This document shows, in pieces, positions 1-64,000 of a stretch of 64,000 nucleotides of DNA. The DNA comes from Limonium bicolor (lineage: Eukaryota > Streptophyta > Magnoliopsida > Caryophyllales > Plumbaginaceae). The position numbers and the translations under genes were made by a program. The notes beneath the pieces are model-generated. The model searched no databases, was not told the origin of the DNA, and worked only from the letters and a program-made list of their open reading frames with translations. The stretch covers positions 124,497,503 through 124,561,502 of the forward strand of contig CM041783.1 of NCBI GenBank assembly GCA_023374045.1, in the 5' to 3' direction. Each line of letters starts with the position of its first letter. The first letter of the stretch is position 1.

Positions 1-334
1 TACGTGAGGAAATTCAGTGTTTAAGATTTATGCATTTAAGGGCCTAAGTGCCAAGCAATTTAAGTTTATGCACTATATTGTGATGTAGTGTAGTTTTGGT
101 GTTTTATGTGTGCTAAGGAGGTTTGGTGAAAATTTGAATGTTGATAGCTATTTAATGGTGAGAAGCTTAATGTTTTGTGTAACAATATACTAGAGAACCC
201 ATGGCAAAATTTACTGAAGAACCTAAGTGTTTAAGATGTTCTAAGGAGATTTCATGACTAAGGTAGTACTAGGAAACTTTAGGGGTTGTTTTGATGAAAA
301 AGGGTGAGTTTAAGGTGTTTTAATGAGTTATAAT

Positions 335-1649
335 CACTAGTAGGAAAAATGTTTTTAACCACGGTTATTTTTCCTATATACCACTGTTTGGAACCGTGGT
401 TTATGCTCGCGTCGTATATTTACAAATAGAGATAAACGACGGTTCATAACCGTGGTTTAAAGTAAGCGAAAAAGCCACGGTTTCCCGAAAACCGTCGTTT
501 AAGACCTCTTCTCCCGCGAATATTCATTGACTTTATACCACGTTTGGGAGTCTGAACCGTGGTATAAAGAGTATTATAAATGACGGTTTTACTTAAAACC
601 GTGGTATAAAATGTATACAAATCAAGAATAAACCACGGTTATTAATAAAACCGTGGTTTATAGTCTGTGAATTTTTCTCCAGTTCGCCGGCGATTTAACG
701 GCGCTGCTTCATTGGTATCTCAACAGAGAGCGCATACAGAAGAGAATGAAGAGTCCAGAACATGTATGTTTCTTGTTTGTGTATTATGGTTGCTAAATAA
801 GTCACATTATGTTTCTTGTTCGTCGGTAGGTTGCAAAATTACCGTGAAAGAGAAGAAGAAGCGCATAGCATATGTTCATTGTTTCGCTACTGTGGGTTGC
901 AAAAATTACCGTGAAAAACAAGAGGCGTAGAGCATGTTATTGTTCGCCGGTTAGGTTTGCAAAAATACAGTGAAGAGGCGCAGAGCATGTCCATGTTCGC
1001 CGGTTATAGTGAAGAGGCGCAGACCATGTCCTTGTTCGTCGGTTACAGTGAAGAGGCGCAAGAAGAAGAAGAGAATAGTTGCAGAGCATGGCCTTGTTCG
1101 TCGGTTACAGTGAAGAGGCGCAAGAAGAAGAAGAGAAGAGTTGCAGAGCATATTCCTTGTTCGTCGGTTACAGAGAAGAGGCGCAAGAAGAAGAAGTAGA
1201 AAACATTGAGGACAAATATATATAATAAGAGAAAGAGAAAGAGCCGCGTTAATTTTCGCCGAAAATTTGAATTCCCGCTTAGACTATATACCATGGTCCT
1301 ACCAAGAAACCGTCATTTAAAGTATTTTGGCCATGACTAAAAACGACGGTTGTAACAAAACCGTGGTTTAAAATACAACACATCAAACTATATACCACGG
1401 TTCCACACAGAACCGTGGTATATAATACAATGCGTCAAACTATATATGACGGTTCCGTCAGAACCATGGTATAAAATGCAACATGTCAAGCTATATATGA
1501 CGGTTCTGCGTGGAACCGTGGTATAAAATCTCCCGCTGACACTTTTTGTGACGGTTATGCTAATAACCGTGGTATAAAATTTTTAAATGACGGTTATGAG
1601 ATTAACCGTGGTTTAAAGTGCGTCATTTAAAATCTTTTTTCTACTAGTG
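335..1649. mobile_element. Non-autonomous CACTA (En/Spm) transposon with 3-bp TSD
   Basis: The ends are CACTAGTAGGAAAAA and the inverted TTTTTTCTACTAGTG. The flanks are AAT at 332-334 and AAT at 1650-1652, the 3-bp target duplication expected of CACTA elements. About 300 bp inside each end is packed with short subterminal motifs in both orientations (AACCGTGGTTTA and TGACGGTT forms), which in this superfamily are transposase-binding sites. At 1,315 bp with no transposase ORF it must depend on an autonomous partner. The centre (667-1200) is a captured or amplified non-transposon repeat. It inserted into the LTR of G-A and is therefore younger than it. Confidence 0.92.
740..1200. repeat. Tandem GAAGAGGCGCAGAGCATG repeats inside the CACTA element
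   Basis: At least five degenerate units built on GAAGAGGCGCA-AGAGCATG-CCTTGTTCGTCGGTTACAGT follow one another, with unit lengths of roughly 40-65 bp because of variable AAGAAG expansions. The first part (740-930) also matches, at lower identity, the 251-254-bp units at 44326-44895 (ATGAAGAG, CATGTATGTTTCTTGTT, GGTTGCAAAATTACTGTG). The small ORFs here (667-930, 957-1199) are products of the repeat and I do not consider them genes. Confidence 0.75.
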
Positions 1650-2092
1650 AATGACTTAGGCATCACCATGGAGGATTTAGGAATCAAAAGAATGTACTAG
1701 TGTATTTAGGACTTAGGCAAACATTGGTAAACAAGTAGGAGAAAATAATGTGTTGATGGATGGAGGCATAAACTTGTGAAGAAACTTTAAGTAGTTGCAT
1801 AAAGAAGTTTTAGATGGTGATAGATGCTTGGGAGATGATGTTATAGTGGTGAGGAAGCATTTGGCATAGTGGTTGTATTAGGTATGAACCACCACTTAGA
1901 AACCTAGTGAAAAACATTTCAAGTGTTGGCATCATTATAAGGAGAATGCATAATGACTAAGGTGGATATTAGTGAGTGATTTAATGAGTTTTGTGGAGGG
2001 CTTAAGGTGTATTTGAAGTGCCCAAATGAGGTTAGAACATACTTGGATATATGAGGTGATGTTTGGAGTTAAATGGGAATTTAGAAACAAGG

Positions 2093-2508
2093 TCCTGGAG
2101 TCGACCGACCTTAGGGACCGGACCAGCAAGGTCGGTCGAGCTCAGTTTACACTACCGGAAAGAGTTTCTGGAATCGACCGAACTTAGGGACCGGACTTAC
2201 AAGTTCGGCCGGGCTTGTATTTGTTGTGTACGAATTAAGTCTCTGGAATGGACCGACCTTGGGACCGGACTTACAAGGTCGGTCATGCCTAGAATTTTGT
2301 ACGGGAATTAAGTCTCTGGAATCGACCGAACTTGGGACCAGACTTTCAAGTTCGGTCGGGCTTAAATTTCCCACAGGGAAAACTCTCGGGAATGGACTGA
2401 CCTTGGGGACCGGACTTGCAAGGTAGGTTGGGGTAAAATTTTCAAACGGTAATACGTCCTGGAATGGATCGACCTTGGGTAAGGTCGGTCGGTAAGATCG
2501 GTCGAGCC
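2093..2508. repeat. Hairpin-forming GACCG...CGGTC array in the G-A LTR
   Basis: Seven units of about 60 bp. Each contains arms such as GACCGACCTT and AAGGTCGGTC around a GGGACCGGACTTAC-like loop. The arms alternate between GACCGACCTT/AAGGTCGGTC and GACCGAACTT/AAGTTCGG, so a C:G pair is replaced by A:T in step. The same kind of array lies at 20177-20500, 30065-30389 and 51454-51703. Confidence 0.85.
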
Positions 2509-4001
2509 AAAAAAAAGAAATTTTAAATTCTAAAGATGTTAATTGGTAATAAGGTATGCCATTGGTAGGGTAATAATGATTAGGAACCTAAGAACTTAAG
2601 GAATTAAGTTAAGTTAAGCATAAACCTTAAGTTTAAAGTTAAGTTAATATGGTAAAGTGGTAAAGACTTAAGAGGGTATTGAATGGGAATCTTTAGGGAT
2701 TAAGTGTCTTAAGTAAGGTGAAAATAACTAATGGCCTAAAAATGAATGAATGTTTTAGGTTTGTGAATTGGGACCCCGGAGAGATAAACCAAACAATCGT
2801 CGACGGTGAACGGTACAGTCTTTCTTGTGACCTGCTTGCTAACGAGGTGTCCCTCGGCTTGTGTGCTACCTGTTTGTTTGATAGGACTAAGACAAGATAA
2901 AGCATGCAACCGGATATTAATGTTCTCGTTGTGTATGTGTCTTCTTTACGCTAACCCACGAGGCTTAAGGATAGCTACTAACTAAGCTTGATACTTATTG
3001 AGTTAAGGAGAGGATTTGTACATTGGTGATTGTTGGTTAATACCCGTCAACGTTTAACTAACACTTGGTATTTAAGACTTTCACTAACCGTAACTTAGGG
3101 TGGGAGTGAGGAATCCGGAATGGTACCGGCACATGTGTATTGGGGGAGGTCGGTATCTGAATCAGATCCAACTTCCAAATAAGACTTGTCCTCGGACTCG
3201 TCGCCTAGGGTCAACAAACCGACCCGACCACCCGGACTACTGTTTGAGGTGGGAGGCACATTAAGGATGGCGTGGGGGGATCAAGCCTACATCCCCAACA
3301 AATTAAGGAAGGTTGCTTATTGCTGGATAGTGCACTGCTACTGGCTAGGGTTAACCAAGCCCTACAAAAATAAGCAACCAATTAAGGGCTAACCAATCTA
3401 ATAGTGGAACGGTTGGCAAATATAAGATTAAGGAGATTGTGGATCTAAGGAGTTAAGAACTAACTCACTTATTAAGGGAGCGCCTGAGTCGTTCATTTGT
3501 ATATGAGCTATTTATGTTCATTGTGGTTTGTTGTTTTATTGTGTTTCATATTATGCTTGTTATGCTAATCAACTTCCATGCTATCGACAATTAGTCGTCG
3601 TAGCCCCGTTAGCTTGGGGGCCATGAGAGGGTCGTACCAGCATTCGTGCTGACCCCCTTTGGGGGCTGTTTTTACACTTGCAGGTAAGCGGCCGATGAAG
3701 TCACACCACGAGAGTAGGAGCGGGTAGCCCTAGGTGGGACTTTATTTTGAGTACGGGTAGCGCCTGTGCACCCGTCTGTTAGTAGTTGAACATGAGATAT
3801 ATTATGTGGTTTTGAAGATACTTAAAACTCGGATGGTATATGTATTTTGGATGTACGGTTGTAAATATTTAAGTAATGGTATTTCTTGTTGATTAGACCG
3901 TGGCAAGGTCCTGGTGATAGTTTATTTCCGCTGCGACGTTTATGTATTATTTGTTAAGTTGCGATAACCACGATTGGCTTATGACGGGGTGTTACAAAAA
4001 G

Positions 4002-4029
4002 TGGTATCAGAGCGTAGTTACGCTCTGAT
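4002..4029 (+). promoter_or_regulatory. Primer binding site (tRNA-iMet) of G-A, embedded in a hairpin
   Basis: TGGTATCAGAGC (4002-4013) is the complement of the 3' end of plant initiator tRNA-Met, the usual primer of chromoviruses. From 4006 to 4029 the sequence is self-complementary: ATCAGAGCGTA pairs perfectly with TACGCTCTGAT around a two-base GT centre. The PBS is therefore half hidden in a stem. The 200 bases between here and the gag ATG are leader with no other feature I can name. Confidence 0.9.
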
Positions 4030-4231
4030 CAAGGAATACCGGACATAAGAAACCATCGAGTTAGGATATAAGTTAAGAAATAAGTGACGGGTTAAGGGTG
4101 TGAGTTGTTAGTGTGAGTAGAGTCAGATGACCACTAATAAGTGTGGATCGTCTTTACCGTCTACGGACGTTATAAATTCGTTAACCGAAACAGTGGTGGA
4201 TACGAATCTAATGTGAGTTGTGGCTGTTCAG

Positions 4232-4873
4232 ATGTCAGGAAGGAGAGGCCGAGGCCGTGGCAGAGGCGAGGATGCTTCAGAGATACCGGAGGGGCAGACG
4301 ATCGCAGAGATCGTAGCTGCCGCATTAGGGCACATGGGCTATCAGCCCGGTGTGGGTGCACCACCTCCACCGCCATAACCCCGGGAACCGAATTGGGTGA
4401 AGAGCCTTGCGGACCTTCGACCCGCACATTTTAAGGGGGAGACCGATCCCGCCAAGCTCGAGGCATACATCTCCGAGCTGGAGACCGCCTTTGAGACCCT
4501 TGACGTCCTGCTGGGATCAAGGTACGTAGCTGCGTTCTACTGAAGGTTCACTGGGGGGGCAGCAGGCGATTGGTGGAAGCTGGTGAGGGCCGAGCATGTG
4601 GCCAATCCAAAGTTCGGCTGGGAGCAGTACACCGCCTTGCTACGAGCAAAGTACTATCCCGCCCATGTTCAGACGAAGAAGCGCCTACAGTTGGATGCGC
4701 TCAAGCAGACCGACAAGATGACGGTGGACGAGTATTACACAGAGTTCACCGCCTTGCTCCGTCTTCTGCCAGGTCTTGGGTATTCAGACCAGATACTGGT
4801 GGACCGCTTCTATGGCGGGCTTAGCCATCGACTCCGCTACGGCATGGGGCCGACGAGCTATACTACCTTGCAG
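4232..4873 (+). pseudogene. gag of element G-A, exon-like segment 1 (capsid region)
   Basis: The ATG at 4232 opens MSGRRGRGRGRG, an Arg/Gly-rich N-terminus. It is followed by the retrotransposon gag (capsid) fold signature: a DWWK tryptophan motif near 4571, WEQYTALLRAKYYP, and a MTVDEYYTEFTALLRLLPG helix region. Two in-frame stops interrupt it, a TAA near 4376 and a TGA near 4541, and there may be a small frameshift beside the second. The reading frame then reaches TTLQ at 4873, where a GTAATAAG donor-like sequence begins. If the interval after it is removed, the frame continues in phase 0 into the next segment. Without splicing, translation would stop at 4896. Confidence 0.85.
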
Positions 4874-4952
4874 GTAATAAGAATGAGTAAGATATAATTA
4901 AGTGAATAAGATTTAGTTTGTGAGAAATAAGAGGAACTAATACCTTGGGAAG
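4874..4952 (+). other. Putative spliceosomal intron 1 in gag (79 nt)
   Basis: It begins CAG|GTAATA and ends GAAG|CAA, is AT-rich like plant introns, has a CTAAT branch-site-like motif about 15 nt before the acceptor, and contains in-frame stops. Removal joins phase 0 to phase 0 between TTLQ and QECYHATAK of the gag. Length is in the normal range for short plant introns. No transcript evidence is available here. Confidence 0.65.
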
Positions 4953-5208
4953 CAAGAGTGCTATCATGCCACTGCTAAGGTTGAGATAACTGTCCAGCTG
5001 AGGGACGATGACAATGCCAAGAGAAAGAATGCTGGGAAGAGTACAGAACACCAAGGGCAAGGTGGGTACAAGAAACAGAAGTACCAGCCTCAAGCCCAAA
5101 AGAGCCAGAACCAAAAAGGAAAGGAGGAAAAGGAGAAGGCTATTAATGAGCCACTGAAACTGACTTATGCTTATGCTGCTAAGCCCCTGCGCTCCAGGGT
5201 GCCAAAGG
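4953..5208 (+). pseudogene. gag of element G-A, exon-like segment 2
   Basis: The open frame reads QECYHATAKVE, then a Lys/Gln-rich linker (KKQKYQPQAQKSQNQKGKEE) and AKPLRSRVPKG. A stretch like this usually separates the capsid domain from the zinc knuckles in chromovirus gag. The same frame runs on for only six more codons past a GTGAGG donor-like site at 5209 and then meets TAA at 5229. It carries no lesion of its own. The phase at both ends matches the neighbouring segments if the two flanking intervals are introns. Confidence 0.75.
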
Positions 5209-5284
5209 GTGAGGAAATACATCTTGAGTAAATAAGAATGGTTGACAACATTGAGATACAATCACTGATGCGATGTGTAATCAG
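5209..5284 (+). other. Putative spliceosomal intron 2 in gag (76 nt)
   Basis: It begins AAGG|GTGAGG and ends GTGTAATCAG|GT. It contains in-frame stops and a CACTGATG branch-like motif about 20 nt before the acceptor. Splicing leaves one base (G) of a codon that is completed by GT of the next segment, restoring the frame into the zinc-knuckle segment. The donor was chosen because of this phase match. Another GT at 5227 would break the frame. Confidence 0.62.
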
Positions 5285-5626
5285 GTACTGAGACTGGAAA
5301 GGAAACCGGTGGTGGCTACCAACGACACTACTATTGCCAGAGGTGCAAGGGAGACCACCCCGGAGTTGACTGCAGGGGGAATAAGGTGGAGTGTAATTTT
5401 TGCGGTGTACCCGGGCACCGGGCATATGAGTGCTACGGGAACCCGGAGAGTAAGAATTACAGACCTAGTTTTAAGATTAAGACTAAGACCGATCAGGGAG
5501 CTGGTTCTGACGGTCAGAAGGGGGCGCAGCAATCGGCGAGCAAGAACCCACGGGTAGCCCAGAAATCGGGACCCAAACTACACTTGGTGGACCGGGACGA
5601 TGAGCCTGAACCCTCATCGAGGCCAG
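5285..5626 (+). pseudogene. gag of element G-A, exon-like segment 3 with two zinc knuckles
   Basis: The frame encodes two CCHC knuckles: CQRCKGDHPGVDC (spacing CX2CX3HX4C, slightly short) and CNFCGVPGHRAYEC (CX2CX4HX4C), near 5333-5431. These bind nucleic acid in the nucleocapsid part of gag. A Lys/Ser/Gln-rich tail follows, ending in EPSSRPG. There is no lesion inside the segment. It ends at a CCAG|GTACC donor-like site with one base of the next codon. Unspliced, the frame ends at TAG 5644. It could join either the AlkB ORF or the protease, both in frame. Confidence 0.8.
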
Positions 5627-5780
5627 GTACCGCTATAACCATTTAGTAATAAAATTGCCTGCTTACCGCATTACATGCATGCTTAGTGAATAAATAAGAT
5701 AAGTGAGAATAAGATAAGATTAGAATATAAGTAAGATATAACCTACTACCACCTTAGGAAGCTTCAACATCTGCTATCTA

Positions 5781-6497
5781 ATGCCTTCTACACTGAACCC
5801 GGAGTACACCGACATCGAAACCATAGACTTTCCAACCGAACAATGTCAGGTTATCCGCCCAGGTATGATTTTATTAAGGGGATACCTGACACCCGAAGCG
5901 CAAATAACCATCATCAGGAAATGCAATCAACTAGGAATGGGACCGGGAGGTTTTTATACACCGGAGTACCCAGGGGGAGCAAGAATGAAGTTAAAGATGA
6001 TGAGCTTAGGCAAGGATTGGAATCCGTATGCCAAGACCTACCAAACCATGAGGACACAGGATGGAATCTCACCACCGGAAATACCCAAAGACTTCCATCC
6101 GGTAAATACACAAGTCATGGAGATCGCTCAGCCGTTGGAAGCTGAACCGGTTCCAGACATACAAGCAGAAATTTGCATTGTAAACTTCTATGAGAAAGAT
6201 GGGCGACTTGGACTACATCAGGACAAGGACGAGACAACGGAGTCTCTCGAACGAGGGATACCCGTAGTGTCTTGGTCCATGGGAGATGACGCTGAATTTT
6301 TGTACGGCGAGCAGAAGCGTGCGGACCGTGCTAATAAGTTAATACTTAAGTCAGGGGATGTATTATTTATGGGAGGAGAGTCAAGGATGTTATACCATGG
6401 GATTAAGAGAATCAAGCTGAATACAGCACCGTCAGCAGTGATTAATGCGACGCATATGAAACCAGTGCGGTTAAACCTAACCTTTAGACAATATTAG
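5781..6497 (+). CDS. AlkB-family 2OG-Fe(II) dioxygenase (ALKBH1-like) inside a gypsy retrotransposon
   Basis: A 238-aa intact ORF. Members of this family oxidatively remove methyl groups from nucleic-acid bases using Fe(II), O2 and 2-oxoglutarate. The jelly-roll signature is complete: NFY at 135-137, the iron ligands H146 and D148 in GLHQDKDE, distal H206 in MLYHGIK, and R230/R236 in RLNLTFRQY, the arginine pair with the same spacing as in bacterial AlkB. GGFYTPEYPGGARMKLKMMSLGK (about 57-78) resembles the plant ALKBH1-related proteins rather than the AlkB domain of plant RNA viruses. At 238 aa it is slightly longer than E. coli AlkB and shorter than most plant homologues. It lies between gag zinc knuckles and protease. 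The start at 5781 is the first ATG, but the frame is open upstream to a splice-acceptor-like site at 5757, so it may be made as a gag fusion. Substrate is unknown. Confidence 0.93.
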   Translation: MPSTLNPEYTDIETIDFPTEQCQVIRPGMILLRGYLTPEAQITIIRKCNQLGMGPGGFYTPEYPGGARMKLKMMSLGKDWNPYAKTYQTMRTQDGISPPEIPKDFHPVNTQVMEIAQPLEAEPVPDIQAEICIVNFYEKDGRLGLHQDKDETTESLERGIPVVSWSMGDDAEFLYGEQKRADRANKLILKSGDVLFMGGESRMLYHGIKRIKLNTAPSAVINATHMKPVRLNLTFRQY

Positions 6498-6571
6498 CTA
6501 TGTAATGTTTTAGTGTGAGATAAGGAATGAGATGTAAGATCAAAGCACATGTTGTAAGCAGGATGGTTATG

Positions 6572-6577
6572 AATAAA
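6572..6577 (+). terminator. Possible polyadenylation signal after the AlkB ORF
   Basis: AATAAA lies 75 nt after the AlkB stop codon, in AT-rich sequence with a following TTGTT-rich stretch. It would suit an AlkB segment used as an alternative terminal exon. AATAAA is frequent by chance in AT-rich DNA, so this is weak on its own. Confidence 0.35.
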
Positions 6578-6654
6578 ATAATAGTGTTGTTCATATAAAT
6601 TGTTATGACTCTTGTTATACCATCATTACTCATGAGGCTTGTGAATACGATTAG

Positions 6655-7110
6655 GTCATGGACTCGGTACGGAAGGTGCGCTAAGCATACTTACAGAGGC
6701 ACAGGCCAACGCCAGCGGTACTATCCTCACCGGCACCTTTCCGATTAATGGGATTGAGGCATCAGTTCTCTTCGACTCAAGGGCCTCGCATACCTTTGTC
6801 TCGGCATCTTTCGCGAGAAGGTCGGGGCTAGACGCTGATGAGCTACCCGACTTCACGGTTACGCTCCCGTCTAAGGAGAAGGTTCGTTGCACTCGTTACT
6901 ACCGAGGAGCCACTGTCAGAATTAAGGGGGAAGACTTTCCAGTCAGTTTTATTGAGTTCAGGGAGTTGGGATTTGATGTGATATTCGGGATGAACTGGTT
7001 GGAGCAGCACAAGGGACGTATCCTCTGCGCCGAGCATAGACTGCTGCTCAGGAGTCCGTCTGGGGTAACAAATCATACCGCCAGAGGCCCAGACAGCCTT
7101 CGACTAAGAT
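6655..7110 (+). pseudogene. Aspartic protease of element G-A, catalytic motif altered
   Basis: The open frame reads GTEGALSILTEAQAN and then the retropepsin core: ASVLFDSRASHTFVS, a flap region, and FDVIFGMNWLEQHKG, the conserved end of gypsy proteases. The active-site motif is DSRAS where DSGAS or DTGA is expected, so Gly to Arg next to the catalytic Asp. The frame is lost between about 7060 and 7115, before the RT frame. It follows the putative intron-3 acceptor directly. Confidence 0.87.
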
Positions 7111-7120
7111 CATCACCGCT

Positions 7121-8463
7121 ATGACAATGTATAAGGAATTGAGGAGAAAGGAAGAAGTGTACCTCTGCTGTGTACAGGACATAGAGAGAGACCCCGAGTT
7201 CGACCCCGACTTACCGGTAGTGTCGGAGTTCCCCGATCTCTTTCCACGGGAACTGCCCGGCATACCACCCACTCGGGAGGTAGAGTTCACCATTGAGCTG
7301 CTATCTGGTACCGGACCGATAGCCAAGGCACCATACCGCATGGCTCCAGTTCTCTTCGTGAAGAAGAAGGATGGCAGTCTCCGCCTCTGCATCGACTACA
7401 GAGAGTTGAATGCAGTAACAGTGAAGAATAAGTACCCACTACCCCGCATTGATTATCTGTTCGATCAGTTGAAGGGAGCATCGGTGTTTTCCAAGATTGA
7501 TCTCAGATCGGGGTATCATCAGATAGCCATTAAGGAGGGAGACATTGAGAAGACGGCATTCCGGACACGATACGGCCACTATGAGTTTACAGTGATGCCG
7601 TTCGGTTTGTCGAACGCACCGGCGAAGATTATGGATTGATGAACCACTTGTTCGGGAGCAGCTGGACAAGTCGGTTGTAGTGTTTATTGATGATATTTTG
7701 ATATATTCGAAATCGAAGACTGAGCATGAGGAACACTTGAGGAGAGTATTGGAGATATTGAGGGAGAACCAGCTATATGCTAAGTTCTCCAAGTGTGAGT
7801 TTTGGCTAGACCAGGTCTCTTTCCTAGGTCATGTCATTTCAGATGCTGGGATCTCAGTGGATCCAGCAAAGATTGATGCCGTACGTACTTGGCCAAGACC
7901 GAAGACTGTTACCGACATTCAGAGCTTTCTTGGTTTGGCAGGCTACTACCGGAGGTTTGTTAAGGATTTCAGCAAGGTCACAAAGCCGATGACCAGTCTG
8001 ATGAAGAAAGATGCACCGTTCTTATGGACGGCTGACTGTGAGAGATCATTTCAGTGTTTGAAAGACTCACTGACCACTGTACCGGTTCTGACCATTCCAA
8101 ACGGTACGGAGGGCTTTGAGGTTTACGGTGATGCATCCGGCAGAGGGCTGGGTTGCGTGCTCATGCAACATGGCAAGGTGGTGGCATATGCCTCACGCCA
8201 GTTGAAGAAACATGAGGAGAACTACCCCACACATGATTTAGAGCTGGGAGCTGTAGTCTTCGCTTTGAAGATATGGCGCCATTATCGATACGGGGTTAGT
8301 GTGACGATCTACACCGATCACAAGAGCTTGAAATATATATTCACTCAGAAGGAGTTGAATCTCAGACAAAGGAGATGGTTAGAATTTCTGAAAGACTATG
8401 ACATTGACCTCCAGTACAAAGATGGGAAGGCCAATGTTGTAGCGGACGCCCTGAGCCGTTGAG
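7121..8463 (+). pseudogene. Reverse transcriptase and RNase H of element G-A
   Basis: The RT begins with [20 protein letters not shown] and retains [31 protein letters not shown] and the catalytic FIDD box near 7686. The primer-grip side follows with FLGHVIS and [11 protein letters not shown]. RNase H is clear at 8120-8460: [33 protein letters not shown]. Lesions: about 30 codons are missing in frame between PYRMAP and VLFVKKKDG at 7344, apparently through a short GCTCCA repeat; one or two single-base deletions around 7635-7655 separate the two RT halves; and a TGA follows ALSR at 8461. Confidence 0.93.
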
Positions 8464-8466
8464 CAC

Positions 8467-9437
8467 ACTCACTCCATTCGCTAGTCTCTTTCTCCAGCTT
8501 GGTTGATGAGGTGCGAGAGGCTCAGAGGGCAGATGAGTATATGAGGGAGGTCAGACAGAAGTTGACAGATGGTACCTTTGAGAGTCAGAAATATGATTTC
8601 AGACTTCACGATGATGATCTGATTAGACTTAAGGGCCGGTTATGCATACCACGGGGCAACACGGATCTTAAAGACCGTATACTTAGAGAATCACACTGTT
8701 CTTCAGTTTCCATCCATCCGGGAGCCTCTAAGATGTATAAAGACATGAAGAGATACTTCTGGTGGTCGGGGATGAAGACAGATGTTACCGAGTTCGTCTT
8801 GAGGTGTCTCACATGCCAGAAGGTAAAATTCAAGCACCAACGACCGGGCGGAATGGTACAGTCGATGCCAGTTCCGGAGTGGAAGTTCCATGATATCTCC
8901 ATGGACTTTATAGTTGGACTCCCACCTGCTAGGGGAGGTCTCAACATGATATGGGTGGTGGTGGATCGCCTTACCAAAGTAGCCCGATTCATACCGATGA
9001 AGGATACTTGGAAGGTGACCAAATTAGCTGAGTTGTTTGAGAAGGAAATTATGAGGCATCACGGGATACCGAAGACCATAGTGTCAGATAGAGATACCAG
9101 ATTCCTTTCGAGGTACTGGAGAGCTACTAGAGAAGCGTTGGGGACAGAACTGAAGTTGAGTACCGCGTTCCATCCTCAGACAGATGGTCAGACTGAGCGT
9201 ACGATTCAGACACTCGAGGACATGCTGAGAGCATGTGCCTTAGACTTCCAGGGTAGTTGGATTGACAAATTGCATCTGATCGAGTTCTCATACAACAACA
9301 ACTATCACGCTTCGATCAAGATGGCACCTTTTCAAGCGTTGTACGGTAGACCATGTCGTACACCGCTCTGCTGGGATGAGTCGAGTGAGGCGGTCATTAT
9401 AGGACCAGAATATTTAGAACAAGTTAAGGCTGAAGTT
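8467..9437 (+). pseudogene. Integrase of element G-A, C-terminally truncated
   Basis: It continues the RNase H frame after the TGA. The HHCC zinc domain is visible (ESHCSSVSIHPG, then CLTCQKVK). The DD35E core follows: first Asp in DISMDFIVGLP, second in VSDRDTRF, Glu in TDGQTERTIQTLED. The core runs to YNNNYHASIKMAPFQALYGR and ends with EYLEQVKAEV, where the LTR of the next element begins. The C-terminal GPY/F-like and chromodomain part is missing here. A piece of that region, but possibly from another element, starts at 33293. Confidence 0.93.
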
Positions 9438-9708
9438 TGATAAGTGTCTAAATGAGCATGTTTTATGGGTGTATTTCATATATTATATCAGCACTTTTCT
9501 TGCTCATTTCTCACTTATCGTATGTTTTTCCTCTAGTTTATGTTTTATTGATTATCTCACAAATTTATTGGTTAAACATGAGGAAAACCAAGCTAGGAGC
9601 AAAGTAGACGAAGATACGAACGCATAGGCGCAAACGGCTCAGAAAACGGAGTCCAAACGAAGAATCTAGAGCCGGTCAAAGTTCGTAAAAGAAAACGAGT
9701 CAAACTTC

Positions 9709-10032
9709 CGTCCGTGTCTCGTCCGCATTACAAAGGCCAGACAGGGCTTGAGCCGTCCGTGTCTTGACCGCACTACAAAGGCCGGACAGAGCACAGAGGC
9801 GTCCGTGGAACCAGGGCCGGACAACGGAGACATATGTCCGTGTCTTGTCCGAGTATTTAAGGACGGACGTGAAGGTTGAGACCGTGGCATGTCCGTGCTT
9901 ATTTGGCCGGACAAAAGTAAGGAAATGAATACGTCCGTGGAATTATGGACGGACAAGGGGCGGACAGAAGCAGGACACAATGTGTCCGTGGCCTGTCCGG
10001 GGAAAAAAGGCCGGACAACACTAAGACGTCCG
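9709..10032. repeat. GTCCGTG / CCGGAC inverted motifs in the TR-GAG 5' LTR
   Basis: About ten irregular units made of GTCCGTG or GTCCG and the complementary CGGAC follow one another, able to form many alternative stems. The corresponding block in the 3' LTR is about 16005-16325. Its first and last units match, but the middle is different in sequence and in unit order. Confidence 0.75.
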
Positions 10033-10288
10033 CCCAAATATAGCCGACACAAACAAGGACACGTGTAAATGCAACGCAGATCCAGAAATTAACGCGACTA
10101 GTTTCGTTCGCCGACCGTCTTCCCCAATTGCTTCTTCCTTTGCGGCGCCTATAGACATGTCGAACTGCTCCATTAACAATATCAGACACCTCCCTTATCC
10201 TGTAAATCCTTTCACGCGTGATCCAGCTCTTTCTCCACTCAGTTCTATCTCCTCTCCAGCTCTATCTTCAACCTTCCCCCTGCCTCTC

Positions 10289-10296
10289 TATATAAA
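10289..10296 (+). promoter_or_regulatory. TATA box in the TR-GAG 5' LTR
   Basis: CTCTATATAAACCC follows a CT-rich stretch and precedes a C-rich candidate start region. The same box lies at 16572-16579 in the 3' LTR. This is the likely U3/R boundary region. Confidence 0.6.
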
Positions 10297-11191
10297 CCCA
10301 GTCCTTCTACCTTAAATCAACGTGCGGAGACTGAAAGAAATCACACAACAGCACCACACTCCATTCCTCCTCTCATTCATTTCCTCCCGCAACACACACA
10401 ACACTCCATCTTTTATTTATTTCACCACTTCACCACACTCACTCACATACTCAAACAGAAGCAGTATTTTTTACAAAGAGAGAAAAGAGGCAGCAGAAGT
10501 GAGAGCGAGAGCAGTCCCGTTCTTTCTCTGAATTAATGTCTAAATCTATCTGTGCTATCTTTTTATCTCCGTTAATGTCTGAGTAATTTTCTTTTGTATC
10601 CTAGGATGGGGTTTTGATTCTAATATTACGTAAAACAGTATTTATCCTGTCTCTCTCATTTAACTTGTTTTAATTCCTTTCAGCAAATATTGTTAAATGC
10701 TTTGCGTGACAAACAACTGCATTTTTATGGTAACTATCAACATATGATTTTGAGATAGTCTAAGTACCACAAAGGAATTAACCTTGGTATTTACACTCCG
10801 GATTGAGCAGGAAAATACTGAGGCTATAACTAAGAGTTCGTAACTGACAATTATTAACTCTAATAGACAATAAATAATTGAGACATGGTTATAAATCTGT
10901 TTAAGTAATTTAGGCAATTCCCCCGCTATCCTAGGATACCTTTTTCCATCCACATCACTAATTTACCTGTTTTTACTGTTTTTATTATTTCTGAACTGAT
11001 CCAACAACAAATCAAGCTTGCCTCCGGCTAAACCCCTTTTTACTGTTTTTATTAATTACCGATACTAGGATAATTGAACAATTTCCCTGTGGATACGACA
11101 CTTGTTGTACTACTCCGACTAAGGTGCACTTGCCTTTTAGTTTGCTGTAAATCTATATATATTAATGTATAGTTTTATCCCAACAAGTTTT

Positions 11192-11209
11192 TGGCGCCGT
11201 TGCCGGGGA
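11192..11209 (+). promoter_or_regulatory. Primer binding site of the TR-GAG element (tRNA-Asp)
   Basis: TGGCGCCGTTGCCGGGGA is an 18-base complement of the 3' end of plant tRNA-Asp (GTC), the primer typical of Athila elements. It begins six bases after the LTR end. Confidence 0.9.
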
Positions 11210-11289
11210 AATTGATTCCATCAATTTCCCTAGTTTCCGGTAGTTCACTTGCTATACTGTAATATTTTGTTTATATTATTTTGTTGTTT

Positions 11290-11640
11290 GTTTAATTTCT
11301 GACATCTAACTTCGGACATCTAACTTCGGACATCTAACTTCTGACATTTTATTTCAGCTCTTTATTTTATTGTCATTTATTTTTCAGTCATTTAATTTCC
11401 ATTGTCCTTTAAATTTCAGTAATTAACTTCTAACATTTTAATTTTCAGTCTCTAACTACTAACCTTAAATTTCTGTCATTTAATTTTCTGTCCTTTAATT
11501 TTCTGTACACTAATTACTAACATTAAATTTCTGTCATTTAATTTTCTGTCATTTAAATTCCAGTACTCTAACTACTAACATTTAAATTCAGTTCTTTAAA
11601 TTCCCTTGTCACTTATTTTCTGTCATTTTACTCTTGTTAA
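11290..11640. repeat. Degenerate T-rich repeats in the TR-GAG leader
   Basis: Short units such as CTAACTTCGGACAT (three near-identical copies at 11308-11345) and TTTCTGTCATTTAATTT variants repeat through the leader between PBS and gag. No coding potential is seen in 11210-11780. Confidence 0.6.
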
Positions 11641-11780
11641 AAAAATAGAAAAAAAAATATAAAAAATATATCAGTGTTGTTTAATTAACGTTTATCAGCC
11701 TAACCAATATCTCTGCCTTTCTTTATCTATTTACTAATTAATTTCGCAGTTTCTGACGAACCACAAAGTATCTTCTGTGC

Positions 11781-14528
11781 ATGCCAAACACTCGAACCCG
11801 AGGTTCTCCACCTATCAGTCCGAGACCCGAACCCGAGCGCACTTTATTTAACGCACGAAGAAACCTGAGAAATCAAGACATGGCTAATAACCAAGTTATA
11901 GAAGAAATGGACCATGAAAATCAACCAAATCAACCAGAACACCGTGCCCTCTCTGATTACCACCAACCAGATACCGAAGGAAGGGCATCAGCCATAGTTC
12001 TCCCCGAACTAACACCGCTAGAAGCCGGACGATGGACTTTCAAAACCCACTACATCACCGCCGTCCGGGATTTAGGCAAGTTTAGTGGAGCAAATCCTGA
12101 TGAAGCCCCAAATCATTTAAGTCTCTTCCTAGACTTCTGTAATTCCTTTGGTCAAACCGGCAACGTCAAAGAAAGAATCCGTCTACAACTATTTCCTCAC
12201 TCGTTGTCGGATTCAGCAAACAGGTGGTACCGAAGTCTTCCCTCCCGATCAATCCATACATGGCTGCAAATGGCCCAGAAGTTCCTTGCCAAATACTACC
12301 CAACCAGTAGAACAAGGCAATTGATCGGAGAAATCAACACATTCTGTCAAGAACCGGGAGAAACGTTATACGACGCATGGGACAGATTCAAAGATATGCT
12401 GATGAAGTGTTCCCACCATGGTCTAGACGATCAATCCCTCTGCCTGTCATTCTTCAATGGCCTGGATGATGGGAACCGACTACTTGTAAATTCCTCTGCA
12501 GGAGGAAGTTTCATGATGAAATCTCCTCAAGAAGGGATGAACCTTCTCGAAACCATGACGAGCAATACAAGACAGTGGACGAGATCCAAAGGAAGAACGC
12601 CACGAGCAGCAGGCCTACTCCATGTTGAGCCTACGGATCATTTATCTGCTCAGATCTCGTCCCTTGCAAAGATGGTGGAAAAGCTAACAACATCACAGAA
12701 CGAAATTGTAAAGACAATAGCTTCCCCACCTACAAATTCATCACCAGAAGGATGTGCCATATGCGCCGGTCCTCATGAAACTCATCAATGCGAAGGTAAA
12801 AACCAGTACGAAGATGTGAATTTCATAGGAAATCGCCCCGGTAATTCCTACAACAACAACAACTACCCATGGAGAAATCACCCGAATTTCTCATGGAAAA
12901 ACAATGATCAGAACCAAGGAGGGCAGAACAACAGTTCCAATACCTATCAGGGAAACAGACCCCAACCAAACTCTAATATGGGTTATAGAGCACAAGGTGC
13001 CCCTCCAGGTTTCCAGCAACAACAACAACCATCTTCATCCTCTGTTGATCCAAACGCAGAACTCAAAGAGATGATGAAGGGTTACATGTCTATGACTCAG
13101 AACCAGCTTTCTGCGCAAGAAGCCTTCAACCAAAAAATCGAAGGTAAATTCAATCAAATTGCAGAACATCTTGCTCGAAGACCGCCTGGGGCTCTCCCAA
13201 GCCAAACGGAGCCAAATCCAAGAGAGCAAGCCAAATGCATCTATGTGAAGGAACACAGTGAAGAAAAGATAGAGGTGGCCAAAACAGTTAAGGTTCCAGA
13301 ACTTCACCCTTCCCTTCAAGAGTGGGTGATAGCAATCGAAACCTCAAAAAGGAATGTAGCTGAACTGGAAAGCACCGCCAAAGTCTATAAAAATCGTATT
13401 CAGTCCGAGAATACCTACCTTAAGGACTTGGTGGCCGGCTACGAAAATGAAAAGCTCGATTTTGAAGAAGAAGAAGAAGAAGAAGAGGTTAAGGCGATAA
13501 CCTTGAGAAGCGGTAGAAAAACCGACGAGATTCACGTCCCGCAAAGGTCTGAAGAATCCAAAGAGGATAGTGAAGAAAGAGTTGAGGTTCCAACAGAAAA
13601 GACATCTCCCAGCATTCTCACTATTCCACCAGCTTCAAAACCTTCTCCACAAGAACCGCCTATACCATTTCCCCACCGACTCCAAAAGCAGAAATTGGAT
13701 AATGAATATGGTAAGTTTCTGGCAATGCTGAAACAACTAAACGTCAACATACAGTTTGTAGACCTCATTGCCAAAATGCCTAACTACACAAAATTCCTCA
13801 AACACCTTATCTCCAACAAAACTAAATTGGCCGAAGTCGGTACGGTACCTCTCAATGTAGCTTGCTCAGCTATTCTGCAACAACCACTACCTTCGAAATG
13901 CAATGATCCAGGCAGTTTCACCATTTCAGTCACAATTGGTAGCACCTCATTTCCATACTCCCTATGCGATCTGGGTGCCTCCATAAATTTGATGCCCCTC
14001 TCCACTTTCAAAAGGCTAGGAATTGGAAATATGAAAAAGACTAAGATGACCCTTCAACTGGCAGATGGTTCGGTAACTTACCCAAGCGGAGTGGTAGAGG
14101 ATGTTATCATCAAAGTGGAGCACTTATACTTCCCATGCGATTTTGTCATTTGGACATCGAAGAGAACTCCACTACACCTCTCATCCTCTATCGGACGACC
14201 ATTCCTTGCCACAGCCAATGTGCACATTTGGGTAGCCCAGGGGACAATCACCCTTCAAGCTTATAATGAAAAGCTGGAGTTTGCATCAGGAAGGTCTCCA
14301 GATAACAAATCCAAGGATCTCAAGTTTGTGCGGGACACTCAATCATCATCATCCCCACTTCTCTTTATCACCCTTCCTGACGGAATGTCCATTACAGAGA
14401 TACCACCACCAATCCCGGATGAAGAGCGGGATAAGAAAAGAAAACATGCATCCCGGTGGACACTCAAAAATACCATCGAGTCATGCTTTGGATCTACTCC
14501 TCATAACCACCCCCCAGGTTTGATCTAA
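11781..14528 (+). CDS. Athila-type gag with retropepsin-like domain (915 aa)
   Basis: Intact ORF. The capsid domain spans roughly residues 95-260, with SANRWYRSLPSRSIHTW, FLAKYYP, FCQEPGETLYDAWDRFKDML and CLSFFNGL. A Cys/His motif CAICAGPHETHQC lies near 325, followed by an Asn-rich stretch. A polyglutamate run then precedes VKAITLRSGRKT near 560-585, a motif typical of Athila gag. The protease core near 725-790 reads LCDLGASINLMPLSTFKRLG and then LQLADGSV, with DLGAS as the catalytic motif. The ORF ends at HNHPPGLI, with no RT fused or following. The first ATG was chosen because the leader upstream has stops. An intact gag in a non-autonomous element suggests it was mobilised recently, or that gag is needed in cis. 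Confidence 0.93.
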   Translation: MPNTRTRGSPPISPRPEPERTLFNARRNLRNQDMANNQVIEEMDHENQPNQPEHRALSDYHQPDTEGRASAIVLPELTPLEAGRWTFKTHYITAVRDLGKFSGANPDEAPNHLSLFLDFCNSFGQTGNVKERIRLQLFPHSLSDSANRWYRSLPSRSIHTWLQMAQKFLAKYYPTSRTRQLIGEINTFCQEPGETLYDAWDRFKDMLMKCSHHGLDDQSLCLSFFNGLDDGNRLLVNSSAGGSFMMKSPQEGMNLLETMTSNTRQWTRSKGRTPRAAGLLHVEPTDHLSAQISSLAKMVEKLTTSQNEIVKTIASPPTNSSPEGCAICAGPHETHQCEGKNQYEDVNFIGNRPGNSYNNNNYPWRNHPNFSWKNNDQNQGGQNNSSNTYQGNRPQPNSNMGYRAQGAPPGFQQQQQPSSSSVDPNAELKEMMKGYMSMTQNQLSAQEAFNQKIEGKFNQIAEHLARRPPGALPSQTEPNPREQAKCIYVKEHSEEKIEVAKTVKVPELHPSLQEWVIAIETSKRNVAELESTAKVYKNRIQSENTYLKDLVAGYENEKLDFEEEEEEEEVKAITLRSGRKTDEIHVPQRSEESKEDSEERVEVPTEKTSPSILTIPPASKPSPQEPPIPFPHRLQKQKLDNEYGKFLAMLKQLNVNIQFVDLIAKMPNYTKFLKHLISNKTKLAEVGTVPLNVACSAILQQPLPSKCNDPGSFTISVTIGSTSFPYSLCDLGASINLMPLSTFKRLGIGNMKKTKMTLQLADGSVTYPSGVVEDVIIKVEHLYFPCDFVIWTSKRTPLHLSSSIGRPFLATANVHIWVAQGTITLQAYNEKLEFASGRSPDNKSKDLKFVRDTQSSSSPLLFITLPDGMSITEIPPPIPDEERDKKRKHASRWTLKNTIESCFGSTPHNHPPGLI

Positions 14529-15731
14529 CAACAAAGCGTCTAGCCAAAGACGTTAAAGAAGGGCAGCTTTCCGGGAGGCAACCCGGATGAACTTTTCTTT
14601 TATATGCTTTTATGCTCTTTTTAATTTTCAGGTTCTCTTTAAATTTTGTTTTTGCTAATTCTTAAACCCGTTTATAGTATGGTTGCTTCTAGTGTCTTAT
14701 GCAGGTGCAAATTCATATCTACACCGCAACCAAGCTACGCTACTTGAGGCTGAAGCTCAAGTGTGGGGGAACTCCTATAACGCTAGCAAAAATAATCTCA
14801 GGGGAGTACCAGTTTCTTTAATTATGCTTTTATTTAAATAAAATCTGCAGAGGAGAGTTTCTGTGCTTAAATGTTTATTTGTGACCTTTGTGTTCTCTCT
14901 ATTTTATCTACTTACCGAAAAGGTCTTCTGAACCCTTCCCTTGTTTTTCTGGTGAACAATGAGGACATTGTTCAATTTAAGTGTGGGGGAGTGTGCCCTT
15001 TTCGGCAACATTTTGTGCTTAAAATGCTTAATCTCTCTGCTTATCTTGCGTTTGTCCAAATTCAATATCGTGGACCCTTTATATGTGGGTTGTTCTCTTT
15101 AAGAATAAATATTGTTATGAATTGTGGGATAAATGGTACAAATTTTAAAATTTTGATTGCTTTTGAGGAGCATTTTTATGCGGTATGACCAAATGATCTG
15201 AATGGTTGGATTTTTATCGCTCAGGGGTTCCTTCTGTCTTCTCTCTTAGGGATTGCTAAGGGGTGCTTCTCTGTCAAAAAAAAAAAAAAAATAAGGGACT
15301 TGCGAGACACCATTGGTAACCAACAAAGAGAGTTGAGTGTTCTTAAAAATAAAAGCTTGATGCTTACATATTATCTTCTCATCTCTTATGCAAAAGTGAA
15401 ACAAATGCATAAATCTATTTTTCCTTTTGTTTTCTCCTCAATGCCCATTCTTGAGAGAAGTTGGCCATGGTAAAAGTTCTCAAAGTCACCTTAACTAAGA
15501 AGCATCGAAGTACTCCGGATCATACCCCGAAACTCTAATTTTTATTTTTACCCTGAGTACACCTGTGCCACCAGCAGTTGATGGATCACACTCCTCGAAA
15601 AGTTTAAAGATCATGTACTGTTCACCTGTTTATCCTACCCTTCATAATAATATTTATTAGTATTGAGCATTCCCTACTTGCTTGGGTACATGGATTTGCT
15701 TGAGGACAAGCAAAAGGTAAGTGTGGGGGTG
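14529..15731 (+). other. 3' non-coding region of the TR-GAG element with three polypurine tracts
   Basis: Just after the gag stop, CGTCTAGCCAAAGACG and TCCGGGAGGCAACCCGGA form two small hairpins. AAGTGTGGGGG occurs at 14758-14770, 14979-14990 and 15719-15730. The last abuts the 3' LTR and is the PPT. The second and third copies are each preceded by GAGGACA, so the tract has been duplicated with its flank. A 16-base poly-A lies near 15277. The small ORFs here are not convincing. Confidence 0.75.
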
Positions 15732-17467
15732 TGATAAGTGTCTAAATGAGCATGTTTTATGGGTGTATTTCATATATTATATCAGCACTTTTCTTGCTCA
15801 TTTCTCACTTATCGTATGTTTTTCCTCTAGTTTATGTTTTATTGATTATCTCACAAATTTATTGGTTAAACATGAGGAAAACCAAGCTAGGAACAAAGTA
15901 TACGAAGAGACGAACGCATAGGCACAAACGGCTTGAAAAACGGAGTCCAAACGAAGAATCTAGAGCCGGTCAAAGTTCGCAAAAGAAAACAAGTCAAAGA
16001 CTTGTGTCCGTGTCTTGTCCGCTCAAACAAAGCCGGACAGAGCTTGAGCCGTCCGTGTCTTGTCCGCACTACAAAGGCTGGACAGAGCACAGAGGCGTCC
16101 GTGGAACCAAGGCCGGACAGAAGGCCGGATGTGAGTTGTGTTGTCCGTGTCTTGTCCGCGAAACAAAGGCCGGACGTGGTTCAGTCCGTGGCGCGTCCGA
16201 GGCTTTGTGGCCGGACAAGAAACAACACGTCCGCGGATATAAGGGCGGACAGAAGCAGGACACAATGTGTCCGTGGCCTGTCCGGGGAAAAAAGGCCGGA
16301 CAACACTAAGACGTCCGCCCAAATATAGCCGGACACAAACAAGGACGCGTGTAAATGCAACGCAGATCCAGAAATTAACGCGACTGATTTCGTTCGCCGA
16401 CCGTCTTCCCCAATTGCTTCTTCCTTTGCGGCGCCTACTGACATGTCGAACTGCTCCATTAACAATATCAGGCACCTCCCTTATCCTGTAAATCCTTTCA
16501 CGCGTGATCCAGCTCTTTCTCCACTCAGTTCTATCTCCTCTCCAGCTCTATCTTCAACCTTCCCCTGCCTCTATATAAACCCAGTCCTTCTACCTTAAAT
16601 CAACGTGCGGGAGACTGAAAGAAATCACACAACAGCACCACACTCCATTCCTCCTCTCATTCATTTCCTCCCGCAACACCACAACACTCCATCTTTAATT
16701 TATTTCACCACTTCACCACACTCACTCACGTACTCAAACAGAAGCAGTATTTTTACAAAGAGAGAAAAGAGGCAGCAGAAGTGAGAGCGAGAGCAGTCCC
16801 GTTCTTTCTCTGAATTAATGTCTAAATCTATCTGTGCTATCTTTTTATCTCCGTTAATGTCTGAGTAATTTTCTTTTGTATCCTAGGACGGGGTTTTGAT
16901 TCTAATATTACGTAAATCAGTATTTATTACCTGTCTCTCTCATTTAACTTGTTTTAATTCCCTTCAGCAAATATTGTTAAATGCTTTGCGTGACAAACAA
17001 CTGCATTTTTATGGTAACTATCAACATATGATTTTGAGATAGTCTAAGTACCACAAAGGAATTAACCTTGGTATTTACACTCCGGATTGAGCAGGAAATA
17101 CTGAGGCTATAACTAAGAGTTCGTAACTGACAATTATTAACTCTAATAGACAATAAATAATTGAGACATGGTTATAAATCTGTTTAAGTAATTTGGTAAT
17201 TCCCCGCTATCCTAGGATACCTTTTTCCATCCACATCACTAATGTACCTGTTTTTACTGTTTTTATTATTTCTGAACTGATCCAACAACAAATCAAGCTT
17301 GCCTCTGGCTAAACCTCCTTTTTACTGTTTTTATTAATTACCGATACTAGGATAATTGAACAATTTCCCTGTGGATACGACACTTGTTGTACTACTCCGA
17401 CTGAGGTGCACTTGCCTTTTAGTTTGCTGTAAATCTATATATATTAATGTATAGTTTTATCCCAACA
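15732..17467 (+). repeat. 3' LTR of the TR-GAG element
   Basis: Same ends as the 5' copy (TGATAAGTG, CCCAACA). Most of it differs only by scattered small changes and indels, while the hairpin block at about 16005-16325 is rearranged. It abuts a minus-strand gypsy integrase fragment, not the plus-strand integrase found to the left of the 5' LTR. Confidence 0.93.
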
Positions 17468-17894
17468 CCAGGATGAACCGAATAGGGAGTATTATGGGCT
17501 TCCCTCATCAGTCTCCCCTTTACTTTGGCACACCCTTGAGGCACACACCACCGGCCTCTGAATCTCATACTGCCGTCACTGTGGATCTCGAACCCCTCAG
17601 CTTTCCCTTCCTTCATCTTCTCCTTGATACGCTCCAGCTTCACGTCCCCAGGCTGTCCTCTGAGGATCTCCCCATAGATGTCGGAAGAGACACTCATGTG
17701 GTACAGCTTCACCTCATGCTCCACTCCTCCAGATTCCATCACCTCCAGATTCAACCTCCGAAACTCACGGGCTAACTCATCAGGAAGAACCCACATTGCA
17801 TTCACTGAGTGGCTCCTCTTTCTGCTCAATGCATCTGCTACTAGATTGGACTTCCCCTCGTGGTACAGAATTTCTAGGTCATAGTCTTTGATCA
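17468..17894 (-). pseudogene. gypsy fragment G-C: end of RNase H and start of integrase
   Basis: On the minus strand it reads IKDYDLEILYHEGKSNLVADALSR, the end of RNase H, then a linker and the first part of the integrase zinc domain (REAHNTPYSVHPG), where it is cut by the TR-GAG LTR end. It continues directly from the RNase H piece at 32050-32330: the 14-kb LARD sits in the RRWLEL-IKDYD junction with a GATCA duplication. This piece itself shows no stop. Confidence 0.92.
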
Positions 17895-19667
17895 TGAAAT
17901 ACCCCGACCTTAAATATGGCGATTAAATTATCCTAATAGGTATTTAAGAGCCTAATAATGCTTAAGTAATATTGGTAAGGAAAAATAAATCCAAAAGAAA
18001 TAAAGAAACGCTTAAAAAGCGAGAAACGCTAAATAAGCGTTAAATAACCATAGGAGGTATGAAACCTCGGTTAGCGTATTGTAAGGATTCTAAAGGCTTA
18101 ATTAAGTCTAAATAAATATGAGGGAACAAATCCCGAAGAAAACGGATCCTCAAAATGGATTAAAAACACTAACGAACATTAAAGCGCGTTTTTCGAGGTA
18201 ACCGGGAAAACGTGACTTTAAGCGGGTCAAATAGACTCGTAACAATTTTGGTCAACTAAATAATCATTAATAAATATTAGTGAAGCTTTAGAACCAATAA
18301 AATCAATAAAACGAGAAATTAGTAAAAACTGTCAAAACGGGAAGTCGTGGGGTAGAAACATAATAAACCAAGACTTATGTGTCCAATATTGTAAAAAGGA
18401 TTTTAAAACCCTTATGGGCTCTCTGTGTGTCCGATCCCACAGCCCCACTCACACCTCTCTTTATTCCTTCTTATTTACAAAGCAAACAAAGCAATAAAGT
18501 AATCTCACCTTTATTACTTTACTCCCTCACTCACAATTCTCTCTCCTATTCCCATTTCTCCTCTCACGTACAGCACCTCCTTCCCCTCTCTGATTTTTCT
18601 TCTTTCCTTCTCTGGTTGCTTCCCACCGAACAGCCATGGAGAAATAGCAAAACTCACACAAACCCTCTATTCTCTCCTCTTGTAACCCACTCAAATCTCT
18701 TCCAAAAATTACAAAAATACATACACATTGTAATCCTCTCACCAAGAGCTACGTTTCTATCTTTCCAAAATTCGAAAACACACATTTTCGTTTTTATGGG
18801 TATACCCCATTTGGAGCTTCAAGATCCACCTTCCTCTTCATGTTCTAAGGTAAAACAAAGGACCAAACCATTCTTTGAGTTCCATCTGTTTCATTTTTCT
18901 GCTGAAAATCAAGAACCCACGTGAGCTCCATTTCCTTGTTTAGCCGTTTGACATTGCAAGAGGGGGCATTGTCACTTTGGTAACTGGAAACAAGGAGTAG
19001 AGAAAACAAACAAGGAAGAAGAGGAGAGCAAGAAGAAAGAAAGGAAGAAAAACAAAACAAAAGCAAAAAACGTGAGGTAACAAACGCCTCTGTATGGATT
19101 TAGTATAGTGTATACGTAGTATTTGTTTAGCAAATGTAAACCTACTGAAATGGTATAAGATAGGTTAGCATAATGGTATTGGTAGCATTAGTAAGTTAGG
19201 AATCTGTCAAAACAAAAAAAAATGAATGAGTTGCTGAAACGTGAGCTTGGAACTGATGCATATATATGTAAACTGTCAAATACATATACACAAACTGAAC
19301 AGGGTATAATTGTGGATGAATTAGTGTGAGGAGAATGTAAGATTATAGGGAGAACTATGGCAAAATTTACCTAGAAACTATGTCACTTAGGAGCTGTTAG
19401 CATTTGTAGAGAAGAATGAAAATGGATCAGAAGTAGCAGCAGCAACTCGGTAGAACTGCAACAGAAAGAAAAGAAATGAAATAGTGGAAATGGTGAGATA
19501 TCAGTAGGTTGGGGGAATTGAGTTGCGGTGATGGATTTAGGTGAGTTAGATGCTTGGATAAGTAGTAAACATGTAATGTTAACATTAGAAACCATTAGGA
19601 AGTGATTAGAGGAAGAAGAGAATGAAACAGAGCATGGAAAATGTTTCAGTCGTAGCAGATCACTGTT

Positions 19668-19848
19668 GGTCCGGGACTTAGGTCTTGTATGAAGTCCCGG
19701 ACCAACCACTCAAAACTAACCGAGGGTTGCAATTCACTAAGGGTCCGGGACTTACCTCTGGTATAAGGTCCCGGACCACTAGACAAAAACCATTCGAGAG
19801 TTCCGCTACTCATGGTCCGGGACTACCTTGGGTACAAGGTCCCGGACC
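19668..19848. repeat. Three GGTCCGGGAC...GTCCCGGACC hairpins in the LARD LTR
   Basis: Three consecutive stem-loops of 36-38 nt. The first has perfect 12-bp arms GGTCCGGGACTT and AAGTCCCGGACC. The spacing is about 70 bp. The same trio lies at 29556-29736 in the 3' LTR. It is absent from the related solo LTR at 49222-53485. Confidence 0.88.
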
Positions 19849-20176
19849 AACACCAAATTTCACCCGAGAGGAATTTTAAGTGGGCTGTAAGTTAAGGCTT
19901 TGTTTGGGGATGGTTGTATAAGTTGCTTAGGACTTAAGTAATCATAAGTAAGAGTCATTAGGAGTATAAACAAGCTAGAATGAGAACGAGAAGTAAGTAA
20001 AGAATGGAAATGAAATTGTACAAGTAAGAATTAGTAAGTATGTAAAGTGGATGAACTAAGGCAATTGAAGGGCCTAGGTAGTGTTTAAACATGTGAGATT
20101 ACATGTAAGAAAATTGGAGAAACAATGGGTAAAGTATGGGACTGAAAACAGAAGTAAAAATGCAAATGATGGGCCG

Positions 20177-20500
20177 GACCGAACTTGCGACCGGACTTGC
20201 AAGTTCGGTCGAGCCCAGATTTACAAAGACGGGAAAGCTTCTGAATCGACCGGACTTGCGACCGGACATGCAAGTTCGGTCGGCCAGAAAAATTTCCGTC
20301 GAGCAAGCTACTGGAATGGACCGACCTTGCGACCGGACTTGCAAGGTCGGTCGGGCTAAAATCTTTCCGTTAAGTAACTTGCTGGAATGGACCGACCTTG
20401 GGACCGGACTTGCAAGGTCGGTCGGCCCTGGAATTTTCACCTGATGTAACCTACTGACTCGGACCGAACTAGCAAGGTCGGTCGCAAGTTCGGTCGGGTC
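20177..20500. repeat. GACCG...CGGTC hairpin array in the LARD LTR
   Basis: Five units of about 63 bp, for example GACCGAACTTGC with GCAAGTTCGGTC and GACCGACCTTGC with GCAAGGTCGGTC. Arm pairs covary between units 1 and 3/4. Unit 2 has a G-T mismatch and unit 5 is composite. The copy in the 3' LTR lies at 30065-30389. Confidence 0.88.
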
Positions 20501-22163
20501 AAAACTTACAAAAAAAAAACTATAAGACTATGGTTAGTATATGTATGTATGTATGTATGTATATGTATACCCACCTATACATACGTGCATATGTGTGTAA
20601 GTAAACCATTGCTAAGCAATTAGAAGTAAGTAAATAAAATGTAAGTATAGGAATGTGAAGACCTAGTAAGTATGAATTAGGAAACGTAAGGGTAACCGAA
20701 TTAAGTTAATGATAGTTAGATTAATTATTCGTTTGTATGTATCATAGGATTTGAATTGTGAATACCGGAGGAACGTTGGGATACAAGTACAACGGTGAAA
20801 GGTATGATTTCTTCATGCCCTGTATCCTAATCTGGTTACCCCGATTTGTGTGCTTATTTGACCACCTAAATAAGAAAATGCACGAATCGGACTATATTGC
20901 ACTTACCTGTGCTTGACTTATGTTGTGCTTGATATTTATTGTCTTGAGCGCTAGTTTGTATAATTCATGAAATATGAATGATGATGAATGGTATTCGAAC
21001 CTCGTACTGTACTTGTGTAATGTATTGTACCTCGTATGTATGTGTATATGCGTATTGTATTATTGTGGCTTGGATGTTGACTTGTGCTAATTCCTAACTA
21101 TCTAACTCCTAACTTAAGCGAGTAAATTGGAATGAGTACAAGTCCGATATAGCTTCGGCCACGCGTGAGGATGCGGAGTCACAAGAGGTTGGCTGCAATT
21201 CCTGACTCTTAAACTGGTCCGCGGCCCAAATCCCTTAAATGGGTAGCATCCCCGGATTGGTAAGTCAAGTAAATCCCGGAGGTGGGACGGTGTAGTCTTC
21301 AGGGCCGGAGGTCCCGACGACTTAACTTGAGTAAGAGTAAGAGTAAGTAAGTATGGATCCGTAAGTATGTATGAGTAAGTATGCGTATGTATGAAGTAAC
21401 GAGTAAAAGAGTAATCTCCACCCGATTAACCCGGGTGGACTAATGAAGCTAACAATATTGTATATTGTGCATGAGATGTGTATGTGTAATTCGGAAGAGG
21501 TAAGTATGTGTTGGTTGATTTATATGTATTCCTTGTATGAAATGAATTGTATGTATGTACGTTGTGTGAGTATTATTGTATCGTGTATAAGAGCATGTAT
21601 GCATGTATGTTTGGATGAAAACGAACCGCATGTATTCGACCAAGTGGTCGGCGTACCCTCACTAGTACGCGGGGTATGCGGTTATCATGCTCGGCGAAAG
21701 CTGACCCCTTCGGGGGACATTTTTTAGTGTGCAGGTACCCGAAGTGAATATGGTCAAGGAAGAGACCGGAGGCACGCCCTTGCACTTAGAAAGTAAGTAG
21801 TTGTGAGAAAACGGGTAGATGTGGACTCTTAGAGAGTATGTATGAACTTGGAAGAGATATTACTTGTATAAGGATCTTAGTAAACTCGGTATGTAGATTA
21901 TATTGTATGTACTTGGAGTATTGTATTGAAGGAAGATTGTAGCAGTATTTGGTAAATGGAGAATGTATTGTAGATTTGTAGTACTCGGGATTCCGGTCCA
22001 TCAGACCGATGCTGTATGTAATAGGAGTAGCCTTGTTAGTCACGTGGGTGGCTAACGGCATTGTATCACCCAATGTATGTAAGTAGGTATCCGCTGCGAG
22101 TATCTGATGAGTAAGGAGATTGGACGTTAATGACTGTATTAATAGTAGGGGTGTTACAAAAAG

Positions 22164-22191
22164 TGGTATCAGAGCGAAGTATCGCTCTGAT
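22164..22191 (+). promoter_or_regulatory. Primer binding site (tRNA-iMet) of the LARD, embedded in a hairpin
   Basis: TGGTATCAGAGC is at 22164-22175. ATCAGAGCGA pairs with TCGCTCTGAT (22168-22191) around AGTA. Compared with G-A the pair next to the GCG changes from T:A to A:T, so the stem is kept. Confidence 0.9.
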
Positions 22192-25100
22192 GACTGGAAA
22201 TACCGAGATTAGGAATTACCGAGTTAGGAATTAGAAGCTTAGGGCTATGGGCTGAGTGATAGCATTAGAGAGATGCTAGTTAGGAACTCCCGGTGAGTAC
22301 CGGATACCTACAATACCAGTCCCGCCCGCCGCAAACCCCACTGTGTAACTTGGGAAAGGACGCCAGAGAGAAGAAAAGTCTTCTTATACTCGGGGAAACC
22401 CGATCTGGCAGTGGTGAATCAATCACACAGTAAACAAGAACCGACATGTAGTAGATTCCAAGAACTGGAAGTCCCGGAGACAGTCCCGGTTGAACCACAA
22501 CCCCGCACGTAATAGCGGTAGAATGAGCCTCCAACCACGAGGCTATAACTTGCAACAGCATGGGGCGACCTGCTTAGCATCGCGAAACCTAGCTAGTCAA
22601 CCAACATCAGGACAGAAGCGCTAACCGTGCAACGGAATGAAAAAGGGAGCAGTAGGAACCCGAGACACAAGTCTACGGGATAGTAATACTTGAATAATAC
22701 CACCAACGGTATGCTAGCCGACTAAGGACATAGTCGGAGCGGTTAACTCCAAAACTACGATGCCATCAAGGTTGCGATACCTGGCCAATATAGCTCAGAC
22801 AACTACAAAACAACCATGAGATATAAACCAATAGGACTACAAGCGTAGTGCCTAAACAAGGAAGGCTCAGTAAACCACAAATGTGTGGGAACGAGCCACA
22901 AGGAGCGACACTAAACCAAATAAACGGGAACCTCCAAGGAGTGGAGTAGTACCCAGATCTATGACAGCCATGTCTAGACCACCAAGAAGCTACCTAAAGG
23001 AGCGAGTATACCAGTTATAGATCAATAAGATCGAGGGAAGCGTCAACGAGACTAACAAACACAAATGGAAACCATACCGAGATTGGCATAGGATTATCCA
23101 AAAACCACCGATACCACGCACTTGCCAAGGCAAGTGCAGTAAAGACAGAGATATGTAAAGGAACACTAACACGTCACAAGTACATAGTAATGTACGGTGA
23201 CTGTAACGAAACAACCACAGGATCACACATCCTAACAACCAGACGTATGGAACCTTGGAAAGGCCTAACGGCCCGACCACTGTATTTAGAACATACCAGT
23301 CAGCGAGAGGCTAGATTTGGTCAAGATCTCAACCGTGGCTATGCCATGAGAGATTTCTTTTAACACCGAACCATTGTTTTAAAACCTAAAATTTTCTTTT
23401 CAAAACCACAACCCTCTTTTAAAAACCTTGGATTTTAAAACCAGACCAACAACATTATGGTGAGTATCATAGGATGATACAAGAGGAGTTGGCAACAGAA
23501 TACTTCACCTAGGCGTGTGACGAACACTACGAGTATACCCGTTACGGGATGTGGGACAACCGCACTCCGAAGGAGCTTGTGGGCCCGACATATAGTTGGG
23601 TAAGTGTAACGTATCAAATGGTACCCCACGTATGTATACATGTAGTGTACAACACACGGGAAGTAGTCAACTCCGTTCTACGGACCATCAGTAAGTTCAA
23701 CCCAGGACAGCTGGACACCTCAGAGGATTAAGTATAAAGGAACTCAGAGAATCCATCTGAAGATGAGGAATAAGAATTAGGAAGTGCAAAGAACATGCTA
23801 GTAAGTGTAGACATTGAATATGTCTCAGGACATCAAAAATACATAACAGCTGGGAAGTATACCCAGCCTAAAACACAGACAAAGCAATCGCCTAAACGTG
23901 AACACCACGGATGCTCAATAAACGGGACAGAATTCCCAGAGCAACCCCAAGATTACCACAAGTATACTCCATCATTGAAGGGAATACCAACCTAGTCTTA
24001 AACACTAGGAACAAGCATAAACAGTCTACCCAAGGACGGGAGACGTCATGACCCAAAAGGGGAAAACTCAAGTACAACACCACAAGAAGGTACAGTGGAC
24101 AACATGTCATCACACATTAGCCGGATGTAACGGCATGCTTCAACAACACTCAGGAGCAATCCTTGAAGGGTGTCTGCGTTGCAACATTCGAACAACAGCG
24201 ACATGATAAAAGCACGAAAGTTAGAACGAACACTCGGTTAGGACCCGAAGGGATTTCACTTAACAGGAAATGCCCTAAGATACTGAGAGACACTTATTAA
24301 CACCATTTGCCTAAGAAGGTCTCCTATGAACGGAAGCGTGATGTCACGACTTACCATGGAGCCCAATAATACCTCCAACCCACGACAGTACATGGAGTGG
24401 AAACATGTATAAGCAGCTTGCAAAAGCATAGCTGGCAGCAATATGGCTCTAAGGCCATAAACCTGATGCGTGGTGTAACCCTTAAACGGTTGCAAAACCC
24501 GCACACCACTAACAAGACTTGCAAGAAATATTGCCTCATACGACAAGAAATCAACAACTGGACCATAGATTCAAACCCAACATCTGAGTGGCTTGGAGTA
24601 ATGGCCAACTCAATGTCACTGTCACTAGAGCATCAGCCTAGTATACAGTTGACGGAGTTCTTAATTACCGCCATGCCTTCTGTAGCAATGGTAGCACAGA
24701 GGCATAAGAATCATGATAATGCCAACATTGGCCTAGTCCACACTTGGACACTACGAGAAACCCAAGGGAAGGTACCCTCGTCAACCGAAGACCACCAATG
24801 CGGTGATGATGTGAACCTTAGAAAAGGCTTCCATCTACTATAACAATTAAGCCCACGCAATAGATATTGCCAAGGGGCGATGGAATAAGGAAATGAGATT
24901 TCCAAACCATTACGACTTAAAGGAGTAAGCATACTCCTAAGCACCCAAAACAGTGGTGACCATTGTGTAAACACCAACATAGCAAACCTTGTCATTAGAC
25001 CTATGAGTGGAGACAAACCCCTCAAAAGAACTTTCATTTATCAACGACAGAATACTCTTCAATTGGAGAACGGGACCAGAAAACCCTTGAAGTTTCATGG

Positions 25101-27767
25101 GATGTCCCGGTGATGTACATACAAGAATAAAACCGCACAGCTAGAGCCTAAACCAATGCTCAGCCTGGAAGACAGTAATTGTCAAAACAATCAATGTGAA
25201 CACATTGCACACCATGAATGACCAACGCTCAAGAGAGCTTGTAACCATAATTACTTCATCCTTGGTCAACCAAGATACTTGGTAAATTGTATCACAAATG
25301 ATGATAGAATGTGAGGTAAGTTAACCTACACATAAAACCTAAGTGGAATAGAACACCTCCACATTGGGAGATAATAAGATTGCGTATGCTACGACAACCG
25401 TCATACACACAAAACATAGGAAACTCCTAGTGTATTTACACATAAGGAAAGTGCCAATGACAATGTCATAAGTAAAAAGGAACTACCACAGTAACAGAAA
25501 CAGTAAAAAGCAATGTGTTGTACAATGAGTAAGAATACGGTGCGCAACAGGCGACCGCTATGAGGAAGTAGTTAAGCAATACACGGAGTATAAGTATGGG
25601 ATGACAGGCAGAAATATTCTTTCCTATCACATAAGTGACTTACTGTCAAGCGTTTACGCCTCTGCACTCTGTATGACTGAGTGTTTTGGTATTGCACTTG
25701 TGCAGCTAATGATCTAATGGGATGGCTAGGGATAGGAGAATGTAAACCGTAGTAAACCCTTCTTTTCACCAACAAACATGGCATAAGCCAGCTAAGAAGC
25801 TTAGCAACAACCGTGCGGCCTAAGGCCAAAGAAGCACGAAGAGTGTGAAGCAGCTAACAATCACAAGATGTGAATTCCATGGAATAAAAGGTGAAAGGAG
25901 ACGTAAGAAAGTCACTAGGACCGACGCATAGAAATGCAAGGTCATACAAGTAAAGAACACTTGTACTGAACCAGAAGAACTGGTATATTTCAGAAGCTAT
26001 TGACAACAGAGGAAGCACTACAACTAAGTAGTGACTTAACCTCGCCCGACAATAAGTCGGAGGAACTTAACGAATAATCGTGGAATACGAATAGTATGTA
26101 TAGTAGATTTACCAGAGAGCTGGTTATATCTAAACTATTGAGTCCAAACAGTAAAAAGAATACCACACTTGTTTAGTAAACCTTATTCCCATAATAGACG
26201 AATGGGAAGGTAATGTATAACACATTAAGGATAACAAGAAGGGTGAATAACCCAAGTTATCAGGGTCGCGCAGCAGAAGCTAGTGGGCCCTAGCTAGGAG
26301 ATTAATGTACCTAGTGAGCATAATACAATGGCTATTAATGTCTTGAAGCCGATTAGGCTAGAATGAATTAAATATGAGTTAAATAAACTCATATAGGAAC
26401 TCTTGGTGCAAAGACTAAACCATTGGTATGGTTAAGACCCTTTGACCAGAGCACATTATATAGTATACGCAGTGTGAAGCTAAACGCTTCAGTTTGCCCA
26501 ACTGATTAAACCAATGTTTAATAATAATATATGGTAGATTACGTGGGCGTAATCCCTTTTAAGGGGGGTAGAGCGAAAACCGCTTAATGTAAGTTTATGA
26601 ATAAAACACTTAAACCGTAATGTGCATAGCACAAATGAGAATCAAATTGATGATTGGTACTACGTTAAATAAACATAAGTACTCATTCATATTGTAATTA
26701 TGGTAACTAGGCATTAAACATGCAAATACCATAGGAGAATGTACCTATCTTGTAACACCAGTGTAAGAGTATTAGTAAAAGAAAAGTAATGAGTAGTGGA
26801 CGGAGCTCCACAAGTATTGTAACCTTTGAAGAAGAAGTAGTACGAAATGAATGAGGATAGTAGATGAATGAAGTTTATGAGTAGTGGAATCGTAAGTAAA
26901 ATATGTGAAACAATTGAAGCCAACTAAATCTTATAAGTGTAGTATTCCGTAGTTAGAATATAGGATATGATGGTGAGTAATGGATGGAAGTAGTGAAGGT
27001 TGAGGAAATGAGCATTAGGATTGAACCATGGAGTAAAGCATTTGGGAAATAGAGTGAGGATGATTGATGGACTGATTCCATCCTTTGGAGATGTATGAAT
27101 GACTAGGAAGAGTAAAAAGATAGAAAATGAAAACAACTAAATTATTTGCTTGTTTGAACTGATGTGGGAAGTCGAACTTGATCCTGATCAGATCAAGGGA
27201 AACCGAACACAAATTGGGGGGAAAGATAGTTCAACACTGTGCTGATCACATCAGGGTCGAACGATTCTTGAAGCTCCCCTTAAGTGGTCACAAGAATCAC
27301 ACATAGGATAGAAGTAACGAATATAAATTGGAACTTGGAGCTGGATGCTTTAGAAAGACTTCTAATTAGTAGTAGTGAAGGAATTTCCCTTAGTATGGAG
27401 AAAATGGTAGGAGTTTTTACGGAATAGATGGTAGGGTAGCATGTTGTATTATTCCAAGGGCAGCAGGACATAGAGGAGTCCTGTGTCGAGATGACCTGAG
27501 TGCCTGCGGGATTGTATTGTGTATTGCATTGCTTTGGGGATAGCTTTGCACTGTATGTATGTATGAATTTTGTAAAGAGGAACCGGATGGTTGATAGTAA
27601 TATGGATTGGAGTAAGTATTGTACATTGGAATGATAGGGAAAGGAGAACCTTGAGTAACGAATTTGGGAATGTAAGGAGGAAGAATGTGGACCACGGTAT
27701 TGGACTTGTAAGAATGAGTAAGCATTGTAAACTTATAACCTCGAACAACTTTGAGGACAAAGTTCTT
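22192..27767 (+). other. Non-coding interior of the LARD
   Basis: About 5.6 kb without any ORF that resembles gag, protease, RT, RNase H or integrase on either strand. The longest ORF, 148 aa at 24397-24843, has no motif I recognise. A polypurine tract TTTTAAGGGGGGTAGA at 26557-26572 precedes the true PPT by 1.2 kb. The stretch just before the PPT (GAGGACAAAGTTCTT) resembles the end of chromovirus 3' regions. Confidence 0.75.
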
Positions 27768-27779
27768 AAGGGGGGTAGA
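27768..27779 (+). promoter_or_regulatory. Polypurine tract of the LARD
   Basis: AAGGGGGGTAGA ends one base before the 3' LTR. The same tract precedes the LTR at 34054. Confidence 0.88.
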
Positions 27780-27780
27780 T

Positions 27781-30700
27781 TGAAATACCCCGACCTTAAA
27801 TATGGCGATTAAATTATCCTAATAGGTATTTAAGAGCCTAATAATGCTTAAGTAATATTGGTAAGGAAAAATAAATCCAAAAGAAATAAAGAAACGCTTA
27901 AAAAGCGGGAAACGCTAAATAAGCGTTAAATAACCATAGGAGGTATGAAACCTCGGTTAGCGTATTGTAAGGATTCTAAAGGCTTAATTAAGTCTAAATA
28001 AATATGAGGGAACAAATCCCGAAGAAACGGATCCTCAAAATGGATTAAAAACACTAACGAACATTAAAGCGCGTTTTCGAGGTAACCGGGAAAACGTGAC
28101 TTTAAGCGGGTCAAATAGACTCGTAACAATTTTGGTCAACTAAATAATCATTAATAAATATTAGTGAAGCTTTTAGAACCAATAAAATCAATTAAACGAG
28201 AAATTAGTAAAAACTGTCAAAAACGGGAAGTCGTGGGGGTAGAAACATAATAAACCAAGACTTATGTGTCCAATATTGTAAAAAGGATTTTAAAACCCTT
28301 ATGGGCTCTCTGTGTGTCCGATCCCACAGCCCCACTCACACCTCTCTTTATTCCTTCTTATTTACAAGCAAACAAAGCAATAAAGTAATCTCACCTTTAT
28401 TACTTTACTCCCTCACTCACAATTCTCTCTCCTATTCCCATTTCTCCTCTCACGTACAGCACCTCCTTCCCCTCTCTGATTTTTCTTCTTTCCTTCTATG
28501 GTTGCTTCCCACCGAACAGCCATGGAGAAATAGCAAAACTCACACAAAACCCTCTATTCTCTCCTCTTGTAACCCACTCAAATCTCTTCCAAAAATTACA
28601 AAAATTACACCATTGCAATCTCTCACCAAGAGCTACGTTTCTATCTTTCCAAAATTCGAAAAACACACATTTTCGTTTTTATGGGTATACCCCATTTGGA
28701 GCTTCAAGATCCATCTTCCTCTTCATGTTCTAAGGTAAAACAAAGGACCAAACCATTCTTTGAGTTCCATCTGTTTCATTTTTCTGCTGAAAATCAAGAA
28801 CCCACGTGAGCTCCATTTCCGTTTAGCCGTTTGACATTGCAAGAGGGGGCATTGTCACTTTGGTAACTGGAAACAAGGAGTAGAGAAAACAAAACAAGGA
28901 AGAAGAGGAGAGCAAGAAGAAAGAAAGGAAAGAGAAAAACAAAACAAAAGCAAAAACGTGAGGTAACAAAACGCCTCTGTATGGATTTAGTATAGTGTAT
29001 ACGTATGTATTGTTTAGCAAATGTAAACCTACTGAAATGGTATAAGATAGGTTAGCATAATGGTATTGGTAGCATTAGTAAGTTAGGAATCTGTCAAACA
29101 AAAAAAAAATGAATGAGCTGCTGAAACGTGAGCTTGGAACTGATGCATATATATGTAAACTGTCAAATACATATACACAAACTGAACAGGGTATAATTGT
29201 GGATGAATTAGTGTGAGGAGAATGTAAGATTATAGGGAGAACTATGGCAAAATTTACCTAGAAACTATGTCACTTAGGAGCTGTTAGCATTTGTAGAAGA
29301 AGAATGAAATGGATCAGAAGTAGCAGCAGCAACTCGGTAGAACTGCAACAGAAAGAAAAGAAATGAAATAGTGGAAATGGTGAGATATCAGTAGGTTGGG
29401 GGGAATTGAGTTGCGGTGATGGATTTAGGTGAGTTAGATGCTTGGATAAGTAGTAAACATGTAATGTTAACATTAGAAACCATTAGGAAGTGATTAGAGG
29501 AAGAAGAGAATGAAACAGAGCATGGAAAATGTTTCAGTCGTAGCAGATCACTGTTGGTCCGGGACTTAGGTCTTGTATGAAGTCCCGGACCAACCACTCA
29601 AAACTAACCGAGGGTTGCAATTCACTAAGGGTCCGGGACTTACCTCTGGTATAAGGTCCCGGACCACTAGACAAAAACCATTCGAGAGTTCCGCTACTCA
29701 TGGTCCGGGACTACCTTGGGTACAAGGTCCCGGACCAACACCAAATTTCACCCGAGAGGAATTTTAAGTGGGTGTAAGTTAAGGCTTTGTTTGGGGATGG
29801 TTGTATAAGTTGCTTAGGACTTAAGTAATCATAAGTAAGAGTCATTAGGAGTATAAACAAGCTAGAATGAGAACGAGAAGTAAGTAAAGAATGGAAATGA
29901 AATTGTACAAGTAAGAATTAGTAAGTATGTAAAGTGGATGAACTAAGGCAATTGAAGGGCCTAGGTAGTGTTTAAACATGTGAGATTACATGTAAGAAAA
30001 TTGGAGAGAAACAATGGGTAAAGTATGGGACTGAAAACAGAAGTAAAAATGCAAATGCTGGGCCGGACCGAACTTGCGACCGGACTTGCAAGTTCGGTCG
30101 AGCCCAGATTTACAAAGACGGGAAAGCTTCTGGAATCGACCGGACTTGCGACCGGACATGCAAGTTCGGTCGGCCAGAAAATTTCCGTCGAGCAAGCAAC
30201 TGGAATGGACCGACCTTGCGACCGGACTTGCAAGGTCGGTCGGGCTAAAATCTTTCCGTTAAGTAACTTGCTGGAATTGACCGACCTTGGGACGGACTTG
30301 CAAGGTCGGTCGGGCCCTGGAATTTTCACCTGATGTAACCTACTGACTCGGACCGAACTAGCAAGGTCGGTCGCAAGTTCGGTCGGGTCAAAACTTACAA
30401 AAAAAAAAACTATAAGACTATGGTTAGTATATGTATGTATGTATATGTATACCCACCTATACATACGTGCATATGTGTGTAAGTAAACCATTGCTAAGCA
30501 ATTAGAAGTAAGTAAATAAAATGTAAGTATAGGAATGTGAAGACCTAGTAAGTATGAATTAGGAAACGTAAGGGTAACCGAATTAAGTTAATGATAGTTA
30601 GATTAATTATTCGGTTGTATGTATATCATAGGATTTGAATTGTGAATACCGGAGGAACGTTGGGATACAAGTACAACGGTGAAAGGTATGATTTCTTCAT

Positions 30701-32044
30701 GCCCTGTATCCTAATCTGGTTACCCCGATTTGTGTGCTTATTTGACCACCTAAATAAGAAAAATGCACGAATCGGACTATATTGCACTTACCTGTGCTTG
30801 ACTTATGTTGTGCTTGATATTTATTGTCTTGAGCGCTAGTTTGTATAATTCATGAAATATATGAATGATGATGAATGGTATTCGAACCTCGTACTGTACT
30901 TGTGTAATGTATTGTACCTCGTATGTATGGGTATATGCGTATTGTATTATTGTGGCTTGGATGTTGACTTGTGCTAATTCCTAACTATCTAACTCCTAAC
31001 TTAAGCGAGTAAATTGGAATGAGTACAAGTCCGATATAGCTTCGGCCACGCGTGAGGATGCGGAGTCACAAGAGGTTGGCTGCAATTCCTGACTCTTAAA
31101 CTGGTCCGCGGCCCAAATCCCTTAAATGGGTAGCATCCCCGGATTGGTGAGTCAAGTAAATCCTGGAGGTGGGACGGTGTAGTCCCCAGGGCCGGAGGTC
31201 CCGACGACTTAACTTGAGTAAGAGTAAGAGAGTAAGTATGGATCCGTAAGTATGTATGAGTAAGTATGCGTATGTATGAAGTAACGAGTAAAAGAGTAAT
31301 CTCCACCCGATAACCCGGGTGGACTAATGAAGCTAACAATATTGTATATTGTGCATGAGATGTGTATGTGTAATTCGGAAAGAGGTAAGTATGTGTTGGT
31401 GATTTATATGGTATTCCTTGTATGAAATGAATTGTATGTATGTACGTTGTGTGAGTATTATTGTATCGTGTATAAGAGCATGTATGCATGTATGTTTGGA
31501 TGAAAACGAACCGCATGTATTCGACCAAGTGGTCGGCGTACCCTCACTAGTAGCGGGGTATGCGGTTATCATGCTCGGCGAAAGCTGACCCCTTGGGGGA
31601 CATTTTTAGTGTGCAGGTACCCGAAGTGGAATATGGTCAAGGAAGAGACCGGAGGCACGCCCTTGCACTTAGAAAGTAAGTAGTTGTGAGAAAACGGGTA
31701 GATATGGACTCTTAGAGAGTATGTATGAACTTGGAAGAGATATTACACTTGTATAAGGATCTTAGTAAACTCGGTATGTAGATTATATTGTATTGTACTT
31801 GGAGTATTGTATTGAAGGAAGATTGTAGCAGTATTTGGTAAATGGAGAATGTATTGTAGATTTGTAGTACTCGGGATTCCGGTCCATCAGACCGATGTTG
31901 TATGTAATAGGAGTAGCCTTGTTAGTCACGTGGGTGGCTAACGGCATTGTATCACCCAATGTATGTAAGTAGGTATCCGCTGCGAGTATCTGATGAGTAA
32001 GGAGATTGGACGTTAATGACTGTATTAATAGTAGGGGTGTTACA
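27781..32044 (+). repeat. 3' LTR of the LARD
   Basis: It starts TGAAATACCCCGACC and ends GGGGTGTTACA, followed by the GATCA target duplication. Hairpin arrays lie at 29556-29736 and 30065-30389. Confidence 0.95.
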
Positions 32045-32049
32045 GATCA

Positions 32050-33292
32050 ATTCTAACCACCTCCTCTGCCTCATATTGAGCTCCTTCTGCGTGAAGATGT
32101 ACTTGAGGCTTTTGTGGTCGTGTTTGTAGTGTAGATCTTGCAGAAAACACCGTACAGGTAGTGTCTCCAAATCTTAAGGGCAAACACCACGGCTGCCAGC
32201 TCCAGATCGTGCGTCGGGTATCGGGTCTCGTACTCCTTCAGCTGCCTCGACGCATACGCAATCACCTTTCCTTTCTGCATCAGCACACACCCCAGGCCAT
32301 ACTTGGAGGCGTCACTGAACACCTCGAAGCCCTCAGTCCCTGAAGGTAGGGTTAAACACTGGGGCCGTGGTTAACCTCCCCTTCAGTTCCTGAAATGCTG
32401 CTTCACATTCGTCACTCCATTGAAACTTGACCACCTTCTTCATCAGGTTGGTGAGTGGTCTGGCAATCTTTGAGAAGTCTTTCACGAATCTTCTGTAGTA
32501 TCCTGCCAAACCCAGGAAACTACGCACCTCAGTCAGGTTGCTCGGTCTCGGCCACTCCTTCACCGCTTGTATCTTGGCTGGGTCCACTGCTATCCCCTCC
32601 TTTGTAACAATGTGGCCCAAGAACGCCACTCGATCCAGCCAAAAGTCACATTTAGACAATTTGGCATACAACTGTTGTTCCCTCAGAATCTGCAGAACCA
32701 ATCTCAAGTGCTCCTCATGCTTTTCCTCGTTCTTGGAGTAGATAAGGATATCGTCTATGAATACCACCACAAACCGGTCTAGATAGGGATTGAAGATCCG
32801 GTTCATGAGGTCAATGCATGAAAACGGCTGGTGCGTTCGTCAATCCAAAGGGCATCACCAGGAACTCGAAGTGTCCATATCTGGTCCTGAAAGTAGTCTT
32901 CGGGATGTCTCTCTCTGCGACGCGTAGCTGGTGGTATCCCGATCTCAAATCTATTTTGGAGAGAAACTCCTGCCACCTGCAGTTGGTCGAAGAGGTCATC
33001 AATTCGGGGTAATGGGTACGGTTCTTCACTGTAATCTGGTTCAACTCCCGGTAATCTATGCAGAGCCTCATACTCCCGTCCTTCTTCTTCACAAACAAGA
33101 CAGGAGCTCCCCACGGCGACACACTCGGCCGGATATACCCCTTCTCCAAGAGGTCCTCTAACTGAACCTTCAATTCTTTCAGCTTTGACGGCGCCATACG
33201 GTAAGGAGCTTTGGAGATAGGCGCTGCTCCTGGCACTAGATCGACACTGAACTCTATCTCCCTGTCTGGCGGCATGCCTGGGATCTCCTCAG
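32050..33292 (-). pseudogene. gypsy fragment G-C: reverse transcriptase and RNase H
   Basis: On the minus strand the frame starts at [20 protein letters not shown], the start of RT, and passes through [39 protein letters not shown] and [11 protein letters not shown]. It then enters RNase H ([46 protein letters not shown]). At least three frameshifts break it (near 33010-33040, 32805-32820 and 32105-32130). The region between PYRMAP and VLFVKKKDG that is deleted in G-A is present here. Its 5' end joins a plus-strand gypsy fragment at about 33292 with no LTR between. Confidence 0.92.
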
Positions 33293-33598
33293 GGCCCGTT
33301 AGCCTACAGACTGGATTTACCAGCAGAGCTCGGGAAGGTGCACGACGTCTTTCACGTTTCACAGTTGAAGAGGTATGTGCCCCATCCATCGCACGTTTTA
33401 CGGCCAGAGACTTTAGAGTTGGACCCCGCTCTACGATATGAGGAAGTACCACTCCGCATTCTCGATACGAAGACGAGGCAGACTAGGAACAAGACTGTTA
33501 GCATGGTCAAGGTTCTCTGGTCGAACCATGAGGTGGAGGAGGCTACTTGGGAGTTAGAGGACTCCATGCGAGCGAAGTATCCAGCACTCTTTGAGTAG
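33293..33598 (+). pseudogene. gypsy fragment G-B: integrase C-terminus with chromodomain-like end
   Basis: The plus-strand frame reads [32 protein letters not shown] and ends VKVLWSNHEVEEATWELEDSMRAKYPALFE before a stop. This is the standard C-terminal part of chromovirus integrase. The N-terminal part is missing, because the minus-strand G-C fragment starts immediately upstream. It could be the missing end of G-A, but the LTRs that would then pair do not match. Confidence 0.88.
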
Positions 33599-34053
33599 TA
33601 GCTGTGATACTTATATGGGTTCGTGGTCAAACCCTTTTTAAGGGGGGTAGACACCACTTGGCTTGCGCATATGTTATGCATTAGGTCTTGTTTTTGTGGT
33701 GTGTTTTGGTAGTATGCTATGTCATACATGGTGTTTGGATGATGGTATGTTTGATACATCTTATGTATGTGCCTTAGTGCACCTATTTGAATATATATAT
33801 AGTACCGCTGAGTACTTTTGTTGATGAGTTGGATGTGCACCTTGTTTAGTGCAATGATACGAATGAGTTAATACCATGAGTTTCGGCTATTTGATATGTG
33901 TTGTAGGAATCATGATACATATAGACTAGGTCTGAACCTAGTGGGAGTTACTCCCTAGCGATGGTCTGTTTGGTTACTTAGTGGAACTTGATTCCTTAGG
34001 TGAACTGTAGATGAGTAAGGACTTTGGGACGAAGCCTTTTTAAGGGGGTAGAT
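33599..34053 (+). other. 3' untranslated region of G-B with two polypurine tracts
   Basis: AAGGGGGGTAGA occurs 41 bases after the pol stop (33640-33651). AAGGGGGTAGA lies at 34042-34052, directly before the 3' LTR. The distal copy is the usual PPT. The proximal copy has the same CCCTTTTAAGGGGGGTAGA context as 26557-26572 in the LARD. Confidence 0.8.
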
Positions 34054-37000
34054 TGAAATACCCCTAACCTTAAAAAAATTAATTAAATGATCTATTAATG
34101 ATCTAAGATGGTTAATAAACGTCTAAATACTATTGGGGGAACAATCTAAAGATCTCAACAAGGCAAAACATGCCTTAAGATCGGTAAAGTAAAGCCAAAA
34201 ATGTGCTTTAAAGCACCATAAAGATTGTATGACCTCAAATAGGATCCAAAGTGGATTCCTAAGTATTATAATGAAGTTATGAACATTATAAAGCCATTCT
34301 CAAAGGAAACCAAGCTGTAAAACATGTTCTAACACAAAAATGTGCTTTAAAATTTCTTAAAGCACGTTTTGAGAAAATTGACTTTCTGAGTGGGTTTTGA
34401 GTGGTGTTAAGCATTGGATTAGACCTTGATATACTAATGTACTATAATGTACCACATTAGAGGTCTAAATCCAAGATTTCAAAAAAAAATCAAAAATATG
34501 GCATTCATTTATGAATAGTAACCCAAATAGTGCATTTTTAAGCAAAATTGACCAAGTATGGTCAATGGTCAATTAATGACCACCCTAACCCTTTGGCTAT
34601 CGGCAGGCATGGAGCTTAGAAGACAGCTCATTCTACTTTAGTGCTAAATATCTTCCTAATTTGGTGAATCACCATTTTACTATTCTTTTTCTACTTTTCA
34701 TTCATTAAATCCATTTCTTTTCTTTCTCTTGCCTCTTGTGCCATTCCAGCCGAGCCATCAGCTCTTCCAAACCCTCTCAAGCTGTGTTCTTGAGTATGGA
34801 AGACAAATCAATCTCTTAAGCACCTAAGGTAATGGTTTAAGGCATATTTTAACTCTTTTTCTTCATCTTTCCATTACCTACACTTGGAGCTCATGATCTA
34901 TCATTTTCCATGGCTCATTCTCAGTGTTCTAAAGCTTGTGCAACAACTAATCTCGGCTGAAGCAAGTCTAGGGACCAAGGTTTCCAAAATTTGCATTATA
35001 AGGTAAAAACATACCTTAAGCATCTCCTTTCTCCATCCGGTTATCTTCTTCTGATTTTTATGAGTTTATTCACTCATAATCTTCATATTTACATGTATGT
35101 TCAGTTGTGGTTAACCATTTGGAGCAAGGGTGGCCGAAAACCAAAGGAAATACCATTCTTTAAGGCATTTTGCCAAGGTAAAACCTATTACCATAGCAGC
35201 TTGTTGTTGTCTAACTATTTCCTATGTTTATATGGTGAATTTAACATCATGTGGTGTGTTTAATTCTGGCCGAAATCCTTTGGAAACTTCCTTGCATTTT
35301 TAAGGTGATTTTTGTCTTAAATCTTACATTAATTGTTTTTTATGGTTAAGCTCATGCTTGGAGTATAACCATATCTTACTTTGGTGTATTAAACATGTCT
35401 AAATGATGTGGTGATTTTTCCTCCAAGCTGCCGAGTTGTTACTAAGGATAAACCAAGGTATAAACACCTTAAACTTATGATTTTATGATTTCATAGCATA
35501 TATATATTATGTGCCGAGAGTGAAGTTAATTATATGGGTTATTTTAACCTAAGAATGGAAAAAATGACTAAGATAAATTAAGCTAGCCATTTAAGTGATT
35601 TAATTACATAATGGTCAAATTATGACATTATGTGGAAAAATAAATAAACTACAACAAGCCGAGAGTTTATAGTATAATTTGAGCTATTTATGTGTAATTT
35701 TATTTTATAAAGCAAAGTTGTAATAAGGCCATGTCATTAGGCCATTTTAATTTAAGTTTAAAGCTTATTTAGTTTAGTTTATGCTTATATAATTAAATTT
35801 GGGGTCAATGGTAATTACTAGTAAAATATAAAGCCGTGGGCTTAATTTAGAGGAATTTAGGGTTTTTAAATGAATTTAATAAAAATTATAACATTTTATC
35901 AAGTTTTGGGTCAAAATTGTAAAAATAGAAAACTATAGGGTATAATTGGTAATTACCGAAAGTTTGGTTCCAATTTAGTATTAGAAGTCAAAGTTGACTA
36001 TATAGGAGACTTTCACCAAGTTTGGAGAATTTAAGAAATTAAAATACTACCTTATATTAAGATAGTTATTAAATTGTAAAAGATTTATAAGAGATGGGGT
36101 TATATTGTGATTTCCGAAACTTTGGGGTGCTAAATGGGATTTAGTACAGACCTTAAGTTATTAGGAATTTTTAGAAGTTTATTTGGTTAAATTTGGAGTT
36201 TATATGAATTATATAAGTATAATATATGATATTTTATGACATTGTTACAAATGGGTAACATATGGGTAAAAACCGAGAATTTTAGAAAGTTTAAGGTTAG
36301 GAATGATATCTATAACCTTTTGGTATAGTTTGGTAATTTTTGGAGTTATATACAAGGTTTATAAAGATATATGTATAATATATAGTTTTAATGACATTAA
36401 AAAACTATGTATTATAAATTGGGGAGATTTGGTAAATATAAAAAGTTTGGTGGGGAATTTAATTAAAACTGACCTAGGGTCTATTCGGAAATTATAGCCT
36501 TAAAAACTATAGGTTATAATTATATTAAGGTTTAAGGATTATAATATAAGGTATATATTATAAGTGTAACAATGAAATATAATTTGGGGTTGATTTGTAA
36601 TTTATGGAAGTATTGTGGAAAATAGTGAAGCCCGAGAGTATAAGGGTTGTTTGGTATTTATTAACAATATATAACTATAGGTTATAATTGTTTCAATGAC
36701 ATAAATGTCATAATATATGTTATATAACTATAATATAACATTATATAAATAAGTGGTGGATTTTGTAAACATTTAGAAAATAGGTGTCGTTCGGTAATAT
36801 GGGCATTTTTAAATGAAAATTTATAATATGGTTTTTATGTTATAAAGGGGGTGTAAACATTTAATATAAGAAATATTCATTAAAGAGAATGAATATATTA
36901 TAAAGACTTACCATATAATAAAGTCCCATAATACATGTATATAAATAAATATATGTTATAGAGTAGAAAAAATAATATGGTTCAATAACTATATATTATC

Positions 37001-38923
37001 ATAATTAAAATGATATATGATAAAGAGAAAAAAGAATTACAAACATTAGATATGGAAATTCTAATGTTAAGAGTATACATAGAATAATAAGGATTTATAT
37101 AATTCAAAGTATTTTTACATATGAATTATACTACATTAAACTTGGAAAGACAAACCTTAGGAAAATAAATACTAAGGAGAAATGTATAATATATGATAAA
37201 GAATTATACATGCAATATAGAAACAGACTATATGATATACAAGGGTATATTAAGTTACATGCGATAACAAGTTCAACATTAAGTATGTTAATATACGAGG
37301 CAAGACTACGCATGTAATATAACGTTTTTCCAAATCTCGAGTTAAGCCGAAAACCCGACAAACGTTGACAGTTAATGACGGGGGATTTACCGGGAGGTAT
37401 TAGTGACGGTACGGGGTACCGTAGAGTTATGTTGTTATACGGGATTCTAATCAGTAGCGTTATGTATTATTAGACTGTTAGAGACGACACGGGGAGCATC
37501 GGATCTAGCTGATTCATACTCCACAGTTATACATTCAAGGTGAACGATATGTTGTTACGTGTCTCTTATTGTCTCTGAGGGCTTCCTCAGTTCAGACTTC
37601 TGTGTAATCTGTGATAAGATTGTTTGTCTGATTGTAAGAATAAATATGCATGAACTGTATATTTTTAGCTGCTTATTATAAGTTGTTGCGTTAACAGTAA
37701 TGGTTCGTATATATGGACCTATATATTAAAAAAACAAACAAACTAGCGGCTATGGTGCTATCTTATATGTAATATAAGGATCGTCAGAAAAACGTTGTAG
37801 CACTAGGATAATAAGATATACATATTATCCGAGACTTTAATACGGAGCATTGGCCTTTCTAAACGCCGCTCTCGTATCTAACACTGGATCCCGAGTTTAC
37901 AGACTCCGGATTGGACTAACGACCTTAGTCTGCTGTGTTAGAAAAATTGGTAATGCGATGCGATGGTATAATTAATTAACATAACAAAGCCAAGAGGATG
38001 TGGCTCTTGGTGCGCGTTATGATCACAAAAACGATACTAGGATGTCCGCGTACGGGTCCGCAAGTATCAAGAAAATTCCTGAGCTAGCTAGGATGCTCGT
38101 TGGTCGGAGACTCTACCGCTAGAGTGGCTACTGTCGTGGGTGACTCGCCATAGTATATGGGTAATTTAGAGGCACGTCGTTTTTAACGAGACGTTGTCAC
38201 TAGGTATAACTGAACATTTATTACAATTGAGACTTGTACAGTGGTGAAAAACATTGGTTTTTATACCAAGGACGGGAGGAGTTGATACTTGTTTATTATC
38301 CTCGTTGTTTCGCCTTGTTGTTCACTGGTTGTACTGTATGGTTTATATTATGTGTGTTGATGGTTGTGTTATTGTATGGATATTACTGTTAAATGTTTTA
38401 CAGTTAAAATTTAAAACGGTATTACATGCAACGAATCTCATGCTCTCGACCAATTAATTGAGGGGTTTGAGGAGGCATGACGGGCATGTGATAACATACT
38501 CAGCAAGGGCTGATTCCATACCACAAACCATTTTTATTTCAGGAGACTAGCTGGTGGGTCGACGCGAGGCGCGACAGTTATAATTACTTTTGACTAGACT
38601 TGGTACGGTTTGAGACTACTGTTATTTCAGACTCGGGTTTGTAAACCGAGGTGTATGTTGGTTAGACGCTCACGTGTACGGTTTTTGTAATAAACATTGT
38701 TGTTGGATATGTTTTTAGATTGTTAAACACTACTATCTATCTCTTGTGGTCACTACGGGAATACGTTTCGTATGTTGATTATCATGTAACTAGTTATCAC
38801 CCGTATGGGCGAGTGATAACAGTAACACCATTAGAGCGACAGTCTGTTATTTACCGCTGCAATTTATTTATTAAGTACGACGTTTATATTATGATTAGGA
38901 GCCGGATTAGTAGGGGTGTTACA
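34054..38923 (+). repeat. LTR of element G-B (4.87 kb)
   Basis: It starts TGAAATACCCCTAACC after the PPT and ends TAGTAGGGGTGTTACA, the same termini as the LARD LTR. The middle is different, very AT-rich from about 35500 to 37350, and lacks the GACCG hairpin arrays. The partner 5' LTR is not in the window, so no target duplication can be tested. It abuts the hAT relic at 38924. Confidence 0.85.
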
Positions 38924-39995
38924 GAGAACATCCATTCACTACAATTGAATAGTGAATAGTCAGGGTTTAGCCATTTAGGTACATAATATATGTTGCTTGT
39001 CTTAATTTTTCAATTACAAGTAGACACACTCTGTAGAGATACATTTAAGCAGCTTAATGAAGAGAAGAAGCTTCTTGATAGAAGTGATCCCAGTCAAAGT
39101 TTCTTTGATAACAGATAATTGGAGGAATGATCTTAAGGAAGATAAGTGTATTTGCATCATTGTTGATTGGCTGTAACTAGAATTTACAAAAGAGGATCTT
39201 TAGGTTTGGAGCATTAACCCCCTGATGGTCTTAACATTGGTGACGATATTTCAAAGTGTTTGTCTCAATGAAAAATTGATCGCAAAGTTCACACCTTTAC
39301 TTTAGACAATGCTTCCTATAATAACATTATGATTGCTCATCTCAAGAACCAATATGTGAGAGATACTTGATGTTTCATGGAGAATTTTTCTCTTATGCGT
39401 TGTAGTTGTCATATTATCAACCTAATTGTGCAAGTTGGCTTGAAGCTCATAGCTCGTTGATGATGTTGGAAAATGAGAGTAGCAGTGAAGCACATTAAGT
39501 TGTCCATTCCAAAGACTTGGAAGTTTTATGATTTTGCTGAAACAAATTATCATCTAAACACCAAAAAAAGGTTGTGTGGTAATTGTAGCGTGAGATGGAA
39601 CTCAACATATTTGATGCTTGATCGTGTCATCTATTTTAAAAATGTTTTGGATCTTTTTTTTCTATAGGTGGTAATTTGTGAGTGTTTTCCCTTTCCGAAA
39701 AGGAGTGGAGGAAAATGTAGAATATTGATGACTTCTTAAAAGTTTTATATGATGTAACCAACAGATTCTCCGCATCCAAGTATCCTACTACTAATATCTT
39801 TTTCATGGGTATATGGAGATCCAGAAGAAATTAATAGATGCAGTTGTAGGAGAACTCATAAGTATTTAACCTGTATGATAGAAGACATGCAAACAAAGTT
39901 TGATAAATATTGGATAGATTATAATCCATTGTTGGTATAAACTCTTGTATTTAATCCTTAATATAAGATAGATAATGTTGAGTTTTGTCATTCAA
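38924..39995 (+). pseudogene. hAT transposase relic, left arm of an inverted pair
   Basis: Decayed plus-strand hAT (RICESLEEPER-like) transposase. Recognisable pieces in order: FTLDNASYNN, CHIINLIVQ, then CSVRWNSTYLMLDR with the family's RWNST motif near 39595, then NRFSASKYPTTN and FDKYW. There are many stops and frameshifts. The whole segment reappears in reverse at 40098-41130. The upstream edge is cut by the G-B LTR. Confidence 0.82.
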
Positions 39996-40097
39996 TGCTA
40001 CAATAGGGGATATATACAAGGGAATGATTCATCTCATCAAGATAATCTCTTATATGCAAGAGGAGTTTTACCATTTCCCTTGCATATACCTCCTCAT
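39996..40097. other. Loop between inverted hAT copies
   Basis: About 100 bases separate the two inverted arms and contain a smaller hairpin (ATATGCAAGAGG with CCCTTGCATAT). It is the part of the minus-strand transposase that has no partner on the left. Confidence 0.6.
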
Positions 40098-41410
40098 GGC
40101 AAAACTCAACATAATCTATCTTATATATCTTATTTTGAGGATTAAACACAAGAGCATATACCAATACTAGATTATAATCTGTCCAATATTTATCAAACTC
40201 TGCTTGTATGTCTTCTATCATACAAGATAAATACTAATAAGTCCCTACAACCGCATCTACTAACTTCTTTTGGACCTCCCATATACCCATGAAAAAGATA
40301 TTAGTAGTATGATACTTGGATGCAGAAAATCTATTAGTTATATTATAAAAAAACTTTTAAAAAGTCATGAATATTCAACCTTTTTATCAACTCCTCTTCA
40401 GAGAGAAAAGACTCACAAATTACCACCTTTAGAAAAAAGATGATCCAAAACATTTTCAAAATAGATGACACGATCAAACATCAAATAAGTTGAGTTTCAT
40501 CGCACGCTACAATTACCATGCAAACTTTTTTGGTGTTTAGATGATAATTTGTTTTAGTAAAATCACAAAACTATTTAATCTTTGGGATTGACAACTTAAT
40601 ATACTTCATTATTGCTCTAAATTTCAAACATCATCAACGAGCTTCAAGCCAGCTTGCACAATCAGATTGATAATATGAGAAATACAACGTATATGAAAAG
40701 ATTCTCCACGAAACATCAAATAACTATCTCTCACTTATTAGTTCTTGAAATGAGCAATCATAGTGTCTTTATAGAATAGAAAATTGTCTAAAATAAAGCT
40801 GAGAACTTTGTGATCAATTTTCCATTGTGACAAACACATTGAAATATCATAAGCAATGTTAAGAGGATGGGTTAATCCTTCAAACTTAATTAATAATCAT
40901 CTTTTGTAACTTCCGGTCACAATCAGTCAAGTGAACAATGATGCAAATATACTCATCTTCTGTAGAATTATTCCTCCAATTATCTATTACCAAGCAAACT
41001 CTGTCATGGATCAATTAGATCACTGTGCAAGAAGTTTCTTCTCTTCATTAAACCACTTAAATATATCCTTACAAATAGTGTATACTTGTAACTAAGAAAT
41101 TAAGACAAACAACAGATATCATCCTAAACCCCGTCTCTTCAATTGTAGAGAAAAGATATCCATCATCCACAAAGTACATACATGTAACTTTATATAGTTC
41201 ATCAACATTGACATTTGGTTTTTTTATTTTCAACTCTTGGTTTTCATCTTTACATATTATAATGTCAATCCTAATACAATAGTTTCTCAAATCTTTAGTA
41301 TAATATTGGGACACTTTCTTACATGTCTAAGAAGATGCAAAGTTCCACTAAAAGAGGCAGCTGAAAGTTTTTTTTTTTTTTTTGCAATATTTACATTTAG
41401 CTAGCACGAT
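40098..41410 (-). pseudogene. hAT transposase relic, right arm with BED zinc finger
   Basis: On the minus strand, near 41410-41320, CKYC followed by SFSGTLHLLRHVRKC is a BED-type zinc finger. It is followed by VDDGYLFSTIEETGFRMISVV and the same transposase core as the left arm, ending FDKYW...NPQNKIYKIDYVEFCHEE. The C-terminal hATC dimerisation domain is missing. Multiple stops are present. No terminal inverted repeats were found for it. Confidence 0.82.
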
Positions 41411-41535
41411 AAAAACTTATCTTTAGATAGAATGTAGTCAATATGCATCCAACATTCTAACTTGCACTATTTATCTTTCTTGTCATCTTGGTTTTAAAAT
41501 GCGTGAGGCAATCTGAGAAGATGAGGGGTTGGGGG

Positions 41536-42518
41536 TAATGGTGGCCATCGAATTCGAATCTACCCGGAACCGGCGAATGTACCCGGAACCGATTGGAACC
41601 GGAACCGACCGGAACCGGACGGAACCGATTCAGAACCGGAACCGCCCCCTTGCGAATCGAATCCGAATACAAGTTTTGCGATTCGGGACCGAACCGGGAC
41701 CGGAACCGGAACCGCCCAGAACCGCCCGGAACCGCTTGGATTCGCGTCGGATTCGAAACCGTGGAACCGAAACCGGTGGAACCGAAACCAGAACTGCCCG
41801 GAACCGGTCGAAGTTACGGTTGGAATTTGTGTGTACAAGATGGTTTATCTAACTTGACTTCCACACTAGGACCACTTAGGCATGTCATGATGATTGGTAC
41901 GAGATGAATGGGGACAACACCATTTAGGACTTCTATTTTGTATTGTAATCTTTTAGAATGTATTAGTATTACTTTCTTTCCATGTAATCTTTAAGACTTC
42001 CAAATTGAAATCATGTAACCTATTAGTAGCTGTACTCTTTTTCCTTATTAGGGTTTCCCAATGGGTTTTTACCTAATAAGGTTTTAACGAGACAATGAAT
42101 CATATAATAAAATCCGCTTTGCTCTTTAATTTTTGCAAATTCAATACAAACATTTAAGTCTTTGTTTTTTACACATTTAAGATTATAAACTTGAGGAATA
42201 ACTTAGCTAGGAGTAAAGTGGACGAAAAGAGCAACGTGTGGCGCGCAAACGGATCTAAAATCGGAGTTAAAACGAAGAAACTAGAGTCGATCGAATCTTT
42301 CCGGAACCGGTCGGAACCACCCCGGAACCGGTCGGAACCGCCCCGGGACCCGATCGGAACCGGAACCGCTCCAGAACCGGTCGGAACCGTTGATTTGAGC
42401 GAATCCGAAGCGAATACAGAGTCCGGAACCGGAACCGCCCCGGAACCGCCTGGAACCGGTTCCGAATCCGAATACACATTTTCCGGAACCAGTAGAATAG
42501 GAACCGTGACCACCATTA
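41536..42518. mobile_element. Non-autonomous hAT element rich in GGTTCCGG repeats (copy 1)
   Basis: The 8-bp target duplication GTTGGGGG (41528-41535 and 42519-42526) and ends TAATGGTGG / CCACCATTA identify a hAT element of 983 bp. About 250 bp inside each end consists of CCGGAACCG repeats with CGAATCCGAATAC. The centre is AT-rich, with CCTAATAAGGTTTTAACGAG. The Arg/Pro- or Gly/Ser/Phe-rich ORFs here are translations of the repeat. A second, inverted copy lies at 57102-57802. Confidence 0.9.
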
Positions 42519-42654
42519 GTTGGGGGCGAAGCGTGATGCATGATGCGACAAGACAAACACATTACATAGTCAAGGCGACCATTTTTGTAGAATCACCTAT
42601 ATTACTGTCAGGATGCATTTGATGTGTACTTTAACTAGATAGTATACGTATATT

Positions 42655-44095
42655 TGGGATGTCAATCTTGACACGGACCTACAACTAACCCTTAAAAAGC
42701 CAAGGTTTCGGGTTGAGATTTTGACCCGAAAAGATTTTTGTATTGGGTTCGGGTTGGGTCATTCATTAAAACCCTTTTAGCTTTAGGTTAAACCCACCAA
42801 CCCATAACCCGTATATAAAAAATTAAATATAAAAATTATGTTAATGACTCAACTTAGTGTCTAGTGATTAATTTATGACTTAACTTAATGTGCCGATAAG
42901 AATATCTTTGTCATTTTTGTTACCATATGTTGTTGCTGTGAAACATCATCACGATAGTAGCTTGAAATAATCTTGTATTTTATACACACCGACACTATTT
43001 GGATAATGAACAAGATTGGTCCGTTAACACGAAAAAAAAAGCGTAAAGTATCACCAAATTTCACTAAAAAAGTAGAGTAAACGGAAAACGAACTTTACCT
43101 CAAGACATGAGTGTCGATTGAGAACCCAGTTTAGTGTTGGATAAGCCCTCGCTTCATATGACTCAAATGAAAAACCAATCTACCATGCTCTTTATTCTCT
43201 AATTTTCCATTCAAATTTGAGGCTGAAAGGAGGAAAAAAATGACTCATAATCATAATTCAAGCGCTATCTACTAGATCTAGAAAGAGAGAAGAACGCCAA
43301 ATTTGAACCCGAGAGAATCAAAACCAACACAAAAATAAATACTTGAAACAGAAATACAGAAAAAAGAAACATGGATATTACCTTCAAGCGCTGCATTGTT
43401 GCTTGAGAATCGAGGCTAAGTTTGCGCAGTACCCTAACCAGTGGAGAGAAGATGGAGAAATGAACCAAACTGTGTGAAGATAGATTTTAGGGTTTCACGT
43501 TTCAGTCGATGTGAGAATCCACTAGAGTCAGAAAAGTTAATTCGGTAGTTTTGTACTTACAAGGGATTAGAATTTTTAAAAATATAAAAAAGTTGGGGTA
43601 AAAAATTGCCAAAGCCCTGCCCATTTTTTTACCCAAGCCTGTCTATTATTTTTTTAAAGCTTTGCACATTGGGCTACTAGGACAGACTGCATATGATCAA
43701 CTCTACTACTAAGACACCCGAGCTCTCATTTGTGACTTTAAAGCCCCTAAGCTTTTGAGTGTGTTCATTCGTTTGATATTGTATAATAATCTAAAAGCCT
43801 AGAATCGAATGCTTTGTGAATCTTAGGATGTTGTATATTAATTCGGTTTCGGACACAAAGTTTACTGAAATACAGTTATATGCAACTTTTGGTGTTTCTA
43901 GTGTCCTTATATAGAAATGTGCAGTTTAAGGCCAAAAATTAACATGTAACACAAAAAATTTCAAAGAACAAAATTCAGACCGGGAAATGCATGGCAATTT
44001 AAAGTCGGGAAAAAACTTGAGTTTGGCATTAGAAACAAGCCTGACAAGCCTAAAAATTTTCCCAACCTAAACCTGGCTCACCCGTCGCATTGATA
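42655..44095. mobile_element. Probable degenerate hAT-like element with a captured exon-like piece
   Basis: The left end GATGTCAATCTTGACACGGACC and the inverted right end (GGTGAGCC, TCGCATTGAT) are similar, and both ends are GGGTT/AACCC-rich, as in many plant non-autonomous hATs. No clear target duplication. Inside, on the minus strand at 43396-43490, a CT-rich leader, an ATG and an AG|GTAATAT donor-like site resemble the first exon of a host gene. That reading is tentative. Confidence 0.4.
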
Positions 44096-44325
44096 AGCTT
44101 ACCTAGGGGTGAGCTTTCAACTATTCAGTTCTACCCAAAAACTGAATTAAAAAAATTACGGTTTTTGTGCCTATTCGGTGATAACCGGATTTTAGTTTGA
44201 GAATAAAAGTAATAGAGAACCAAATAATCGAAAAACCAAATTTTTTATGGCCGAAAGCAAGAATCAAAAACCAAAATTTTTAATTCAATTGTTGGTTAGA
44301 ACCAAATCATAAAAAGAACCGAATT

Positions 44326-44895
44326 ATGAAGAGAGGCATAGAGCACATATGTTCCTTGTTCAGTTGTTCACTAGTTAAGATTGCAAATTTATTATGCTTA
44401 TGGTTTGCTTCACATGGTGTGACAAAAGATATAAACAACTTATATTGTTATAAACGCTAGAGAGAATATTAATTCGAGTATATTACCGGTTCTGAAATTC
44501 AGCCCCATCTTTTATTTGGTGTGCGAGAGATGCAACCGTTCCACTAGATAATTTCTACATGCACAAACACAAGAAGAATATGAAGAGAGGCGCAGAACAT
44601 GTAAGTTTCTTGTTAGTTGTTCACCAATTAGGGTTGCAAAATTACTGTGCTTGTGCTTGCTTCACATGGTGCTATAGAAGAAAAAAAAACTTATATTGTT
44701 ATAATTGCCAGAGAGAAGATAAGTTTGAATACATTACCGATTCCAGAATTCAGCCCCATCTTCCATCTGGTGTGACAGATGAGCAGTTCCAATGATTGTT
44801 CTCTACAAATACGCAAACACAAAGAATAGAATGAAGAGAGGGTAAAGCATGTATGTTCCTTGTTTAGTTGTTCATGAGTTAGGTTGTAAAACACA
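44326..44895. repeat. Three tandem units of 251-254 bp
   Basis: ATGAAGAGAG starts at 44326, 44580 and 44831. Units share CATGTATGTTCCTTGTT, GGTTGCAAAATT, ACTTATATTGTTATAA and CAGCCCCATCTT. The third is truncated. A diverged version of the first 150 bp occurs in the CACTA element at 740-930. Confidence 0.82.
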
Positions 44896-44940
44896 AAATT
44901 TTAACATAAAAGTTATTGGTCATTCGGTAAACCTCATAAC

Positions 44941-45859
44941 CTTGGTTTTAAAAGCTCGCCTGAGGCGCGCCTAATGCGTAGGCGGAGCAAGCGTCGACGG
45001 TATCGCCTCCAGTGGACAAGGCGAACGCATGTCAAGAGGCGGGCTGAGGCGGGCTGAGGCGGGTTGAGGCGCGCTGAGGCGTCGCCTGAGGCGGTCGAGA
45101 AAAAGATGCAGAGGGCGGAAGGAGCAGCGGCGCGGAGAAAAGATCGAGGAAGAAGACGATAGATGATAGGGTTTTTTTCCTTTATTGTTTTCTTTTCTTT
45201 GTCTGCTTTTACTAATCAAAATGACACCGTTTTGAGTAGTGGGAACAACTTTATTTTTCAAAATCTGCAGACTCGGGACGGGAGACTCCTCAACACCACC
45301 CCACCACATACTTTTTAGTTTCTCACTCCAAGTTCCCCAATTCACATTTTACTTTTCTTTCACCCTCTCCAATTCACTTTCCTTTATTTCCCCATTCAAC
45401 TCTCCCAGCTACCATTCAAAATCACGCAGACAACCCAAGTCCCCACCCACCCCACACCTACCAATCCCACTCGCCACCAGCGAGGTATACTTTTTGTAAA
45501 CAAAAAATGTTTTCTTTGCATCAGGCAGCGCACGCACACATAGCAATGTATAGGTTTTTTTTTTATTTTGTTAACATTGCAAATTCATATTGATAACAAT
45601 TTGTATGGATGCAAAAGCTATTTTAGTGTTGAAGACCCACTATTAAATTTTAATGGAAATATATATTATTGTAAGCTTTTATATTATATAATGTGATATT
45701 TATTTTTTGTATGTACAAAATGTATGTTATAAAAATCTATAGGTGATTCACAAAAACAATCGCCTCAACTACGTGATGCGTTCGCCTCAACGCCTCATGC
45801 ATCACGCCTCGCCCTGGCCCCTCATCGCCTCGGAGCGCCTCACGCAGTTTAAAACCAAG
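44941..45859. mobile_element. Nested non-autonomous hAT element with GCCTGAGGCG ends
   Basis: The ends CTTGGTTTTAAAA and TTTAAAACCAAG are flanked by CTCATAAC on both sides (44933-44940 and 45860-45867), an 8-bp target duplication. Clusters of GGCGAGGCG-type motifs lie inside both ends. 919 bp, no transposase. It inserted into the outer hAT element. Confidence 0.92.
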
Positions 45860-46029
45860 CTCATAACTCAACCCTTAAACCAAAAACCGAACCTAATTAT
45901 ATTTCGGTTTTCCTGAAACCAAATATCCAAAAATAAAAAAAAATGATTACAAATTCGGTTTTAAAAAACCAAAATAATTTCGATTCTCGTTATAACCGAA
46001 TACTCAACTCTAGCTCTGTCTTCACCGAA

Positions 46030-47175
46030 CCGACATTTCAGATCTTGGGACACTTTTAAGTGTCTCTCATGAATCTCGATGGTCTTCACAATCTTTCCAC
46101 TTGTGTGGATATCATATCAAAGAAGATGGATAACTACCCCTTAATGGGTCAAACTGAAAATCATGGCCAAACAACAAAACTATTTTCTACTCCTTTAGAT
46201 AGCCAACTAGCAAATAGTTAACAACTCCGACTCCAAGTGTGTAATACTAACCAGTTTGGTCCAGGGGTTCCTATTGTTTGGCATCTCAGTAGAGCTCTCC
46301 CATTCAAGTACCAAACCTCAAGTTGGAGTTTGCAGAACTTAGATAATAAAGGAACATTTCTCCATCCAGAATAGTCAAATGAGCGTGTTCTGGAGCTCCA
46401 TCAGGTAAGAATAACATATATACCTGAAGTAAACCGGTCCTTATAAAATCATACCATAAAAGAAACACGTTTTCCCTTCTCGCAAGTAACCAGAAAGATC
46501 CATGAGAAAACTCACTTTTCAAATGAAGCAGGGGGAAGAATCCATGAGAGAAAGGGTGATCAACATCTTTCCAATAATTATGTTTGAGGCTGTAAATCCT
46601 AACAATCCACTCAGCTCTGCCAGCTGCACCATTAGTAAATTTCATTAGTCATGCTCACGGATGTTGTAACCAAACCCCCTATTGCGGACCACAAATAACA
46701 TGATGAAGAAGATATAAGACCTGAAGGCGGTGCATAATCCTTCACATCCTTTTCTGGGGTGGTTAAGGTAAAGCCATAGCACAAAGCAAATGAGGGGTCC
46801 AAATAAGGTCTAGTGCAAAAGCAAAACACCCCGTTTGCTGACCCCACAAAAGACTCATCGGGACAAGTTTTGTCTTTTAGGAGGGGAAGACAGTCAAATT
46901 CTATGGCATCACCATTAGGCCATGTGAGATTAGCAGTGTTATTGAACAGAACAGCAATGTAATGTACTAGAATGAGGCATTAATTGTAGTAGAGTTGAAT
47001 GAAATAGTCTTCGTTAATTAGTTCCCTCCAGCTCTTGCAGACACACCGTAGTTGAGCTACTTGTTTAGTGCCAAGTAAGAGAGAAATTTTAGTGAGTAGT
47101 TCGCTGGAAAGCGTTCTCGCCTGGTCTTCCTGCACAATGATATCACTAGCAACAGCCGCCATAACCAAATGCAAA
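46030..47175 (-). pseudogene. F-box protein gene (FBA type), decayed
   Basis: On the minus strand the ATG at 47175 opens MAAVASDIIVQED. The F-box follows: LSSELLTKISLLLGTKQVAQLRCVCKSWRELI. It is ended by an in-frame TAA at about 46981. The same frame then resumes with FVGSANGVFCFC, the start of an F-box-associated domain, and other pieces follow in shifted frames (IVRIYSLKHNYWKDVDHP, NPWTKLVSI). F-box proteins are substrate adaptors of SCF ubiquitin ligases. This one has at least one nonsense and two frameshift lesions, so I call it a pseudogene, unless introns not recognised here remove them. Confidence 0.75.
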
Positions 47176-47624
47176 GTCTCTTCGTTCAAACAATGGATCT
47201 TGTTAGGTTTCAAGCTGGAAAAACAAAGCAAAAACAAACTGCTAGGCGTGGGCACATTAATTAAGATGAACAATAATGAAACTAACTAAAACAAGAACAA
47301 GATCAAACCACAGAGACGAGTCAATCAATCTATAGATAAGTAAACCCTAAGCTTGTTCGAGCACAAACGTTTGGAACGGACGACAGGTTACAACGTCAAT
47401 CTTACAGCCAAATGTGGAAATTTTTAACATAAGAAAACCCTAAGCTATTTCATGCCGAAGTTAGCCCGGTTACAACTTAAATCTTAGTGAAAACCTAAAG
47501 ACAGGTTTCATTTCAGCTTACAAGAGAAATATTACGAACATGTCGAGAGAGAGAAGACGAATGTATCAAAACCTGGAAGATTCTCCGTGCAGGGTAGAGA
47601 CTGAAGGCGACGACATCGTCTTTA
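47176..47624. other. Upstream flank of the F-box pseudogene
   Basis: Mostly host-like unique sequence with CT-rich stretches on the minus strand, which could hold the 5' leader of the F-box gene. Nothing else recognised. Confidence 0.4.
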
Positions 47625-47771
47625 GGCTCCGTTCTCAAACAAGCTTCTCAAACTCCTGGTAGATTATTTAACTCTTGATTTATTTGAAATCACTCACAGC
47701 CGAAGTTACAGAAAACCAGTTTGAGGAGTTTCTTGAGATAATCTACCAGACCGCTACTTGAGAACGAAGCC
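47625..47771. mobile_element. MITE-like inverted repeat, 147 bp
   Basis: GGCTCCGTTCTCAA at the left is matched by TTGAGAACGAAGCC at the right. Both arms continue with TGGTAGATTAT/ATAATCTACCA. The flanks share only TA. A short MITE of uncertain superfamily. Confidence 0.7.
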
Positions 47772-48042
47772 TAGTAGCCGAAGAAGGAAAAAATCGCAGC
47801 GTGCGAAATTGGTAGACCAGGGAACAAGAACGAAGGATACGCAAGTGAAAAGGAGGATTGCTTATAACGTGCGAGCGAAGATTCGAGGTAAGTGCTGAAA
47901 TGTTGCCTTTGATATGTACTGTATTGGGCTTTAGTACGTTGACACTTATTTTCTACTAGGCCTAATATGAATGTTTATTGGATCAAAACTGAAAACAGAT
48001 CGGATTATCATGAGTGAAAATGTTATATATCATTTTTTATGA

Positions 48043-48249
48043 CTGGGGCGGACCGAGAGGGGGCCAGGGGGCTAGCCCCTGAAAATTTTAAAAATTTGTT
48101 AAATTACTCTTATAAATTTTTAAAAATATAACATAATATAAAGTTTTAAAGAAAATTAGTGTCAAAATTTTTTTTAGCCCCCCTAAACAATTTCTGGGTG
48201 TCAAAAAAAATTTTAGCCCCTAAACAAAATTTTTGGATCTACCACTGCT
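48043..48249. mobile_element. MITE-like element with GGGGCTAGCCCC motifs
   Basis: The left end CTGGGGCGGACC and the right end GGATCTACCACTG are approximate inverted repeats of the CAGTGG-GGATC type. The interior has AGCCCC/GGGGCT motifs around an AT-rich core. No clear target duplication. Confidence 0.5.
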
Positions 48250-49216
48250 GCTAATACCTATTGAACTTCGTTAGAACTCTCTTTTTATTTTTTTTCATTT
48301 TAAAAATCATATCTAATTATTACCAATATCAGAGACCCAACATTTAGTTTTAAACTTTCTTGATTTGTCATATCATTTTATTTTTACATATTAATTATTA
48401 CAAGAATACAAAAATAATATTTAATTATTATTTTCAATAATACACAAATAATCTTAACTTAATATTTTATGTATGATTAAATTTTATTATATTTTTGAAA
48501 TAGTAATAAAATAAAATTTATTCATATATATTATTAATATAATTTTTTATTATTTTTTACACTTGATATTTAGGATTAAAATATTTTAATGAATTTCGAA
48601 ATGCATACATTGGTACATCTTATATTTTTCAAGTATGTTTTAATATTACATTTTTATATCACTAAAATACAAATAATAAGTATTAATTTACCTAAAATAG
48701 ATATATATTAAAAATATGAAAAATATAGTCAATATGGATCTCATTTTGTAGAGAATGAGATTTTAAGAATTTTGATATATTTGATTTAAATATATCATTA
48801 TTAGTTTTTAAAATATTAAGATTTTAAAATATATTAGATTTAACTATTTATATTTGACATATTGTAATCAAAGGAAACAAATGGTGGATCCTATTTATGG
48901 GTTCTTAAAAAATTCTTACCTAGGAACCCATAATTAGAGTTCTTATCCCTCTCCCTTCTATCTCATGTTTTTTAATTTATTTTTTACATAAAAACCCATA
49001 AGAACCATTGATAATCATGCTCTTATAATAAAATATATTTGATGCCAAACTTTCATGGGTCTTATCTTTGAGCGCAACTCATCTGCTGCATGCCAATATG
49101 CAGAGTGCTGCATCACTAAATGACAAAAAATAATAAATTAAACAAAATTTTCTCTTGAATGTCACCGTAGATCGTGATAAGTAAGGAGAAACTACTTTAA
49201 TACTATAACCCACTTC
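48250..49216. other. AT-rich intergenic sequence
   Basis: Very AT-rich with many short TATTA/TAATA tracts. No ORF, repeat or RNA gene recognised. Confidence 0.6.
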
Positions 49217-49221
49217 AATTA

Positions 49222-52200
49222 TGAAATACCCCAAACTTAAGTATAGTGATTAAGATAATTCTAATCCGTACTTAAGAGCCTAATAATGCTAGAGTAATAT
49301 TGGTAAGGAAAAATAAATCCAAAAGAAATAAAGTAACGCTTAAAAGCGGAAAACGCTAAATAAGCGTTAAATAACCATAGGAGGTATGAGACCTCGGTTA
49401 GCGTATTATATGGATTCTAAAGGTTTAATAAGACCTAAATAATATATGGGAACGATTCCCGAAGAAAACGGATACGAGAAATGTATTAAAACGCTAAAAG
49501 AGCTTTAGCGCACGTTTTTCGAGGAAACCCGAAAACGTGACTTTAAGTGGTCAAACAGACCCGTAAAAATTATGAATCATTAAATAATAATTATTAAGCA
49601 TGTATGAAAGCTTAATAGTCAATAAAAATAATTAGGCGAGAGAATTCCAGAAAACGGGTTTCGGTTAGTAAAAACTGTAACAACCGGGAAGTAGTGGGGT
49701 GACATTGTAATAAAAGAAAACTTGTGTGTCCACTTTGTAAATAAAAAGCAAAAATTTGAGTGAGTGTGTGTGTGTGATCGGTAGCCCCCTTTCCCTCACA
49801 CTCTCTTTACTTCTCTAATATGCTAAAGGACAACAATAAAGTAAAAGCAAATAAAACACTCTCTCACCTCACTCTCTCATTTCCCTCATCTCTCTCTTCT
49901 TCTTCTTATCCCCATCGATTTCTCTCTCTTCTCCCTCCTATGTTGGGCGATTTTTGGAAGCTCCAAGAAGCTCCAATGGCTTCTCCACTTTGACTCCATG
50001 CTCCATCTCCATGTGAGCCCCAAATGCAAAAATAAATACATAATCTTGCTCCCCTCACCATCCTCTACACTTCCCTCTTTTTAAAATTCCAAAATGAGAA
50101 TGAGTTCATTTTCGTGGGTATACCCCATTGGTGAAGAAAATAGCATCAATGTGTAGCTTGGGGTTCCCTCTCTCCATCAAGGTAAAAATCTACATGAAAA
50201 ACTCATGTTTTCTCCATTTGTTTCATAACCGATTTTTACCTCCTTGTAATACTCCCTTTTCTCTCTCTCTTTTGAGCATAAATTTCACCTTACAATGGTG
50301 GTGGATTCTCCTTCTTGAACCAAGGGCTAAAGCCCCTCCTAAAATACTCCAAAGGTAAACCCTAGAATTTTTATTCTAAACACTCCAATGAATTAGTGTT
50401 GATTTAAGGGTTAGCATTTTAATTGCACTTATTTTGTGTACATTGGGTGGGGGAATGGAGGTTGGCAACTCATTCCCATGTAGCCGATTTTGAGGCAAAG
50501 AAAGGAAGAATGAGGAAAAATGTGAAGGGAGAAGGAGTATAAGCTCAAGGTAAGAGCTCTTTCCTAGTGTTAATGTTCTATTGCATTAGAGTAATGGGAA
50601 TGGGTAAAATATTTAAAGAACCCAAAACTTGTATTAAGTATTGAGAATTGTGAAGTTTGAGTATTTAAGAGCAAGTATGTGGATTGTAGGCCTTAGAGCC
50701 AAATAATTGTATATGAGTATTGTATTGTGGATTGAGGAAATATTGGTGTATTGGGATTTTGTATGTGTGCTGGTAGAACCCTTGTATGGGTGTGGCTAGA
50801 ATAGGCATGAATTTGGTAAGAAGGTGTATGTGTGGCTAAGTAAGAAAAGTAGATGAGCTATGGCAAAATTTTGGTAGGGATATGTACAATTATGGATGAC
50901 TTGGTGAATGGGAGAACCAAGGTGTGTATTGAAGTTAGTGGAGATATTTAGTAACTATGGATTGGTACTTGTAGTATGAGTATGTGAAAGTGTAAAATTT
51001 GTAGCAAGAAGTAGTATAATGCATTGGAGGAACTAGGAGAAACTAGGTGTGCTTGGAGAGCCTAAAGTGTGAAGTAAACCACTTTGTAACAGATTTTGAA
51101 AGGAGCTAGATAATGGGAAGGATTGAGTGGGAAGGTAATGTAAGGAGGATATTAGTAGTGGTATTGGTAGTAAGAGTATTGAATGATAAAGGTTAGGTTG
51201 AAAATCTGTAGCATTTGAGGAAAGAGCAAAATCTGTAGCATTGGTGAAAAGGGAACTAGTATAAGTGTTGAGAAGAAGTAAGGGAAAATGTGTAAGTGAA
51301 TGTAAGGATTGAGTAGCAAGTTGGTGTATGAACTATGGTGATTTAGAACATCTAAATGAGTGGTAAACATGTAGGGAAGTATTGGTCAAGATTGAGGAAA
51401 CAATGGGTAAAGTAAACACCCAAAAACAGATTTTAAAACTGAAGTACTGGGCCGGACCGCCGACCGAACTTACAAGGTCGGTCGAGCCCAGATTTACAAG
51501 ACGGGAAACCTTCTGGAGTCGACCGACCTTGCGACCGGACTTGCAAGTTCGGTCGGACCAGAAATTTCTCCCGTCAGAAACCTTCTGGAATGGACCGAAC
51601 TTGCGACCGGACTTGCAAGGTCGGTCGGCCCTGGAATTTTCACACGGTGTAACCTACTGGAATGGACCGGACTTGCAAGGTCGGTCGCAAGTCCAGTCGA
51701 GTCAAAAAAAAAAAGAAAAAAAAATTGTTTTAATTATATGATTATAGTAATCATATATACATGTATATATGCCTATATACACATATGCATATATATGTAG
51801 TAATACACCATTAATAAAGTGGTAATGGTAAGAAAGTAAGTAAATGAGTAAGGAAGCAAGCTTAAGAAGTAACAAGGAAAAGAATGGTTTTATAACCAAG
51901 TATGAATGTAAAGGAGTAGTAAGTAAACATTGAGAATATCAATGAAGGAGTAAGTTAGATCAATAATAGACCATTGATCATGCTACTTCATGTATGTATA
52001 GGAATCCAATAGTTGATCCTCGAAGGAGCGGGTAGTACGGATACAACGGTGAACGGTATGATTTCTTCATGCCCTGTATCCTAACTTGGTTACCCCGATT
52101 TGTGTGCTTATGTGATCACCAATAAGATAAATGCACGAATCGGACTTATATTGCACTTAACTGTGTTTGAACTATTTTCGTTCTTGTGGAATCTTCTTGA

Positions 52201-53485
52201 ACATTTAGTTTGTGTAATTCATGAAATGTATGAATGGAAATGAAGTGTATGTGTAAGTATGAGTACTTGTGTACTGTATGTATGTATGGAAAGTAAGTAT
52301 GGACTTCTACTAATTCCTAACGATCTAACTCCTAACATGAGTAATGAGTAGAATGGAATGAGTAGAAGCCCGATATAGTTTCGGCCACGCATGAGGATAA
52401 GGAAACACAAGAGGTTGGATCCGAATCCTGGCTATAATCTTTTCCTTGGACCAATTCCCTTGAATGGGTAGCATCCTGGATTAGTGAGCCACCCTAAAGC
52501 CCGGTGGTGGGATGTAGTAATCCCTGCCCGGAGGTCATACCGACTTAACTGGAAGTAGAGTATGTAAGGAGCAAGTATTGTATGTGTATTGGTCTTGACT
52601 ATTGTAAGTCATTGACCGGAAGTAAAAGAGTACCGAACACCTGATTAACCCGGGTGTGTAATGAAGCTAACTGGACCTTGTATGTATTGGAGAATTGTAT
52701 CTCCGTATTGCGTATTGTGTATGCAATGAGGAAGCACTGTGTATGTATATTCTGGGAGATGGTAAGTAAGTATTGGTTGACTCGTATTGTCATCCAAGCA
52801 TGTACTGTTCTGTGCGTATGTACGTATACTTGTGTAGTATTGTAGTATCGTGAATGAAGCATGTATGTATGTATGTATGTATGAACATATGTATTGCAAA
52901 ATGAATTGCATGTATTCGACCAAATGGTCGGCGTACCCTCGCTAGTACGCGGGGTATGCGGTTATCATATTCAGCGAAAGCTGACCCCCTCGGGGAACGT
53001 TTTTAGTGTGCAGGTACCCGGAGCGAATACGGTCAAGGTAAGAGACCGGTGGCGCGCCTCGTAATTAGAAGTATCTAGTTTGTGAGGAATGGGTAGCAGA
53101 TTGATTCCTAGTAAGTGTGTATGAATTTGGGAGAAGTACTGTATTGATTTTGGAACCTAGTAAACTCGGTATGCGTAGTGTATTATCTTGTACGGAGTTG
53201 TGAAGTATTGTATTGAATGGAGTACGGTATTGAATGGAGTAATGTATCGAATGGAGTATTGTAGTAATCAGTATGTAATGAGAGTATGTATTGTATTAAG
53301 TAGTACTCGGATATTCCGGTCCATCAGACCGATGCTGTATGTAAGTAGAAGTAGTAGCCTTGTTAGTCACGTGGGTGAATAACGACATTGTATCACCGAT
53401 GCATGTAAGTATGTATCCGCTGCGTGACTCGGGAAGCACGAGGAGATTGGACGGTAATGATTGAATTAATAGTAGGGGTGTTACA
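49222..53485 (+). repeat. Solo LTR of the LARD family
   Basis: TGAAATACCCC to AGGGGTGTTACA, about 4.26 kb, flanked by AATTA on both sides (49217-49221 and 53486-53490). No PBS or PPT is attached, so it is a solo LTR left by recombination between the two LTRs of a former element. It is clearly homologous to the LARD LTRs along most of its length but more diverged, and it lacks the GGTCCGGGAC hairpin trio. Confidence 0.93.
51454..51703. repeat. GACCG...CGGTC hairpin array in the solo LTR
   Basis: Four units. Here several arms are mismatched, such as GACCGAACTT opposite AAGGTCGGTC and GACCGACCTT opposite AAGTTCGGTC, unlike most LARD units. Confidence 0.8.
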
Positions 53486-53670
53486 AATTATGTGAGTTGC
53501 ATATATAGACCTATTATTTGTAAAAACAACTCTCATTTTTACCGTTATATGATTAGACTAATTATATTATCTTTTTTAATTTGTCATATAATTATAAGTT
53601 AAATATCATTTTATTTGTTTGCATATTATATTATATATCTTTATATGTTATTTTTATATTAAAAGATAAT

Positions 53671-53832
53671 GGCAGCGTTCGGTGAACGCTGTTTCCTGGC
53701 TGTTTTGGGAGTGGTCCCCACGTGGGACCCACGTGGGTCCTACGTTCTACTCCAAATATACTGCCACATATAAAACAACCACAAAACAGGCAGACCAAAA
53801 CTACCACAAAAACAACCATGGCGAACGCAGCC
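53671..53832. mobile_element. MITE, 162 bp, with AAT duplication
   Basis: Ends GGCAGCGTTCG and CGAACGCAGCC, with AAT immediately outside both (53668-53670 and 53833-53835). A 3-bp duplication suggests a PIF/Harbinger-like or related origin, although AAT is not the usual TWA. Confidence 0.72.
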
Positions 53833-53835
53833 AAT

Positions 53836-54972
53836 AAATTTGAAACCTCTTGATGTATTATGTCTTGATTTTTTTGAAATATAATAGTTTAAATTTCACA
53901 ATAATTTTGATATTTTATATTTATAAATTATAACTATGACTAAATCAAATTCCAATTATTACTAATAATCTAAAAAATACTTTTATTACAATATCATGAA
54001 ATTTAATACACTTAATATAATATTGATTTTTCAAACATTTCTATTTACTGTTATAAATAAACTAAATCGATTGTTGAAATTGAAATACAGAACAATAAAA
54101 AGAGTAGTATTGTATCTACCGAACATAAGATTACATCATCTTTTTTTCTATAGGAAAAAGGTAAAAGTAAATCTATAACGTTCACTATACACATTTATCC
54201 CTCTAGGTCTAGCTCACTCAACCCAGTTATTCTATATACTTTCTTCATATTTCAGATTTTGACAGCATATTCTTTTGTCATCAACTTCAATGTCAACTTT
54301 GTCTAGAAATTATTCTTTAAATCATCATTATTGTGTGTTGATGGAATGTTGGCACATAAGCGATAAATTGACTGAGAACCTTATGAGCTAGCAGTGTAGG
54401 GAGTTCTACATAAAGCGTATTGTTGCACGCTTGTTGTATCAAGATTGTGGTCTTATTGACTTTGCATAAAAACTAACAAAAGGATATTAATTTACACTTA
54501 AAAAATAGAAAAATGAATAAAATTAAATTGGTAGAATAAAAAAGAGACATGACAAAAAAAAGCACAAGGGAAGATCTAATTACAAGAGCAATAATGGAAC
54601 TTTGTTTTAAAGATGCTTAGATATTTAGATCTTTTAATAGTTAGTAATAGGGCACATGTAATGTGATGCTAAAACTATGGAGGTATTGATTGTGAATGAT
54701 TCGAATGCATGACTTTGATAGTTAAACAACTTGTACCTGCCATAATTCTAGGCGAAGAACAATTTAACTTCAGCAACTTTTATTAAAAAAACGGATAACA
54801 ATTGTGTAACTATATGCAACTGTGTTATTCTGATTCTTTTATTGTTGTTTTCATTAAACCATGATTACTTGGAGAAAATTGCCCACATATTGACTAAAAA
54901 AAGATAAAATCATTGCACATTAAATATTTCAAAAAACTTAATGTTTTTTGGGGCTTGCATATCGTTACACAG
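53836..54972. other. AT-rich intergenic sequence
   Basis: No gene, RNA or repeat recognised. Small ORFs such as 53996-54178 have no feature that suggests coding. Confidence 0.55.
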
Positions 54973-55333
54973 TCACTTGTATTTTGTTAGCTTCTCACTT
55001 GTATTTTGTTAACTTGTCACTTGTATTTCGTTAACCTATCACTTGTACTTTGTTAACCTGTCACTTGTATTTCGTTAACCTATCACTTGTACTTTGTTAA
55101 CCTAACACTTGTATTTTGTTAACCTGACACTCGTATTCTGTTAACCTGACACTTGTATTTCGTTAACCTGTCATTCATGTTTCGTTAACCTGTCACTTGT
55201 ATTTCGTTAACTTGTCGTTTGTGTTTCGTTAACCTGTAACTTGTATTTCGTTAACCTGTCGTTTGTGTTCCGTTAACCTGTAACTTGTATTTTGTTAACC
55301 TGTCACCTGTATGTCGTTAACCTATTATTTTGA
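54973..55333. repeat. 22-bp minisatellite (about 16 copies)
   Basis: Unit CACTTGTATTTYGTTAACCTGT repeats head to tail with one to four changes per copy. Flanking partial copies extend to about 55392. Confidence 0.92.
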
Positions 55334-55379
55334 ATTTGTAGTTATTCCGGTGCGCTTGACTTTTATTGCATTCATGTTT

Positions 55380-55800
55380 CGTTAACCTTTCTCAACTATG
55401 ACAACATCATAAAATATAGAACGATGTAAAAAAGATTATCCTACACACACACCTTAAAAACGTAACCACCTATGAAAGTTAAAAATGTTGAAGACTTATT
55501 TTAGGATTTGTGGTGGAGGTTTAAAACTCTAAACCCTAAAAACAACCTAAAAATTAAAAATCTACCAACATTGGAAGTATAATGAAGTAAAAACGAGTTA
55601 AAAAAAATATTATCATACACCTAAAACCCTAAAGACCCCCCTGGAAAAGTTAAAAAGTCAAAGGCTTATTTCAAGGTTTGTAGTGGAGAATAACCACAAA
55701 TCCTAAAAATATGTCTAGTCTGAGGGCAACATTATAAAGTATAGAACGAGTTAAACAAAATACTACACCACAAACACCATAGGACAGTTAAAACATAGAA
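55380..55800. repeat. Degenerate repeats of about 170 bp (AACCCTAAAAAC...GTTAAAAA)
   Basis: Three blocks share ATAGAACGA(T/G)TTAAA, CACACACCTTAAAA-like, GAAAGTTAAAAA and TTATTTNAGGNTTTGTGGTGGAG. The same motifs occur on the other strand at 58740-59070. Confidence 0.6.
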
Positions 55801-55833
55801 TAATGCATTTCAAGGTAGCAGATATCAGGCTAC

Positions 55834-55975
55834 AACGCCTACAGTTGCAGTAGACTATAACGCCTGCAGCGCCAACAAACTACAACACATGCAACCGCTA
55901 GACGGTTACAAGGGCTACAACCATCGGGTGGCTATGTTGCCTTCAATCACTGAGCGGCTATCCCTGTCCCAACCT
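55834..55975. repeat. Short CTACAACGCCTGCAAC-type repeats
   Basis: Five or so irregular units containing CTACAACG, CCTGCAGC/CATGCAAC and GGCTAC. Beyond this, 55976-57101 is AT-rich with nothing recognised except a TTGCAGCAGTGCTGCA cluster near 56930. Confidence 0.5.
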
Positions 55976-57101
55976 ACTTTGGGTTGTTCATTTTTATGAA
56001 AAAGTGACTGTATGAAGTAATTTGGTGACTACAAAAAGAATTTCAGTTTTACAAAATGACCTTAACTTAAAAATTCTTTATAAGTTTAAATAAGATATAA
56101 TTTAAACTTGATAATATACTTTATTAGGTAGTGTTTGACACACATTTGTTTAGACGTGTAAATGTTCTAGTTTTTTTTGTTGCGCAAAATGTTCATATGC
56201 ACATTAATGAAAAGATTTTTAATATATTTATTTTCTCAATCCTTAAAATATTTTTTAAAATTATTATCATTTTTACAGTATTTTGATTTTTTTTCAAATT
56301 TTTTGAATTATTAACACCCAATGACATATTGTCATGACTGAATAGCATTGGTATTTTTAACTTTTTTCTTGTGATAAATGGTTAGAGTAACATTTCATGA
56401 ATATCGGATAAAATTTTGAGATATTTCATAATTTTATATTTTTAAATGACATTTAATGAATTAGCAAAAAAATATACTACATTTCATATATTTTCCCTTT
56501 AAACTTATTTTAAAGGTGTAGTTACCATATATCAAAAGAGTTCAAAGTAATAAGGAGTTCATCTATTTGAATTGGAACTTTCGTATTTATAATTGTAAGT
56601 ACTTTTCTTTTTGAAACTCAAAATTTTATATACTTAAATAACTCTATTTAAAAAAATCAGTATAAATTGAGATGAAAGATATTAGAGTTACTATAACGTT
56701 TTAAATATATTTGCATGTCTAGATTAATAGAAAAGTATTTAAATTATGTTTGAGATTAGTTAATTTTATACATAAAGTAATAAATATTGATTTTATTATA
56801 GAATAAAGTAGAGATTAAAGAATTACAATAATGATGTACAAGAAATCTATTTCAATTTACTTACAGGGTCTGCATGTCCAGTTTCTCCAAGTATGATTAA
56901 ATCACGCGTCTGTATCCCCCTTGCAGCAGTGCTGCATCTGCTGCCTTGCAGCACCCGACCCGCAGCCCTTATCTTTCTAGGATACCAAACTTTCATGGTT
57001 CAGTTCCAAGAACTATCTTTCTTAAAGAAAAATCTAAGATTATTGGATTTTTTGTTAGAGAGTCGTACACATTCGGCATATGGTAAGACGTGAGTATTGT
57101 C

Positions 57102-57802
57102 TGGTGGCCACGGTTCCGGTTTCGGAGAATGTGTATTCGGATTCGGAACCGGTCCTGGGCGGTTTTGGGTGGTTCTGGTTCTGGTTCCGGAACTCTGTAT
57201 TCGCTTCGGATTCTCTCAAATTAACGGTTCCGACCGGTTCCGGAGCGGTTCCGGTTCCGCGACCTATTCCGGGGCGGTTCCGACCGGTTCCGGAAAGATT
57301 CGATCGGCTCCAGTTTCTTCGTTCTGATTTTAGATCCGTTTGCGCGCGCACGTTGCTCTTTTGTCCACTTTACTCTAGCTAGGTTATTTCTCATGTTTAT
57401 AATCTTAAATGTGTAAGAAACAAAGACTTAAATTTTTGTATTAAATTTGCAAAAATTAAAGAGCAAAGCGGATTTTATTATATATTCACTGCCTCGTTAA
57501 AACCTTATTAGGTAAAAACCCATTGGGAAAACCCTAATAAGAAAAAAGAGTACAACTACTAATAGATTACATGATTTCAATTCGGACTGATTCCAACAAC
57601 TACTTTGGCCGGTTCCGGTTCCACGGTTCCGAATCCGACGGCGATCCAGGCGGTTCGGACGGTTCCGGTTCCGATTCCAGACCCGGTTCAGTCCGAATCT
57701 CAAAAATTGTATTCAGATTCGATTCGCAAGGGGGCGGTTCCGGTTCCGGCCCGGTTCCGGTTTCAATCGGTTCCGGGTAGAACCGGATTCAGGCCACCAT
57801 TA
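57102..57802. mobile_element. GGTTCCGG-rich hAT element, copy 2 (inverted)
   Basis: It is the reverse complement of 41536-42518, with matching terminal GGTTCCGG blocks and the same AT-rich centre (CCTCGTTAAAACCTTATTAGG), but about 150-280 bp shorter because of an internal deletion. The right end CCACCATTA is intact; the left end has lost TAAT. TTGTC occurs at both flanks, the remains of a target duplication. Confidence 0.82.
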
Positions 57803-58194
57803 TTGTCAGACCATATAGCCTGATGATTGCGATGATAACCTCTTTCCTTCTTCTTTTTTTTTGTCCCTTGATGCACCATCGGGTTTTATAACGCGAATTC
57901 GAAGCTGGAGAAGGAGCCACCTTGTAATATGGAGATTGTCCACATGTCAACACTCTATTGGAGGGAAATAAAGGAAAAAGAAAAAAAGAGGGAAAAGAGA
58001 ATAGTGCACGTGGGAGAGGGGGGAGAGGGGTAGGTGAGTAGGAGAGAGATATTTTTTTTTCAAAATGTCATAACTTACAAAATATAAGTACAAAAATAAA
58101 ACAAATTATACCATTGTTCATCATTTTTTGTACTCTTCAAAACAAGATGCATCATGGACATGTTCTGATAAATTTAGTTTTTGTATGTACATAT

Positions 58195-58720
58195 TTTTAA
58201 GATTCATTGTGAATCTTCAGTTTAAGAAAAATGAATCAAAGGTTGTTACAAAGTGAATCAAAGGTTGTTAAAAAGTGAATCAGAGAGTTGCTTAAATGTG
58301 AATAAGAGGTTTAAAAAAAGTGAATCTCATAGACAGAGATTGTTTAACTAAAGTGATTCTGATTGTTTGACTAGTGTAAATCAGAGGTTTTAGAAAAGTG
58401 AATCAAAAGTTGTTAAAAAGTGAATCACAAGTTGTTACAAAGTGAATCAGAGTAATGAGAAAAGTGAATCTCGTAAGCGTAGATTAAAAGGTTTAAGAAA
58501 TGTGAATCAGAGGTTTTTATAAAGTGAATCATGCGTTTAAGAAAAATGAATCAAAGCTTTAAGAAAAGTGATTCTCGTAAATAGAGATTGTTTTAATTAA
58601 AGTGAATAAGAGGTTTAAGAAAAGTGAACCAGAGGTTTAAGAAAAGTGAATCAAAGGTTTTTTATAGATTAATCAAAGGTTTAAGAAAAGTGAATATTTT
58701 GTTTAATACTAGTAAAAGTT
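58195..58720. repeat. Degenerate GTGAATCAAAGGTTTAAGAAAA repeats
   Basis: More than 20 irregular units of about 18-24 bp with GTGAATC as the most constant part. Confidence 0.85.
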
Positions 58721-58739
58721 AATCATACCACAACTTATG

Positions 58740-59070
58740 TGAGGGTGGTTTTTAGGGTGTTTGGGGGGGGGGGGGGGGGGGGGGTAGAGGTAATCTTTTT
58801 GGCATTAGTTCTACACTTTATATTGTCGTCACTACTCGACTGTTTTTTAGGGTTTGTGGTACGCCTTCGACGTTTTTAGCATTCCTAGGGTGGTTTGAGG
58901 GTGTTTGGGGGTAGGGTAATCTTTTTTGTATTAGTTATACACTTTATATTGTCGTCACTGACTCGACGGTTTTTAGGGTTTGTGGTTTAGGGTCTACACT
59001 ACAAAACCTAAAAATACCATTGACGTTTTTAACTTTCCTATGGTGGTTTTTAGAGTGTGGGGTAAGATTC
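58740..59070. repeat. Two tandem blocks of about 145 bp with a 22-G run
   Basis: Blocks share CTACACTTTATATTGTCGTCACT, CTCGAC-GTTTTTAGGGTTTGTGG and GGTGTTTGGGGG. In the first, the G tract is expanded to 22 (58763-58784). Confidence 0.8.
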
Positions 59071-59497
59071 ATTTTGCTAATGAATATGGTTCATTTTATT
59101 ATTAAAGAAGATTCATTTTGCTAATGAATAAGATTCACTTTAAAAATACCTAATATAAACTCATTCAAAAATATAAAATTTTAAGTTTACCAAACATTTC
59201 ATGATGCATTTTGTTTTGAAGAGCACGAAAAATGATGAACAATGATATAAATTTTATTATTTTTGCACTTTTAGTTTGTAAGTTATAACATTTTGAAAAA
59301 AAATATTATTTTCTCTCTCTTCCTAATAAAGCCACATCCAGCCTATTGAGACTCCCCGGTACGCGCGTGTATGTGTCCCTCTGTTTTTTCTTTTCCTTCT
59401 ATTTTTTTTTTTTTTTTTATTTTTCCTCATTTATTCAACCAACCACATATTGATAAATGTCTATCTCCATATTAGAAGGTGGAGCAAGCTCCAATTC

Positions 59498-60117
59498 TCC
59501 TAACTGTTTTATAATGAGTTGCCTTTATAGACAAAACAATTGCTATTCTTACCATTTACATCAATAGAAACAAAATTTACTAACGGAAATAGAAATTGGA
59601 CTGTACAAACCACAAACTAACTAGCACGCGTATATAAGAACATGGTAACGTCTAAGGGGTTTGATTGACTGTATGGAGCCATAATTGGAATCCCTTCATA
59701 ATAAGGCGACCTACTAAGCCAACATATCCCAAGATGCGGAAACCCAAGCATGTTACGATTTAAAGTTGGGTCCTAATAATTTGACTTAGACTTGGTCCCA
59801 CGACGTCGTTATACCCTTTTTCCTCTTATTATCATAATTTTAAACCTCCCTTACATATTGACTATTGAGAGAGATTATCAATATACTGAAGTCGATAAAT
59901 ATATACATAATAATGGTTATATATGATGTCAATATACATGTTTGCATTTCTGGATGTTATGTATATTTCCAAAGTAAGATCGACGTGACAAGCATGATCG
60001 TTTTGCAGTTGTAATTTTCTCAACTGCACCAGCAAGAGAGAAATAAAAATGAATATATTTCCCTATCAATCACCAATTCCTTTCCCTCTCCATTTTTACG
60101 AGTTCCTCGGCTTTATA
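59498..60117. other. Unannotated sequence left of the gap
   Basis: Host-like mixed sequence with no ORF, repeat or RNA gene recognised. The short ORF starting at 60049 runs into the N run and cannot be judged. Confidence 0.5.
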
Positions 60118-60617
60118 NNNNNNNNNNNNNNNNNNNNNNNNNNNNNNNNNNNNNNNNNNNNNNNNNNNNNNNNNNNNNNNNNNNNNNNNNNNNNNNNNNN
60201 NNNNNNNNNNNNNNNNNNNNNNNNNNNNNNNNNNNNNNNNNNNNNNNNNNNNNNNNNNNNNNNNNNNNNNNNNNNNNNNNNNNNNNNNNNNNNNNNNNNN
60301 NNNNNNNNNNNNNNNNNNNNNNNNNNNNNNNNNNNNNNNNNNNNNNNNNNNNNNNNNNNNNNNNNNNNNNNNNNNNNNNNNNNNNNNNNNNNNNNNNNNN
60401 NNNNNNNNNNNNNNNNNNNNNNNNNNNNNNNNNNNNNNNNNNNNNNNNNNNNNNNNNNNNNNNNNNNNNNNNNNNNNNNNNNNNNNNNNNNNNNNNNNNN
60501 NNNNNNNNNNNNNNNNNNNNNNNNNNNNNNNNNNNNNNNNNNNNNNNNNNNNNNNNNNNNNNNNNNNNNNNNNNNNNNNNNNNNNNNNNNNNNNNNNNNN
60601 NNNNNNNNNNNNNNNNN
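60118..60617. other. Assembly gap (500 N)
   Basis: Exactly 500 N, probably a placeholder of fixed size. Confidence 0.99.
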
Positions 60618-61624
60618 TGTTTCAAGTCGAAAGCCTTCATGAGCTCTTCAACTGTGGCGGCACCTCCGGATCCCCTTATGGTTGTTGATTGTCTTGAGGG
60701 ACATCGTTATGGGCTTCGACTGACATATCGGACGAGACGGATGCGATCTCAATCGGGAGTGGGAGAGGAGGAGGAGGAGTAGGCATTCGGATTAAGCGGC
60801 CAGAACTTCGATCCCAGCGCCTTTCTGAAATTTTGTCCTCCCTCTGTTTTAAATATAAAGTAGAAAGTGTTAGGTTGTGGGCCGTAATGGATATGAAAAG
60901 TTTTTGAAGGTCATTGTGCTCCAATCGCAAAATGTATCTTTCTTTTTTGGGTTCAGAGGAATTCATTTTGAAGGGGGTGATGTTGAGAAAGTGGGAGTGT
61001 TTGGGCCACGAGAGATTTTTTTGATATCTCATTTGGGCCAAAGGTAATTGAAGACTTGAAACAAAAATTGGGCTTGAGGCCCAAAGAAGATATACACATA
61101 GACAGAGATCACACAAGGAGGGTTATATAAATGTCCTCACAAAATGATTCAGTCCAGTAGGTATGGAATGATCCGGAGAAGTGCTTGGGGTGTGGGCCCA
61201 GGTTACCACAAAGGAATAGGGCTTGCACGCCATTCTCTTTGGGCTTCCCCACTTTTTTCACATCACCTAAAGGTGTGCGTCTACGGTTGGGCCTTTGAAT
61301 GACCAAACAAGGCTGGGTAAGGGCACTGCCAGGAAAACGCTTGGGGCTAAAGCCCAGGTATTGAGGGGATGTGGTTAGACGACATCCTCCTCCTTTCCCC
61401 CGATTATTCACATCACCTAAAAAGGTGTGAATCCCTTACAGGGGACCCTCATACGGGTCCTGAGGTGATATCGGCTTGTGTGGACCCTCGCTCTCATATG
61501 ATGCAGAGGTGCGGAAATTAAAGTGCGCACAAAAGTAAACAGACAATGTAATAAAGCCATAAATAAACAATTTCGAGTTAAGCCCTCTTTCTTAGAATTA
61601 AATAAGTTTAAAATTAAGAATTTT
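60618..61624 (-). other. Leader and 5' internal region of a minus-strand Tat/Ogre-like element
   Basis: On the minus strand this follows the PBS. The part at 61430-61520 (GCACCTCTGCATCATATGAG, GAGGGTCC) resembles leaders of Tat-lineage elements. An ORF of 146 aa (60676-61116) with a Pro-rich tract may be a relic of the first ORF, but I recognise no domain. The rest is hidden by the gap, and no second LTR was seen to its left. Confidence 0.5.
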
Positions 61625-61643
61625 GTCCCCAGTAGAGTCGCCA
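61625..61643 (-). promoter_or_regulatory. Primer binding site of the minus-strand Tat/Ogre-like element
   Basis: On the minus strand it reads TGGCGACTCTACTGGGGAC, the tRNA-Arg-type PBS reported for Tat/Ogre elements. It lies three bases after the end of the LTR (GGCTCACA). Confidence 0.75.
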
Positions 61644-61646
61644 GTC

Positions 61647-63437
61647 TGTGAGCCTCGATTTTTAAACCCTTATCCTATGTTGATTAGAGTTTATTAGGAT
61701 CTGATCAGGTTTTAGGTCCACTTGAAACCTAAGCTTAATAACTATGTCATAAAACAATAATCACTAAGTCCTAAGTTAGCTCACTGGAACCTATTATGAG
61801 TCGCCACCTAATTGTAACCTAGGGTAAATTAGGAAGGGTAGAGATTGGGTTCGGGGGCTTGATATTCAACTTAATTAGGGTTCAAATTACTTTCATTACC
61901 CCAGGAGTCGTTTTTCCTCTACTTAGTTTAATTACGGCTTATTACGAGTCGTTTTAACCTAAGTGCGCAAACTTCTGATTTTTGTTATTTTTAACAATTT
62001 GACAGAAAATTAAAGTGAAAAGTGAAATTACCTAAACTAGGGTTTCGGAGGCAGAATTAGGTCAAATTTTGTTTCTGTCCGTGGCCACGGACCTACTGTC
62101 CGAACCCACAGACCTACTGTCCGAACCCACAAACCCAGTTAACTTAATTTTGCATAAAAGTCGAGTTTAAAAGAAAACAAAATTTTGAAAAGTCCGGGGC
62201 CACGGACATTGTTTGGAAAAAACCTAAATTTTGAAAAATTAAAATCTCGCCGCCGTCCGAGAGTGTCTATGGCCACGGACTGCCCGTCCGTGGGCCCCGA
62301 CACAGAGTCCGGTGCTGCGGACCACCCTCGGACGGCAGGTTTTGGGTGGTCCCTGGCGGTGTTTTGAGCTCAAATTTAATGGGTGTGTAGCCTGAAAGAT
62401 GTACAAGACGTTAGTGATTGAAAGATTCCAATTTGAAGTCGAATTATGCACGAAACTTAACAAACAAGTAACAAGGCAGAAGCAAAGATAATTAGCAATA
62501 CAGAACCTGAAAAGAGCCGATTTGAACCCAAATTTTGAGATGAGACTAATAAAGTCGTGGGGAGTTAGGAAAGTAAAGTTCTCACCTGTTTTACCTTCGG
62601 ATTCATAACAATTCTTCACGCCGGGATTCGTCGGGAATTCTGTTGATGGCAGATTCGAACGGATTTCGAACCGGGCTTCTGGTCACTGATTATTCTTGAT
62701 GTTCTTCACGTCTTGGTGGCATTTTTGTGGGGTTTTGATGATTGTTGATGCTTTGGGAGTTGGAAAACAAGTTTATGTGGTGATTTCAGGGGATTTTCGG
62801 TATGATTTTGGTGGACGGATGATGAAAAACGTGAGAAAGAGGGAGGAGGTTGTGCTTTCTGATTCCTTAGGGTTCTAAAGCTGTGAGATCTCTCCTCTAA
62901 CAATCGATTTGCTCCTTTATATAGACTTTCTTAAAGATAAAGAAAATCTATTAAAAACAAGATTTTTTGGTATTTTAATTAAGTGACTTCCCAAAGGAAA
63001 TTTGCTGTGAAATTTTAGCCACGTGTCAAGAATGACAATTATTATTTTTCTGAGATGGAATCGAAATTTTTAAATATTGGAATATTTTTAAATTCGATTT
63101 CTCGTCAGATTCAATCAGAAATTGCTAGAAAATTATTGGAAATTCAAAAAATCAAAATTCCAACGCCATTATGCTCAAAAAAACATCCTCTATCAAGGGT
63201 TAAAATTTTAAAGCATTTTAAATTGATTTGGGCCATTTTAGGAGGAGAGAGAAAGCTCGTAGAGGGCTTAAAAGACCCGAAAAATTATGAAAATGCCCCT
63301 AAAGATGACCAGACTGTCCCTAGCACTCCAGAAGGTGCTGACTGAACTGGGAATTCTGCCTACTTGACCAGGCTCCCTTCTAGTACCTTTGTCTCTAGAT
63401 ACTCTCTTCCGGGGGGGTTAAAATTTTGGGTATAACA
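61647..63437 (-). repeat. 5' LTR of a Tat/Ogre-like element (about 1.79 kb)
   Basis: On the minus strand it starts TGTTATACCCAAAATTTT and ends GGCTCACA, followed by the PBS. It contains GTCCGTGGCCACGGAC palindromes and a repeated GACCTACTGTCCGAACCCACA (62091-62135). The flank at the 5' end is Athila-type protease sequence. Confidence 0.78.
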
Positions 63438-64000
63438 TTGACCAACTCCTAGTTTATTAAAAACTGATAAAGGCATTAAATTGATACTGGCACCTAAATT
63501 GCACAAACCGTTTACCGCAATTTACCTTTTCAATGGAGAAAGGTATGATGTGGAGTCCAGGATCACCAACCTTAGGAGGGAGATTCTTTAGAAGGACTAC
63601 TGAGATCGTCTCTGTTAACTCCACTGTCTCCTATTCCTACAAATTACACTTATCAAATATGGGATTCTTCAAAAATTTAGCATAATTTGGCATCCTAGTA
63701 CAAATATATTCAAATGAAAGAATAATTAGCAGTTAATGGTTCCATGAAGCTCAAAAATTTCTCAAAGTGCTTATCATAATCACTTATTAAAACTAGAACA
63801 GGATATGTCAATGATTTTATTAATGCAATCGAAGAATCAAAAAAAGAAAATATAGTAGGTTGAGTTTCAAGAGACTCTTCCTCCTTGGATTTTCTACTTT
63901 GTTGTTGGAGTCCTCAACTTCTACAATTGCATGCCTGAGGGTTTCTTTTGCAGCTTCAGGAGCACTAGGTTCTCGTTGCTTCTCACTTCCCGATGTTACC
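63438..64000 (-). pseudogene. Athila-type gag-protease fragment
   Basis: Minus-strand frame pieces read FEKFLSFMEPLT, MPNYAKFLK-like text and GLCNLGASINLMPLSVFNKLGVGQ, the Athila protease core. The catalytic DLGAS is NLGAS here. Several stops and frameshifts are present. It is cut at 63438 by the Tat/Ogre-like LTR and continues out of the window to the right. Confidence 0.82.

What the first reader, a model, noticed from the sequence alone, without database searches (positions are those of the whole stretch)
5781..6497. An intact AlkB-family demethylase ORF inside a Ty3/gypsy retrotransposon
Seen: a 238-aa ORF with NFY, HxD (H146/D148), H206 and the R230/R236 pair, located between the gag zinc knuckles and the protease of element G-A, in the same orientation. 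Known: AlkB proteins remove methyl adducts from DNA or RNA, and some plant RNA viruses carry an AlkB domain. I am not aware of an AlkB domain as a regular part of a plant gypsy element. Inference: the element captured a host ALKBH1-like gene and may have used it to remove methyl marks (for example m6A in its RNA or 6mA in its DNA) or to repair alkylated RNA genomes. This is the strongest candidate here for an undescribed system.
Basis: partly seen in the sequence, partly recalled or inferred. Interest (0 to 1): 0.96.

Follow-up and report, generated by a model that had tools for sequence, protein, structure and literature searches.

The report
Jumping gene carrying an AlkB demethylase
An abundant jumping gene in a plant genome close to sea lavender carries its own well-preserved copy of a plant AlkB-type enzyme, which likely strips methyl marks from the jumping gene's RNA or DNA and so would help it escape or survive host control.

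Summary
The ORF is real: a complete ALKBH1-type AlkB domain between the gag zinc knuckles and the protease of a chromovirus-like Ty3/Gypsy element. It is not a one-off: 150 copies were scored in the same genome (a cap), and 20 of 20 copies sampled by protease carry AlkB just upstream. Three subfamilies keep it although their proteases have diverged to about 50% identity. AlkB is under purifying selection (median dN/dS 0.13-0.16). The subfamily A and B AlkBs and four public proteins form one clade among plant ALKBH1-type proteins, so one capture is likely. New here: AlkB is an exon of exactly 740 bp in 33 of 37 copies, inside a predicted gag-pol intron whose donor fits two acceptors, for Gag-AlkB or Gag-Pol. 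The ORF's ATG is missing in 14 of 25 subfamily-A copies, which points to a spliced Gag-AlkB fusion. RNA evidence, substrate and host parent gene were not obtained. Prior art: Phalaenopsis Gypsy elements with an ALKBH5-like m6A demethylase (2022); lineage, AlkB class, position and predicted expression differ here. Verdict: likely independent capture, a new variant of a known kind.

The parts
1..338 (+). 5' LTR, part 1 (LTR begins at or before base 5; the window starts inside it)
   Evidence: homologous to the LTR region of other copies; LTR pairs seen in three copies
339..1648 (.). later insert in this copy's 5' LTR, not part of the element
   Evidence: other copies run from 337-338 to 1649-1650 without it
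1649..3996 (+). 5' LTR, part 2, with 73-bp tandem repeats at 2095-2479
4002..4013 (+). primer binding site TGGTATCAGAGC (tRNA-iMet type, name recalled)
   Evidence: found in 20 of 21 copies examined, 19 exact
4232..4873 (+). gag exon 1 (capsid), broken in this copy; start codon assumed
   Evidence: Retrotrans_gag PF03732; donor CAG|GTAATAAG
4874..4955 (+). predicted intron 1
   Evidence: AT-rich spacer with GT..AG ends in other copies; acceptor altered in the window copy
4956..5208 (+). gag exon 2
5209..5284 (+). predicted intron 2
   Evidence: donor AAAGG|GT, acceptor ATCAG|
5285..5626 (+). gag exon 3, zinc knuckles
   Evidence: open frame, phase 1 at the donor; zinc-knuckle hits in copy L018 are below Pfam's cut-off
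5627..5757 (+). predicted intron 3a (gag to AlkB)
   Evidence: GT in 37 of 37 and AG in 37 of 37 copies
5758..6497 (+). AlkB (ALKBH1-type) exon, 740 bp with stop; begins with the GSFNIC codons (host motif FDIC); includes the finding's ORF 5781-6497
6498..6654 (+). spacer 3b; the whole alternative intron for Gag-Pol would be 5627-6654
   Evidence: indels not in threes between copies; pol acceptor AG in 36 of 37 copies
6655..9437 (+). pol exon: protease, RT, RNase H, integrase (this copy lacks about 80 bp near 7343-7347, is not open throughout, and is cut at 9437 by another LTR element)

Best explanation
A chromovirus-like Ty3/Gypsy family carries a conserved ALKBH1-type demethylase exon between its gag zinc knuckles and its protease, which is predicted to be spliced in frame onto Gag and would likely strip methyl marks from the element's own RNA or nascent DNA. 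Shown: position, conservation, purifying selection, high copy number, co-divergence with the protease, and a shared splice-site and phase pattern in three subfamilies. Inferred: one capture of a plant ALKBH1-type gene by an ancestor of the family; one donor at the end of gag joins either to the AlkB acceptor (Gag-AlkB, ending at the AlkB stop) or to the pol acceptor (Gag-Pol). Gag-AlkB would co-assemble into the virus-like particle and place the enzyme on the packaged RNA during reverse transcription. There it would remove m6A or m1A (or 6mA on single-stranded DNA), keeping the RNA out of m6A-dependent stress-granule sequestration and the template readable. I rate the exon/fusion part at about 0.7 and methyl removal from the element's own nucleic acid at about 0.5.
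For: Family: 150 AlkB copies scored (cap), 149 of them covering all 238 residues or all but one, 89-96% identical apart from the window copy itself, 112 of 150 without a stop. 20 of 20 copies sampled by protease have AlkB directly upstream. Subfamilies B (10 copies) and C (2): gag match upstream and protease downstream of AlkB in 12 of 12 fetched of 112 listed; AlkB 58-61% and 70-71% identical to P0001. AlkB and protease identities correlate at r 0.98 over 666 pairs. Selection: median dN/dS 0.13 AlkB, 0.11 gag, 0.15 PR-RT in 21 copies, 0.16 for AlkB in 20 copies sampled by protease; catalytic residues 21 of 21. Splicing: donor GT 37 of 37, AlkB acceptor AG 37 of 37, pol acceptor AG 36 of 37; AlkB exon 740 bp in 33 of 37; automatic phase test fits AlkB in 30 of 37 and pol in 28 of 37. 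ATG absent in 14 of 25 A copies, while the codons from the acceptor on match the host FDIC motif. Tree: A and B AlkBs and P0002-P0005 one clade, 100/100. Fold: closest to rice ALKBH1. Function by kinship: rice ALKBH1 removes 6mA from single-stranded DNA and R-loops (PMC10469495, passages); an N. benthamiana ALKBH1-like protein is reported as an m6A demethylase (PMC12736721, abstract); m6A sequesters ONSEN RNA and ALKBH9B frees it (review PMC12786077, passages).
Against: No transcript, splice junction or protein was seen. Subfamily-A donors read GTAC, a weak donor by recalled consensus. Spacers 3a and 3b (88-94% identical) are about as conserved as the AlkB exon (91-93%) between A copies, so only phase, indels and codon substitutions mark them as non-coding. 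The automatic phase test failed for AlkB in 7 of 37 copies: another frame happened to be open longer or gag is damaged, and L020 has a one-base shift in the exon. In 9 of 10 B copies a Met does lie 8 codons after the start of the FDIC motif, so a start there is possible. PR-RT dN/dS is widely spread (mean 0.28, quartiles 0.10-0.47). No protein with gag plus AlkB domains was among the 120 listed of 1578 hits. The parent host gene was not found. Substrate is inferred from relatives with differing reported activities.
Confidence: 0.6

Rival explanations
1. AlkB is a stand-alone second ORF, translated from its own ATG or message and acting freely in the cell, as proposed for the orchid element.
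For: The window ORF has an ATG at 5781, 11 of 25 A copies keep it, and 9 of 10 B copies have a Met soon after the acceptor. 25 of 25 A and 2 of 2 C copies have AATAAA after the stop. The orchid ORF2 is separate (PMC9289625).
Against: ATG is absent in 14 of 25 A copies; in the ATA copies shown the next in-frame Met is at residue 29, after the first predicted strand, and in the two C copies the first Met is 34 codons after the motif start. Codons upstream of the ATG match the host FDIC motif. AATAAA is present in only 2 of 10 B copies.
Confidence: 0.2
2. AlkB is a passenger that hitch-hikes with a successful element and has no current use to it.
For: Gene capture by LTR elements is known in general (recalled); in 6 of 20 copies sampled by protease the AlkB match is split over frames.
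Against: dN/dS 0.13-0.16, like gag and pol; catalytic residues kept 21 of 21; 740-bp exon length kept across subfamilies whose AlkBs are about 61% identical; 20 of 20 sampled copies carry it.
Confidence: 0.05
3. Gag-AlkB acts on the tRNA-iMet primer or on single-stranded DNA and RNA-DNA hybrids during reverse transcription, not on m6A of the genomic RNA.
For: PBS is of the tRNA-iMet type (name recalled); ALKBH1 proteins act on tRNA m1A (recalled) and on 6mA of single-stranded DNA and R-loops (PMC10469495); A58 methylation keeps tRNA-iMet stable (PMC7475180, start of abstract in the listing).
Against: No substrate data; removing m1A58 could harm rather than help primer function (recalled from retroviruses).
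Confidence: 0.3
4. A single chance insertion, host gene or assembly artefact.
For: None found.
Against: Copies on all of contigs C1-C8, three subfamilies, 20 of 20 copies sampled by protease.
Confidence: 0.01

Closest known systems
Phalaenopsis 2-ODD Gypsy elements (Gypsy_Pa_2799; PMC9289625)
   Same: A plant Ty3/Gypsy family with a fixed AlkB-type domain and intact cofactor residues, amplified in its genome; there the enzyme removes m6A from RNA in vitro.
   Different: Orchid: Tat family, sister to Ogre, 25.5 kb with 6.4-kb LTRs, dual RNase H, AlkB at the C-terminus of a separate 565-aa ORF2, ALKBH5 class, gag-pol in one frame. Here: chromodomain element with LTRs of about 3 kb, ALKBH1 class, AlkB exon inside a predicted gag-pol intron, three subfamilies seen in a Limonium-like genome.
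Plant ALKBH1 (rice ALKBH1, 5xeg/5xoi; ALKBH1D-type genes)
   Same: About 47-48% identity to rice ALKBH1, same fold (TM 0.85-0.87), same catalytic set, FDIC motif.
   Different: The element proteins form their own clade on a long stem, lack the host N-terminal region and are predicted to be fused to Gag.
Intron-bearing plant LTR elements (Ogre; EVADE)
   Same: Introns that give subgenomic RNAs by alternative splicing (review PMC12786077, passages).
   Different: Here two acceptors would choose between an enzyme exon and pol; RNA proof is lacking.
Betaretroviral dUTPase placed N-terminal of protease (PMC1224870, passages)
   Same: A nucleic-acid hygiene enzyme at the Gag/protease boundary.
   Different: Unrelated enzyme; there it is joined to Pro, here AlkB is predicted to be joined to Gag by splicing.
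AlkB domains of plant RNA viruses (Alphaflexiviridae, Betaflexiviridae, Closteroviridae)
   Same: A mobile RNA genome with its own AlkB domain (PMC9289625, Discussion).
   Different: Viral models match only weakly: best TM 0.64, 22% identity; the source here is plant ALKBH1-type.

Membership tests
AlkB family (PF13532) | Domain over curated cut-off; HxD...H and R-x5-R; AlkB fold | tested here: met
   148.3 bits against cut-off 31.2; residues; fold
AlkB family (PF13532) | Oxidative demethylase activity | not testable with these tools
   needs an enzyme assay
Plant ALKBH1 subfamily | Groups with plant ALKBH1-type proteins and has their N-terminal FDIC motif | tested here: met
   hits below P0002-P0005 are plant proteins, several named ALKBH1D; tree, without other ALKBH classes as outgroup; G-x-F-D/N-I-C at the exon start (S for D/N in L039)
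Chromovirus Ty3/Gypsy | PR-RT-RNase H-integrase order after gag, with chromodomain at the integrase end | tested here: met
   copy L018: RVP_2, RVT_1, RT_RNaseH, Integrase_H2C2, rve (below its cut-off), Chromo 25.2 against cut-off 25.1, only just over
Chromovirus Ty3/Gypsy | RT placement in a tree with reference lineages (Tekay and others) | not tested
   no labelled reference set at hand; Tekay-like is recalled only
Orchid AlkB Gypsy family | ALKBH5-class AlkB in a separate ORF2 of a Tat-type element | tested here: not met
   ALKBH1-type, chromodomain and one RNase H region in the Pfam scan of one copy, AlkB between gag and PR
Orchid AlkB Gypsy family | m6A demethylation in vitro | not testable with these tools
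   shown for the orchid protein only (PMC9289625)
Intron-bearing LTR elements | GT-AG introns with phase fit | tested here: met
   donor GT 37 of 37, acceptors AG 37 and 36 of 37; automatic phase fit 30 of 37 (AlkB) and 28 of 37 (pol)
Intron-bearing LTR elements | Spliced RNA observed | not testable with these tools

The most novel reading that the evidence does not exclude
An LTR retrotransposon lineage that switches by alternative splicing between Gag-Pol and a Gag-demethylase fusion, and so packages a nucleic-acid demethylase inside its own particle to erase host methyl marks from its genome before and during reverse transcription. It would be a methyl counterpart of the retroviral Pro-linked dUTPase, acquired independently of the orchid AlkB element and carried by a large family in a Limonium-like genome.
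Probability: 0.42. Interest if true: 0.88.

Novelty: new variant of a known kind. Interest (0 to 1): 0.72.

Why it matters
Two plant Gypsy lineages now appear to have taken AlkB enzymes of different classes (ALKBH5 and ALKBH1) at different positions. Repeated capture would be strong evolutionary evidence that methylation of retrotransposon RNA or DNA is a real host barrier. Three subfamilies with a conserved enzyme, and copies with closely matching LTR pairs, offer a natural system to test which mark matters. An exon nested in a gag-pol intron would be a simple way for an element to make two Gag fusions from one donor.

Tried and rejected
Chance insertion or single locus: rejected. Viral origin of AlkB: BFVD matches are weak against rice ALKBH1. 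First guess for the pol acceptor (TTACAG|AG, used) was dropped for TTAG|GTCATGG, which matches the same place in subfamily C and keeps the frame. A conserved poly(A) signal after AlkB as a general feature: only 2 of 10 B copies have AATAAA, so not claimed. AlkB in viral contigs: 3 pattern matches, no relative. Annotated gag+AlkB proteins: none among the 120 listed of 1578. Host parent gene: a Penstemon ALKBH1-type query returned 112 matches, of which I fetched 12, all element copies; a second query with a piece of a Saponaria protein did not complete. Four loci (L001, L002, L003, L007) repeat longer loci or the window and were dropped before the 25/37 counts. The 20 long A copies were chosen for lack of AlkB stops, which biases; one search repeats the test on copies chosen by protease. 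Subfamily C is not in the tree, since both fetched copies have broken AlkB frames. A decayed chromovirus-like stretch near 32-34.5 kb was looked at as an AlkB-free control but gave no match to the gag or protease probes. Two short introns in gag are predicted from the same kind of signs; their sites are listed but not counted.

Full report
What is there. The window holds a 238-aa ORF at 5781-6497 (+) with a complete 2OG-Fe(II) oxygenase domain of the AlkB family. Sequence and predicted structure place it closest to plant ALKBH1: 5xeg (rice ALKBH1) at E 3.7e-69; AlphaFold model pLDDT 91.2, Foldseek TM 0.85-0.87 to 5xeg and 5xoi, then E. coli AlkB. Iron and 2-oxoglutarate residues N135, Y137, H146, D148, H206, R230 and R236 are present in 21 of 21 element copies.

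The element. Upstream lie an LTR that ends near 3996, a primer binding site TGGTATCAGAGC (20 of 21 copies, 19 of them exact) and gag; downstream lie protease, RT, RNase H and integrase. The copy L018 shows a chromodomain just over Pfam's cut-off (25.2 against 25.1), so I call the family chromovirus-like; a tree with reference lineages was not made. The three LTR pairs compared agree at 97.3, 98.3 and 95.6% over 2.8-3.1 kb (66, 27 and 75 mismatches). With 1.3e-8 changes per site and year (recalled) these are insertions of roughly 0.4-0.9 million years; the LTR starts lie outside the fetched stretches. The window copy is broken in gag and RT and cut in the integrase region by another LTR element at 9438, while AlkB is open.

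The genome. A matK piece in a small contig is 95% identical over 86% of the query to a Limonium carolinianum matK, so the source is a Limonium or close kin. Limonium bicolor fits size and chromosome number from memory only. The genome has 2.92 Gb in 2686 contigs.

A family, not an accident. The AlkB query scored 150 copies (the cap), 149 of which cover all 238 residues or all but one; apart from the window's own they are 89-96% identical, and 112 of 150 have no stop, counted by eye from the table. A protease query scored 150 copies (the cap) at 97-98%. I took 20 of these 150, spread over the list and without knowing whether AlkB was there, and read 501 bases upstream of each: 20 of 20 carry AlkB; in 6 of them the match is split over frames. 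A Penstemon ALKBH1-type query returned 112 matches; the 12 fetched were element copies of two further subfamilies, B (10) and C (2), each with a gag match upstream and protease downstream of AlkB. Mean identity A-B is 61% for AlkB and 52% for protease; A-C 73% and 69%; B-C 62% and 47%; pairwise identities correlate at 0.98 over 666 pairs, driven by the subfamilies. AlkB has thus travelled with the protease for a long time.

Selection. Median dN/dS is 0.13 for AlkB, 0.11 for gag and 0.15 for PR-RT in 21 copies (20 chosen without AlkB stops plus the window; the PR-RT values are widely spread, mean 0.28). In the 20 copies chosen by protease it is 0.16 over AlkB codons from about 87 on.

Origin. 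In a 63-row tree the element AlkBs of A (10) and B (10) and four public proteins P0002-P0005 of unknown context form one clade with 100/100 support on a long stem; P0003 falls with B, and P0002, P0004 and P0005 with A. C is not in the tree. The other rows are plant ALKBH1-type proteins; other ALKBH classes were not included. One capture is the simplest reading.

How it is probably expressed. Gag is interrupted by short AT-rich spacers with GT..AG ends. At the end of gag a donor (window 5626|5627) faces two acceptors: one 23 bases before the AlkB ATG (5757|5758) and one before the protease (6654|6655). In 37 copies (25 A, 10 B, 2 C) the donor GT is present in 37, the AlkB acceptor AG in 37 and the pol acceptor AG in 36. 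The AlkB exon is exactly 740 bp in 33 of 37; the others are two copies with inserts (L014, L015), one of 739 and one of 737 bp. The automatic phase test, which takes the longest open frame before the donor, fits AlkB in 30 of 37 and pol in 28 of 37. In the 7 AlkB misfits another frame happened to be open longer (in L012 and L034 the expected frame is still open for 115 and 99 codons) or gag is damaged. On the exon side alone the AlkB offset fits in 36 of 37 and the pol offset in 35 of 37. The ATG of the finding's ORF is present in 11 of 25 A copies; 13 read ATA and L015, with an insert at this place, reads CTG. The codons between acceptor and ATG read G-x-F-N/D-I-C, the motif found before the domain in plant ALKBH1-type proteins, in A and B (lost to the insert in L014); of the two C copies L037 reads the same and L039 has S in place of N/D. 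In C the first Met comes 34 codons after the motif start, but in 9 of 10 B copies one comes after 8, so a start of its own is not excluded there. On balance the pattern favours a Gag-AlkB protein made by splicing over a free-standing ORF. Also against it: the A donor GTAC is weak, the spacers are about as conserved as the exon in A, and no RNA was available.

Function. The mechanism I favour is that Gag-AlkB brings the enzyme into the particle and removes methyl groups from the element's RNA or nascent DNA. This rests on relatives: rice ALKBH1 acts on 6mA in single-stranded DNA and R-loops (PMC10469495, passages); an ALKBH1-like protein of N. benthamiana is reported as an m6A demethylase (PMC12736721, abstract); m6A holds ONSEN RNA in stress granules until ALKBH9B removes it (PMC12786077, passages). 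The substrate stays open; tRNA-iMet m1A and single-stranded DNA are rivals.

Prior art. PMC9289625 (abstract, Results parts 1 and 2 of 3, Discussion; term search) screened 121 angiosperm genomes and found the 2-ODD domain only in Phalaenopsis Gypsy elements of the Tat family: ALKBH5-like, separate ORF2, active on m6A in vitro. Limonium and Plumbaginaceae do not occur in its main text; its genome list is in supplements that I did not see. The rows listed by my literature searches (20, 15, 10 and 12 rows of longer lists) name no other AlkB-bearing LTR element; the library holds open-licence papers only. The present family differs in lineage, AlkB class, position and predicted expression, so I file it as a new variant of a known kind, with independent capture likely.

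Limits. The host parent gene was not located, public contexts of P0002-P0005 were not readable, copy number is a lower bound, and splicing, fusion and activity are predictions.

Noticed in passing
window 339-1648: Insert in the 5' LTR with many ACCACGGTT/AACCGTGGT repeats, absent from other copies; looks like a fold-back or CACTA-type DNA transposon (type recalled).
   Followed up: partly
window 2095-2479: 73-bp tandem repeats in the LTR (5.3 copies); similar sequence occurs at about 20177, 30066 and 51462 in the window.
   Followed up: partly
window 9438-14528: Another LTR-element-like sequence (915-aa gag-like ORF at 11781-14528) begins where the AlkB element's integrase region breaks off; L012 carries related sequence next to an AlkB copy.
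   Followed up: partly
L014 and L015, upstream of AlkB: Two copies have roughly 1.1-1.3 kb inserts with GGCGGTT repeats at almost the same site, the start of the AlkB exon.
   Followed up: partly
L010/L018 and four like pairs: The first 1.2 kb of pol is 95-97% identical in 4 of 5 pairs (84% in L011/L025) while gag exon 3 is only 76-79% identical in all 5, which suggests recombination between element lineages.
   Followed up: no
window 32037-34533: Stretches related to the element's RT (67% DNA identity, minus strand) and to its 3' tail (plus strand), with no AlkB match.
   Followed up: partly
P0002-P0005: Public unannotated proteins 61-71% identical to the element AlkB; P0003 reads SYLG-PFDICYP, as if it ran from an intron through the same TTAG|G acceptor, so it may be an element copy from another genome.
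   Followed up: partly
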